Part shown: positions 1 through 64,000 of the stretch, one piece after another | How the letters are laid out: each line of letters begins with the position of its first letter | Numbering within the stretch: position 1 is the stretch's first letter | From: Rhytidiadelphus loreus | Taxonomy: Eukaryota > Streptophyta > Bryopsida > Hypnales > Hylocomiaceae | Assembly (NCBI GenBank): GCA_947034895.1 | Contig: OX344761.1 | Location: 66,773,839-66,837,838, forward strand | Length of the DNA stretch: 64,000 bases | Reading direction: 5' to 3' | Translations under genes and position numbers: made by a program | Notes under the pieces: model-generated | What the model was told of the DNA's origin: nothing | What the model saw: only the letters and a program-made list of their open reading frames with translations | The model's database searches: none

Positions 1-231
1 CTTTTTGTAATGCTTCCTTTAATATCCGGGCATGGGTAGGTCCAAACATTTAAAGATGCCATAGATAAGAGATTTCAACAAAAATCTCATTGCACACTGG
101 GTACCTCTTATCTCGAGCTATCTCAGACTCGGGGTAGTAGGTTCCCAATGCTCAGTGAGATGTCTGTTCCGTCTGCATATGGACTCATATTGCAGTCGTT
201 TTTCCTAAAGACATTCGTTATGGGATTATGT

Positions 232-750
232 TCACAGTCGAACATAATCGAAAGTAGTTGGACAAATTAGACTAAAGGATGGACTCAATGGATGTGCTTT
301 TTCTCTACAAATAAAATCTAGTATAAGTGGTGTTATTCTCGGGTTCATAGGACCATAAGTAAATATGTAAATTCTTTCTAAAATTTTCTTTCCAGTCCAA
401 GCAGCATAGGCTTGGGGTATTTCACTATCTGTAATTTGTTTTAATTTCCCGTATTGAATAAATAAATAAAGAAGAGCAAAATCAAGGAGTAATTCCCCGG
501 ATTTTACTACGAATTCTTTCTTTGGTTCAAATTTATTCCAGAGTTTAGTAAATATAATTCTTTTAACATCTAAAGGCAATTTTTCTATTCTTTGTTTTAA
601 TTCTTTATCTTGGATATATTTTCCACTTAATTGAAAACTTTGTCCAAAATATGCGTTCCTATATAAACGATAAAGTGCCATAAAAAGGCATGGTCCTGAA
701 AAATAATCCTTCATTATTTTTGATACTTCCCAAGGAAACAAATAACCCAT
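232..750 (-). CDS. Unrecognised 172-residue protein inside the retrotransposon
   Basis: A minus-strand ORF begins with ATG 58 bases after the zinc-knuckle ORF ends, so both probably belong to the same element. The protein is rich in aromatic and basic residues (MGYLFPWEVSKIMKDYF at the start). It has no zinc knuckle, no aspartic-protease DTG/DSG motif and no reverse-transcriptase YxDD motif. I do not recognise the family. It could be a capsid-type segment or an accessory ORF of the element; the usual gag order would put capsid before the zinc knuckle, so the position is odd. The frame is intact from start to stop. Confidence 0.4.
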   Translation of the reverse strand: MGYLFPWEVSKIMKDYFSGPCLFMALYRLYRNAYFGQSFQLSGKYIQDKELKQRIEKLPLDVKRIIFTKLWNKFEPKKEFVVKSGELLLDFALLYLFIQYGKLKQITDSEIPQAYAAWTGKKILERIYIFTYGPMNPRITPLILDFICREKAHPLSPSFSLICPTTFDYVRL

Positions 751-807
751 TTTGAATCATCTGTACTAAACTTTTATTTTATTTTTATTTATTTATTTGT
801 TAAGTTG

Positions 808-1344
808 TCAATATAATTTTAGGTTATCCATTTGTTGGGAAGAATGAAAATAAATTAGAGTATTAATTATGGTTCTTATACTAACTAATTCTTCTATAGA
901 TAGCCTTTTAAAACTTAATCGATTTAGTTGGCTAACCGAATTTAAAAATTCTGGGTCAAAGGTAGGGAGTAAATTGGTGGTATGTGGATTACCAAAATGA
1001 TTTATTGGTTGAGGAGGTATTTTATTGGTATTATCGTAAGCTTGTTTCTTGAAACAAGTTCGTTTAATATGTCCTGTCTCCCCACAAAAATGGCAATTAT
1101 TTCCCTCTCTAAGACCCTTAATTTTCCCTCTAGTATAAGCGCGCGAATTTCTAAGATTTAAACTGTTAAAGTGTGTATTAGGACAAGGATTTGGTATAGT
1201 TCTACAAAATGGTCTAGGGTTTTGAGAAAATGGGTGTCTCGGAATAACTTTAGGATTAATTGTGTCAGTATTTTCAAATTTCGGAAATATTTCTTTTCAA
1301 ATTTCCTCTATGAATTCTTCACCTATTTTCTCAGTTAACCCCAT
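808..1344 (-). pseudogene. Retroelement zinc-knuckle (nucleocapsid-like) ORF with an early stop
   Basis: The minus-strand reading frame contains CHFCGETGHIKRTC (around 1050-1095), a CX2CX4HX4C zinc knuckle of the gag/nucleocapsid type that binds element RNA. Upstream of the knuckle the protein is basic and rich in Asn, Pro and Arg. The frame opens with ATG at 1344 but meets TGA at codon 16 (1297-1299). It is then open for 162 codons to a stop at 808-810. The early stop suggests a decayed copy, unless translation starts later. The classification as a retroelement protein is firm; whether it is still expressed is not known. Confidence 0.65.
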
Positions 1345-1605
1345 TTTCTGTCTACCCACATATTATTTTTATTTTTCTATGATTTCCACTTTACTAGGTT
1401 AAAAATAAATTTTAAAAATTTAGATACTCTTTATAAGGATTCTACAAGAAGAAATACATGTCATTCTTTAGAGAGTTCTTCTCCAAAGAAGTTACATATT
1501 CTATTTCTTCTATATGAATTCTTAATTTTGGAATTTATCTATTTTGAAAAATTCATTATTCTGTAATTTCTAGTTTACATTTCAGCCACCATTAGCCAGG
1601 ATCAT

Positions 1606-1623
1606 TCCCCGGCAGCGGCGCCA
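1606..1623 (-). other. Retrotransposon primer binding site, tRNA-Asp type
   Basis: On the minus strand the 18 bases are TGGCGCCGCTGCCGGGGA. This is the complement of the 3' end of plant tRNA-Asp with one mismatch (C where T is usual). It lies two bases after an LTR edge ending in ACA, as expected of a minus-strand primer site. Confidence 0.8.
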
Positions 1624-1913
1624 AATGTAATCTAGGTTTTGGCTTAAACCCAAAAACCCAGGAACATAGTATAGGGGTTCTATTTCTAGGGAATGATCAA
1701 ATAGTCTAATGTATTGTGGCTGAGGTCACTTGTTTTCTAGAATGTTGTGGGATTTACAAACAAATACTACGCAATTACACAAACAACAAGCAGATATATA
1801 GATTTCACTCTTATTCCCATAATTTGGTTGACAGTCCGTTAATAATGCTATTGGACGCATGATTGCAGTCCCGGTCCTGCCTAGTATTCTAGGGGCATAT
1901 TCCGGCAATTTGT

Positions 1914-3900
1914 CAGGATTTTGAGCAATTTGGCATGCATGATCTAGACTTTTAAATGCAACATTCACATTTATAATAATAATAATATAGATTCATTAAT
2001 TACCATGATTTTGATTACACGGGCAATTTGTCCAGTCACTATTTAAATAGCCTAATGACTAAATTATCATGAGTATCAAATCGGTCCCAGTCCTAGGGCA
2101 ATTTTTCTCTATCTAATGCAATGGGAATGAGTGTGTTATGCAATTTGAGATCTCCAAACTTCACTGCACATTATCAACAATATGTCAAAAACCCAAGGAC
2201 AAGAATCCAATTAATTCACAAACATATTTAGATCCCATTTATATATTTTCATAATTAAAGTCAAATTGACCATGCCAATAGAATTGTAGACATACTGTCT
2301 ATCACTTCTAATTTATTATCTAATCATAAGACAATTTGTTCATCACATCATTACTAAATCCTTACTTCATCAATACAGATATAAAGGAATAAATAAAGTT
2401 TTTATTTAATTAATATTTTTAATTAAATTCAGAATTAGGCAAATTGTCCAGTTTCCATACTTCTATCATCTCTCGAGATAATGCACACAGAACTCAGGAT
2501 GACCTAAGGTCTGTATGTAGCAACTATTGCTAAATCTATTTCAGGGCAATTTGTCTATAAGTGTAAATGAAGAGAATCGAGACTATAGTCAATTAGCCTA
2601 AACTACATATTTCTATAATTTCCATCAATCCTTTCCTACCATTCAAGAATTTATTCCCGATAATTTGCCCTATCCTTTTACAACTTCTACCCAGTATAGA
2701 AATATATAATTAATAAACTATTCATACTTTGGCAAACCGTCAATTTGCCCTTTCAAGAATTAATTAATATTTGATTGAAAAATAACTCTTGCATTGTAGA
2801 GACTTCCTAATTCTATGAAATATATTTATCACGGCAATTTGTCTATGTATGATACACAATTGCAATTTTCTGATTATTACTAAAGCTTAGAATTTCAAAT
2901 AAATTTATTCACAGCAATGCACACAAAGATAATAAATGGCAATTGATACTACACCGATTTTTAAACAGGTAAGGCAAATTGTCCGGCAGCTTTCACTTGA
3001 TCGTCCAGTTGTCTCTCAACCAGCACAGCTCCTCAGCAATTTGCCTTGTTGATTCCGTCAATGGCCGATGTGTTTTGATGTCCCTTCCTCGGTATATGTT
3101 CCTCGAATCACTTAGACAATTTGCTTTACAAACAGACTCTAAAACATGGAATTTATACCCAAATCCAATCACTGGATAATTCAAAGTCAACTTGCTTAAT
3201 CTCACTTATCAAACTACACACCAAAGATCCACTCACTGGATTAAGAAAATAATACACAATCACACAACAACACAAAGGCAATTTGACTTCAACAATAATT
3301 TTCCAATCACTGGAATACAATTAATTTAGCAAATTGACAATGTCTGAATTAGCAATCCAATCACTGGATATGCTTAAGACAATTTGCCTTTATCAATTCG
3401 GTCAAGCTCCCACTAAAAATCCAATCACTGGATTGATGAAATAATTTACGATTACACAATGCAAACATACAAATTGCTCACAAGATAAAAATCCAATCAC
3501 TGGATTTACAAACAAACAACAATTTGCCCAAACTCAAATTCACAACAACAACAGTACTCCAATCACTAGCAGTACAAAAATATACAAGTAATTAATATGC
3601 TTCAAGACAAATTGTATTAAAAGAAAAATGCACTGTGCATACAGACAATTTGACAAAAACAAGGTGCTTCTAAAAACCGAGAGAGTGGGGGGAAGGAAAG
3701 TCAAATTGTCCGATACTATACTGCCACGAACAAGTGACAGACTACTTCCGAATCTCAACTGGTCAATTTGCCTCACTTCGTATCCTGCCTATTAAAACCT
3801 TCAAAATCTCTTTATAATGTCAACTTGCTTGTCTTCTTTGTTCAATGTGAAACTAACCTCACAATTCATCTCCTTTTACACTATACAAGGCAAATTGATT
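1914..3900. repeat. Dispersed array of CAATTTG / CAAATTG words (about 27 copies)
   Basis: The 7-base word CAATTTG or its complement recurs about every 75 bases, usually as GGCAATTTGTC, GACAATTTGCC, GGCAAATTGTCC or close variants. Examples start at 1914, 2021, 2330, 2439, 2544, 2739, 2833, 2973, 3035, 3115, 3277, 3378, 3643, 3700 and 3762. Both orientations occur. The sequence between copies is not itself repeated. In AT-rich DNA fewer than one copy would be expected in 2 kb. Confidence 0.8.
3162..3573. repeat. Seven copies of ATCCAATCACTGGAT at about 65-base spacing
   Basis: Copies lie near 3162, 3226, 3301, 3354, 3419, 3490 and 3557. The word has short inverted arms (ATCCA/TGGAT) around a fixed ATCAC-like centre. 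Five copies are nearly identical; 3226 has ACTCACTGG and 3557 loses the right arm. Between almost every two copies sits one CAATTTG-type word, so the two motifs alternate. Confidence 0.85.
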
Positions 3901-5425
3901 GAAAAACAAAAATTGAGTTGGTCTACAAGAATCTTCAAAAGATTCTCTAAAAGATTATGGTTTCAAAAGATTCCCTAGTCGTGCCTTGAAAATATTCCTA
4001 ATTGTTCTTTAATTAATCGTAATTCTACGTTATTATTCTAAATTTAGTGATTTTTAGGGTTTTATGGTTTTTATGAGTAAAGTGATTAATTAACTTCTTG
4101 TTAAGATAAAGAGTAAGAATTTAGAACTTTTAGGTGAAAACTTTTAAATGGATTAAAATTCCCCTTGGTTGGATGGAATTCCTTCCTTTAATAATTTTCA
4201 AGAGAATAAGTAGATAAATTAGGTTTTGACTTTCCCTAATTATTCTAATATTCCCTAAGTTCATAAATTAAATTAGATTCCTTTTGAGATTCTTTTGGAT
4301 GAGATTACTATTTCATTTTCCAAATTAATTCAAAGTTAATCTAATTATTACTTTTTACGATTTTAGATAAATTTTCAAAGGTTTTCTAACAATTTAAATT
4401 CTACTAGCTATTGGATTTTCAATGGTTAATTTTGTTAGTTTTAATTTTCTAATCTAAATTTTAAAAGAATGAAAGCAAAAGAAAAGACAAAAGATAAAAT
4501 TTGAAATCATACCTTGGTGTCGAGAATGTCGATCGTCCCATCATCGCAAAACACCATCATAATCGTCTCCTCGAAATTCTCCATTGTCTTTCATGAATTT
4601 GGAAGAAATCTTAGTATTCTTGTTTTTAAAACCTATCTAAAAAGTCCAAATTTTTTAGTTTTGGCAATTTAAAACTAATCCTTTGATTTTAGGAATTTAA
4701 ATTAAATGATAAATTTAATTCATATTTCCTAAGTTTTCAATGAATAGTAGTTTTATTCGATTGCCAATTTTTTAATAGTTATTTTATTAAATATTCCAAG
4801 ATATTAGTTGTTGTTTGTTTTTATTGTTTTGGCTTATTAGGCCTAATAAAACAAATCCCCCAAACTACAAACAAACAACTAATTTGGATTTGGAATCCTA
4901 ATTAATAACTAAAACCAACCGAATGAATAGTATTCTAATAAAATAATCTTAAATAATCTAAAATAAATCTATCAATGAATAGGAAAAGGAATAAAAGGAT
5001 GAACGACAATCCAAATGAATAGTAAAAAGAATAAAACAATCCAAACAATTCCAACTTCAATAGTAAGATGCCAATCAAAACAATAAAATAATCAATCAAT
5101 TTAATTAGGAAGATTCTCACCTTGATCCTTCGTTCTCCTTGGCTAACTTCTTATAATCCTTCTCCTTCCTTCACTTGTTGTTTTTGTTGTATTGTTGTTG
5201 ATGTCTTGGCTATGGGTTTTTGTTGACAATGGTTTCGTAAAGAGAAATGAGAGAATTAGTTCGTAGAAATTCTCAAAATCTATCCATGGCTCCAACTACT
5301 GGCATAAGATGTTGTTTTCATGAATGAGTGTTACCTTTAAAGTTTGATTTTCAAGCTGTGATTTCAAGTTGGGAAGGCCTGGTTACGCATTCAGTTCAGT
5401 TAGAGGCATGCTCAGTTAGCAGGAG
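3901..5425. other. AT-rich DNA without a recognisable gene
   Basis: The stretch is strongly AT-rich. The only ORF of note (4935-5120, minus) is a low-complexity string of Leu, Ile, Phe and Tyr produced by the base composition. It may still be LTR or element sequence. Confidence 0.6.
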
Positions 5426-5559
5426 TTGGGCGTAAGCTGTCCTCTCAGCAGTCGAGCCTGCAACCGCCGCCACGTGTCGGTACGGGAGTGGCCGACTGCC
5501 TCGGCCGTTCCCCTTCGTTCCCGTTCGCTCCCTCTCGTTCCCGTTCGCTCCCGTTGGTT

Positions 5560-5770
5560 CCCCGCCTTGAGTTGTTCCGACCTTGGGCTGTTCCGCCTTG
5601 CTGTCCCGACCTTGGGCTGTTCCGACCCTGGCTGTCCCGCCTTGTGCTGTCCCGACCTTGGCTGTTCCGCCTTGTTGTCCCGACCTTGGGCTGCTCCGAC
5701 CTTGGGCTGTTCCGCCTTGGCTGTCCCGACCTTGGACTGTTCCGCCTTGGCTGTCCCGACCTTGTACTCT
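5560..5770. repeat. GC-rich minisatellite of CCGACCTTGG-type units
   Basis: Short units alternating GCTGTTCCGCCTTGG and GCTGTCCCGACCTTGG follow each other with small variations. In all frames they give repetitive peptides, so the ORFs here are by-products of the repeat. The array is a sharp GC island in AT-rich surroundings and is preceded by CGTTCCCGTTCGCTCC-like repeats at about 5500-5560. Confidence 0.8.
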
Positions 5771-6127
5771 GATTTTTGGTTATAAAAAGTCACACCCACC
5801 TTTTCTTTAGAAATAAGAACCAGCCAAAAAAATGAAAGCAATGATAAAAAAAACAATTCTTTTAGATGAGAATTATGTTAACTAAATTTTAAAACAAACA
5901 AACAAACAAACACAAAGTAAAACAACTAACAACAAAACCCCACTAGTTTGGAAGGTCCAATACCTTCACACTTACACAAGCAAAAGAGAAATAATTCAAA
6001 GGCTTTTAGACCTTAAATAAGTTTCAAAAGAATCTTATTCTGTTGATTCCTTTGGTTCAAAGCTTCGTCATGTGGTTTAAATTCACAATTAGATGGTCAA
6101 TTTAAAAGTAAATTTTAACCTTTTAAA

Positions 6128-6570
6128 GTCAAAGCTCCGCCGTGTGGGAGCAACCCCAGGAATTAACAGTCAAATTAAAGTTTCAAGTACCCGTTTCCAG
6201 GTTTCCAAGTCAAAGCTCCGCCGTGTGGGAGCAACCCCAGGAAATAACTTGACAACTTAAATTTTAAGTACCCGTTTCCAGGTTTCAAAGTCAAAGCTCC
6301 ACCGTGTAGGAGCAATCCCAGGAATTAACAGTCAAATCAAAGTTTCAAGTACCCATTTCCAGGTTTCAAAGTCAAAGCTCCGCCGTGTGGGAGCAACCCC
6401 AAGAATAACCAGTATCCAAGGATCCAAGCTAGTATTTTGAAACTTAATTCTTAAAGGAGGTACACATGACAGTGTTTAACCGAACATTAAAAACTAATTT
6501 CCAAAATTCAAGGCAAAGTTCTAGTTTAATCACTAAAGGAGGTACACATGACAGTGTTTAACCGAACATT
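6128..6570. repeat. 81-82-bp tandem repeats (four copies plus a shorter pair)
   Basis: The word GTCAAAGCTCCGCCGTGTGG starts at 6128, 6209, 6290 (one change) and 6371, an exact period of 81. Immediately after, TAAAGGAGGTACACATGACA occurs at 6452 and 6534, a period of 82. The two words differ, but the shared period suggests one array with a diverged end. Confidence 0.85.
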
Positions 6571-7782
6571 AACAACTATTCAAACCAAACACCCGTTATA
6601 CAACGAGTTTTGGCACGGGGTGATGCTCAAAACCTTTTGGCAAAGTCTAGCTTCGCCGCTTTAAAGTTTTAAGTTCACAGACTATTCTCAATTCACACAA
6701 ATGGTTGGTTAGTATCAAAAGAACAACAATATCAAAGTAGAGTTTGGGAAATACTCCCACAACTCCCAAAATGTCAAAGTTTTGGGGCTTGAAGCCTCCA
6801 AATTCAAGAAATACGTTAGTTAACACAAACAATACTAGAGTTAGGGGATTTCCTCCACCTAAACTCTTTGACAAGCAAAGTTTTGGGGCTTGAAGCCTCC
6901 AAATTCAACAAGAAAAGAAAACAAAGCTTTGAAGGGGCCCTCCGGACCTTCAAAGTACAAGAGAATAGAAGAAAATAGAAGAAAATAGCCAAAACTTGGC
7001 TTAAAAGTGCTCCGACAAGTGTCGGTAGCACGACAAGAGCAACAACAAGAATGAAACAAAGAATGAGGGCCACGAACAACCTCGAGGAAGGGCCTTATAT
7101 ACTCGCTCCAGGCCCCCCCCCGGTAAGTTGTTCGTAAATTATCTTTTACTTTCAATCTAGATATTTTGCTAAACTACCTAAACGTATTTTCAAAATAATC
7201 TTTGTTTAATGGGAAGGAAGGTTCTCAAGCGAGTTCCTTCTAGGCCCTAAATGGCCTTAGAATCTTTTCCCAAATCAAATATTTGATTTTCCCAAAGATA
7301 TTTTGAAAACCTACCTAATTAACCAAGATATTTTGTGTTTTAATCTAGGGTTAGTTCTAAATTGTCTTTCTTTAGTCCAAAAGATGGCTTCTTACGCAAG
7401 ACAAGTATCTTGGGCAAATCCAATCTTCGATTTTACAAGAGATATTTGCAAAATCAACCCAGATTAATCAAAAATTACCTTTTAAAAGTCAAACTAAGGG
7501 CTGACCCTCTCTATCTTTTGAGGGACAACTCGAAACTGAAAACAAACTGCGCCATCGTGTTCAGAAGACCCCAATTAGCCTAAAGGACCCCTTACCCCTA
7601 CCTCTCTAGCCGTTTTAAAGCGCAAATTTGAGTCACGGTAACTCAGAACAAAAGTTAAAAAGCTATCTTTTGGAGTTTGCGTCTTTTGATGAAACTGTCG
7701 GTCCTGGGTGGTTTAGAATATTCGTGGGAGTAAGAATTGACCCTTGAAATGCTCCATTTGGACACCGCTAGCTCCTGGTTAG
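6571..7782. other. Repeat-flanked sequence without a recognisable gene
   Basis: A segment containing TTTTGGGGCTTGAAGCCTCC is present twice, about 101 bases apart (near 6775 and 6876), and accounts for overlapping minus-strand ORFs. A run of C is present near 7114. No conserved protein domain is visible. Confidence 0.5.
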
Positions 7783-7800
7783 CCGGTCAACCCGCCGCCA
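7783..7800 (-). other. Possible second retrotransposon primer site next to an LTR-like edge
   Basis: The plus strand ends in CCGCCGCCA (a tRNA-3'-end-like CCA) three bases before TGTAAATTC. The arrangement copies that at 1606-1626 (CCA, short spacer, TGTAA). I cannot match it to a specific tRNA, and no gag-like ORF follows on the minus strand, so it may be a remnant or coincidence. Confidence 0.25.
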
Positions 7801-8663
7801 AATTGTAAATTCTTGTAAAATTCGCTGTCGGTTCTAATTCTGGTAGTTGGGAATGTCGGAATGTCTTCAAACTTGACAGGGCTCTTTATTGGCACACAAA
7901 ACACTATTCTAATTTTTAGTGAGATTTTACCGCAACATTGGTAATTTCTAGGAATTTACAAATGCAATTTTAAGCGGTTGACTTCCCATGGAGTCATCGT
8001 GGAGTTTTGTAAAATCCCGAAACTTTTGGGCAATCTTCTAGAAGATGTCCATCAACTAAGGGCAAAACCAAATCTCCAATAAGAATGCTATTTTTAGCAA
8101 TTCTTTAATAATTTCCACCCGGGGGGGAAATTATTCTTGATACTGAGGGAATCTTGGATGATTGGGCTTCTATTTGACCTCCTAGCATGCTTTGACCTAG
8201 AAAAGCACCTTTCTGTATGTTCCAATCATCATTTCCTCCATCTTGGTCTATGAATGAATGTATTTCTCAAAATTACCTGCAAACAATAAATCTAACTCTT
8301 TCGAGTTGGATTTGGACTGACTCGGACTAGACTCTAAATTTTAACCAGTTTGTTACATGTATACTTATAGCTGTTGTATTACATGAACAAGACACTAGGA
8401 CTGGTTAACTCTCAAATTCTCACATCGCTCGGAATTACTGACTTAACTACTTATTTATACTAATAAGACCTAAAATTAGTGAAAATGTAACGTCTTACGT
8501 GTTTCACGCATTTAAGGCCATTACACACCTCTTTGGTAGGGACTTCTACCAAAACCCACAATAATTGTATTTTTATATGTTTTTTCTTATTTTTCACTCA
8601 AAAATTAACTAAAAATCGCGAAAAATAAGTTCAGAGTTCCAAGTGCCAACTTGAGGGCTCACA
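7801..8663. other. No gene seen
   Basis: AT-rich sequence with no conserved ORF. It may be LTR sequence if the primer-like site at 7783-7800 is real. Confidence 0.4.
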
Positions 8664-9041
8664 GTGGTCAACCCCCCTCCAGTCCCGACTGTCGCAACCC
8701 GCGAGTGGCCGAGGACTCCCCTTCGGTGGCGAGGCCCTCACTGCCCAGACCTTGTACTTGCATTTTTTTTTCGTTGTATGATTGAATCTTGATTCGGGAG
8801 GGGTGATCAACCCCGCTCCCATCCCAACTGTCGCAACCCGCGAGTGGCCGAGGACCCCCCTTCGGTGGCGAGGCCCTCACTGCCCAGACCTTGTGCTTGC
8901 ATTTTTTTTTCGTTGTATGATTGAATCTTGATTCGGGAGGGGTGGTCAACCCCCCTCCAGTCCCGACTGTCGCAACCCGCGAGTGGCCGAGGACCCCCCT
9001 TCGGTGGCGAGGCCCTCACTGCCCAGACCCTGCGCTTGCGA
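8664..9041. repeat. 139-bp GC-rich tandem repeat, about 2.7 copies
   Basis: GTCGCAACCC starts at 8691, 8830 and 8969, an exact 139-bp period. Each unit contains CGAGTGGCCGAGGAC, CCTTCGGTGGCGAGGCCCTC and a T-run followed by CGTTGTATGATTG. Copies differ at only a few positions, so the array is young. Overlapping ORFs on both strands are repeat artefacts. The array ends about 75 bases before the first visible exon of the ParB/methyltransferase-like gene. Confidence 0.9.
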
Positions 9042-9115
9042 TTTATTATTTTTCCCTCGCCCATAGATTGAATTTTGTGAACTCATACATTGATTTTTTG
9101 GCTATCAGAATACAG

Positions 9116-12100
9116 GTAGCGATACACTAACAGTCCGGACACCTGGGACCTCGGTGCCTAATTTGGCTGTTGATGCCCTTGAGACCCCAGTTCTTTTGGA
9201 CGAGGTTGGGGATGAGCCTATGCATGATATCTTGGATTCTACTGAAGGTTCTGGGTTTCTCGGAGAGGACGATATATAGAGGACACAAAAGCTTGATTAT
9301 GTTTCAACTATTTCCAGTATGCGCTTTGAACCGCATCATCTATCCAGGATGGATATTCCTCTTTGTCGTTTGGTTCCCATGCCCATGGTGAGACCTACTT
9401 TGGAGTGTGATTTGGTGCAACTTGAGACGGACTATATCCACGGTTATGAGAATGGAGCTCGTGTTTTTTATGTCTCTATTTCGAACGAGGAAGGCCAAAC
9501 TAGTGTGTTTTCAGACTCAGATAAGGGGGAGTGGGGACCTCTCTGGAATTCTGTCAACGACCAATTTAATTCATATTTGAGGAGTCATCCTGAGCTCGTG
9601 CACTTGGTGGACGCTAAGTTCTTTATCTGCGATGGAAACCACCGTCGTATCGCATGGATGAGACATATAAGGCGACTTCACAGCGCTCACCCAAAGTGGC
9701 ATGTCCGTGTTGATTCTATTCTATTGGATACCAAAGGAAGACTTGGTGCGGCCATGCAAGTGATGCATGATATTAATCAGTGAGTTCTGGTCTATCATTT
9801 TGAAATTCTAGTATTTGCTCAATCTTGTATCAATTGATGCTAACTTCGTTACCTTGTCCTGGTCATTAGGCACACCGAGAATTCTCATGTCAAAACGAAT
9901 CTTGTTCACACATTGTACCGTGTTCACAAGTATGGCACGATGCCTCTACAGAAGTTCACTGAGCTATTGAGCGCCGAGGATGCCAAGGCATGTACTCAAA
10001 ACAACAGGAAAACGTGGTACAGCATGCCCATGGAGGTGTTTACATCATTTATTTTCCAAGTAAGATTTTCATTGATTCATTTTGCTTCTTGTCGTATTCC
10101 CCTCTACTTCATTAGAGTAGGTATCTGTGGAATTTTGCATCCAACATACTCCTTGACATTTTACCTTCTAATTTTTTTCCCAGTAAGAGATTTCGGCTGC
10201 AGCAGATGCTTCGATCCGCAAATTCCACGAGGATACTCCAGTGGAAGATGTCACTCCAGATGGTGTTGCAATGGCGATGCAACATGCAACTAAGGAAGCA
10301 ACCAGATTGCTTTGCCAGAAACTTTACAAAATTCAAGCCGTGGCCAATCCGATTTTAGGTGATGAGTGGCTTCAAGAGGTAATTGGATTAGCAACTTCAT
10401 ATTTCTCTGATTTCCTCTTGTCACTTTCTTGTTCATGATACTGAATTACCTATGTCTTATCTCAGATTGAACGGCATTGGAGCTTATACGCTGTCCAAGA
10501 ATTGACCTTGGACAAGCTGCAACTCATTGCAACTGCAAATGCGGAATCAAGACACAAAGTCAAGTGGCTCAAGTGGATTAACTCTTCCGCACCTACTCGT
10601 GAGGCACGTCGTGTTCCTCCAAGACCAGCAAACGATGACAAAATCATGAGCTTTCTCTCTAAGGCTTGTTGGTATGCTGCGGTAAGTCTCTTTGAAATAT
10701 CATTTTTTACAAATTCTTTAAATTCGATATTTTTTTAAGCTTCTAATTTCATTCTTCTACACCTCATTTGACAGATTGAGGACTCTGCTCTTGAGTTATA
10801 TGAGAGCATTATCAAGGCCGACAAGATTCCAGTGAATATGGAGGTGCCTGCAAAGCCGGCGACACTTCCTGACTACATTGAGGGATGGATGAAATTGTGG
10901 ACTACGCGTATGCAGGAGCATTCAAGGGTGCTGAGTCTTTTAAGAAGTCAGACTCCTTCAAGGACTTCAAGAATTCTGCCCTTGTTGTGAAGAGGACCAT
11001 TTATAGGTTTGAAATTGAACTCAGAGCATTGAGATTCATAGGTGCACGATTCTTTTGCGTGTCAATGAGTCCATGTTCTTGCTATGCAAATTGTGAATTA
11101 TGAGTTTAATGTACACAAATCGATTCCTGATTAGGTATTTCAAATTCGAGTTGTACATGAAGAAGGCCATCTCCAAGGCCGATTTGCCGCCCTTTCTCAA
11201 CACATGGCTGGATCGATCGTCCGAGGCTTGTATGTTCTCATCTGCCCAAGACCGGAACTGGCCGAGTGTTCATCTTCAATCCGGCGCCTGGTACCTGGAA
11301 TGTAGTGGCGGTTTCACACCACCTGAGGAGGAAGCTCTCTTTATGAGCATCAAGGAGAGTCCAATTACGGAGGCGGAGTTACCTGAGTTTGCAAGGCTTG
11401 AGGCCGATGCTCGGGAGAAAGCCATGAAGCGACGGGAATTAGCAGACAAGAAAAAGGAAGAGAAGTGGGAGACCGCGAAAAAGAAGCTTGAAGAAAATGA
11501 AGTCAAAAAGAGAGATCGGAAAGCTGAGAAGGCCAAGATTGATGCCCAAGGCAAGCAGAAGGGAAAGAAGAGAAAAGTGGAGACTCCGGTGGTTGATCAA
11601 GCGACAAGTGATGGAGCCATGAAGGAATCCTCCTCAGGCTTCTCGCTCACCCAGTCACACCTCTTGCATGGCCTGCCACCTCACGTTACCGACTTGACTG
11701 CAGTGGCCGCTGTCGACCAATGCATCTTGAATGTTTCTGTCTCTAGTCTAGTGGGATCAGAGGAAGGCGCTGCAACGCAAGCATTTAAAGACGTATTCTC
11801 CCTTTTAGAGAAGGTATACCATGTACAATTCTGGTCCAATTCATTTGTCTATGCTTACCTGTTAGTAAATTCTCTGAACCTATGCAAGTGCTCACTCCAT
11901 CGCATGATGTCATATTTGAATGGTTAGTTTCTTCGAAGCATAGTTGACATTCTTACATGTCTGCAGCATGCCTCGGACAAGAAACGCTTCTTTAATGGTG
12001 TGGCAACAGGAGAAGCAGCCGTGGACCTGCTAATTGTTGATGTCCCGGAGGGTTTACCGGTCCCTACCGTTTCCATTCCACCGACATCCGTTCCAAAGTG

Positions 12101-13356
12101 GAACCAATTCTCAGAAGACGGTTTGCAAGCCGTTTTTGACTTTGCGGAGAATTATGTTCACGACGCTGGTGCTCTTCTAGTGATCTACCCTTTTAGTCGG
12201 GACATTAAATCCTACCTCTTGGGATTTTGCGAATCATTTGGATTTAAATCCGAAAGGGAGTATTGGGGCACTAACAGATTGCATTTGACCTCACCCGTGG
12301 ATCCTTCTGGAACGGTAAGACCTCCACTATGGATAGTTATCTATCTATTGAATAGACTTCATGTTCAAATAGAATTGAATATATTTTTCAATTGCATACT
12401 AATTTGAAAATTGGTGCACACAGCGCTTCAAAATTTCACTATATGTGAAGGCTAAAACTGGACCATCAAAGTCTTGATTCATTTTCCAGCATGTCCCAGC
12501 TCATGCTGCAGTAGATGTTAATGTGGGCAAAGATGACCTTCTGCAGAATTTTTGCAATAAGGAAGATCAGACCATGAATGGCAATGTCCCCTGGCGTGGG
12601 CCTCGAGAGAAGGCTCGGCCCTTCATGCAAATGCTTATTGAAGGAACTACCTTGCCTGGTGACATTGTCATGGACTGCACTGCATCTACAGGTTAATTTT
12701 TTGTTTTTAATTTAGCAATTGAATTTCTGGTTCACATTACTTTAATTCTGCGAAATTTTCCTCACTGTTGATGCGGCCTCTCTCTATCTTTGCAGGTGCC
12801 AGCATTTATGCATGTCGAGCTACTGGGCGCCATATAGTGGCTTTAGAGGACGATAAGTCTATTTTTGAGGCCCTCCTTGCTCCCTTTAACCGCTCCGTTG
12901 TGATCCCAGAGCCTACACCACAAAGCTCTAAAGCTACCCTGGTTGATTTGGAAGACGAGGTGGTGCCGGTCCAGCGTGTGCCAAAGACAACACGATTTAG
13001 TAAGTAAGTTTATCCCTATGCTTCTGAACCACAAATATAAGGATGCTTTTGGTATCTGGTTCTCATATTTATTTCTTATTTTCTGTAGGCAAGGCGCGAA
13101 AATGAAGATGTCATCAACGAAACCGTTTTTTGCAAATCCGGCCTTCTTCCGCAGTCCTCCTCAGGTTTTTCAGCTGCCAGTGTATGCTGAAGCTGCCGCA
13201 AGGCAGCTTCAAACTCATGACCGTAAAACACATTCTAGAGCTCGAACAGTAGATCCCCGTGTTCTAGTTTATGTAGATCATTCTACTAAAGATTCAGCAG
13301 ATGAGTCATCAGACACTGATGAGAGCCCTGCATCCGAATCTTCTAGCAATACCTAA
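9116..13356 (+). pseudogene. Ten-exon gene: ParB-like domain plus permuted DNA-methyltransferase-like domain, with lesions
   Basis: Exons with GT-AG borders and matching phases: about 9116-9779, 9870-10059, 10190-10378, 10466-10681, 10775-11006, 11135-11813, 11967-12314, 12490-12691, 12796-13003 and 13089-13356. Total is about 1,060 codons. Exon 1 holds FFICDGNHRRIAWMRH, similar to the DGNHR signature of ParB/Srx folds. Exon 6 has a Lys/Glu-rich helical stretch ending in KGKKRKVE, a likely nuclear signal. Exon 7 has LLIVDVPEG in the place of a methyltransferase motif IV (usually DPPY). Exons 8-9 have LPGDIVMDCTASTGAS then GRHIVALEDD, matching the GD-V-D-FxGxGT and G-E-D pattern of permuted N4/N6 methyltransferases but degenerate. 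The tail is acidic and Ser-rich. Lesions: in-frame TAG at 9277-9279; one base missing near 10880 (run of G); and a TAA straight after the best exon-3 acceptor, avoidable by using an AG six bases on. The true 5' end is not visible. Catalysis is doubtful. Confidence 0.7.
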
Positions 13357-14450
13357 TTACAAGGATACTCCTATCTATTGTATTTCCGTATACTCATCTA
13401 CATAGTTATGATGTCTTCTCTTTGCATAGTTTGTTATCTTTCTTTTCTAATCTATGGCATTTTTTATCTTACTTGGTCCCCTAAACCTCGCAGACTTTTC
13501 ATTTGCATGTTCCTAAAGTGTAAAATCACAATATTTTGTAATACACGGTCATAGGTCCCCATCTAAAAATTCCAAAGAAAGGTCACCCTAACCTAAAGGC
13601 TCACAAGCTCATAGGCTCTTGGGCTCATGCTCCAAAGCTCACAAAATAGCACCCCCGGGATCTAGAGTAGTGGAGTGGAGGGTGTTGTAGGTGGGGATGG
13701 TGCAAAGGAGGGCATTGTTGGAAGGATTGATGGGATCTGGAATAGATTTTTTGCAAGGACGTCCATTGCAAATCTTGATTTTCTAGTATTGAGGGCTTTT
13801 GAAAATTAGCCTCAAATACACTACATCTTAGAGAAAAAATCACATTAGAAATTCATTTAAAAAAAAATGTAGACTAGATTTTGAAAAGCCATAAATTGAT
13901 AGGGATTATGCATGTTATGTCTTTTAACCTCAAATTTTATTAGAAAGGAATGGAACCGTGTGCTTACAATATGTGTTACAATACCATGTGCTTGGAGTAT
14001 GTGTACCATTATAGTACCATACTGTGAGAAATCATTATATGCATATTTATTTTTTCTAGTGCAATTCCAACCTAAGCTTACTTTAACTAATTTTCTTAAA
14101 CTACAGAATTATTCTAGAGCAAAGGCAATATATACAAATGGTTGAAATGTGCAAAATGAAAATGAAATTTATAATATTCATCCCAAAGGATGCACATTCA
14201 TCCCAAAACAAGAAATATTGTCCTTTAAATATGTAGCAAACAAGCAATTTCATCCATTGAGAATGGAGGAATATATCACCTAATATTTCTTCAAAAAATT
14301 GTATCACTTATGGGAGAGATTGCTCTAAATAAAATGTTGCCAATACCTACCACATTGATCCAGTCCTTACTGCTAAAAAAAAATGCTACCAACCCCCACG
14401 TTGATCCAATCCTTAGCTCCCAACCGGATCCAAAATGCTTTCATTGGATC
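13357..14450. other. Downstream flank with fragment of a TTAA-family element
   Basis: The first 300 bases are probably 3' untranslated and flanking sequence of the preceding gene. A fragment of the TTAA element family lies at 13728-13945. At 14340-14460 a phrase containing TTGATCCA(A/G)TCCTTA occurs twice. No gene is seen. Confidence 0.5.
13728..13945 (+). mobile_element. Internal fragment of a TTAA-family element
   Basis: About 200 bases align without large gaps to 28190-28400 inside the complete element at 28028-28673. Shared words include ACTAC/AGATCTTAGAGAAAAAATC-like sequence, CACATTAGAAATTCATTTAA and GGGATTATGCATGTTA. The terminal CCCC ends and TTAA flanks are missing here. Confidence 0.7.
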
Positions 14451-14868
14451 CTAAGGTAGTATGCTCTAAAAGCGTCCACCTTCTTCAAACCACCCCTATT
14501 TTGGGGTGGAGAATGGAGATGGGGTGATCCTTAAATGACCATTGTAGCAATTGAATGCCTTGAGAATTTTTTTTAATTTTTTATTGCAAGAGCCAATCAT
14601 TGCCTTTGATTTCTGCACATCTCTTCTACAAGTTGCAAGTGGACGAATTTTGGGAGACCTATGATCACAAATAGGTGCCTATGCCTGGAATCTTTGAAAT
14701 TTTATAAGTAATTCAAAAATGCTTGGAAAAATACAAAACCACTTGTGCTAGGTTCCACATCTATTTTTCTTTCTCTCAAAAATGATCAAAAAATAATTCT
14801 GTCCACAGAAGTCTATGAAAAAGGCAGACCAACCCTTAAATGGTGGCTTTTAGAGCATACTACCTTAG
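14451..14868. mobile_element. Nonautonomous element with 23-bp perfect terminal inverted repeats
   Basis: CTAAGGTAGTATGCTCTAAA at 14451 and its exact complement ending at 14868 form 23-bp inverted arms around 372 bases without a coding frame. No clear target-site duplication was found, so the superfamily is not assigned. Confidence 0.6.
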
Positions 14869-15399
14869 TCTTCAGTGTCGGTCATCAAGGAATCCAGACT
14901 GCCAGTTGGTCTGATGAAAGATAAAACATATGGTTGTTACTTCTGGAGCAAAACTCCCACTGTAAGCATTTACGGTCCTTCAAAACAATTCTGTGCTTAA
15001 GACTGCTAGGGATGATGAATAATTATATTTCCGACCCTCAAACTAGCACGAATGAAGAGTCTTTGGGGGTATACAATACAATTCAAAAGGGAACACATGC
15101 TCTGCCAAGAATTTATAATACAGAATTTAGAAATTTATCAGTGCTGGCCTTGCTAATACAAGCGACAATAAAAGGTCTAAGTTTAGCTTGGAGACATCCC
15201 GAGTACTGGGAACTGATTTTCTGCTGTTTGAAATAGTAAAAACTTGTGAAGAACTTGTTGGAAGATTCGAAACGTTTACAGAGCAGGGAATCAGAAACAC
15301 AACTCTGTCTTAACAACACTAATGGAGACAATTTGGCATAGTGCCTGAGATACTTCAATAATGTGCCAAGTCCAGAAATTCCTAATGCAGTACCTCAAC

Positions 15400-17085
15400 C
15401 ATCTGAAAACTGTGGCCCCTTACAAAGCAGACTAGGTCTGGCGCACGAGCATTGCCATTCCTTGAATATTTCAAGAAAGGTCGGCATTGGGAAAACTCTG
15501 CCGCCTAAATGGACCAACATCACTAAAGTGTACATAGTCATAAAATTTGAGACTAAATTCACCTTTTACTCTGTAGCAATGACGAAATTTTAGGCTAATC
15601 ATATTTCTCGTCCTCTATTTTGTATGAAGAGAAGCTGAAGAGAAAACAAAACCGGAACCCTCGTTATCATCGCCAATAATCAATCATCGTCTTCAGCAAC
15701 GTCTTCGTCTTCAGGAACACCTCTCAGGTACATCACATTGTTACATCTGCAAATACAAGAGAACTGACTGTAAACGTCCAAATCTGGAAGGTCCAGAAAT
15801 ATTGACCAGAGCATCTAATTCAAAACATCCTTTCAGTAAATATAAAGACAATACCTGATAAGAACCTCTCCCAAGTTACCAGTAAATGCTCCATCCACAT
15901 ACTCCTCCGTGCTGGCTAGCTGTAAATCACGATGAAACAACCAAAAGTGAGACCTCACACACATTCATAATCAATTTCAATTTCAACTGCCAGACGAGAA
16001 GGAATTTGAATCTGAGTACTTACCTGAAGGTTCATGTACGAGTCAACCGACACCAAATAACCTGTTCCCCAAAACCCATCCAAGTATCGCGATTGGCGTC
16101 AGAAATTTAAATACAACGCAAAATCCCGGTGTCTCGAGCTTTGTGAGTATATAATTTATTTTCAAATCCAACTCACGGTTAACAAGTTAGAACCATTTTT
16201 TTGGAAAATGGGGGAGAGAGGGCTGCACAAGCAAGCTGAATTTCATAGACTTTCATGATGGCAGATTCAGTACTCACAACCAACGAAAATATTGCTTACT
16301 ATTACTTATAGCATTCTATGAGTACAGTAAACAAGTAGCGATATTGTTTACTTCTCCTGTACGACTTGGGCGGTCTAATATGCCATCGAATTTATCTGTC
16401 GATATCATTGTTATAACAGCAACAAGCGGTTTCTGAAATGAATTTCTATGCAAAAAGATATGGCATCGATTACTCCGACCTGTACCACGCTCAAACAGAA
16501 ACCCTAATGTCGGTGCGATTAGGGCTTAGCAAGGGTTTATGAGAGTCAGGAGAATAAAATATTTCATGGCATCACTAGGAACACAGGTATCTAATACACA
16601 AGGAGTCTTAAAAGTGGAATAGAAGCAACGCACCTTTGTATTCCATGCCCCACTTGAGTTTCACGATGACCGGCTTCCCTGTCAAGTCATTCAAAAATGG
16701 CTTCGGATTCACCGGTACAGTCTGCGCAAAAATTCAAAAACATACACGAGGGAAAAAATAATTCCAATCAGCTACAAAATCATACATAATCGCAAACCTC
16801 AATCCAAGTGTTGAAAGAAAGTCGACAGTAGCGCACTCAGTGTAGTCACAATGTCGGCATTTGAATTGAAGAGTGAGAAAATCAGCAAGCGAAAAAGGCT
16901 AGGTTCAAAATTTTACCGCCATCGGAAGAGGAAAGGCACGAAGCTGGCGATTAGATTAGTGACGTGAGATTTCGGAGACAACAAGTTGAGGAGAAGCCGA
17001 CGTCGGAGGAGGCCCGTCTTGAAGAGACTTGCATTTTGGACGAATTCTGTTAAGAGGGATGAGATATCGTGATCTACGGAGATGA
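15400..17085. repeat. Segmental duplication, copy 1 (Sm-F gene and flanks)
   Basis: The whole interval aligns in the same orientation with 38560-40130. Similarity covers exons, introns, about 280 bases downstream of the stop and about 160 bases upstream of the start. Introns 3 and 4 are almost identical, while intron 2 differs: copy 1 carries about 130 extra bases (16128-16262). Confidence 0.85.
15680..16922 (-). CDS. SmF: Small nuclear ribonucleoprotein Sm-F, copy 1
   Basis: Sm-F is one of seven Sm proteins that form the ring around U1, U2, U4 and U5 snRNAs in the nucleus and is needed for pre-mRNA splicing. Five coding exons on the minus strand: 16917-16922 (ATGGCG only), 16634-16721, 16024-16061, 15855-15919 and 15680-15746, all with GT-AG introns. 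The product is 87 residues. It begins [17 protein letters not shown] and contains [20 protein letters not shown] (Sm1) and [19 protein letters not shown] (Sm2, with the RNA-contacting RCNN). It ends in an acidic tail, as plant Sm-F does, and its length matches the family (about 88). Intron 2 contains AAACCCTAA telo-box sequence near 16499. The protein is identical to the second copy at 38850-39952. Confidence 0.95.
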
Positions 17086-18461
17086 GAATTTCCGTAGGCC
17101 GTGCCCATATCAATGAACGGGGAGTACCGGCATTTAGTTACGACCTAGCCGGTTGAATTTGAGAATTTCCTAATGAAATAGAGAAGTCTAGGCTAAGGTT
17201 CCGAATGAAAAAAAAATGTTTAGGAAATGGGCCGGTTCAAAAAATTATATTTAGGCATTTAGCCGTCTAGCCTCAAAGTATGTAGGAAAATTGCCTATTA
17301 AAAATATTTTTCGTAGGCGGGCAGCCGACCAATCTTATACTTTCTAGGAAATTTTTTATTACTATGCATGTAATTTTTTTTAAACTATGTGTAGACCCCT
17401 CATGGCCTCACCCCTATGGCCATGTCATCTAACATTGTAACTCATCTTGTGTAAGTGTATAACAGTATAATTGTGTAATGTGTATTACTGTATTGTGTAC
17501 CAAGATCAATAAGTCAGTAAATAATTTGCTTTTAGTGTTTTACAGTTTTACCGTTGGGATTTGGAAATTTGGCGGCCTCCGATGCAGGCAATAGCTCCAT
17601 TTCATTTTCCCGCACTCCCGCTATCCCGCCGTTCCGCCGAGGCATCGGAGCCGTTGATCGCTCCCTCAGTTGATCTGAACCGTAGGGTTTTGGACTTCGC
17701 TCACACAATCACCAATCACCACTTCGTCAGTCACACTCAACCGCGGAGCCGCCTCGCAAGCTCACATTGTCGCAACCCTCGCATCCTTCAGAAATTGTAG
17801 CCTTGCTGATTGAGAGCTTAAGTCTTCGTGTGTTACAACGATTTGCAGCGCCAAGCCACGAGTTTGTGATTTTATTTGTGATTTTGCAATGTGCATCCAC
17901 TGCACCGTCAGTTTCTATGCGATTTGTAGCACTCCAGGAGTTTGTGAATTGTGACTTCGTCTGCGGGAGTGCGGGACAGCGGGAGTGTGGGAGTACGAGC
18001 CTGCAATTTCTGGCGAGTTCGTGACTTTCAAAAGTTCTGCAAGTTCTGGCAAGTTCGTGACTTTCTGGCGAGTTCGTGACCCTGGTTCGCAACTTTGCAC
18101 CCAATTTTTTTGCGCCCTTCTTCATTTCCCATTTTTTTTTCCCTGAATGATGGTGACGAGATCAAAGTAGAATTGTAGGGTTCTAGGGTTCTGCAATTTG
18201 CATGTGCAATTTCAGATTGTAGCAACCATACTTGACTGCTGGTGAGATCGACTCTGGTGCTGGTGGTCTTTCAATTATGGCACACATTTTGAATCCAGCA
18301 CAGAATACACTCCACAGATCGATACCCACCAAGTTCCCACCGTTCATTCTACAATGTAGGGTTGCTAAAGTTGCTAGCGTTACTGAACATTTGCAATTGT
18401 TGGTTGCAAGGTTTAGGACTGTGAGCATTCTCTTGCTGTCTAGTTTCTTCTTGCTAGTTGA
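17086..18461. other. Flank and probable 5' leader of the hAT element
   Basis: No conserved ORF. Between about 18007 and 18085 the phrase GCGAGTTCGTGACTTT recurs three times with variations. Several AGGGTTT words occur near 17683 and 18180. The left end of the hAT element should lie here, but no terminal repeat or 8-bp target duplication could be fixed. Confidence 0.4.
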
Positions 18462-20726
18462 ATGGCTAAACGGCAAAGGTCCTTACGGGACCATTACTTT
18501 TCCAAATCGAGGGAACTTGATGTTTTTGAAATCTTCTCGTCAACGTCCGAGAACTCTTCTCTCGAAACAACTGATTCACAAGTCGCTCACACTCCTCCTT
18601 CAGAGGTCGAAATTGCTCAAGGGCAGTGGAAGGAGCAATGGGCCATTCAATTCGATTGGTTGCATTTTTGTCCAAATGTTGGGAGGGTTTTTTGTAAAGT
18701 CTGCAGGGATAAAGGCGGGCGATCGTCGTATGCCAAAGACGGTGCCAGGAACTTGAAGGTCAGCTCTTTCTAGGACCATGCTCGATCTGGAGAGCACAGA
18801 CGGCTAGCTTGGGCGTCGCAAAGTGGTGAGAAGGTCATAGAAAAGGCAATTTTGCAAGGGCAGAGGGCGTGCGACGAAGCTGTGGCTTTACTCTTTCGGG
18901 CTGCATATTTTCTAGGGAAGCAGTCTTTACCCTATTCGAAATTCCCTGCTTTGTGTAAACTATTGCTTACTGTGAAAGCTCCGATGACCCTATCGATGTA
19001 CCAAGATGAGAAATCTTGTGCTGACCTCATGATGTGCATTTCAGTTGTGATTCAGAAGCAGGTTATTACTCGTGTGCGGAATTCAGCATTTTTTGGTGTC
19101 ATGATTGATGAATCAACCGATGTTAGTGTTACAGGGCACCTCGTCATTTTTGCTAGCATTGTGGAGGAGGGTCTACCGGTGACTTTATTTCTTGGCTTGT
19201 TGCAGATCGATGGGGGGAAGAAGGACTCAGGTGTCGTTTATGAAACTTTAATTTCAAGCATTCGGAGATGGGGGCTTGACCTGCGGAAATTTGTCGGATT
19301 TGGGAGCAATGGTGCTAGCACCATGGTGGGCAATTTGACAGGAGTGGCTGCCCGAATCAAGTCACAGGTGAATCCTTACCTTTTATCTGTCCACTGCGTT
19401 GCTCATCGAACGAATTTGGCGGCCTTGGATGCAGCGAAGTCTCCAGATTGCAAGGTAATTTCTTCCCAAATCGACTCTCTCCTAAATTCAGTTGCTGGTT
19501 TTTTCAACAAGTCTAGCAAGCGGAAGCACACCCTTACTAAACTTCAAGAGGAATTCTTTGACGTAAAAAAAACAATGAAGCGTTACCACAAAATCCGGTG
19601 GCTAAGTCAGTGACAAGCAATTACAACCCTGTGTGAGTCTTTGGAGTCTGTCCTCGAATTCTTCCGTGGCCTGAAGGGCCAAGATGCAGGTACAGCTGCT
19701 CCCATCTTGCAGAAATTAGGGCAGTTCAAGTTCATTTATATTTTATATTTCCTTGCTGATATCTTGCATTGCTTAGCTACGTTGTCAAAGGTATTTCAGT
19801 GCAAATTTGTGGATGTGACCACTGTAGGTAGCATTGTGCGTTCCGAGATAGCCCAAATTCTTATGCTGTTCATTGTGGAAAATACTGATCTGAATGCAGA
19901 CACGTTTAACGAAGATTTAGGCTACCATGTGCTTCCGGAGTATGGCTCTTTCGGGGGTTTGCTCAGGAAGCTTCCATCTGAGATTAGGGGGGATATGTAT
20001 CACGGTTGCAAAATTCAGCGTTCTAGACTAGGAGTAGACCTCGAAGAAGCTTTGCAGTTCCAACGTTCATTTGCTGAGGCCGTTTGTGCTGGTTTGGAGG
20101 CTAGATTTCGTGACAATGATTTGATTTCTTGTTTTAAAATATTGAATCCTTTTAATATGCCGTCTAAGCAAGTTGGCCTGCAGAACTGGGGTGTCACCGA
20201 GTTGGACAAATTGCTTGAGCTCTATGGAACTGATCGATCTCATTCAGGTTTTTCCTTCCCTCCCCTTCTGGATGTGCAGGCTTGTAAGCGAGAGTTTTTG
20301 TCCTTCAAATTACAGTGTACAACTGAATGGGGGGACAAAACCTTCCGAGATTTGTGGGGTATGATTACTTGGAATCATGCCCTACAAATACGGTACCCAA
20401 ATTTGCTTATTCTTGCTGAAATTGCTAGAGTGCAGTGCTTTTCCACTGCTACTTGTGAGAGAGCTTTTAGCATTCAGAATTTGATTAAAACTCGTGTGAG
20501 GAATAGATTGGGAAGCAAAAACCTGGATGCTTTGCTTAGAGTTGCTTTAGAGGGACCAGAAGAAGAGTATGATGCTATTTTAATAGATGCCATACCCATG
20601 TGGAAGCATGAAACCAAATACAAGTTCCTCTATGCTAACCCAACTACCTATTTGTCTAATTCAGCCATAGCCACAGGTCCTACTGCTAGCACTTCAACTT
20701 CTGAATTTGGCCTTGAATTGCCTTGA
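18462..20726 (+). pseudogene. hAT-superfamily transposase, broken by two in-frame stops
   Basis: A single reading frame of 755 codons is interrupted by TAG at 18771-18773 and TGA at 19611-19613 but has no frameshift. Order: an N-terminal TTF/BED-type zinc finger (HFCPNVGRVFCKVCRDKGG, with its histidines just after the first stop); a DUF4371-like core with FFGVMIDESTDVSVTGHLVI, GFGSNGASTMVGN and LSVHCVAHRTNLA; and the hAT C-terminal dimerisation region with RYPNLLILAEIARV and STATCERAFSIQNLIKTRVR. This is the ZNF862-like branch of hAT transposases. Both stops are single-base changes away from sense codons in otherwise conserved sequence, so inactivation is recent. No intron is needed. Terminal inverted repeats were not identified. 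Confidence 0.9.
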
Positions 20727-20990
20727 CAGCTTGTGTTTGGTTGTATTTAATTCTTTCCATTTTTTTCCACATGTTGTGATGTTCATCATGCTTGTTGAAT
20801 CCTTCTCTCTCCATTTTTTTTGTTAACATGTTTTGATGTTAATCATGGTAGCTTGTATTCTATTCTATTCATTCTTTTACCACATGTTTTGATTCTTATA
20901 AGTGGTGGATTGTATGTTCTTCTCTCCATCTTTTTGCACTTGTTTTGATTCTTATGAATGTTGAAAGTTGTGTAGGCATGTTGTACTAAC

Positions 20991-21046
20991 CAGCCTCCTG
21001 AAAATGCATGGACCCTATTTTGGATCTTTGCATTTTCGGAAGGCTG
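20991..21046. repeat. Strong hairpin, 18-bp arms (16 paired)
   Basis: CAGCCTCCTGAAAATGCA at 20991-21008 pairs with TGCATTTTCGGAAGGCTG at 21029-21046 around a 20-base loop. It lies 265 bases after the hAT stop codon and directly before the SINE-like element. It could be part of the hAT 3' end or of a short inverted-repeat element. Confidence 0.7.
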
Positions 21047-21048
21047 AA

Positions 21049-21230
21049 TCCCTAGCCCTAAATTGGTAGGGGCAATGCCAGGTTCAAATCCTGCTAGGGA
21101 TATAGCTATATGCTAAAAAAAAATTCAAAGCAAAAGAAAAAATTCAAAGCAAAAAGCAAAAATTCAAAGCAAAAAAAAAAAATACAAAGCAAAAAGAAAA
21201 AATTCAAAGCAAAAAAAATAAATAATGGAG
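21049..21230 (+). mobile_element. SINE-like element: tRNA-related head and A-rich repeat tail
   Basis: 21049-21100 has seven-base complementary ends (TCCCTAG/CTAGGGA), an A-box-like TAGCCCTAAATTGGTAGG and a B-box GGTTCAAATCC, which together are the internal RNA polymerase III promoter signals of tRNA-derived SINEs. The anticodon arm is missing, so it is not a working tRNA. A tail of ATTCAAAGCAAAA-type units follows from 21114. No target duplication was confirmed. Confidence 0.45.
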
Positions 21231-23487
21231 ACACAAAAAAGTCCTTAACCGGCTACATTTACATAGTAAAGGAAATTAGCCTATTGAAATTTGAAAATGG
21301 CAGCAATGCCACCGGATGAAATTGAAGTTCTAGGAAATTGACCGGCAAGTTCTGCCACCTCACTGCAGCCTTCCGGCCAAATTTCCAAAAAACCGGGGTG
21401 GATGAAACTTTGTAGGAAATCTACCGTTTCACCCACAGAACTCCCCGGACCCTGGCCCATATCAAAGCATCTGCACCGTGGCCCGGTAAGAGGGTTGCTT
21501 GGGAAAATAAGAGCTGAGAAGGAGAACCGCCGGTTAGTTCATTGTTAGCTGGTAGAATTGGGAAAAAAATTCGTTTGCAATTTGAAAACATCAAACAAAA
21601 AATCTAGTAAAAAAATCTATAAAATTTCTATTTAGAGTTAAAAATAGGAAAAAAATTAGACTTCATATTTTTTTAAATGGTTAAATGTCGAAATTAAAGG
21701 AAAATAGTTGGTAAAACTATAAAAGAAATCCCAAATGTTGACTGAGAATTAAGTAAACTCGGTGTTGTAGTTTTGACTCAATGGTAATCCAGCAACGGTA
21801 AACGTTGCCCACATGTTGTTTGTGGTGAGGTCCTGGTATCGACAAGCTAAAAAAGAAAATCCCAAATTGACTTTGTAGCTCTCTTGGAACTCAAGTGACT
21901 GCAGTCAATAGTAAATTCTCCTCTTATCTCAATTTCAAAACTCATACTTTTTTCATACGAAACCCAATTGCATTCACTGCCACTTCCATTTGCCAACCCC
22001 ATGTAATTTTTACAATCAAAACCCAAATTGTCGCTGGATCTGAAGTGTCTCACAGGTGAGGATAGTCACACCAGTTCTTCATTCCCCACACGGTCGCTTG
22101 CTGCGACTCCCTGCCTGGACACGCTTTGCAAATCTCTCCGTTGTCAGTATTTTCACCCAACTTGCTTTCATCTTGATCAGCAAGCAGCATCTATTGCTCA
22201 TCTCCTCGCAGCTGCAGGCAAAGCATCCCTTGCATTTCGCATTTCGCATTTCAGCTCATGTATGATAACAGAAAAGACTTGTATTTCACACTTGTATCTA
22301 AAACATCTTTTCCTTCGACTTGTGACATAAAATATTTTCTATACTATCGTAGTCCTGACCGACGACTGTTCAAACATCGAAGTGGTAACACAAGCACCTT
22401 GTGAGGCGGTGCCTGACTCTGCCAAAACAGTACTCTCTCTGTCATCAATTTGTAACTTCAGTCACATGGAAGCTTGAGTCAAGATCGACTATGAAGAAGA
22501 GAACAGGGGGTGCGTCTGTTTTAACTCTGACTTCTTCCGTGGTCACTGTTGCGAGGACTTTCGGGAGCTTGGTATCTGTTGGGACCGTAGCCGATGCAGC
22601 AAGATAATAGAAACAGAGAGACGTACAAAAGTGAGTGAGAGAGTGAGATTGAAGTTGTGAAGAGCAGGAATTCGGCAAGGGAGGTGTGACTTGAGGGAGG
22701 TTAGATTTGGTGAAGGTAGGATTTTGGGTTTGATTTGACTTTTCTCTTGGAGTTTCTGCATTCGCGGAGGGAAGGTTGTGGCTGGTGCAGGCTGTGAGGA
22801 GGTACAGTCTTTGCCAGTCCTTTCTAGTTTGCACAGTGCTTTCTTTGGTCTGAGCTGAATCTAGTGTTGATTGTTGCGAGGAGTCGTGTTGAGTGGCCAA
22901 TTGCAAGGTTGGAGTATTGATCAATTGCGTTTCTGCGCTTTCTTAGTTCAGGGACTTGTGGAAAGGCTCTGTTGAAGTGTAGGGTTTTCGAGGACTGGCG
23001 AGTTGCTAGAATCTGTGATCAGCTGGAGAGGTAGCGAGCATTTGAGTAGAGGGTCTCACACATCGCTTATCAGGGTATCTGCATTGGATTTTTGAGGTTT
23101 CATTGATAATGGTGACCGATTTTCTCTTCAATCGGAATATTCACCCTGGGAAGGTAGGTTTGCCTTGAATCAGCGATTGAGTGTAGTCTTTTTTTCACTC
23201 TAAGTACTGCATCGGGGTTTCTTTGCAAGCTCTTCAACCGATTTCCCTTCATTTCGCTCTTTGAGGTTCTGCTCATCAGCACTCTTGTGAAAGGTGGGCG
23301 ATTGGTGCTTACAACTTGGACTGGACCAGACTTATGCTCGCCTGATGCATGAGGTCCATTATTTAAATTGGTTGAAGCAGATTTTTGGAATATGTGGACT
23401 AAATTTGCGTGGGGCTGATTGACAGACATCCTGCAAGTGAGCTCGAGCAGTCTCTTGGGTTTGCTCGTCGAACAGTAGTGAAGCGCA
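21231..23487. other. Intergenic DNA and presumed promoter/5' leader of the channel-like gene
   Basis: ORFs on both strands in 22028-22924 are unrelated to any family I recognise. The plus strand becomes G- and T-rich from 22600 with TAGGGTTTTC near 22980, typical of plant 5' leaders. No sequence resembling a CASTOR/POLLUX pore or membrane helix exon was found. Confidence 0.4.
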
Positions 23488-25528
23488 ATGGCGATGGACG
23501 GCGTCACGGACGATGCAGACGACCTAAATCCCACTTCCCACCACACAGTCATCCTCGGCTGGAGTCCGAAGATTCCCTCTCTCCTCCGCCAGCTCGCGGT
23601 CGCAAACCAAAGCTTAGGCGGCGGCGAAATCACTGTCCTCGCCGCCCTTGAACTCGCCCCCATGCAACAAGAATTCGCCCTCCACAACATCGACATGCTC
23701 GGCACCACCGTGAAATTCCTCTGCGGCTCCCGCCACGACAAGAAAACCCTCCGCCACGCCGCCATCGACACCGCGAGCGCCATCATCGTCCTCGCCGAAG
23801 ACGCGGACGAGAGCGATGAGCTCGCCATCCTCATCATCAAAAAAATCCTCAAAGCCGTGACTGCCAATTTCCAGGGTCACGTCGTGGTGGAAGTCATTGA
23901 CGTCGAGAACGAGGCTCGGATCAAGCAAGCCGGTGGGGAGTTTGTTGAGACTGTCGTCGCGAAAGACGTCATCACGCGCCTCATGGTGCAGTGCGCGCGC
24001 CAACCGGGACTCGCCCAAGTGTGGAAAGACATTCTAGGGTTTGACAAAGCCGAGTTTTACCTGAAACGATGGCCGAAACTCGACGGGATGCGCTTCATTG
24101 ACGTTCTCATCAGCTTCCCTGATGCCATTCCGTGCGGCGTGAAAGTCGCAAGCCGGAATAACAAAATTTTGATCAACCCGGATAACGAGTACGTCTTAGC
24201 GGACGGCGATGAAGTGCTCGTGATTGCGGACGACGACGACTCGTACTCTCCGTCGACGTCGCTACCGGAGGTGCAGAAGCCAGCGAGAGAGGCGAAAGAG
24301 AATGTTGATGAGAAAGTGGTGAAGAAGGTGTTGTTCTGCGGGTGGCAGCGCGACATGGAACATATGGTGCCCGTGTTGGAGGAGAGCTTGGGAATGGGGT
24401 CGGAGCTTTGGATTTTTAGTGAAGTGCGGGAGGAGGAGCGGTTGATGCAGCAGAAAGTAGAGCTTGAGAATGTGACGCTTGTGCATTGTTTGGGGAAACC
24501 GAGCTCGAGGAAGGATTTGGAAGCTTTGCCGCTGGAAACTTTTGATTCGATTCTGCTGGTGGCGGATGGGAATGCGCCCGTTGAAGAGGCCCTGTCGACG
24601 TTGATCATGATCAAGAGCATTCAGGTCAGTAAACATCACATTCTTAACTTTTTATTTTTATTTTCTGTGCTTTTGGGTTTTGTTTTCGCGGACAGGCGTG
24701 AAAACTTTACTTCTGCTGCAGAGGAGTTCATTTTGAAATTGTTTTACAGCTGACTATATTTGTTACATTCTTCACTCATTGTGACGAGAATTTTGTTGCA
24801 AATCTTACACGGTTTGGCCGATTTCCCCCAGTTGATGAATTCTATTCAACAAATGTGCCAAATAGTAAACGGTACTCTTGATTCGTTGTAGTTTTCTGGT
24901 CCATCAGTGTCTGTTGAATCCATTAAAAAATCTGGTCTGAAACTCATTCACCGTAGAATGTTATGTCTCGCTAAAACTTGTTTGCGCAATTTTGTTTTCC
25001 CACCAAACTGATGCACCCTCCTGCCTGCCCCAACAGGCGAAGCGTCTCCCTTACCGCGAAGCCCGCGCCGTCCAAATCCGCCCCGCCGGCAACTCCCAAA
25101 CCAGTTGGATCGACGAGCTCCTACACGCCTCCTCTCAATCCATCATCATCTCCGAGATTCTCTCCTCCCACACCAAAGAAGCCATCGAGGACGAGGATCA
25201 CAGCGAGATCGAAATCTCTGATGAGATGGTGAGCATGGCATTGGCGATGGTGGCGGAGGACAAGCGCATCAGCGGGGTGCTGGATGAGCTTTTCGCGGAG
25301 GAAGGGAACGAGATGGTGATGCGACCGGGTGAGATGTATCTGGATGTCGATGGGGAGGAGCTCAGTTTCTGGGATGTCATGGTGCGTGCGCGGGGGAGGA
25401 ATGAGATTGTGATTGGGTACCATCGGGAGGATGAGGAGTTGCCGGTGATCAATCCGGGGGAGAAAGGGGTGCGGCACAAGTGGTCGCTGGATGATAGCTT
25501 CATTGTGCTGGTGGCGGCATTGAATTAA
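23488..25528 (+). CDS. CASTOR/POLLUX-like protein, RCK regulatory region only
   Basis: Two exons, 23488-24624 and 25037-25528 (phase 0, GT-AG), encode 542 residues. They match the cytosolic/nucleoplasmic regulatory part of the land-plant CASTOR/POLLUX (DMI1) channels of the nuclear envelope, which gate ion flux in symbiotic calcium signalling. Seen motifs: HTVILGWSPKIPSLLRQL at residue about 19, ETVVAKDVITRLMVQCARQP, ISFPDAIPCGVKVASRNNK, DGDEVLVIADDDDSY, KVLFCGWQRDMEHMVPVLEE, VSMALAMVAEDKRI, ELFAEEGNEM and HKWSLDDSFIVLVAALN at the end. Family members are usually over 800 residues with four N-terminal helices and a pore filter. Here none is present: the start ATG has an in-frame TGA nine bases upstream. 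Either a soluble paralogue, or the upstream exons were lost or moved. The plastid PEC channels share this fold but fit less well. Confidence 0.85.
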
Positions 25529-25599
25529 GGTTTGGCTCTCGTGTATTGTAAGTTTTTGTCGCCTTCTTCCGCTATTTTCACTGCCTGTGGGGGTCCTTC

Positions 25600-26110
25600 T
25601 TCTGGGGATCCATGTAGGATTTCTGCTTCTGTGAATTATAAGTGTTGGTCTCCTTCAGCTTTCGTCGTTTCCTCTGGGAATCCTTCTTCTGGGGATCCAT
25701 TTACGGGTTTGCTTGTGGGAATTGGAAGTGTTGGTCTCCTGCTTCAGCTGTCTTCGTTTCCTTCTGGGGATTCATTTAGGGTTTTGTTTCTGTGAGTTGT
25801 AATTACTTGTCTCCTTCTCCAGGGTTCCTTCTTCTTGGGATCCATTTTGGATTTGCCTCTGTGAATCGTAAGTATTGGTCTCCTTCAGCTTTCTTCGTTT
25901 CCTCTGGGGATCCTTCTAGGGATCCATTCAGGGTTTTGCTTGTGGGAATTGGAAGTGTTGGTCTCCTCCGTTAGCTTTCTTCATATCCTCTGGGGATCCA
26001 TTGAGGGGTTATGCTTCTGGGAATTTGAAGTGATCGTCTCCTTCTTCACCTTTCGTCATTTGAGTATTTTCTGGGGATCCGTTTTCTGGGGATGCATTTG
26101 GGTATCGAAG
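25600..26110 (+). repeat. Degenerate tandem repeat of about 70-87 bp after the channel-like gene
   Basis: TCTGGGGATCCAT-type words recur near 25611, 25688, 25763, 25831, 25903, 25990 and 26070, together with GGAAGTGTTGGTCTCCT and CTTTCTTCGTTTCCTC. Seven units are visible; spacing varies. The array starts about 70 bases after the stop codon, so it is probably in the 3' untranslated region or just beyond. Confidence 0.75.
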
Positions 26111-28023
26111 GCAACGAAGTATGGCTTATATGCCCCCCCTGGGGTCCTCTTTATCATAATCGTTATGACTTCTTCAGGTTTAGTTCTTGGTTGCAGCACT
26201 TGATGAACACTTCGTGCCTTTTTTCCTGCAGAAGGAGATCACAAACGCGTATCTATGTCCTGTTTTGCACAGCATTCAAAAGACGAGGTTTTCGTCCACA
26301 TCTGGTGCGCTGTTATGCAATAGGGTAGTCAGATCATGTCATTGTAGACTTGTCTCATTTTTACTTACTCTTATGACAATCTCCATTGAATTGGCATGTT
26401 GTAGGCAGAGGACTTCACATGTACATACACAGATTGTGCTGTGATTATGATTTTGGCTCGTCTGCTTAGAAATTGCTCTGTAGTTTACTAGTGTTTTATT
26501 GTGCAACCTTGTGGTGGGTTGTACTTGGAAGACCTAAAAATGCTCAAAAAACTTGGCATTTCCTCCATGGATCCACTTTTTAAAATTTCAACAGAATAGT
26601 TTGCCTGGGGCGTAGAGTTTAGTGTTTCTTGAGCTTCCGTCAGCTACTTCTATATCAAAGAATGTCTGGTTAAAGCGAGGAGAGGTCTCAGGAAGCAAGC
26701 GACGACGCTTGAGCTTCTGGGTTCTGCTTGATGCCTAATGCAATGAATCCACAGTCCCATGTTACTTGAGTTTAAGGTACAGGATTCTATTTGTGTCTCT
26801 TTTAAGCATTTTCATGTATGTAGAAATGTGATTTTGGGGGTGGTCAGTATAGACTTGCGGAGACCTTTGTGTACAAGAGCCAAACTATTGATATCAATTT
26901 TTTTATCACTGTGCGTGAGTTTCTTACACTATGCACACTATGCACACCAAAGAGGCAGGCAACTCTGTTGCCAAAAAACCCTGCCCCCTGGCTGCCAAAA
27001 AAACCCGGACCTTTGATCTCTTTCAAAAAAATTTAAAAGAAAACAAGCACCGTTGATCTAGTTTGAAAAATGTGCCGCAAATGGCACTGAACGTGGGCTG
27101 TCGATCAGGGTTGAAAAATAAGACAAGCTGCTCACAACCGTCAATGTAGCGCCGCAAAAAAAACATGAACCGGTGATTTGATCTGCCACCGCCACGATAG
27201 AGTTTGGCATCCGGGAGTTGGTTCCGCCGACTCGGCGACTTCGAGTTCTCTTCGAGTTTGTTTCTCTGCGAGTTCGGGACGTTGGCCGCGTGACGTCAGA
27301 GGTGGGAGACTGGGCGTTGGAGGCACCCCACATCGAAACGCTCCTCTGACTGTAAACCTGGTAATCGAATTGCGCATACCTTCTTACACTAGTTTGAAGC
27401 CTCAGTGTTCCTTGTGTGGAGTTTGGGAGTTTGGGAGTGTTGTGTGGCTGTTGCTTTTCGGTAAATTCGTGGCCATGCAATGCCAAGGAGTAGGGTTTGG
27501 GGAGGGTTCGCATGATAGCTTGCTTGAATAAAGCTCTTTAGGTATGATTCGAACATCTGCTCTAGGGTTTGTTTGATCCGCTCAATTCGGTGTCTTGCTG
27601 GACCTGGTGTTCGTCATGCGTGGGGTGCAGGATCCGGAATTCGAGATTTCTTCAGCGCTGAGATTTCTTCTATTCAGGGATAGTCTGTTTCTGTTTTGGA
27701 ATCAAGGCCATCTGTGTGGGGTTTGAGAGAACTGAGGAGTTGGTGTGGAGATGATGTTTCTTTAGTATATTGTTTTCCTGAATTGGTTGGTCATGGAGCT
27801 TCTGTGTGGTGTGTTGTCTGTGTGTGATTGCGAAGATGTTGCTAGTTTGCTGAAATTCTAGGTTTCTTTTTTGTGAGTGTAGATTCAAGAGGCTCAGCTG
27901 TATTGAAGTGCTTCGTTGGTGCATTTGAGGAATGTTTATAATTGTAAGTATGATCGTAGAAAATTCATTAGAGAGTACTAAGGTGAACCCTAATTTGTGT
28001 AGAATAGTTTTTTTTGGAGTTCT
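26111..28023. other. No coding gene recognised
   Basis: Moderately GC-rich around 27160-27540, with ORFs on both strands that do not resemble known proteins. The plus strand at 27480-27580 has GTAGGGTTTGG and CTAGGGTTTG telo-box words and looks like a plant 5' leader, but no coding exon follows. Confidence 0.35.
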
Positions 28024-28027
28024 TTAA

Positions 28028-28673
28028 CCCCTAAGTGACCCTGAGGACAGAATGTGTCCTCGACCAATTTTCTAAGTTAAACAAAACCTTATCAAATTAC
28101 TATTTGTAGTAGTTTATATTTTTGAAAAATTCTTTTTGAAGTTTAGTTTTAGCTTCAAAAATCTGATTTTGAAAATGATTGATTATGATTTTTCTATTCA
28201 AGATTTTGTGCATGGGTGTCCATTGCAATCTTGACTTTTTGTAGTGTTGAGGGCTCTTGGGAATGAGCCTCAAATACACTAGATCTTTGAGAAAAAATCA
28301 CATTAGAAATTCATTTAAAAAAACTATAGGATAGATTTTGAGAAGTTATAAATTGATTGGGGTTATGCATGTTAGGCCCTTTAACCTCATATTTTTTTGG
28401 TGACCAACTTTTTAGATTTGACATGTGAAAAGAGGATTGAAATACTTCAAATCACTTTCACAGTTTTAACACCCTCATGATCAAACATTATAATCTTTCA
28501 ATCCGTATGAGATATTGTTGTGTTTTCTTTTCTAATGTGATCTCTAACATGTCTAGTTTGATTTTATACGGTTATAATTCAAAAAGAATTGATACAACGT
28601 ATCAAAATGTTGGATTTTTGTTCAATTTAGAACAAATTCTAGAAGCTCAGAAAATTCCAGGGTCATTTTGGGG
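28028..28673 (+). mobile_element. TTAA-flanked element with CCCC ends (piggyBac-like MITE), 646 bp
   Basis: The sequence TTAA (28024-28027) precedes CCCCTAAGTGACCCTGAGG, and the right end ...GGGTCATTTTGGGG is followed by TTAA (28674-28677). The terminal repeats match at 14 of 16 positions. Just inside the left end GAGGAC and GTCCTC form a hairpin stem. No ORF codes for a transposase. Confidence 0.75.
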
Positions 28674-28880
28674 TTAAAGCAAAAAGAGTACATGTATACC
28701 CCTTTCACCCCTTTCAAAATTTGTGAAATTTTTTACAACCAATGGGAACATGACATATGTACCCCTTGTATAATTTACGTGTGAATTTCTTAGAAAGTAA
28801 CATGTGCCTTGCTACGTACTATTGCACTCATTATGCACTCAAAAAACAATACTATTTAAAATGAAGTCATGTACAAATTG

Positions 28881-29262
28881 TTTGTTAGTTGATATACTGT
28901 AGATGAGTTGTTGGGTCAATAAAAGAAGTCATGTCTTTAATCCCTAAAGGATTAAACAATGTTTGTTAGTTGATATACCGTAGATGAGTTGTTGGGTCAA
29001 TAAAAGAAGTCATGTCTTTAATCCCTAAAGGATTAAACAATGTTTGTTGGGTCAATAAAAGAAGTCATGTCTTTAATCTCTAAAGATTAAACAATGTTTA
29101 TTGGGTCAATAAAAGAAGTCATGTCTTTAATCTCTAAAGGACTAAACAATGTTTGTTGGGTCAATAAAAGAAGTCATGTCTTTAATCCCTAAAGGACTAA
29201 ACAATGTTTGTTGGGTCAATAAAAGAAGTCATGTCTTTAATCCCTAAAGGACTAAATGTTTT
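28881..29262. repeat. Compound tandem repeat: two 81-bp units then four 54-55-bp units
   Basis: TTTGTTAGTTGATATAC(C/T)G starts at 28881 and 28962. Later units start at 29043, 29097, 29152 and 29207 and lack the 27-base part containing the GATATAC word. All contain GGGTCAATAAAAGAAGTCAT and TCCCTAAAGGA(T/C)TAAAC. Confidence 0.9.
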
Positions 29263-29689
29263 ATGGCAAGATAGCAATTATAGGTAGTTCATTAAAAATG
29301 GAAATATTTATTATATTTTTTGAATTTTTTTGGATGTGGGGAGTATTTTTATTTTCACCAATTTTTCAGCAATTGGATGTATTCATGAGGAATTATGGGA
29401 GAAAATACCATTTCTCATAAAGGGGGGGCAATACAAGTAAAGTTATTTATACTAAAGCAAAATTTGCATAGCAATGCTTAGAGGAATTTAGGTGGGGCTT
29501 TGGAAAGCCTTTCACCCCAAGTTCAAACCAAGGTACTTCTTACATTTTTCTAGACTTATAAATTCATCATAGTGTATAAGGAAGTGGTGGTTAGGAGGTA
29601 GTTGCCATGTGGCTTTTTTTGGCCTAACAGGGTGGTTACTCCTAATTGCTACATTTGAACTTAGAAAATTCAAATGCACAAAGAATCCA
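29263..29689. other. AT-rich DNA, nothing recognised
   Basis: No ORF or repeat of note apart from a G run near 29425. Confidence 0.5.
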
Positions 29690-30360
29690 TTAAGTCAAAT
29701 ACGAATTTGACATTTGAAAGAATTCATGGCAAAATGAAGGGACTACTTCATTGACATTTGTGGGATTGAAAGGGGAGGTCATCTTTATAATGAAATCCAT
29801 TGTTGATCATGAATCCTCAATGGGCATGGAATAATTCAAAGATGAGAGCTTGACCACTCATTGTCAAAATGTAGGAATTATATTCAAAATAGAATTTAAA
29901 GCATAATTTTGGCATAATAGAATAATTTTTTTCAAAAACATTCAAACTAATGAAAGTTATTAACTTTCATTTTCAAACACCCATTTGAGATTTTGAACCT
30001 CCAAAAATAGTTATAGCATAGAAAAAATACAAAGAGGATGTTTGAAAATGTCAAAGAAAATGTCCCTTCCAAACCCTCCTTGAAATTTGTCCATAACTTT
30101 TGATTGAAGACTCTAAATCTCAAACAAGTTTTAAGAGATGAAAATTAGCTTGATTTCCCAAAAAGATTTAGTTCAAAGTTTTCTTGAAAAAAATAATTCT
30201 ACTATGCCAAAATGAGTCTTACAAATCTAATTTTAATACAATTCCTACTTTCCATTGAACTATTGAACTCCTAGTAATTCTAATTTATAAATCCCACATG
30301 GATTGTTTTACCTCTTACACCCTACTTGTACAAAGAGTTTTTCTTCTCATCTTTGTACGT
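29690..30360. mobile_element. Foldback (inverted-repeat) element, copy 1
   Basis: The arm beginning GAGCTTGACCACTCATTGTC at 29845 and running through TTGGCATAATAGAATAATTT is repeated as an imperfect complement ending near 30275 (AAATAATTCTACTATGCC). The same arrangement, with recognisably similar sequence, occurs at 55010-55570. Confidence 0.6.
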
Positions 30361-30384
30361 ACAAAATAGTGGATTTGGAAGTTA

Positions 30385-33300
30385 CTCCCTCTATCCTAGA
30401 ATGATTGTTTGTTATTCCAAAATTAGATGTCTAGAAATGATTGTCCACTACTCTAACTAGTGTATATGTTATTCCTACAAAGGGTCCTATATAGGATCCA
30501 ATGCAACTCTTGCCTCTACTATGGTCTATTCATTGTGCGAGATGGAAGGAAGAAGCTCTCCTTGTTCCTCCAATTATTTTTCCTATGTGCTCCAACTTGT
30601 AGGAGTTGTTGTACGCATGGTCTAAGCATAAATATCCTTACAATGCAAAAATGTTGTAAGACGACTCGAATATCGTCCTAGGAGGTTCTAGGATGTTGTC
30701 ATAAACTTTGGTATCCGGATTTCTTTGTTTCCAGGAACTAAGAACAATCCGTCCAACTTCTCTCTCTCTCTTCCAACTCCAATTACTAACCGGATTCCAA
30801 TCTAGATCCGGTCTCTTCCGATTTCCGGAAATAACTTCACAAAGTAATGGTTTTAGTTATCTATATTTTATCCTCAGAGGGTCCACTATTGATCTTTAGA
30901 GGGGTAGGGACTTCCACCACTCATAATCCGCACTCACTCTCCACTCTCTCAACACAAAACAAACAAACAAACCCAAGAACAATGTATGGAGTCTAGGGGA
31001 AGGCAGTAAGATCTTCACAGTTTTTGGGATGGCCAACCAGAAATCAGGTCACTCAGAACCCCACTAAATCCCATTTACTACAACAACAGATCTAAAACAC
31101 TCGAAATCCGAAGAAGACTATATCTTGGTTTCTAAACCAATCATGTGGTTGGCAACTAGTTTGGGTGGAGTCGGCTTGATGACTGACTAGGTGATTACCT
31201 TCCAGGAAGGGGTGGATTGAACCGGTGTCACAAAGATTTGCGAATACGTTTGGAATAGCACCGGGCCTTTGCTGTGGTAATGCTTTGTATATATAACTAT
31301 GATATCCCTAAACACCCTAAATATCCATAAATCTACCCTCAAACTTCCTTTTTTCCAAATCCCTATTCTACAATTTCCTCAAAGCCCTAGAACTACCACC
31401 TAGCTTTGATCTACTACAAAATATGGAAAGTAGCTCCAAAAAACTTGAAACTTTGCCACAATGTAGATCAACTACCTCAATGCTCACATACCAACTTTCA
31501 TTGTAATCAAAGATATTGTTCAACTTTGGTAGACATTTTACTGATACTAACTTTCTAACCCTTCCCTACCTTCATACCCCAATTGTATTTCATGCATAAC
31601 TCATAAGTATCAAGTCTATTGAAGCTAAAATTTTGACATAAGAGAGTAGATAAGATAAGGAAAGTACCCTCCAAGTTTTATTGCCATAACATAAAATGTC
31701 AATAAGAATGACGCTCCTCAATACGCCCTCATTGGTTGCTTTGAAATCCAAACATCTCCATTTCAAACCCTCATAACTTTTTCTCCATAATAAATCTAGA
31801 TTTGAAACTTGGCTTCATTGTGTATCAACTCTTCAAAAACTCAGATCTAAAATTTTGCATTCAACCAACACTTTTGTAAAATGCCACACAAAACTCTCCC
31901 AAATCAATGCTCTTTTCAATATCAAACCTCAAGAAGTACACAACTATCACCCAAAATGGCTCCCACACCTCCCAACACACTAAAAATAAGAGAGAAAGAG
32001 ACAAGGGACCAGCCCTTGCCTCAAGTAGACACCCAAATCCAAAGGCGGTTAGCCCTAACCCTAACTCCACTAACCTTAGTATCAACTATTACCAAACCAG
32101 TTATCAACCGACAACTATAAGGTCAACAACAACAACAAGCTCTTTACTCTAACAACTTTCATCATCTAATACTAACAACTCCCAACTAATAATACTAAAC
32201 ACTAATAATGCCCAACACCATTTTTGAAACTAACAAAGATGTCAACTTCAAATACTAGACGGTCAACATCATGACACCGGTAGAGGTGAATCATCCTCGT
32301 CTTCTGTTCCGGATTCGGTGCTTTCCGGTTAAGTACTTTCTGGATTAAGTACTTTGCAAATTTGATACCTTCTGGATTAAGTACTTTCCGGATTCTGGAT
32401 CAAGATTCCATCTAGTCATAGGATATCCATTACGGTTTAACTTGTCCGGAAATCAACTATTCTCGAGTTATGCATTGCCTCTAATTTCCTGTGTCTAAGA
32501 AAAAATAAAGAAAAATTATTCTACCCTGACCCTATTCTACTCTACTTTTATATGTTCAAGATTCCCGTACTCTCACAAGAGTTGCCTCCTTTATCTTTAG
32601 AGATAGATCACACAACTTGCTACTATAATAAGAAGAGATCCTTGAGCTTTAATGTGTTGAATCTAAAATACACAATTTTCACAACTTCAATTAGTTCATT
32701 AATCATTGTTGAAGCTTCACAAAGTTGGCAAGTTGCTTGGCTTCAATGGCCCTAAAGAATCCAAGGTCCAAGAAGTTGAAATCAAGATTGTTAGGAAGTT
32801 GACATCTCAACAATATGTTGAGACCATTCGAAAGTCCAACTACAAGAATAACATCATCATCCACTTTCATATGTTGCTTCAAATTGTCTTGCTAGATGTA
32901 GATGGGATGCTTTCTCATTCCAATTGGCCACTTCTCTTTGATTGTAGAAATCACTTTTTGACCATTAGTGTCACACACTCCTGTCAATTACCCTCATGCA
33001 ACTTTGTCACTAGTACTCCCTATGGTTGATTCCTTAAAAATAATAGTATTGGTTATTTTCTGAATGATAGGCTAGAGATTGATGAGCCCATTAAATATTG
33101 TCTTCCAATGTGGATTGTAGTGTAGCTTGGCAATTGTAGTGAGAAACATGATTTTCATAATGTATTGCTTGCTCTTGACTAATCAATCGGGGATGAAGTG
33201 ATCCAGAATGGTGTACATAGTGCGTATATTTGAACTTCATTATGAAAAACACATCTCATCAAATGAACAACATCCTCCAAGTCACAAAATGTTGTCATCT

Positions 33301-33716
33301 CCTCATCCAATATTAATAATGTGAACCGTATGTGTTCTAGCTTATTTGCTTCTTTGAATAATGGTTTGACAATGTTTGTGGTCCAAATGATCAACATTTT
33401 CTTCAACAAATGATAGAGAATGCTTTGAGAAATCTTTGTAGTAGTAGTGAATGTCTTCAAATCTTGTTGTTTTTACAATGGAATTTACACAATCTTTGCA
33501 AGAAATCTTTGTCCTATGTCTAAGGCTGCAATTTCGATTTTTCCTCCCTTCATAGTGTGCTTCACACAAGCTATTGGCATATTCACATACCACTAAGTAA
33601 GTCACAACAAAATTTACTTATCTATATTAATATCCTATCAAAAATTCATAATCTCAAAAGTTTTCTTAAATTTTGGAAATCTCCATTGGTAAACAATCAT
33701 TCCAAGATGGAAGGAC
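30385..33716 (-). mobile_element. Decayed Tc1/mariner-like element, 3.3 kb
   Basis: The left end CTCCCTCTATCCTAGAATGA starts after TA at 30383-30384. The right end, read as complement, is GTCCTTCCATCTTGGAATGA and is followed by TA at 33717-33718. The two match at about 21 of 26 positions. CTCCCTC ends with TA target duplications are typical of plant mariner/Stowaway elements. A transposase relic lies on the minus strand inside. Confidence 0.75.
32690..33420 (-). pseudogene. Mariner-like transposase relic
   Basis: Read on the minus strand over several frames, the remnant has SKQYIMKIMFLTTIAKLHYN (near 33150-33190), VISTIKEKWPIG, QDN after a stop codon (TAG at 32892-32894, QDN at 32883-32891) and NLDFNFLDLGFFRAIEA (near 32730-32775). 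In order these match the SKRFITKVMFL, IQQDNA and SPDLNVLDLGFF blocks of plant mariner transposases, which carry the catalytic DDD residues. Several stops and frameshifts separate the blocks, including one in the first aspartate block (VVHL then DEMCFS). The gene is long dead. The N-terminal DNA-binding part was not recognised. Confidence 0.7.
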
Positions 33717-35335
33717 TAAAGTCTTGAGTATGTGAGATAGATGCCAAATATTTTAATTTCTTTGAATTTTAATCCCAAATTTTCTAAAATTCCATTTCAT
33801 AGAATAAGGGAACATTTCAAAATTTAAAAAAAGGGGATCATAACATCTTCAAAATCAAGGAGAACATGATCCACTACTAATGATGAGTCAAGCTTAGATA
33901 ATCCTAATCCAAGCTCTTCCTATGCTAGGCCCAATATGCCAAATTTCCCTTTACTTTAGTTTGAACATAGATTGATCAAGCTTGCCAAAGCTTAATATTT
34001 TGGGCATATTTTTTTTTTAGGTCTATTTGAAACTTGAACTTCACCATTAAGATTTTGAAGATATTACTATAAAACTACTTGCAAACTATAAATTGTTGAA
34101 AAAAGGCTATATATGAGACTTTAGGTACATGTTCCCTAATTTGAAATGTTGTGAAATTTTTTGAACATGTGGCCAACTTTGTTACAAAAAAAGAGGAAAA
34201 AAAAAGTTCAAGAAAAAAAGGTGAAATTAACTTGTGTAATTAAAAGCCTTCCAAAATTAGAATTGCCCATAATTTGGATACCTTCTAAAAAATATTTTTT
34301 TCAACTTCAAACACTATAATTTTGCAATCTATGAGGTCAAAACCTCCCATTTTTTTACTACAATATAATGAAGTAGACTAATACTAAACCTTATGGTAAG
34401 ATGGAATAAAATTTCATTTGTCATTTTTGAGGGGTCTTGACCATCAAAACACTGACCCATTTTGACTTTTGAGAGTTTGTGGTGAAACACGGTCAAAGAA
34501 CTTTGGAGCTTTAGGCTTCAAAAGCATATCATATCCTTACTTGGTCAAACTTCATTAGTTTTAATATTTAAATACACATTCCAAAAATATGATATTTTTT
34601 GGTACACTTAATAATGTAAATCTGGAATTTACCTTTATTTTTTTCATAATTAAAAACATGAAACTGAATTTCATATGAATTTTGAAATAATCTCTTTCAT
34701 AGAATGAAAATTGTGTAGATGTGACTAATGAAATCATGACATAGTTTGAATTTAATATTGAAAGATAGAAGATATTCTAAATGCAGTACCGTACTAACAA
34801 CTTTGGCAAAAAATAATAATAATATTCTCACCTAATTATTTAAGAAATTATCCCCCTATTTGGCCTAATATTTAGAAATTGTGGTTGATTGAGACATGAA
34901 AATCACAATATCCTTCATTGCGGTCATGTAATGATCAAATATAGCAATCCTATCTCAATATTCTATGTATTCTATAAACAAATGATTTCTTGTCTTTTTG
35001 GAAACCGTTAAATGAAGTATCTAAACTTTACAATGCCTATACCTTGTTCAATTTTGAAAAGTTGCCTAAATAGTATAGATTAAATCATAGACTTGCCTAA
35101 CATTTCTTTTGAACTTTAATAAAATATTTGGCATTTGAGTGCCAAAGCTTGCTAATAAAGTATGGTAGCTTCTCTATTCAAGCCTATTTGATCCACTAAC
35201 TAAACAAATCCCTTGAAGCATTGACCCACTATTGTCATTATCCACAATTCCAAATCCACACTAGATAATTGATTGTACCATGGGACAAGGGATCATGAAA
35301 TCTTAAAGTGGTGCATTTCTTTGAATAGGATTAAT
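33717..35335. other. AT-rich DNA, no gene
   Basis: No conserved ORF. A phrase at 34310-34350 (ACACTATAATTTTGCAATC) resembles the inner part of the TTAA element family, so a degraded copy may lie here. Confidence 0.5.
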
Positions 35336-35339
35336 TGAT

Positions 35340-36840
35340 GTGACATAGACTATTTTGTCATGACACATCAAGATCATGCCTTGATATAGACGGTCAAAAA
35401 ACAAGTTTAAATTTTTAAATTAAAATTAAAATTCAAGATGTACTTTGAGGTAAAAAGCATTGATGAAGTTTTTTGGTTCCATCTTCCAAGTCCATCAATT
35501 GGATGGTCAGTACACCAAGCTAAATAACCAATCCATTGAGCTAAACAACCAATCTTTTGACTTCATAAACGGTTGAAATTGTCAATCAAATGATCTTATC
35601 TATCTAGATTGAGACTATTTTCATCTAAATTGTCCATTCTAGTAATTAAATTACCCCTTTCCAATGAATATTTAATCTTGATGGACGCTAGGGATTGAAA
35701 GTTGTCATTATGAAGAACATACTAACATCATGATGTGATGTGATGCATACAACCTTAATAGCCACCAAAGGAAGACTAGCCTTGTGACGAGGCCCACTAT
35801 AAATAGGAACAAATCAATTAATATTAACCCCTTAAGATCTAAATGAGGTACCGACAAATATAACCCCTATAGGGTCGAATTGCACCTCATAACAAATTCT
35901 ACCCTTCTCAATTAGTACCTTAGATTATTTATGATGGACCATATGTATGTATCTTTTGAGACATGCAAAGACACACTAGTAGCAAAAAACCTTGTCAATA
36001 GGAAGATTTACATGACCATGGATCATTCATGTCAAAAGGAAAAACAAAAAAAGTTTGTATAATAGCACCCTCTTTTCATGCTTGCCATCTATAGTTACAA
36101 GTAGTGATTAAAAAAATTGTCCAAATTATATACGAACCTCTCCTTATGCCAAATTCTTATTAGCTCGCTTTCTCCATTCCAACCCCTCTTCTACCTCCCC
36201 CTTTTCCAATCACCTTAAAGTAGTTGAGCCCAATGGTAACATTTGTGAAGCTCCCAAAACTGTGCCTCCCATTCTACATCAAATGTAACTTGTCAAACAC
36301 ATGTGGAATAGTTCTAAGTATGCTCTGCAATAGACATTGTAAAAGCAAACGCATGAACAACTCTCATCCTAATTGGATGTGAGTTGTTTAGATAAAATGT
36401 CTCTGTGAAACACTACAAGGAATTGTATGTAGCATGGGTCTTGAAATTGGCACCATGGTATTCTATCTTGACGAAACATGGCTTATTTGCATCGGTTTGT
36501 TATGACGCATCAAGATCATATCTAGATATAGAAACAGATATCAAGATCATATCTTGATAGACACTAGGGGTTGAAACTTGAAGTTATGAAGGACATACTA
36601 ACATTGTGATGTGATGTGAATGGTCAACCTTCATATTCACCAAGGGAAGACCATCCTTGTCAATAAGCCCACCGTAAATAAGAACAAATCTATTAACACT
36701 ACGTAAGCCCCTTAAAATCTAGAAATACAACCCCTATATCAATGGTAGGATCAAACTGCACCACATAACAAGTCCTATCCTTCATGATTAGCATCTTGAA
36801 TTTCTTCGTGGTAAACTATATGGATGTACCAACCATGGCC
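35340..36840 (+). repeat. Pair of diverged direct repeats with a TATA-like word
   Basis: About 275 bases at 35685-35960 repeat at 36565-36840 (for example ACATACTAACATCATGATGT, then CCACTATAAATAGGAACAAA against CCACCGTAAATAAGAACAAA). Shorter upstream matches occur at 35340-35400 and 36485-36555, with about 280 bases inserted in the first copy. It may be an old short LTR pair or a tandem duplication. No coding sequence lies between the copies. Confidence 0.55.
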
Positions 36841-38559
36841 TTAAAAAATGGGGTACTATATTATAGCAATCTTATTAACTCTATATTGCAGTAACTCTTT
36901 AACATTGCTATGAACACTATGTATTCAACATTATAGAAAATTTGAGGCCTTAAGAAGTTTTTTAAGGAAATGTTTAAATTCCAGCCGCGATGTAATTGCA
37001 GGGAAAATTTTAAAATAATAATTTTTGAAAAATAAAACAAATAAATAAATAAGTATTTTTCAAATTGCCAATCTATTGTGGTGCTGATGTGGCACTAGTA
37101 GTACCTCATCAGATTCCAAATTTAAAATATTTAAAAAAATATTTTTTAATCAATGCAAACTCAAAACTAGCACTACAAACCTCCAAATTTTCCTAATGTC
37201 GATGATACTTTGATTGGGACTAACTTACTATATTGTTGGGATTCTTACTAACTCAATAATGTTGTAGATACTATTGTAAGTGTCTACTGGATGATAGAAA
37301 ATCTTTCTTGCACAATAGTTTAACTTCCAATGAGTGTTCATAGGTGTTTTTTAAGTAAATGATTCACATGCGGTATGAAAAAGGATGATTTTTATGGTGA
37401 CTAGTCCATACTTCCACGGTTAAAGTAATTGCCAACTAGAACCACTCATTATTATTCTCCAATTAAAGTAATTGCCAATCATTATTATTCTCCAATTTAA
37501 GTAATTGCCAACTAGAACCACTCATTATTATTCTCCAAAATGAGTTGGCACTCACCTAATGCAATTGTTTATTTTTCTATTATTGGACCAAAGGATAAAG
37601 GACAACAAAGAGCACTAAAGAAGGTTGTAGTCAATCAAAGAACAATCCAATTCCAACATTTACAAGATCCTCCCATTTACACCTATCTCCCAACTATTTC
37701 TACAAAGTGTTTAAATCATTTTCTTTAAACAAAACCATTGGGTGTTGTTATCATAGAATGACATCAAGTTCACATTTATTTATGAATGGTTGATAAAGAT
37801 GTGGTTCAATGAATGTTGGTTTAGGTGGGTTTCATTGTAAATAAATTGTAAAAGAGGTGCTTTTAGAATGTTAAACTTGCACTTTTAAAACACTCATCAA
37901 ACAAGATTAGGGTGGTAGGTCACTCATTTTGAACCTTTTTAAGATGATCATCACCCCCACCTACTAACAGTTTTAGATTTTTGGTTTGAATTAATATGAA
38001 TTTCAATTTCAGTTCTTATTAGATTAATACAATAGCATTTGTATTTCAGTCAATTCAACTATGACAGAGTAATTCTTTCTCTGAAAAATACAGGTAAAAA
38101 TCAGCACATTGCACAAGATACCCAGATTGCAAAGCTGGGTGGTCATAGGCTGTTATACCTTAGCGGTAATCCAGGCATCTCTTAAAGTGCTTGCACTAAA
38201 TGAAAACGAAATTGCTTCAACGGTTCAGTTGATAAGGAGTAACTCAGTATATTGGACTCCCGAAGGCAACCAAGCTCTGCAGCTAGTCATTATTGTGGCC
38301 ATACGAACTCGGCCTGCCCACCGGCAGCAAGAAAACTGCGTTTAACTTTCAAAACAATCGGCATTTTCTGCAGAAGTGCTCGCATTCCTAAACATCTGCC
38401 GACTCCTCACACTCCTAACAATCTAACTGCACTAGTCCACAAACCTATAAACTGTGACTCTTTTCATTTCTCTCTTTGAAGGTGGCTGGTTCCATATAGG
38501 AGAAGACGGGAAAAATTTGAAGTACAGGCTAAACCATGTTCCACTAAAAAATGGGCAGG
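36841..38559. other. AT-rich DNA, no gene
   Basis: Apart from a short tandem repeat at 37421-37540, only short unconserved ORFs are present. Confidence 0.5.
37421..37540. repeat. Short tandem repeat, 34-43 bp units
   Basis: TAAGTAATTGCCAA-type words start near 37421, 37464 and 37498, each followed by CATTATTATTCTCCAA. Confidence 0.8.
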
Positions 38560-40130
38560 GTAGCAAACTGTGGACCTTCTCGACGCAGATTAGGTCTAGC
38601 AGATGAGCATTGAAGTTCCTTGAACAACTCAAGAAAGGTCAGCATTGAGGTCGGCATTGGGAAAAACTCTGCCGCCTAAATGGACCAGCATCACTAAAGT
38701 GTACATAGTCATAAAATTTGAGACCAACTTCACCTGGTAATCTGTAACAATGACGCCATTAATGGCTAATCATATTTCTACTCCTCTATTTGTATGAAGA
38801 GACGCTTAAGTGCAAACAATACCAGCACCCACATTATCATCGCCTACAATCAATCGTCGTCTTCAGCAACGTCTTCGTCTTCAGGAACACCTCTCAGGTA
38901 CATCACATTGTTACATCTGAAAATACAAGAGAAAAACTGACTGTAAACGTCCAAATCTGGAAGGTCTAGAATTATTGACCAGAGCATTAAATTCAAAACA
39001 TCCTTTCAGTAAATATAAAGACAATACCTGATAAGAACCTCTCCCAAGTTACCAGTAAATGCTCCATCCACATACTCCTCCGTGCTGGCTAGCTGTAAAT
39101 CACGATGAAACAACCAAAAGTGAGACCTCACACACATTCATAATCAATTTCAATTTCAACTGCCAGACGAGAAGGAATTTGAATCTGAGTACTTACCTGA
39201 AGGTTCATGTACGAGTCAACCGACACCAAATAACCTGTTCCCCAAAACCCATCCAAGTATCGCGATTGGCGTCAGAAATTTAAATAGAACGCAAAATCCC
39301 GCAGACGCAGTACTCACAACCAACGAAAATATTGCTAATTACTACTTATTGTATGCTATGAGTACATATCCACAATTATAGTTATTGTTTACTTCTCCTG
39401 TTCAACTTGATTAATATTGGTTTTAATTGTCGGTATTTTTTTAATAACAGCAACAAGAGATTGCGCAATATTTTTGTCACTTCAAAAAGACACATCGTCG
39501 ATTACTCAGCATGAACCGTGCTCGAACAGAAACCCTAATTTAGGAGCTTTAGGATTTAGCAAGGGTTTACGAGGATCGGGAGGAAAAATACTTCACGGCA
39601 TTACTACATCTTCAACGGTTCAACACAAGGAGTCTTAAAAGTGGAATAGAAGCAACGCACCTTTGTACTCCATGCCCCATTTGAGTTTCACGATGACCGG
39701 CTTCCCTGTCAAGTCATTCAGAAAGGGCTTCGGATTCACCGGTACAGTCTGCGCAAAAATCCAAAAAACATACAAGAGGTAAAACATAACCCCATTCAGC
39801 TACAAATCGTATAAAATCGCAAACCTCAAACCCAGGGTTGAAAGAAACTCCCAACAGAAGCACACTGCAGCGTCGTAACTATGCCAACATTTAAATTGAA
39901 GTGCGAGTAAAGCAGAAAGTGAAGGAGGCTAGGTTCAAATATTTACCGCCATAGGAAGAGCAAAGGCACGAAGGTGGCGATTAGCCTGGTGAAGCGAGAA
40001 TTCGGAGACGAGATGCAGCAAACAAGCTGCAGAGAAGAAGGCTGTCGGAGCGACCTTGGAGCTCAAGAGACTGCCGTGGCAATTTGGACGAATTCTGTCA
40101 TGGGATGAGATATTGCTACTTGGATGAGAA
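38560..40130. repeat. Segmental duplication, copy 2 (Sm-F gene and flanks)
   Basis: Same-orientation partner of 15400-17085, about 23 kb away. Homology ends upstream near the phrase GACGAATTCTGT (40088), after which the two copies become unrelated. Confidence 0.85.
38850..39952 (-). CDS. SmF: Small nuclear ribonucleoprotein Sm-F, copy 2
   Basis: Five minus-strand exons at 39947-39952, 39661-39748, 39197-39234, 39028-39092 and 38850-38916 have the same lengths and phases as in copy 1. The predicted 87-residue protein is identical, including the Sm1 ([18 protein letters not shown]) and Sm2 ([12 protein letters not shown]) motifs. The DNA differs at a few synonymous sites, such as CAAATGG for CAAGTGG and GACGACGAT for GACGATGAT near the end. 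All splice sites are canonical, so this copy is probably functional. Intron 2 is about 140 bases shorter than in copy 1 and keeps the AAACCCTAA word. It lies in the same orientation as copy 1, with the channel-like gene and many mobile elements in between. Confidence 0.95.
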
Positions 40131-41079
40131 GTGCCCCCAAGGCTCGCAAGTCCCGAATTACTGAATTCTATTTCCTCGAAAAGTGGATCAATGTCAAAAA
40201 AATTTGAATACATTTGTTCAAAATTGACTTCACATAAACATACCGGAATTTTTTTATTGTTCAGTCAAAATACATTTGTTTTTCTAGGGGTTAAATTGAA
40301 GGAACCAAAAATTGTGCTTATGAAATTCCCATCTCCATAGCACCATATATGAACCCATTTATCATCCACGGTCTCTAACTTGTTGAGACTTTTCTACTAT
40401 TCATCATCTTGGGTATCTTATTTGAATGTTTGTTTTTCATTCAAAAGTAGTGGTTGACATTCCTTAGAGGGCAATGTTAGGTGTAGTTACCTTTTGTTCA
40501 TTGGTGACTATGATGTCGTATAAACAAAGATTGTAGCATACAATAGATTGAGTTCCATGACCAACATCAAATATGCAATCAAAACTAAGCAAGAATGCAT
40601 GTCAAACACGCACTTGAAACTTGTCAAGTGAAAACTTATGAATCTTCACACACAAAGTCAAGCAACTTTTACTCTACAAAGGAAGAATCCAAGAGTGCAA
40701 GCATGAAGAAGTGAAGACTTTACTAAATGATAAACCATCATCTCCAAGCAAAGCAAAAACACATAATTCTCTCTAAAAACACTCACAAAACTTCACTTGT
40801 TTGTTGTTATTTTGTCTTTTTAAGTTGCTTGATTATACACACTCTAACAATTTTATTATTGGAATTTAATTTTAGAAAATACTTTAATCCGAGTATCTAT
40901 TTGACTTTATTTTTAAGAGATCATGATACAATATATAAATATTTTGTAAAAATATCATGCTCATTAAATATGCATTTGTATATCTTGTGAAAAACATGTG
41001 GGGAATCCCACTCTATGTCAATCATCCACACTCAAAAATCTATATGAGGCCTGTATAATTGTAATTTATTAAAATGCAA
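40131..41079. other. AT-rich DNA with one orphan TTAA-type end
   Basis: TTTTTCTAGGGG followed by TTAA near 40290 resembles a right end of the TTAA element family, but no left partner was found. No gene is seen. Confidence 0.4.
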
Positions 41080-41081
41080 TA

Positions 41082-41575
41082 TAGTAGAACCTCTATAATG
41101 TGACCTCTCTAAAGTAATAAACCTCTCTTTGGTAATATTGTCAACCAATCCCGGCCTGGGCTGCATACAAACATTATGAATGATAATGACCCTCCCTGAT
41201 GTAACATTAGATGTGATTCGGGGGGGCTGGAGGTCCGTTTCAGCTTGTTCCCAGCCCCGTTCTCCCGTCCGTTCCCCCGGGCCTTGTCGAACGCGGCTGA
41301 CAGGTTGTTGTTTTTTTCAAAAAATAAATAAATAAATTTTAAAGTTCTTAAAATGGAAAACAAAGTTAATTTTTTTTTTTTTTTGTTATTGTTGAAAATG
41401 TCGACCTGGCAGTCGCTCGGCCAGGTCAGCAGGCCCTGCGAATGGCGATTTTCGTCCAGTTTCGTCAGTTTCGTCCAATTTTCTTCTTGGGAACTTGTGG
41501 CCCTTCCCAATAGGCAAATCTCATTTAATGTATGTAATACCAGTTCCACCCTTGTAACTATTAGAGGTTCTATTG
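41082..41575. mobile_element. Emigrant/Lemi-type (pogo) MITE, about 494 bp, with a GC-rich insert
   Basis: TA (41080-41081) precedes TAGTAGAACCTCTATAATG. The right end, as complement, is CAATAGAACCTCTAATAG and is followed by TA (41576-41577). The ends match the CAGTARAACCTCTATAA termini of plant pogo-derived MITEs. The centre (41210-41450) is GC-rich with a long T run and is related to 61080-61340. Confidence 0.7.
41210..41450. repeat. GC-rich/poly-T dispersed repeat, copy 1
   Basis: Shares, in opposite orientation with 61080-61340, AACAAAGTTAATTTTTTTTT, a GACCTGGCAGTCGCTCGG-like phrase and CTCGGCCAGGTCAGCA. A T run of about 16 follows the AAAGTTAA word. Confidence 0.65.
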
Positions 41576-41823
41576 TACCAAATTCATTTATGTTTTAGAA
41601 ATTAATATGTTTTGTAGGCCCAATTGACTTCTTTCTATAAAACATAGATTTCAGTATCTACATTGTAGATTCATGCAGTAAAAGCTCAAAGATATTTTTT
41701 CAATTGTTAGTGTATAATAAGTGAATTTTATTTTTTTTAAATACCTTGAAAAAATGAAATGAATACTCTATTGACCCATTGTTGTGTGCAAACATTGTGA
41801 CCACTCCACTAACACTAAGTTAA

Positions 41824-42626
41824 TCCCTAAATGCCTAGGCGACCAAATATGGTCGATCTGAAATTTTAGGCTCATTTTAGAGTGGGCAGTTAGATTTGTT
41901 TGACCGGTTTTAAAAAAAATTCGGGCAATTTTTAGAGTTAACTATTGAAAATTTTCATTTTTCACTGAGAAAGGTATATATTTAATTGTTGAGAGGTCTC
42001 CAAAGCCATATATGTCCATTAGTGGAAGAGTAAAGCTTGCTAATTTTACTTCATTTTCCAACTTTGAACAATTTCACTTGATTTGAGATCTAAAAACTTG
42101 TACTTATCCATTTGTTTTGAAAATGGTCCCAATGGAAAGAGTAAAGTGTTTTCATGATTTTTACCATTGAAAATTTAAACAAGAAAGTGTTGATTTGGAG
42201 TTATTTGTGATTTATGCTTATAAAAGAAAATTGCATCTCAACAATTGCAAGGTGGATTGTGTAATGAGTTTAATAGCTTTTCAAGTGATATTAAGTTTTT
42301 TGAAAGGGCATTTTAGTGTGCTAACACAATTTGTAGTTGTTCATGTCACCTCCAATCCCAAGAAACTTTTATGTGAAAATTTCTGAAACATTGTGGGAAG
42401 GGACAACATATTAAAAATAGAAAATATACATTTCTCTTGTTATAATCTCACAACTCTTATGCAATTTCGCACTCAAAATTGGTGTGCATACTTATAAGCA
42501 AGCTCTTTAAACATCCATATGGTTAGATTTTGAAAAATAATCAATTTTCTTCAATGGGAATAACTATAAGCCCATGCTCTTTTTTCATAGGAAAAACACA
42601 CTTGGAAAGGCTTAGGCACTTACGGG
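41824..42626 (+). mobile_element. TTAA-flanked element, 803 bp
   Basis: TTAA at 41820-41823 precedes TCCCTAAATGCCTAGGC. The right end GGCACTTACGGG is followed by TTAA at 42627-42630. The ends match at about 13 of 17 positions. A hairpin CGACC/GGTCG lies just inside the left end. It is directly followed by a second element that uses the same TTAA. Confidence 0.65.
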
Positions 42627-42630
42627 TTAA

Positions 42631-43587
42631 CCCCTCATGCATGAGGGGACGAAAAGTGTCCTCATGTATAATTCAAAGTGTTGTAACGTTTGCATCCGAT
42701 ATCCAAATTCAATAAAACTTGTTGATAATGTTGAGCTCTCTCTTCTAGTTTGTGTGGTAAAATTTTCAGATCAATCCAAGATTTAAAAATTAAATGGGAG
42801 TCAATCAAAGTTCACAGGTTCAATTTGAATTCAACAAACTGCATTTGATGGCTGAAACTTTTTTGGGGGGTATCTCCTTTATACAATGTTCGTTTTCAAT
42901 AAAATTTGTTGGGTTATGTTCCACTTTTAGTCTAGTTATTGTGGTAAAATTTTCATGTCAATACAAGCTTCTTTGAATTTTTGGGAGCAATTCAAAATTT
43001 AAAATCCAGCCATTTTCGGATTACAGTGAAATTCGGCGGCTTGTAACTTCTTCATACAGTGTCCATTTTCAATAATTTCTTTTGTGAAAGTTGCGCATAC
43101 TAGTCTAGTTTGTGTGGCTAAAATTTCACATGATTCCAAAAAGTAATGAATGATAGATGCTTTTTAGTGGAGGAGGTTTAGCCTTACATGGTGTTTTTTG
43201 CAACTTTTCATGCTATTTTTTGACATTTCAAATCTCTTTTGCAGACACATTGAGTCAATTGAATGATATTTTTTTTCACCAATGTGTTTATATGTTGATT
43301 TTGAATCACTTCATTGTCTCAAGTTTTTTCATTTGAGTAGGTTTAGAAGTCTAATTTCACCTCCAAATGTGTTTTTTGGAAAATTTCAGCATCTTTTTTT
43401 AACACTAAAAAATTATAATCTTTCAATCCATACGGTCAAATGGCTTCAAATTTTTTCTGTGTCATCTTCAACATGTTCAATACAATATTGTACGGTTAAG
43501 ATTTCTATAACTTAGCGACATCTGAATTTACAACACTTCAAAAGCAACGCTGTTTTTGACCTCGTTTGGACTTCAGGCGATGAGGGG
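42631..43587 (+). mobile_element. TTAA-flanked element, 957 bp
   Basis: The left end CCCCTCATGCATGAGGGG follows TTAA 42627-42630; the right end GGCGATGAGGGG precedes TTAA 43588-43591. The inner region shares ATTATAATCTTTCAATCC with the element at 28028-28673, which places both in one family. The hairpin inside the left end pairs CATGAGG with CCTCATG around GAAAAGT. Within the element a phrase with GTGGTAAAATTTTCA occurs twice. Confidence 0.65.
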
Positions 43588-43591
43588 TTAA

Positions 43592-44652
43592 CACAAGACT
43601 TTGATCCTCGCCAATTATGGAAGTCTGCCTTACTTGACTCCCACTCCATAAATTTTTGAACAACCGCGCGGTATGCTGCGCGGTTTCTACAATTCCACGT
43701 TCTGGACATGGAAAACTGCGTGCGATATCACGCTTCGCCAGCCTTCCAACTTCCACCCAACACCGATTTGGGGACGGTTCAGATGCTGGTTCAGATAATT
43801 GAGTTCAGAAGCCCATCAATTTCTGGGGAAGCTCTTGAGCTGTCTTTTGGAGCTCTCCTGAATGGGAAGTGCCGGGGTTTCGGGATTTCGAGGTTGTGCT
43901 TCTATTTCTATGCAATGATTTTAATGCAGCTCCAGTGATGCAAGTTTCGTGGAATTAGCGAAGCAATTTGAAGAGATTCGTGTCGAGAGATTACGTAGAT
44001 CGCGTTTGTGCGTTTTATTGAATCTAGAATGACAGTGGAGTCTTTGAGACTTCCATTTCTACATTGAGCTCATAGGTAGGTCGGAGTATGGCTGTCTCTG
44101 TGGATCACTGGTTTGTGACAGTCTGAATTCGACATCGCGTTTGGAACTGAAAGAGTTGCACTCTTGCTTTTTAAAAGTAGGGTTTCAATTTGGTCTAAAC
44201 TCTGTTGTAGGGTTTGTTGTTTTAATTTTTGGATGTTGAGATATTGCAATCGTCGTAATGATGTCGGATCCATATCTTCCAGCTGCGACGACTGATAACT
44301 TGTGTAGATGGGCTCTGCAAAATGAATTGCTTGTTGGTTCTCTGTGTATTCTGATGTTATATTTGCCACACTCCTTTGATTGCTTGCTATGATCTGAATG
44401 CTTTGAGTTGGAACGTGCATTGCTCTTCATTGGACGGCCTTTTCAATAGCTTTCCAACAGAGATATCACTGCGAACATTTGATTGCAAATTGTGCTCAAA
44501 ATCTGAGTTCGAAATTTGAGTGGAGTTATGGGTTACATCATCTGTGGTTACCCAGACCTTTTATACCTGTCCTTCTGGTTTAATTACAGGTATCCCAGTA
44601 AATTTGAAGCATCTCTAGAGGACGGATTTTGCCATCATTTCCTGGAGCAGCC
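43592..44652 (+). other. Presumed promoter and 5' leader of the OEP7-like gene
   Basis: From 43700 the plus strand is less AT-rich and contains GTAGGGTTTCAAT and GTAGGGTTTGTTG telo-box words (near 44168 and 44209). TTTAATTACAG just before 44590 is a good 3' splice site, suggesting a leader intron that ends about 60 bases before the start codon. Confidence 0.4.
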
Positions 44653-44931
44653 ATGGGGAAAAAGAATGAGCAACACCAGCGGAGTGTGTTAAGCAACGTG
44701 TTGATCACGGTGGCTGCGCTTGTAGCAGGCTGGGCCACCATCGAATTGGCCTTCAAACCTTACTTGGCAGCAGGAAGGGCGGCCATCAACCGTGACCTGG
44801 ACCCTGATTACGACCCCGATGACGAACTGGAAGAGAGTTCCCCGCCTCGTCCTAAAACTCTCGAGGATGAAGCTCAAGACGCATTGGAGGATTTGAAGGA
44901 GAACCAGTCCAGCAGTCCCAAGCTTCCGTGA
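44653..44931 (+). CDS. OEP7: OEP7-like chloroplast outer envelope membrane protein
   Basis: A single-exon frame of 92 residues begins MGKKNEQHQR. One hydrophobic segment at about residues 14-35 (NVLITVAALVAGWATIELAF) is followed at once by the basic, conserved KPYLAAGRAAINRDLDPD and an acidic PDYDPDDELEES stretch. This matches OEP7/OEP6 of land plants: a short N-terminus, a moderately hydrophobic GWxxIExAFKP helix and then a positively charged flank. Members of this signal-anchored class go to the plastid outer envelope with the help of the AKR2 factor and lack a cleaved transit peptide. The tail is about 25 residues longer than in flowering-plant members and is rich in Ser, Pro and Glu. The ATG at 44653 was chosen because it is the first in frame with the family start. 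Confidence 0.85.
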   Translation: MGKKNEQHQRSVLSNVLITVAALVAGWATIELAFKPYLAAGRAAINRDLDPDYDPDDELEESSPPRPKTLEDEAQDALEDLKENQSSSPKLP

Positions 44932-47185
44932 ATGCTCTTCCCAAATCCGGACTTTGTGGTTTTCGCTGGGCCAGGGTGTTTGGTAAGCATGTTCTGGAGG
45001 TCTGGATGTTTTGCTGCATGCTTAAACTAAGAATGTTGCTGCGCTTTCTATACCTTTTCATACTTTCTTTTGGTGGTGTAGGTCATTTCTGAATGCTTGG
45101 ACTGGAGAATTGAGTGTGTAGCTTTCTTATCGTAAACATGTCCTAACACATTTGTGCTCATTTGCAGATGATTCCCAAATCATTCTGTGCTTAATTCTAT
45201 TACTAAGTAGTTATGCAGAGTTGGGTAACTCATTGGTTAGTGTGTAACACTACTGGACCTCGAATTGTTATCCGTAAATCGTAGGCGTTGAAGGCATCAC
45301 GTCCGTAGTGAAGCTCGTATGTAACAGGTAAATTATACAATGAATATATATATATATATATATAGTATACGGATAGGAAGTGTTGGGTTCATGCGAATTG
45401 GCATGGATTTCGTGTGTAGATTGATTGTGTGCAATAAATGGAAAGGATTGTAAATGTATTGTATGTCTGGTTGATGAATAAGTGCCATTGCCAAGAGACT
45501 CTTGGGAAGTGCAGAGTAGCTATACTTCCAATGTTTATATAGACAGTCTCAATGTAATTTTGACCCTGTTTTGTGGCAGTGACCCCCCCCCCATTCCTTA
45601 TGGCAAAGACATTTGCAGTTTTTAACTCTCTTGGAAGGCATGTAAATGTGATCCAAAAACATATGATATTTGATTCATGCAGAACATGGATGGAGTTAGT
45701 AAAAATCTTTAAATTCATTGGTATATACTAGGAATTGCATCATTGAACCTAGTTTTGACATTTACTCCCAATTGTATCTTTGAACCTAGTTTTCATGTTA
45801 CAAATCTAAATGGTCTTTGGGATAAACTTTCATACAACACAAAACTTGGCATCTAGTACTATTATTAAATAATCCTCCAATGTACTCTTTAGTCCCATTG
45901 ATATGACATCCCTATTCCCTTATTGCATAATGCTATGCACATTTTAGTTTTAAGACCTTGAATATTGATACACAAGATTAGACTTCCATGCTCTGTCACA
46001 ATCTAAAAATAATTTTTTAAGTTTTCCAAAATCAAAATTGCTTTCATTGAGGTTCACAATGTTTATGCCATATCAATAGAGAGAAACTAAATTTTGCCTT
46101 TTCAAACTGAAAGCTACCAAAAGTTAAGTCCAATGTTAAAATTAGTCTTTTAGAAGTTGGCTTGTTGCCTTTTCCACTTTTCATGTGCTTCTTTCTAAAT
46201 TTTTGCCAACCAACAATTTTGATTCTTCTCTTGCAAACATTGCACACTTCCATGTAGAATTCCAGAAAATCTTGTCTTTTCTGCAAAGTTTCACAGATTC
46301 TTGTACTGTACATGGAAGTCCACCCTGAATGGGATTGAAATTGGGTGACAATTTAGTCTAGATACCTCACTTAGAGAATGAGATATGTAAGGTTTAGCAG
46401 GGAATCTTATCATACAATGTATGCATATTGCTGAGATTGCTGAATAAGGTGTTCACTAGCACGACAAAGAAAGCATTGCCCTCGTCTGTTGGACAAAATA
46501 TTTGGAGTCTGTCTTCGTTAGAAGACGCAGTTCGGTAGGAGCAGAGAGTACATGGACAACTCCTTGCGGCGGACAGTGCCCCTTCTGTCGCCAAATAAAC
46601 TCCAGAATTCAGCTCATACATTTTGTAACCAAAAAATAAAAGTAGAAAAACTCACTACAATAAACACAATAAACAATAAGAAATACATAAAGCCGATGGG
46701 AAGAGAAAAATAAATCCAGACTCCTTCCAATTTCAAATCCTGCTCAACAGGAGTGTTCAATGGAAATTTCATACCGATGAGTGCATCACTGGGTTTAAGC
46801 GAATCCATCGAAACGATCACCCCCCGATCAGAACACAAAATCACAAGAAGCAAGTTCATTTATGGTCCTTGTCCTTACTGATACTTCTTCAAGATTCCAG
46901 CACACCAGTAGCATCCGACAAGGTATCTTATTCTTAACCATTTCTATTTACGCAACCGCGGGTTGGGGACCCACGAAATCTACATGGCTCTTCAGGGAAT
47001 CACAAGATACTGTAGCAAATCGAACCGTTTCTGTCAAAGTACATTTCCTGCGTTCCTCCTCTCAACCAGCTGTTTGCAGAAGACACAGATCAGGCAGGTA
47101 AACCTCATATGGATGATTGATCGTCCATCACAATATGTACCGCTGGAGTTTCACATCCCATTCTCATACAACAGCATCGCAAAGT
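44932..47185. other. Intergenic region between OEP7-like and CBS genes
   Basis: Holds a (TA)n run at 45344-45364 and a C run near 45584. No gene is supported. A minus-strand ORF at 46614-46859 has one hydrophobic stretch but no recognised relative. Confidence 0.45.
45344..45364. repeat. (TA)n microsatellite
   Basis: About ten uninterrupted TA units. Confidence 0.95.
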
Positions 47186-49951
47186 CTACTTGTCCGTGCC
47201 TCCTTCCATAGCACTGAATATATCAGTCCTCGTCACGATACCTGAACAGGCATGACATATCAGTACAATTGAGCTTTGACTAGTGTTCGTCCAAAATATA
47301 TCTCGTAGTAGGGAGAGAGCTTGGGTATCCAGGTTATAGAGTACACACCACCATTTAACCTGAAAGTGCCCAAATGGCCAAAGTGTCCGATTCCAAGACT
47401 AAAGAAGTTGACATAGATCATTCAGCTTCAAGGTAACAATAGAGCATACATTACAATTTTGAACGATAGAAATATGTTTTGTACGTGAATTTTGAATTTT
47501 TGACTTGCATGCTAAGGATTAACATGCACAAATTACCAGCTTGTTAGACTCATCTTCAAGAGAACAGGAAGCTACTTTTAGCTGAAAATCCACAGCGGCA
47601 ATCAACGCGAAGTGCTGCCATGTACCCACTGCATAGGTATATACTGAGACTCACCCACGACTTGGTTGGAATCATTCACAATAGGAATTCGGTGGATCTT
47701 GTTCTTCAGCATCAAGATTGCTGCGTCTGCGAAAAAGAAAAAAGAAAAATTCAGCAATGCACAAATTTCACTGTTGTAAAGTTATGCATGGAAGTATGTA
47801 TGGAATGCATGGACTTGAATGGACAAAGAAAAGTACATCGACCAGGTGTTCCACAAACTAGATATAAGGATCTTCCAAACTCAATTTTTTTGGCTGTTAT
47901 GAACCTGCACTCTCTAGAATTGGTTAAAAAAGACATATAGAGACTTTGGCAAAGTGGCTTACCAGAGACGATCTTATTCGCAGATAATGTAATTGCTGGA
48001 GAGGTCATTACGTCCTTGACTTTAGCTTTCAACTGTTATCCACACATCGAAGAGTGATCAATAACTAATCTATCTACAATTAACACCATTCATGCTCCTT
48101 CTCATACCAAGCAAGAAGGTTCAACATTGTACCAAGAAACGAATTAGACAAGGAAGACCCGTCAAATGCTCACATCTGATACTTTTCCTCGGTCCTTCTT
48201 CGACAGAACCCCAATACATTTGTGATCAGAATCAATGACTGGAAGTCCAGAAACGACAGCAAAATGGTGGTCGATCTCCTCCAGGAGTTGTTCGGGGAAA
48301 GCTGTGGTGATGGTCTTTGACATAACATCTGCCAAATGCGTATCCGGCTGTGCCTGGAGTAACAAAACCAACATCGAAGTGAATAGGAGGACCGAAAGTA
48401 CTGTGCTCGATCTCTTTCATGACTATCTGTAGCAGCAGCTTGTTTCTATGGCCACCTTCCCCCCAAACCCGCACTCAAACTGAGGGATGGGTCACCTCAA
48501 TATGAGAGTGTATGGTCGATTTTGGAAAAACCTAGAATCAGTACTTTGAATATTCGAAGTTTATGCATACGACGCCCAAAAAATACACGCAATGATGCAT
48601 TGGAATCCTCTCTCAAGATCCGACAAAAATCAATGCGGTATAACAAGAAGAAACATGCTCAGATGCCTGTTTTGACGCTTATAGGTGTACGTAACATAAA
48701 AAAACACGCGTGGCAGTTTCACAATCTTAACCAAAAGATTAAAGTTCTTAAAAAACAGGCCATGCATCGTAAGAAGCTCTGTCAAAAATTAATATATCTC
48801 ATCGGGAGGAGACCAAGCTCAATATCAAGCACAATCACTTCTCAAAGAAACTTGACCAGCCCCAAGGGTCACTACAGGAACTAACCGTGCCAGCTTATAA
48901 GGAAAAGCCTCACTTACAGCCTGCATTACACTAACTAGGACACTGACGTTCCATACCCAGGCACATGCATAGCAGTTTCAGAATCCTAATCCCCAATATA
49001 TTGCAGTTCTTACAAAAGAGCCACGCATCACAAGGAACTCTGCCAAGGCACTAGCACGTCTCATCAGGTGGAGACCAAGCTCAATCAGCTCCCAGAGTAA
49101 CTTGATCACACTTAGGAGAGCTAACTCAAGACGTCCAAAACATAATCAGCTTGCCCTCGATTATTCGTTACAGTGGCATCCAAGCACACACACTAAACTT
49201 CAAGTCAATGTTCAGAAACTCCAGGAAGTGATTTAAACACAGATAGAAACACTTATGGCCGAGATCGAATCAATCAAAAAGAATAACAAAGATAGAATTC
49301 ACCAGCACACAATTGTTTAGCCTCAATTACGCCATTGCGGCATCCAAGCACACTAACCACACTTCAAGTTGAAGTTCAGAAACTCCAGGAAGTGGCTTCA
49401 TCACAGAGAAACACTTATGGCCAAGATCGAATCAATCAAAAGAACAACAAAGCAAGCATTCCCAGGCACAAAATTGCTTAGCCTCAATTACGCCATTGCG
49501 GCATCCAACCACACTAACCACACTTCAAGTCAATGTTCAGAAACTCAGAACGGTAGGAAGTGGCTTAAACACACACAGAAACACTTGAAGCCAAGATCGA
49601 ATCAATCATAGAGATAGCATTACACAGAATTAGGTCAGCACAGACCTCGGCCTTAAACAGAACACCTTCGTAAAACTTGGACAAGTCCTCGTAGTTCAGC
49701 ATGGAAAAATTCTCGGGCCACTCTCCGGACGGCAGGACGTCGCCCTTGACTCCGGATTCCTTCACGTCCACGTCCACTGTCTCCCCTGCTCTAACAACAA
49801 GCTTTCCCCTCGCACTTGGTCCCTGCACCTTCTTCCCCGGCATCGCCAAAACCGAGCTGGAGCTCCAAATACTGGATCGATTGCAGCCCTTCGAAGCGCA
49901 AACGGGAGCTATGGGGCCCGAGAAGGCGACGGCGGATACGGCGGTGGCCAT
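47186..49951 (-). CDS. Plastid-targeted CBS-domain-pair protein, copy A
   Basis: Five minus-strand exons: 49646-49951, 48174-48353, 47963-48032, 47655-47726 and 47186-47241, all GT-AG, giving 227 residues. The first about 55 residues (MATAVSAVAFSGPIAPVCAS, Ser- and basic-rich) look like a chloroplast transit peptide. After GDVLPSGEWPENFSMLNYEDL, CBS1 occupies exon 2 (DVMSKTITTAFPEQLL to GVLSKKDRGK) and CBS2 exons 3-5 (DVMTSPAITLSANKIV, LMLKNKIHRIPIVND, VGIVTRTDIFSAMEGG). Two CBS motifs form one Bateman module that binds adenosine nucleotides; plant CBSX proteins of this kind regulate thioredoxin systems, but that role is inferred here. The neighbour at 51320-54039 is a tandem paralogue. Intron 1 (about 1.3 kb) carries a tandem repeat. 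Confidence 0.88.
49175..49620. repeat. Tandem repeat of about 162 bp in intron 1 of CBS gene A
   Basis: GGCATCCAAGCACAC-like starts lie at 49175, 49339 and 49500. Each unit contains TTCAGAAACTC, GGAAGTG and AGATCGAATCAATCA. The array stops just before the exon 1 splice donor, so the last copy reaches to within a few tens of bases of the exon. Confidence 0.8.
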
Positions 49952-51319
49952 GGCGGGGAGCTTCGGGACGATCGGATCACGGAACTATGGCGATGGAGGC
50001 AGGGCTAGAGGCCGCAAGTGCAAATTTCCTGTTCTGTACTGGCAGAGTGCGTCTGGGCGGAGAGACGAAGGCCATGCTGGATGAATAATTGAATCTCCGG
50101 ATGAATGAAAGTACGTGGATGGATGCTTCCTCGTTCGACACGTCTAGATTCCCGGGGTCCTCGCTCTCATCCGTATCCCCTCTCATCCGTAATAATAATG
50201 TGGACGGATGCAGAGTTCGATTTTCATCCATCCAAGTTCCTCTTAAATATCCTCACTATTCAGGGGATCTGCCAGGACGGCTATCATGACCCATAACTAC
50301 TAAATGACACGGAAGCCCTAAGGGATCAAACCTGAGGCAATTTAAACACAAAAATCTCTACTCATTCCACACACTAAGGGTGTGAGACCTCATGATTTGC
50401 AGATTTGTTACCACACCGGGTCTAATAAAGTTTTGGATAACAATTCCTGAATTTGCCTCTTTCTGCTGATTTGATTTAACAACCTTAGCATGCACCCAAA
50501 ATTAGAATCAAGACAATCTACTTATGGCATGTGTAACCAAAACCAACACAGCACCCAAAACTGACATCATGTATTTTCATTGTATATTTGATGTGCTTAG
50601 ATGTAAAATTTAGGTACATAGAGTCATTTTTTTAGTTTGTTGGTTTTGGGTGTACTTACCTTAACCCTAGAAGGACAAGGCCTATCATTTGTCTCTGCAA
50701 ACTCTTGGAAAATCATTCATTGAACACTCTTTGTCCTCCACAGCATTTCAAGGGATGACACTCCCACTACTAGCAAGCAAGATATAAATCAAACCCTGTT
50801 TACACTACAGGTTCCTGTTCTTGTTATAGACTCTACCCGCATAAGGAGGAGGCCCAAAAGTAGTACTCACTGTCTAGGTATATATTAGGTACAGATTAGG
50901 TACATATTGCATAGGTACAAATGACATAGCTAGTAGAACTATCCCGAACAGACTCACCCTTGAGTTTTTCTTCTTGCGAACGACTCAGAGAAAGAAAGAA
51001 ATTTCTCAAATACAAAAAAACAAAACTCTTTATAAGTTTAGTAACGGCTTGTGTTCACAGACAGTGAACACACACGGGACAGAGGAACCAAGCCCTAGAC
51101 GGGTGTTGGACCTCCGTTGAAAATTCGGCAAATTCGGTTGACGAGATTGTTTTCTTTTATGCTAATCTCGATCTCAAGCACCTTTCCTGGTGACAAACTA
51201 AACTGAGACTGGCTCACAATCAGGTGCTGCTGTGTTGCAAACTATGTACCAATCCACGCTTTCCACTCAATATAGACAACAGTACTAAAGCATTTGCTAC
51301 AAGAGCAGAATCTACCAGT
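49952..51319. other. Promoter side of CBS gene A, and spacer to gene B
   Basis: The first 350 bases are the presumed promoter and leader of gene A. At 50661-50664 TTAA is followed by CCCTAGAAGGACAAGG, an orphan left end of the TTAA family. ACCCAAAA and TTTTGGGT words at about 50490-50650 hint at a small inverted-repeat element. No other gene is seen. Confidence 0.4.
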
Positions 51320-54039
51320 TTAAACTCCTCCTTCCATGGCCGTGAATATGTCGGTTCTTGTCACGATACCTGGAAGAGAGAACAAAGCACACAGTTCAGA
51401 AAAACATCACGGTTACAGAGAGGATTGATCGTTAGGTCATCTTGTGACAGTAGGGTAAACAAAATGGAATATTGACCGTGAGACTGTTGTGAATAAAGAC
51501 TATTGGAGAAAGACAACGTCAGTTTGTTGTTCAGAGATGTAAAATTGTGACATTCAACTCTTAAAACTAGGACAGCTGTAGATTGAGGTCTCTATACTCT
51601 TATCTGGAAAGTGCCAATGTTATGAATTTCCACCAGCATAATGAAATTGACGTGAGTTCTACTGACATGTGTAGGTAGCAGTAGGTGCTATCCGTATGTC
51701 TCTTTTCAAAGATTGACTATGACTCGGACTAGTGACTCGGAACCAGTAACAAGAAAAGTAACAAATAAAAAGCGGTCAAATGTGCAGGTGTGAGAATATA
51801 TAAAATCTGAGCTCTGACCAAAACGAATTAGCACTGCACTTACCAACAACTTGCTGCTTGTCATTAACCACTGGAATACGATGGACCTTGTTTTTCAGCA
51901 TAAGCACTGCAGCCTCTGCATCAAGCACAGACACCATGTGAGCATCCAACGTTATTTTACTTGTACCCTTTCCGTCACGTCACGGTGAGTTCCACTTTGG
52001 AAAGAGCTAAGTGCATCGTGCGAATGCAAGCTTTTCATATCAAATTGTTAAAATGACCCAGTCCTGCGTGGTACATAATATTTTCCTGGACTGAAATTGA
52101 ACGTACCACAGACGGTCTTTTCTACAGATAAGGTGATGGCTGGAGAGCTCATGACATCCTTCACTTTCACAGTCAACTGTTGCCCAACAACCAAAACGTA
52201 GCAACCCCTTGTCAGCAGTGCCACCAAAGAAAAGCAATTAATAAACCCCGTGTAATTAACAGTTTGAAGGGTAGATTGTCAAAGACAAAAAACTCACTAG
52301 AAAACTTTGCAGATTTGATCCCGAGTGCCATTAGCTTCCCAATTAATTGACCATGTGTCCAAATTTAGAAACATGTGAAAATGTGTTTGTCTGTGTCAAC
52401 CCGATTTTTCATCACGCACATTATACAAATTTAAGGGGTTGTGCAATAGTGAAAACAAGGACCTAAGAGTCCTTAGGGCCACATGGTAGTGGAATCTGTT
52501 CCAAAAGACAAGGTAACACAACCAATGAGAATTCACAATATACACTGATCAGTAATAACAGCCAATTTCCCACTCTGCCAGGCATGTTAGATGATTAAGC
52601 GCTTACGTCAGATGCTTTGGACCGATCCTTTCTGGACAAAACTCCAAGACACTTGTAAGCTTCGTCAACCACCGGAAGGCCAGAAATCTCAGAAAAACAG
52701 TGATCCACTTCTTGGAGAGCCTGGTCCGGATATGCTATGTGCATTATTTTCGACATCACTTCAGCCAATATTTTATCTGGCTGTGCCTGGAAATCACAAA
52801 CGAAGAGCTTACGTGAGCAATTAGTAAGCGACATTATCCCATAAAGAATAGTAAATTATTAATCACCACAAAAGCATCAATACAAATGCTTAACTTGATA
52901 CACAACCTTTTTAAATCGAGGTCCACTGCTGCACCCAAGGATCCAAATTCAATCAGTCTCATTCTATCAAAGGTTTAGCTCAAGTTTTGTATGTTGCCTA
53001 CCATCTTGTCATTAATAAGATAGCAAAGAGTCAATAGAAGCTCATTGAACTTTCCAAAAAAAATTATTAATCATCACAAGAAACAACTTTAAAAAGACCC
53101 AACTGAAAACGACCAGCAGCGTTCTTCAGAGATCCACTGCTACCGACCTAACAATACAAAACCAATATATTTATTCTGTTAAAAGCTTACATGCAGCCTG
53201 TATGTTGGCTTGCTCTATTGCCATTAATAACATCGCAAATGAGCTATTAAGAAACTCTTCAGAAGAAAAGAGGAAAGCTTCAGAAGATTCAAGTTCAGGA
53301 AACCAATCAACGTTGAGCTGATTCCAATTCCAGTTTTCCAAGTAAAAGATTCAGGCTTACAACGACTACCATTGACAAAGTCTAATAAGGTTCTCATCGA
53401 CCTCCTCCGTCTACACCAAGTCTCTCCTCAAAAACAAGAAAACAGATGAGGAAATCGCAACAGCTCAAATTGACAATTACACGCATCGGACGCCACTTCG
53501 CCACAGCAATGTATCATCAAACATCACGAATGCAATGAGCTCCAAAACGAATGAAAAAGAGAAGAAAGACGCGATCAGAAGCGCACAACACCACGCGCAC
53601 ACCTCCGGCTTGAACAAATCCAGCTCATCATATACACGCATCGGACGACACTTTGCAACAACAATGTATTACTAAACTTCCCGAACTCAATAAACTACGA
53701 AACAAAAGAGAAAGAGACGAAAGACGCGATCAGAAGCGCACAACGCCACGCACGCACCTCCGGCTTGAACAAATCCGGCTCATAGTGCTTGCTCAGGTCC
53801 TCGTAGTTCAGCATGGAGAAGCTCTCGGGCCACTCCCCCGAGGGCAGAATATCGCCTTCCCTGACATGCACTTCCTCCGCTGCCCGCACTGCAACCAGCC
53901 TGGACCCCGCTCCTCCTCTCTTCCTCCCCCTCCCATTCAACCCCGCAACGTTCAAAGCGCTCGGTTGCTTGGAGCTTCGAAATCGCGACGCCAGCGACGA
54001 AGCTCCCGATACGCACGTACTCTCCAGGCGCAAAGCCAT
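51320..54039 (-). CDS. Plastid-targeted CBS-domain-pair protein, copy B
   Basis: Exons 53758-54039, 52607-52786, 52107-52176, 51844-51915 and 51320-51369 give 217 residues. Internal exons 2-4 have exactly the lengths seen in copy A (180, 70 and 72 bases) and identical phases, so the pair arose by tandem duplication. The ATG at 54039 was chosen because MALRLESTCVSGASSLASRF is a typical transit-peptide start; an in-frame GTG lies just upstream. Then come REGDILPSGEWPESFSMLNY, CBS1 (AEVMSKIMHIAYPDQALQE to GVLSRKDRSK) and CBS2 (DVMSSPAITLSVEKTV, LMLKNKVHRIPVVND, VGIVTRTDIFTAMEGGV). The transit peptides of A and B are not alike while the CBS parts are, as usual for duplicates under selection on the domain. 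Binding of adenylates and location in the plastid are inferred from family and sequence. Confidence 0.88.
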
Positions 54040-55009
54040 TTTCTCGGAGTCCACACTTGAGCTGAAGCTTTTGATTTCTACAGCCGGCAGTTGAAGACAA
54101 GAAACTCAAGAAACCACTGCGAGAATTGCTGTGCAATGGAGCTGCGGGGAGCCGGGGACGCGTAAATAAGCTGGTCTTCTGGGGAGACGACGACGGTTCT
54201 CGAAGGATCTGTCGTAGAAAATGACGGCAATAGTCGGAAATGTTGTAGAAGACGACGGCAATAGACGAGATTGACACAGAGGATGACGGTAATCAACGGT
54301 ACTGTCATGACGATGCGGGGAACGGGCGTGAAGGGAACGGAAGCGACGGTTCTAGTGACGCAGATTCGGATAGGGCTGGTGGGACCCGGGAGTCAGGATG
54401 ATTGGAACGTGGAGATTTTCCAAGACGCTGCAGCCAATCAGTGATTTGTAGTGTCGTTTCCTGGTTTCAGTTTGTTTTTTTCTTCTGATACCAGTGCCTG
54501 TACAACTGACAAGGATTGGACGCTATCAGAGACGCTGCCACTGTTGCATGCAGGACGTTAAAGTGGTCATACATAACATTCAGTAGCCTTCAGAGAGCCT
54601 GCCTTTTCCTCAAAAAACATCCACATGGGGAATTAAAGTAAGCTTCAGTACCGGGTACTAGAATCGTGGCAGTGGATTTATGGTGTGAGTTAAGTGTACA
54701 CTATTCTTTTTGCTAAGTCTTAGACCAAACAAAGAAATCAATGAAGAAATGTTACTTAACCAAGAATCTTACCCTTTAAAGGACGAACGGGTGACCTTGG
54801 AAATCGTCCCTTTTCATTACCGTGTGAATCATTGGCTTAAGAAATAGCAAAAGCACTCATTGGAAGTCAAACTAATGTAGAAGACCACCCCTTTTCACAA
54901 CCAAACTCCGAGGATGAATAGTTGCACTTTTGTCCTACTAGAAGGATTCCCTTTCATCCATCGGATGCCAAATGTCCGTGTCGACATTTAAGGGTTAAGA
55001 ATCCTTTGA
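54040..55009. other. Promoter of CBS gene B and AT-rich flank
   Basis: GC-rich to about 54400, then AT-rich. TTACCCTTTAAAGGAC near 54768 and AAGGGTTAA near 54990 resemble degraded ends of a small TTAA-family element. Confidence 0.35.
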
Positions 55010-55570
55010 ATCAAATACCAATGTCATTTAATACTTTGCAATAAATAAAAAATTTGATGGTCCAATGAAGGAATTGCTTCAATGACATTTGTAGGAATGA
55101 AGGTTGGACATGTCATTTTTAAATTGAAATCAATTGTCCACCATAAATCTTCAAAAGGTATGGGATAATTTGAAAATAAGGGCTCGACCGCTCATTGTAA
55201 AAATGTAAAAATTATGTTTGATGTAGAATTTCAGACCTCATTCAATCATAGTATAATACAGATTAACTATTTTCAAAAGAACTTTGAACTGAAAAAGTTG
55301 GTAATCAATCTAAATTTCATCTCCAAAAATTTGCTTTTGGATATCAAATTTAGATTGACTTAACAACTTTTTTTAGTTCAAATCTTTTTGAAAAAATTTA
55401 TTCTACTATGCCTAAATGAGGTTTGAAATTCAACTTCAAATACGATTTCTACTTTAATTTGACTTAACTATGAGTGGTTGAGCTCCTACTAATTCTAATT
55501 TATATATCCCACATTGTTTGTTTTACGTCCTACCACCCTATATGTATATAAAGAGTTGTCTTCTCACATC
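55010..55570. mobile_element. Foldback (inverted-repeat) element, copy 2
   Basis: Arms of about 150 bases run from 55181 to about 55330 and, as complement, from about 55340 to 55489. Matching words include CAGACCTCATT with AATGAGGTTTG, and GAACTGAAAAAGTT with AACTTTTTTTAGTTC. Similar in sequence and layout to 29690-30360. Confidence 0.65.
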
Positions 55571-56095
55571 TAAACATTCTAATCATGAATGGCTTTCAAA
55601 ATACTATAAGGGAATTTAGATGTTTGAACCATAAATTCAATAAATTGAATGCCACTTTGTTGAAAGTTTTATTCAAAGTATTTATTTTATTAGTGACCCA
55701 TTTTGTTACTAATTGTAGTTGTGGCCAAGGTATTTAGATGGTTGAGCTTCGTTTTTCTAACAATTTGTGACCCATAGATTGTTAGCTATCAATGGATGTG
55801 AAATATTCCAAAGCATCCCATCCAAGGGGTGGTAGTCCTTCTCACTACAAAAGTAGGACTGCCTATCACCACCCTCATTTGCAATCTGAGTATCTTGGGG
55901 CCAATTCTAAGAGGGTCACATATTTTTCAGAAGTGTGCGCTTGTTTTAAAAATCAAACCCAAGTGGAATTATAATTTTATAATTAAAACTATAATTTATG
56001 TAAATTTTTGGAGTGATATGCCTTGAATTTACAAAATCGCCCATAGACTAGAGTCATAAATGTTTCCTAATGAACCTATAACCGCCCAAGTCAAG

Positions 56096-57556
56096 GGGGA
56101 GCACTATTTCTCACCCTTTTTATTGCGGCTATTTATTATTCTGGCCCCCTGCTGCCGCAACCTGCCATCTGCTGGCCCTACTGGCCCCTCTTCCACGTGT
56201 TGGTTGCATTCAATGCCTGGCACAACACATCCACACACTGTTTTTTCCTACCTGACAGGGTTTGCCCGAGGAAAACTTCAATGTTTCGTCTGTTGTGTTC
56301 TGGCGTGTTCTAGAAAAGAAACAGCTTGACTCATCGCATGCATGGACATGCGACACCGCATGCATGGACATGGGCCATGTCACACTGCATGCATGGGTAT
56401 GTCCCATGCCACGCATGCCTCTGTGTTCCCCCCAGTGTTTCGTGGTGGCGGTAGACTTCAGGCCTTCCCCTCTAGGGGTTTAGGGAGTTCACAAGAATTA
56501 AACATCAAACACAAGTGACATTTTCTTCAAGTAAACCATAGTTCCCTACCTAAGAAAGGAAATCATATCGTGAACCTTCCAGAAACTGACATTTTCAATG
56601 TTGAAAAAGGTAAAAAGAAAAAGAAATTAGGACTTCAAACAAAGAAGAAGACATACAATGAAACACCAATAATAAAAGGAAAATAACTAGATTTTATTGT
56701 ATGGTTTCGGGAATGAACAATATAAATCTGAATTAAAAAAATATAGAACTTCATCAAAATTATAAGAAATTTAAACCCATTGAACTCCAAACTCTTTGGG
56801 GCAAATGGTTTAAGGGTTTAGGAATTGGGCCTCCATTATCAGGGGTCCATCCGCTTAGGGAGTGCAAAAGCACTCTCTAAGCCAAAAAAAATGTATAATT
56901 AGTGTGCTGGACCCATTGAACTCCAAACTCTTTTTGGGGAAATGGTTTTAGGAAACACTAATTGGGCCTCCATTATCAGGGGGCCATCCGGTTAGGGATT
57001 GCTCTTGCACTCCCTAACCCCCAAAAAATGTATAATTGTGTGTGCCGGACCCATTCAACTCCAAACTCTTTTGGAGAAATGGTGCTAGGAACACTAATTC
57101 GGCCTCCATTATTAGGGGTCCATCCACTTAGGGAGTGCAAAAACACTCCCTAACCCCCCATACAAACACTGAAAATACACAATACATTGTAATACACCAT
57201 ACATTGTAACACACCCCATTTATCAATAAAATTGAATGGCTTTAGAAGCCTTTTATTTTTATTTTTTACACTAGAAGATAAGCTATTTATACTAGTGGGG
57301 TGATAGTAGGGGAGACAAACCTTGTGGGATGTAGAAAACTTAGGATCTTTAACCCGTTACTAAATTTTACATAGCAGGCGAGCAAAACAGTGGCAGCAGA
57401 ACACTGGAATTTTTTTTGGACATGCACCCACGTTGGCTGTCGTTGTCAGACCATGGCACGTAAACCCACACTATTGGGCCTGCTGCAGTTATATTGTGCA
57501 ATACAAGGCAATCCAATAAATAGCCGCAATAAAAAGGGTGAGAAATAGCCATTTCC
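56096..57556. mobile_element. Mutator-like nonautonomous element, 1.46 kb, 9-bp target duplication
   Basis: CAAGTCAAG at 56087-56095 and 57557-57565 flanks the element. Perfect 34-bp inverted arms, including TTTCTCACCCTTTTTATTGC, lie at 56104-56137 and 57515-57548; the outermost eight bases are less well matched. Nine-base duplications are the mark of the Mutator superfamily. Inside are GCATGCATGG repeats (56335-56420) and three 137-bp repeats. No transposase is present. Confidence 0.75.
56775..57157. repeat. 137-138-bp tandem repeat, three copies, inside the Mutator-like element
   Basis: CCCATTGAACTCCAAACTCT starts at 56775, 56912 and, with one change, 57050. Each unit includes GGCCTCCATTAT, GTTAGGGA or CTTAGGGAGTGCAAAA, and ends in AAAAAATGTATAATT. 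The array stops before the right terminal arm. Confidence 0.85.
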
Positions 57557-57565
57557 CAAGTCAAG

Positions 57566-58774
57566 TACAAAATATTCACCATTAATGGAGTGACACATTA
57601 TCCCTCGTTGTCATAAAAAATCAGATTTTATTGTAGAATGCTTTGATTTTTGTCATAAGAAAAATGAATTTGGATTTGGACAGAATTGGACCCAAAGTTA
57701 GGTGACTAAATTGGGTTGGTCTACTAATGAAATTGAGAAATGAACAGTAATGGGTTGGTTTACCTTATTGAATGTTATAAATACGAAGTAGATCATGTAG
57801 GGTATTAAGGGAGCCAACCCATTTTCGACCACTTAAGCAATTGAGCATATCTAGAATGTAGGTATGTTGAGTGGAAATTTTTTCTTATGAGCAAAAATAG
57901 ATTTTATAAAGATTCTATGATTTTTCACAATTTTATTTTTCAAAAAAAAATTACCATGAATTTTTTGGGTGAAGATTTTATTTGTTCCATACTAATTATA
58001 TTGGTCATCCTATTTCTAACCAAGGGCTAGTTGCAAAATTGAGAGTCCTATAGCCCAATTATAATGCGCCATTCTTAATCACTTATTCATCTCGTCCTTG
58101 CACAAAAATAGACCTCCCTCTACTACCAAAATGGGAGGTAATTAGGAATAGGTTGGTTCCTATATGCAAGGTAATTGTAAAAAAAGGGTCCCTTATTTTG
58201 TCTTGTGATAATCATATGTTCTTCACCTCCCCTATCTATTTTGAGGCCCCTAATTGCAAATATGAATTCCAAAATTCTCAAACTTTATCATGTGTGGAAA
58301 ATAAAAAATTCTTGGATTTCTTCTATGGATAAATTTACCCATGGCCCACTTAGTATGACCACTTCAATGTCCTATGTGTTGCATTTGATGGGGCATTTGA
58401 CTAGTATTTGGAATATTGTCAAGTTGCAACCTCTTTGTGTCACAACTTAGATGCCTTGAGCCTCATTTAAGGGGGGGTCCCTTTGGGCCAAATTGAAGCA
58501 TTGTGGGAGGATTTTTTTACTTTTGATGCTTCGAAAGTAGTCCTTGAGTTTTTGTTTCTTGTTTTTTCATATTTGTGTACACAATCAATACTAGGCACAA
58601 ATATTGGTGAATCATGTGAGTGGAGCAACTATTGTAAATTAATAGTGAACTAAGAAGATCAAACAACTCGATTGAGGTTAGGGAGGTGTTTGCTTATATT
58701 GGGTTTGGATTTGCAAGATATTAAATTCATTAAGATAAATTATTTAATTGTATAGGTGTTCTGGTTATGTATGC
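57566..58774. other. AT-rich DNA, no gene
   Basis: Only short, unconserved ORFs. No repeat structure was recognised. Confidence 0.5.
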
Positions 58775-58778
58775 TTAA

Positions 58779-59709
58779 CCCCTAAAGGACCAAGGCCTTT
58801 TTTCTGCAAGAAAACACACACAACTGCCATACCTATAGCAAGGAGTAAAAATAATTGAAACATTGCTTTTTTTTCCATATCTAATAGTAGGATCTTACAC
58901 CTAACTAGTATGAGAGTGTGTGGAAAAAATTTCAAAATTTTTGACCGCTCAGATTGCAAGATATCTGCGTTGAAAGTGGAAAAAACAAGTTTTTCAGCAC
59001 ATTGCGGGACTAGATTTTTTGACTTTGAACATTTTGAACTTAAAATTTTTGCACTACAGAGTTTTGAGCTTTAAATATTTATAGCGGAGAATTGAGTTGA
59101 AAGTCTAGGTAAAAAAAAAATTCAAAAAAAATTAATTATCATTCTTAAGAAAATTGTTAAGTAGAAGTAGGTATGAGATAGAAGGAACATCTAAAATATT
59201 CATATATTTTAGATGGAATTAAAATGCAGTAATCCCAATGGTGAGATTGTTTTAGCAAGTAAATCAGACCATGCAAAAAAAAAATTTGAAAAATTTGAAA
59301 AATTGCATTCATAGATGAATCCTACAAGTTATTTTTTTCTAGAAGATGCTCTAACTGCCCGAAAAACAAGAATGTCCTGTCCATAACTTTCTCATAACAT
59401 ATCCAAATGAAATGAATCAAAGCTTTCCAAATAGACAAAAATATAATCTATGAGAAAAAAAAAAAATTTAATTCAAATTTTTTTCCATTTTCTTTTGGCT
59501 GCCCGAGTTGCCCGCCGTCCCCTCGTTTGAGCTTATTTGGTCATAACTATTGTTCCCAAGCACCAATTTTGAAAAAAATTATATTCCCACAGAGCTAATC
59601 AACTTTTCTACCTCCAAAAAGAATTTCAAAAATTAGGAGAAAATTTCAGCCCGTAGGTACTTGCCCAAAAACACATTTGTCCCCCCAAAGGACAATGGTC
59701 CTTTAGGGG
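58779..59709 (+). mobile_element. TTAA-flanked element with perfect 14-bp CCCC-ended termini, 931 bp
   Basis: TTAA at 58775-58778 precedes CCCCTAAAGGACCAAGG. The right end, as complement, is CCCCTAAAGGACCATTGTCC and is followed by TTAA at 59710-59713. The first 14 bases are identical at both ends. GGAC/GTCC pairing inside the right end repeats the hairpin seen in other family members. The body is AT-rich and non-coding. Confidence 0.8.
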
Positions 59710-60071
59710 TTAAATGATTGCAAGATTCTAGTGGAGTAAGTGATGAATTGGATGAGTGGAATAATTGAGCAATTTGGTATATAAATTGTCCTAACAACTT
59801 AACTAGTGGGATTATTATGAAGTATCTAATTGTACTATGCTTGAATCTATATTTGTTGGTCTCTAATAAAATGTTGAGTATTTGAATCGAGAGAAGTTCT
59901 AATCTTGAATGATTGTTTAATTATTATTAAGTGATTAAGAGGAATTTTTATTTTGATGTTCACACTAGTTATGTGTAACAATCTATAGCAAATTGGCAAA
60001 TGGTGTGAGATTTATTTAAAATAGGTTAAAATTGCTACTCAGCTATGAGTATTGTAAATTGTAAATGATTA

Positions 60072-60274
60072 CACTACAAGAGAAAGGGGTGTTTTAAGTA
60101 GTGTCCTAGACATCACGTCTTTTAAGTAATGTCTTTTGAGTAAGGTTTTAAGTAATATTTTACTAAAAAGACTGTCTTTTTAGTAAAATTTTACTTAAAA
60201 CCTTACTCAAAAGACATTACTTAAAAGACGTGATGTCTAGGACACTACTTAAAACACCCCTTTCTCTTGTAGTG
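60072..60274. mobile_element. CACTA-type MITE, near-perfect 203-bp palindrome
   Basis: The element begins CACTACAAGAGAAAGGGGTG and ends with its complement. It is flanked by TTA on both sides (60069-60071 and 60275-60277), a 3-bp duplication as made by CACTA (EnSpm) transposases. The arms of about 98 bases differ at one position (ATATTTT against AAATTTT near the centre). The transcript would fold into one long hairpin. Confidence 0.92.
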
Positions 60275-60277
60275 TTA

Positions 60278-61079
60278 ACTAAATAAATTTGGGATGGGAA
60301 AAATTAGTGAGTGATTAATTATGATGTTGCTCTGTGAGTTTCAACGGATTATTTGAGTAGGATGAGCTATTGCTAATTAAATAAGTTTATAGGAAAATTA
60401 TGATCAATGTTTTAATCAGTGTTTGAGAGTGGTAAGCCTAGTCCATGTGTCTAAGTGAGCTTGGTTCATTATTATCTGTAAGAAATGGATGTGGGAATTA
60501 ACCACTGGACTTGTTGGTTGGTTAAATCAAAGGAGATAATTGAAAATGAAACATTGAGTACACAATGTTGAAGTTAATACAAATGAATTGAAGAATTTTT
60601 ATAGTAACAAGAATTTGACTTGATCAACATCCAAATTATTAAAATTGGTGTAGATTAACAAGTTGATAGTAACTTAGGCGGTTAGCCTTAAGAAGTTGGG
60701 TTTGTCTGAGATTAATAAATTGCTACATTTAATTTGAGGCATCTTGTAATTGGTAAATGGATGAGAATTTTGATGTATGCATAATAATTTATGTGTGAAG
60801 AAATATCAAAATTTTATTCTATTAGCCTAAAGATAAGAACCTAAAAGAAGTAAGATTTCATGACGGTGTTACATTTATAATTAGTTGGAAGTGTGTGTTT
60901 GGGAGGATTTTGTAATTGAGCTTTAATTTGCCAACTAATGTGTCCACACAAAGTTGTATAATTGATTGAAATAATTATTTCTATTAATATAGAGCATGTG
61001 TCATAAGAATTACACAATTTTAGTCTATATTGAATTCAAATCAAATCATATCAAAAATTGACATATACATTACATGTGA
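60278..61079. other. AT-rich DNA, no gene
   Basis: No conserved ORF, repeat or element end was recognised. Confidence 0.5.
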
Positions 61080-61340
61080 TTTGGCTCTCGGGGAAGGCTG
61101 CGAGTTCCCAACTCGAAACCCCCCCGAGAACCGCCGATATCCGCTGTTCCCGGCCTGTGCTGACCTGGCCGAGAGACAGCCAAGTCTGATTTTTCGAAAA
61201 AAAAAAAAAAAAAAAATTAACTTTGTTTCTCAGTTTAAGGACTTAAAAAAGAAAATTTTGTTTAAAAAAAAAAAAAAAAAAAATTTGACAGTGGCATTCT
61301 TTTACTGCCGGGGGAACAATGCTGGGAACGGCCCTTAAAC
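61080..61340. repeat. GC-rich/poly-A dispersed repeat, copy 2
   Basis: Opposite-orientation relative of 41210-41450. It has two A runs (about 61199-61217 and 61265-61283) separated by TTAACTTTGTTTCTCAG, and TGCTGACCTGGCCGAGAGAC. Both edges change abruptly to AT-rich DNA, so it is probably an insertion. Confidence 0.65.
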
Positions 61341-63345
61341 GGCCCTTAAAATCCTGAAATCTCTTCTAATGGTGTCTTTGTATTTTGGTGGACATTACTT
61401 GTTTGTGTGGTTAAGTCATGAATAAAGTTTAGGTCAAATCGAGTGGTGAAGACAAATCAACCAAGGAAATGAATAGGTTTTTGTGGAGCTATAGAAAATG
61501 ACCAATAATCAAATGGGTGTGAATGATGATTAGTGAATGGTCTATGAACAAATTAACAAATAAGTTATCCTAAGAGATCATGTTTTGCATTAGACAAAAA
61601 CAATTTGCCTTAGTCTAGGAATTTGATTGTGCATCCTAAAGTTGAAATTAGGCTAGTATATGATAGCTAAGACAAGTTGCCATTGGTAAAACAATATCAT
61701 GGTAATTGAAGAATAATTATATATATATAACTTGTTAAATGATTACATTAAAAAGCATCCGCATTTGCATGTTCAATTTGAGGATATTACTCGTCAATTT
61801 GCCAAAACCCTGATTTTTTACTAGGTAGGACAAGGACCAATGATGCCAATGTGTGAGCATAGAAATGCGAGCATGTCAGTCTTGAGTATAAGTAGATATC
61901 CTACAACCATTGAAGTATTTATATCATAAATGCCTATAATATAGGTATCTATAACATAATTTCACTATAATTATCGGAGGTTTCTATGATATAGACACCT
62001 ATAACATAGATGTATAGTCTTCTAAGCTCATAGACTCACATAATAACAACCCTTGGACATGGACACCATACATTATCCATAGCATTAAGGAGTGGACTGT
62101 GTAAATTTGGATATAAGAGTGATTATATTAAATTATTGCATCCATGACCCTTTATTTCCCTAAAAGAAAACTAATAACATATAAATCTACAAAACAAATG
62201 ACTTAAGACACATAAACAATAGATGAAATTGACCTTTTCTTTTCTTTGATCCCCCTATGCTTGTCTTAGGGTTTGTAAGTTAAGTGCAAATCTAAACTAC
62301 AAGATTCCACCTTATTTATGTCACAATTTAGTTGCTACCCTATTTGTGCACTATGAACAAATATCAAACACATTGAAATGTACATTGCTAGTACATATTG
62401 AACACAAAGTGGCACAAATAGATACATGACATATATTAAATAATTGTTAATGCCAGCAATGATTTAATTGACTTACATGTCAACACTTATGGAAAATGGT
62501 TATCAAATTGGAACTTCTTTCCATAGTTTGTGCCTTACTAAATTGCTTCATTTCTATATGCATTGGGCGTACAATATCATTTGAATAATGCTTTCTTCTA
62601 TCAAAACAAATTCTAAATTCCACATAAAAGCTCACATTTTCAAATTTCACAAGTAAATTCAAGCTATTTCAAACTTCTTTTTTCATCCAAATGCAATTTT
62701 GTATCCAAAAACACACTTTCTACATTTCGGAGCCAAATGTATTCAAGTTTCTTTAAGGATTTACTAGAGATTAAAGAGACTTCTTTTTCTAAAGATTGGA
62801 CCTCTTTCATCCACTTGAATTTTGCATATGTTTTTGTCTCTCAACCTTCATATTTTATATTTTATATGTTTTTATCTAATTTTTAATTTAATTGAAGATT
62901 TGACTTTATAAAAGTGAAATTGTTTTAATACAATAGCATTCAATTCATTGAATTATCAATGAAATATTAAAAAATTTAAGTGAAAAATATAAGATGAAAT
63001 AGATCATTGGTTGATTCTCACATCTTAACCCTAAAGGATGCAAAGGACAAAAGTGTCCATTGAGTTACTTTCAAGGTTCCTTCTAGACTCTTTGCCAATG
63101 CATGTTTTCATTGGATGAAGGATAGTTGTGTAGTTGATGATTATGATGATGGCATTGGCCCATAGTATCAAAGTTAATCTCTATAATCCCTATTGTGTAA
63201 CTTCAATGATTAATGATATTGAAGACTTGAATGAGTTGGTAGGGGTTCAATTATTCCCCAAGGACATGAAGTTTTTATATACATACACTTCACTTCAAAG
63301 ACTTAAAAAAATCCTAAACAAAATATGAAATTTTATAAGATGACT
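61341..63345. other. AT-rich DNA with one orphan TTAA-type end
   Basis: TTAA at 63025-63028 is followed by CCCTAAAGGATGCAAAGGAC and a GGAC/GTCC hairpin, a left end of the TTAA family without a visible partner. CTATAACATA-type words recur at 61930-62010. No gene is seen. Confidence 0.45.
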
Positions 63346-63349
63346 TTAA

Positions 63350-63926
63350 CCCCAAAGTGCCTGTAGCATCACATTTTGGTGTTGACAAAAATTTTAAGTG
63401 AAATAAAATCCTACCTAATCATTAAATTTTGTCATTTTCTTAGGCATTTAATCATTTTGTTTTGTTATAAATATTAAAATCTATTTTAGAAAAAAAATGT
63501 ACATGACTTTTCTATTCAAGTTTCTATGCAAGTAGATTCATCGTAATACTTGAGTTTTGTATTATGAGTTCCTAAAGAAGAGTCTCAAGTACACTTCAAC
63601 TTTTTTTTAAATCATGTTGCAAATTCATTTAAAAAATTTGAGTAAATTTTGAGATGAGATATATTGATTATAGTTATGCATGTTATTTCCTTTCACTTTT
63701 TATTTTTTTACATGACCATTATTTTAAGTTTGAAATGCAAACAAAGGATTAGAAAACTTTGAATAACTTCAAAATTTCTAACACCATGTGATCAAACAAT
63801 ATAATTTTGCAATCCATATGTATTATTGTGTTTAAGATCCTATGATCATAGTTACAATTTGAAATTTTCGGTAAAACTTACAAAATCTTTGCATTTCTGT
63901 TTAAGTAAGGGCCACTTTACACCTAA
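63350..63926 (+). mobile_element. TTAA-family element with degenerate right end
   Basis: TTAA at 63346-63349 precedes CCCCAAAGTGCCTGTAGC. The body from about 63500 follows the order of the element at 28028-28673, including TTGCAAATTCATTTAAAAAA, TTATGCATGTTA and GATCAAACAATATAATTTTG. The presumed right end GGGCCACTTTACACC at about 63911-63925 is a weakened version of GGGTCATTTTGGGG. Confidence 0.55.
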
Positions 63927-64000
63927 AGAGGAGGCTAATTCCCCTTGAGGTCAATTGCAGATATTTCAACCCCTTGTAGGCTTAAGGCTATCTTCAACTA

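Follow-up and report, generated by a model that had tools for sequence, protein, structure and literature searches.

The window, i.e. the whole 64,000-nucleotide stretch analysed here, carries on its plus strand a split gene that joins a ParB/Srx-like domain to a methylase-like domain. This gene sits in the 3' part of a 36.3-kb DNA transposon, C1:66751167-66787495, which lies mostly outside the window. The features of the locus, in window positions, are the following.

1..8663, no strand: DNA within the element span, probably nested insertions (no similarity to the related element E88)
8664..9044, plus strand: 139-bp tandem array of 2.7 units, core CTCGCCACCGA on the minus strand (repeat detection, close copies)
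9116..9779, plus strand: exon 1, ParB/Srx-like domain, DGNHRRIAW at 9631-9657, TAG at 9277-9279 (AlphaFold model, fold comparison, close copies)
9870..10059, plus strand: exon 2 (borders, close copies)
10190..10378, plus strand: exon 3 (borders, close copies)
10466..10681, plus strand: exon 4 (borders, close copies)
10775..11006, plus strand: exon 5, frame lost through a 3-base and a 1-base deletion relative to 6/6 close copies (close copies)
11135..11813, plus strand: exon 6, lysine-rich stretch (sequence, related elements)
11967..12314, plus strand: exon 7, putative methylase motif IV half, DVPEG replacing DPPY/DIPY (sequence and profile comparison)
12490..12691, plus strand: exon 8, motif X and motif I region, DCTASTG (methylase matches)
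12796..13003, plus strand: exon 9, remainder of the motif I-II region (methylase matches, related elements)
13089..13356, plus strand: exon 10, with TAA stop codon (sequence, related elements)
13608..13657, minus strand: 3' terminal inverted repeat, ending TAGCACCCCCG (edge common to copies)
13658..13667, no strand: 10-bp target-site duplication (TSD) GGATCTAGAG, identical to the bases just ahead of C1:66751167 (both ends read)

The first-pass annotation had proposed ten exons with consistent GT-AG borders and phases. Inspection of the sequence gives nine introns with GT..AG borders between 9116 and 13356 (the end of exon 8 at 12691 and the beginning of exon 9 at 12796 were read from the sequence), and the four borders of exons 1-5 are intact in the window and in 5/6 close copies, the exception being L089, where one acceptor is AA. 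The motifs DGNHRRIAW, LLIVDVPEG and GDIVMDCTASTGAS are all present in the window gene. The borders of the proposed model therefore stand, but its phases do not, because a TAG lies in frame at 9277-9279 within a conserved stretch of exon 1, and because two deletions in exon 5, of 3 bases after 10886 and of 1 base after 10898, give a net shift of -4. Neither lesion occurs in any of the six close copies, four of which have other stops within exons 1-5. The window thus holds a damaged copy, from which the full protein cannot be made, and not the intact gene initially described. Position 9116 is the acceptor of an exon, with no start codon there. Upstream of exon 1 database relatives continue in the same frame, and three close copies (L088, L089 and L093) have in common a flank ahead of the array with a donor-like border, so that an additional 5' exon upstream of 9116 is likely. 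The same flank raises the possibility that the first intron contains the array.

The ParB/Srx assignment of exon 1 holds, as the AlphaFold model and fold comparison agree on this fold, though the ParB profile PF02195 had no match in the window piece nor in 63 family members. The residues D-G-N-H-R are conserved at 99/99/100/100/96 % among 121 sequences, which gives a G-x-H-R type signature. Fold and DGxHR-type signature are common to the window gene and the DndB/DUF1015/ParB/sulfiredoxin superfamily, but sequence similarity to DndB is marginal (E 0.008), and pattern-limited scans turned up neither a prokaryotic nor a viral relative of the ParB part that would point to the phage or bacterial origin also envisaged at first. 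That exon 1 is more than a chance reading is shown by its 229 relatives in the database at E <= 10, of which the best 120 are all at E <= 1.2e-56. Searching the whole genome with PF02195 yielded five places on small contigs, none of them a copy of the window gene; matches on contigs C199, C234, C293 and C308 are perhaps bacterial contamination. The prokaryotic pairing mentioned in the first-pass annotation is seen in Escherichia phage C1 (L003 270-1959), where genes for a ParB-like protein, a hypothetical protein and a methyltransferase lie next to one another.

The second half of the protein shows the motif order IV..X..I of a beta-class N4/N6 DNA methylase, and the permuted layout suspected from the outset is borne out to different degrees for its two parts. 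Derivation of motifs X-I from a permuted N4/N6 methylase is supported by sequence matches (PHROG 3e-6, PADLOC 1.6e-6, 5hek 8e-4; PF01555 at 3e-4, below the cut-off of that profile). The identification of exon 7 as the motif IV part is more weakly supported, by a profile comparison whose score was reached by 0/200 column shuffles and for which the hhalign probability is 14 %. The order IV..X..I is common to the window gene and methylases of the Streptococcus phage 7201 type, but where the Streptococcus phage relatives have D-I-P-Y-N-L and S-D-P-R-W, the window gene has D-V-P-E-G-L and S-V-P-K-W; it also differs from the phage type by the replacement of the catalytic Tyr by Glu/Lys, by a changed glycine loop, by the ParB-like fusion and by introns. 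Motif IV reads D-x-x-E/K, in place of D/S/N-P-P-aromatic, in 32/32 sequences, namely the window gene, 20 copies sampled from 150 scored, seven database reading frames (P0001-P0007; P0008, which does not cover motif IV, was left out) and the related elements E, F, G and E88. One of these database frames, P0002, passes from exon 7 to exon 8 through a scrambled stretch and is possibly a processed copy. DxTAST stands where the glycine loop of motif I is expected in the window, E, F, G and E88.

Because D-x-x-E/K is found at motif IV in 32/32 sequences, the methylase half is probably a pseudo-enzyme. METTL14-type pseudo-methylases likewise retain the methylase fold with a changed catalytic motif; their class and substrate differ from those of the window family, and the comparison is an analogy only. 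Active methylation by the protein of the element's own DNA (4mC or 6mA) has been put forward for ParB-methylase proteins of algal transposons in the account given in PMC12477816, and motifs X-I are still detectable here. We nevertheless consider this reading improbable for the window family, as the aromatic residue of motif IV is missing in 32/32 sequences and DxTAST replaces the glycine loop in the window, E, F, G and E88. As described in PMC8885841, the bdelloid N4CMT no longer adds 4mC once Ser and Tyr of its SPPY motif are replaced, and by analogy methylase activity is unlikely in the window family.

The window gene is real, yet it is no single-copy host gene. The genome searched comprises 407 Mb in 489 contigs, five of them large (C1-C5). 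A first look with exon 1 as query pointed to 1,367 places in it, and one with exon 7 to 1,101; these figures count candidates and not confirmed copies. The 150 places scored per exon query were all significant (all E <= 5.3e-70 for exon 1), and near-identical copies sit on different chromosomes. The copies in E, F and G stay open for 1,060 codons and are 4-7 substitutions apart, too few for their dN/dS ratios (0.39-0.88) to have much meaning. Comparison of E88 with F gives dN 0.28 and dS 2.8 (saturated), a ratio of about 0.10, which indicates that the protein has been kept; the ParB-methylase sequence is thus conserved between two subfamilies.

The boundaries of the element were read at both ends, with the 10-bp TSD GGATCTAGAG exact on each side. 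The 5' end of the window element is 22.7 kb ahead of the window, and over its first 2.6 kb this element shares 97 % identity with E88. A transposase match lies on the opposite strand 20 kb ahead of the window, with the 5' end just beyond it. Window positions 1-8663 gave no blastn match at E <= 1e-10 to U88, a 12-kb stretch of E88; since they lack similarity to it, the DNA between the 5' end of the window element and the array probably includes nested insertions. Three near-identical copies have one sharp 3' edge with TAGCACCCCCG at its end; the window and six close copies end in the same way, apart from a single altered base in one of these. F and G have a common 5' end beyond the array, with a 44-bp inverted repeat at 84 %. 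TSDs of 9-10 bp flank 5/5 elements, one with one mismatch: CTCTGTAAT for E, AAACTAAAA for F, TCTTTTGCTC for G, GGATCTAGAG for the window element and ATTGCATTAG/ATTGCATTGG for E88. The elements span 34,955 (E), 18,537 (F), 19,018 (G), 11,824 (E88) and 36,329 bp (window). Related elements have a common layout: inverted repeat, minus-strand gene, often an array, plus-strand ParB-methylase gene, inverted repeat.

F carries two minus-strand reading frames, 785 and 457 codons long from stop to stop, which are also open in G. The minus-strand gene has a CxC..CxH finger near its C end (SWIM E 0.076, below cut-off) and, by eye, a D..D..C..H layout; no MULE domain turned up in it. It probably encodes a SWIM-type (Mutator-like) transposase. 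TSDs of 8-11 bp are reported for Mutator-like elements in PMC6446971, and the TSDs, inverted repeats and antisense second gene of the window family fit the description of these elements given there, as a fit that leaves the class unproven. A ParB-methylase match lies within 60 kb of 42/45 best transposase matches, and all 42 pairs are divergent, when random placement gives a mean of 0.95 and a maximum of 5. The 45 are the best of 104 scored transposase matches, from 1,479 candidates, and were compared with 111 ParB-methylase places; the three matches without a partner among these 111 are C4:62083767, C2:19391206 and C2:42807219. These observations show the window gene to be an accessory gene, on the plus strand, in a family of large terminal-inverted-repeat DNA transposons: cargo of a eukaryotic mobile element, one of the origins originally envisaged, is strongly supported by the exact ends, the TSDs and the pairing with a transposase. 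An ordinary host gene family, or a captured gene, merely near transposons could account for the introns and the conserved coding sequence, but it is contradicted by the element boundaries, and the exact common ends, the TSDs, the near-identical copies on different chromosomes and the transposase pairing make it extremely improbable.

The tandem arrays vary between subfamilies. Close copies of the window gene carry 3.2 to 9.1 array units within the part seen, the unit is 96 bp long in another subfamily, and in E the 96-bp array is matched by two 600-base probes placed 15.7 and 20.7 kb ahead of exon 1 (the probes alone were read). Among 22 other copies, drawn from 29 exon 1 copies, arrays occur in 16, the unit length being 96-97, 137-139 or 149-150 bp, and in six the array is absent within the first 1,600 bases inspected. 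With the window this makes 17 units; the 11-base core CTCGCCACCGA is exact in 13 of them (all 96/97 and 137-139) and has 1-2 mismatches in the four 149/150-bp units. The core was chosen by eye from the same units, which makes any test of it post hoc. A match as good as the observed one arose in 0/1000 dinucleotide shuffles with two 96-bp units and with two 139-bp units, against 3/1000 and 53/1000 with two 149/150-bp units. The core is also the longest word common to a 96- and a 139-bp unit, a length of 11 being reached in 1/500 shuffles, while what the 150-bp unit has in common with either of them does not exceed chance (419/500 and 80/500 shuffles). Hairpin arms in the units did not exceed chance in shuffles.

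The fold, the linkage to the transposase, the conservation, the motif change and the arrays are consistent with a model in which the ParB-like domain would bind a site in the element's tandem array, CTCGCCACCGA being the candidate core, and would then load as a clamp, while the methylase-derived domain would hold DNA or a partner without methylating. The element would thereby be shielded from host silencing, or the ends of a very long element brought together, and the transposase could then act. We give about an even chance to an accessory protein of this kind, an array-binding clamp with a non-methylating domain that serves in anti-silencing or end-pairing. Such a protein would act on the element's own array as do the VANC anti-silencing proteins of Arabidopsis VANDAL (Mutator-like) elements, for which PMC5735166 describes own-element motifs that accumulate as tandem repeats within introns and upstream sequence. 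The two cases are alike in that an accessory gene of a DNA transposon goes with own-element tandem motifs, but this is an analogy and not a claim of homology, and binding and anti-silencing are putative here. A more specific form, which we advance tentatively, is a partition-like system in which a ParB-type clamp, joined to a dead methylase, would load on parS-like sites amplified into long arrays within the element, with subfamily-specific units, and so keep it open and mobile. Alternatively, the protein might be a transposase helper that binds array and ends so that a long element can assemble into a synaptic complex, and would play no part in silencing. The gene adjoins the transposase in 42/45 cases and the five measured elements span 11.8 to 36.3 kb, as expected of a helper, but the array units are internal and not at the element ends, and we regard this alternative as rather doubtful.

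The first-pass annotation knew of no named plant family with this architecture. None was found in the literature searched, but ParB-methylase proteins of algal transposons have been published (PMC12477816), so that accessory genes of this kind are already known. The Ectocarpus giant DNA transposon Sola1-1_Ec32 is described there as encoding a 1,104-aa ParB-methylase accessory protein on the strand opposite to the transposase, and similar proteins are cited for green and red algal transposons. By description, Sola1-1_Ec32 and the window family are alike in that a single protein, encoded divergently from the transposase, combines a ParB-like domain with an N4C/N6A-type methylase. The window family is set apart, again by description, by its 9-10 bp TSDs, probable SWIM-type transposase, degenerate motif IV, internal arrays and >1,000 candidate places; as far as the literature searched goes, an element with such TSDs and transposase, the motif IV change, the arrays and this scale are new. 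Binding and modification of the element's own DNA have been suggested for the algal proteins, and the copies of the window family make this testable, with >1,000 candidate places, near-identical open copies, subfamily-specific arrays and a motif change in 32/32 sequences; the evidence from this family points to binding, not methylation. If the array-binding clamp is confirmed, transposons would have reached a similar trick twice, with VANC in Arabidopsis and a ParB-like clamp here, and a bacterial-type DNA clamp would be at work in a nucleus.

Elsewhere in the window, a hAT-type transposase remnant lies at 18223-20726 on the plus strand (DUF4371 8e-8, Dimer_Tnp_hAT 7e-8), and a CASTOR/POLLUX-type ion channel gene at 23482-25528, also on the plus strand (Castor_Poll_mid 7e-44), is followed by a degenerate tandem array (25590-26048); the channel gene suggests that the genome is that of a plant. 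Two similar minus-strand reading frames with VLPSGEWPE(N/S)FSMLNYEDLSK, at 49565-49984 (no Pfam match at E <= 0.01) and 53695-54105, overlap tandem repeats of 161 and 155 bp. Positions 15407-17088 and 38565-40130 form a dispersed repeat pair, of which two parts are 91 and 77 % identical.
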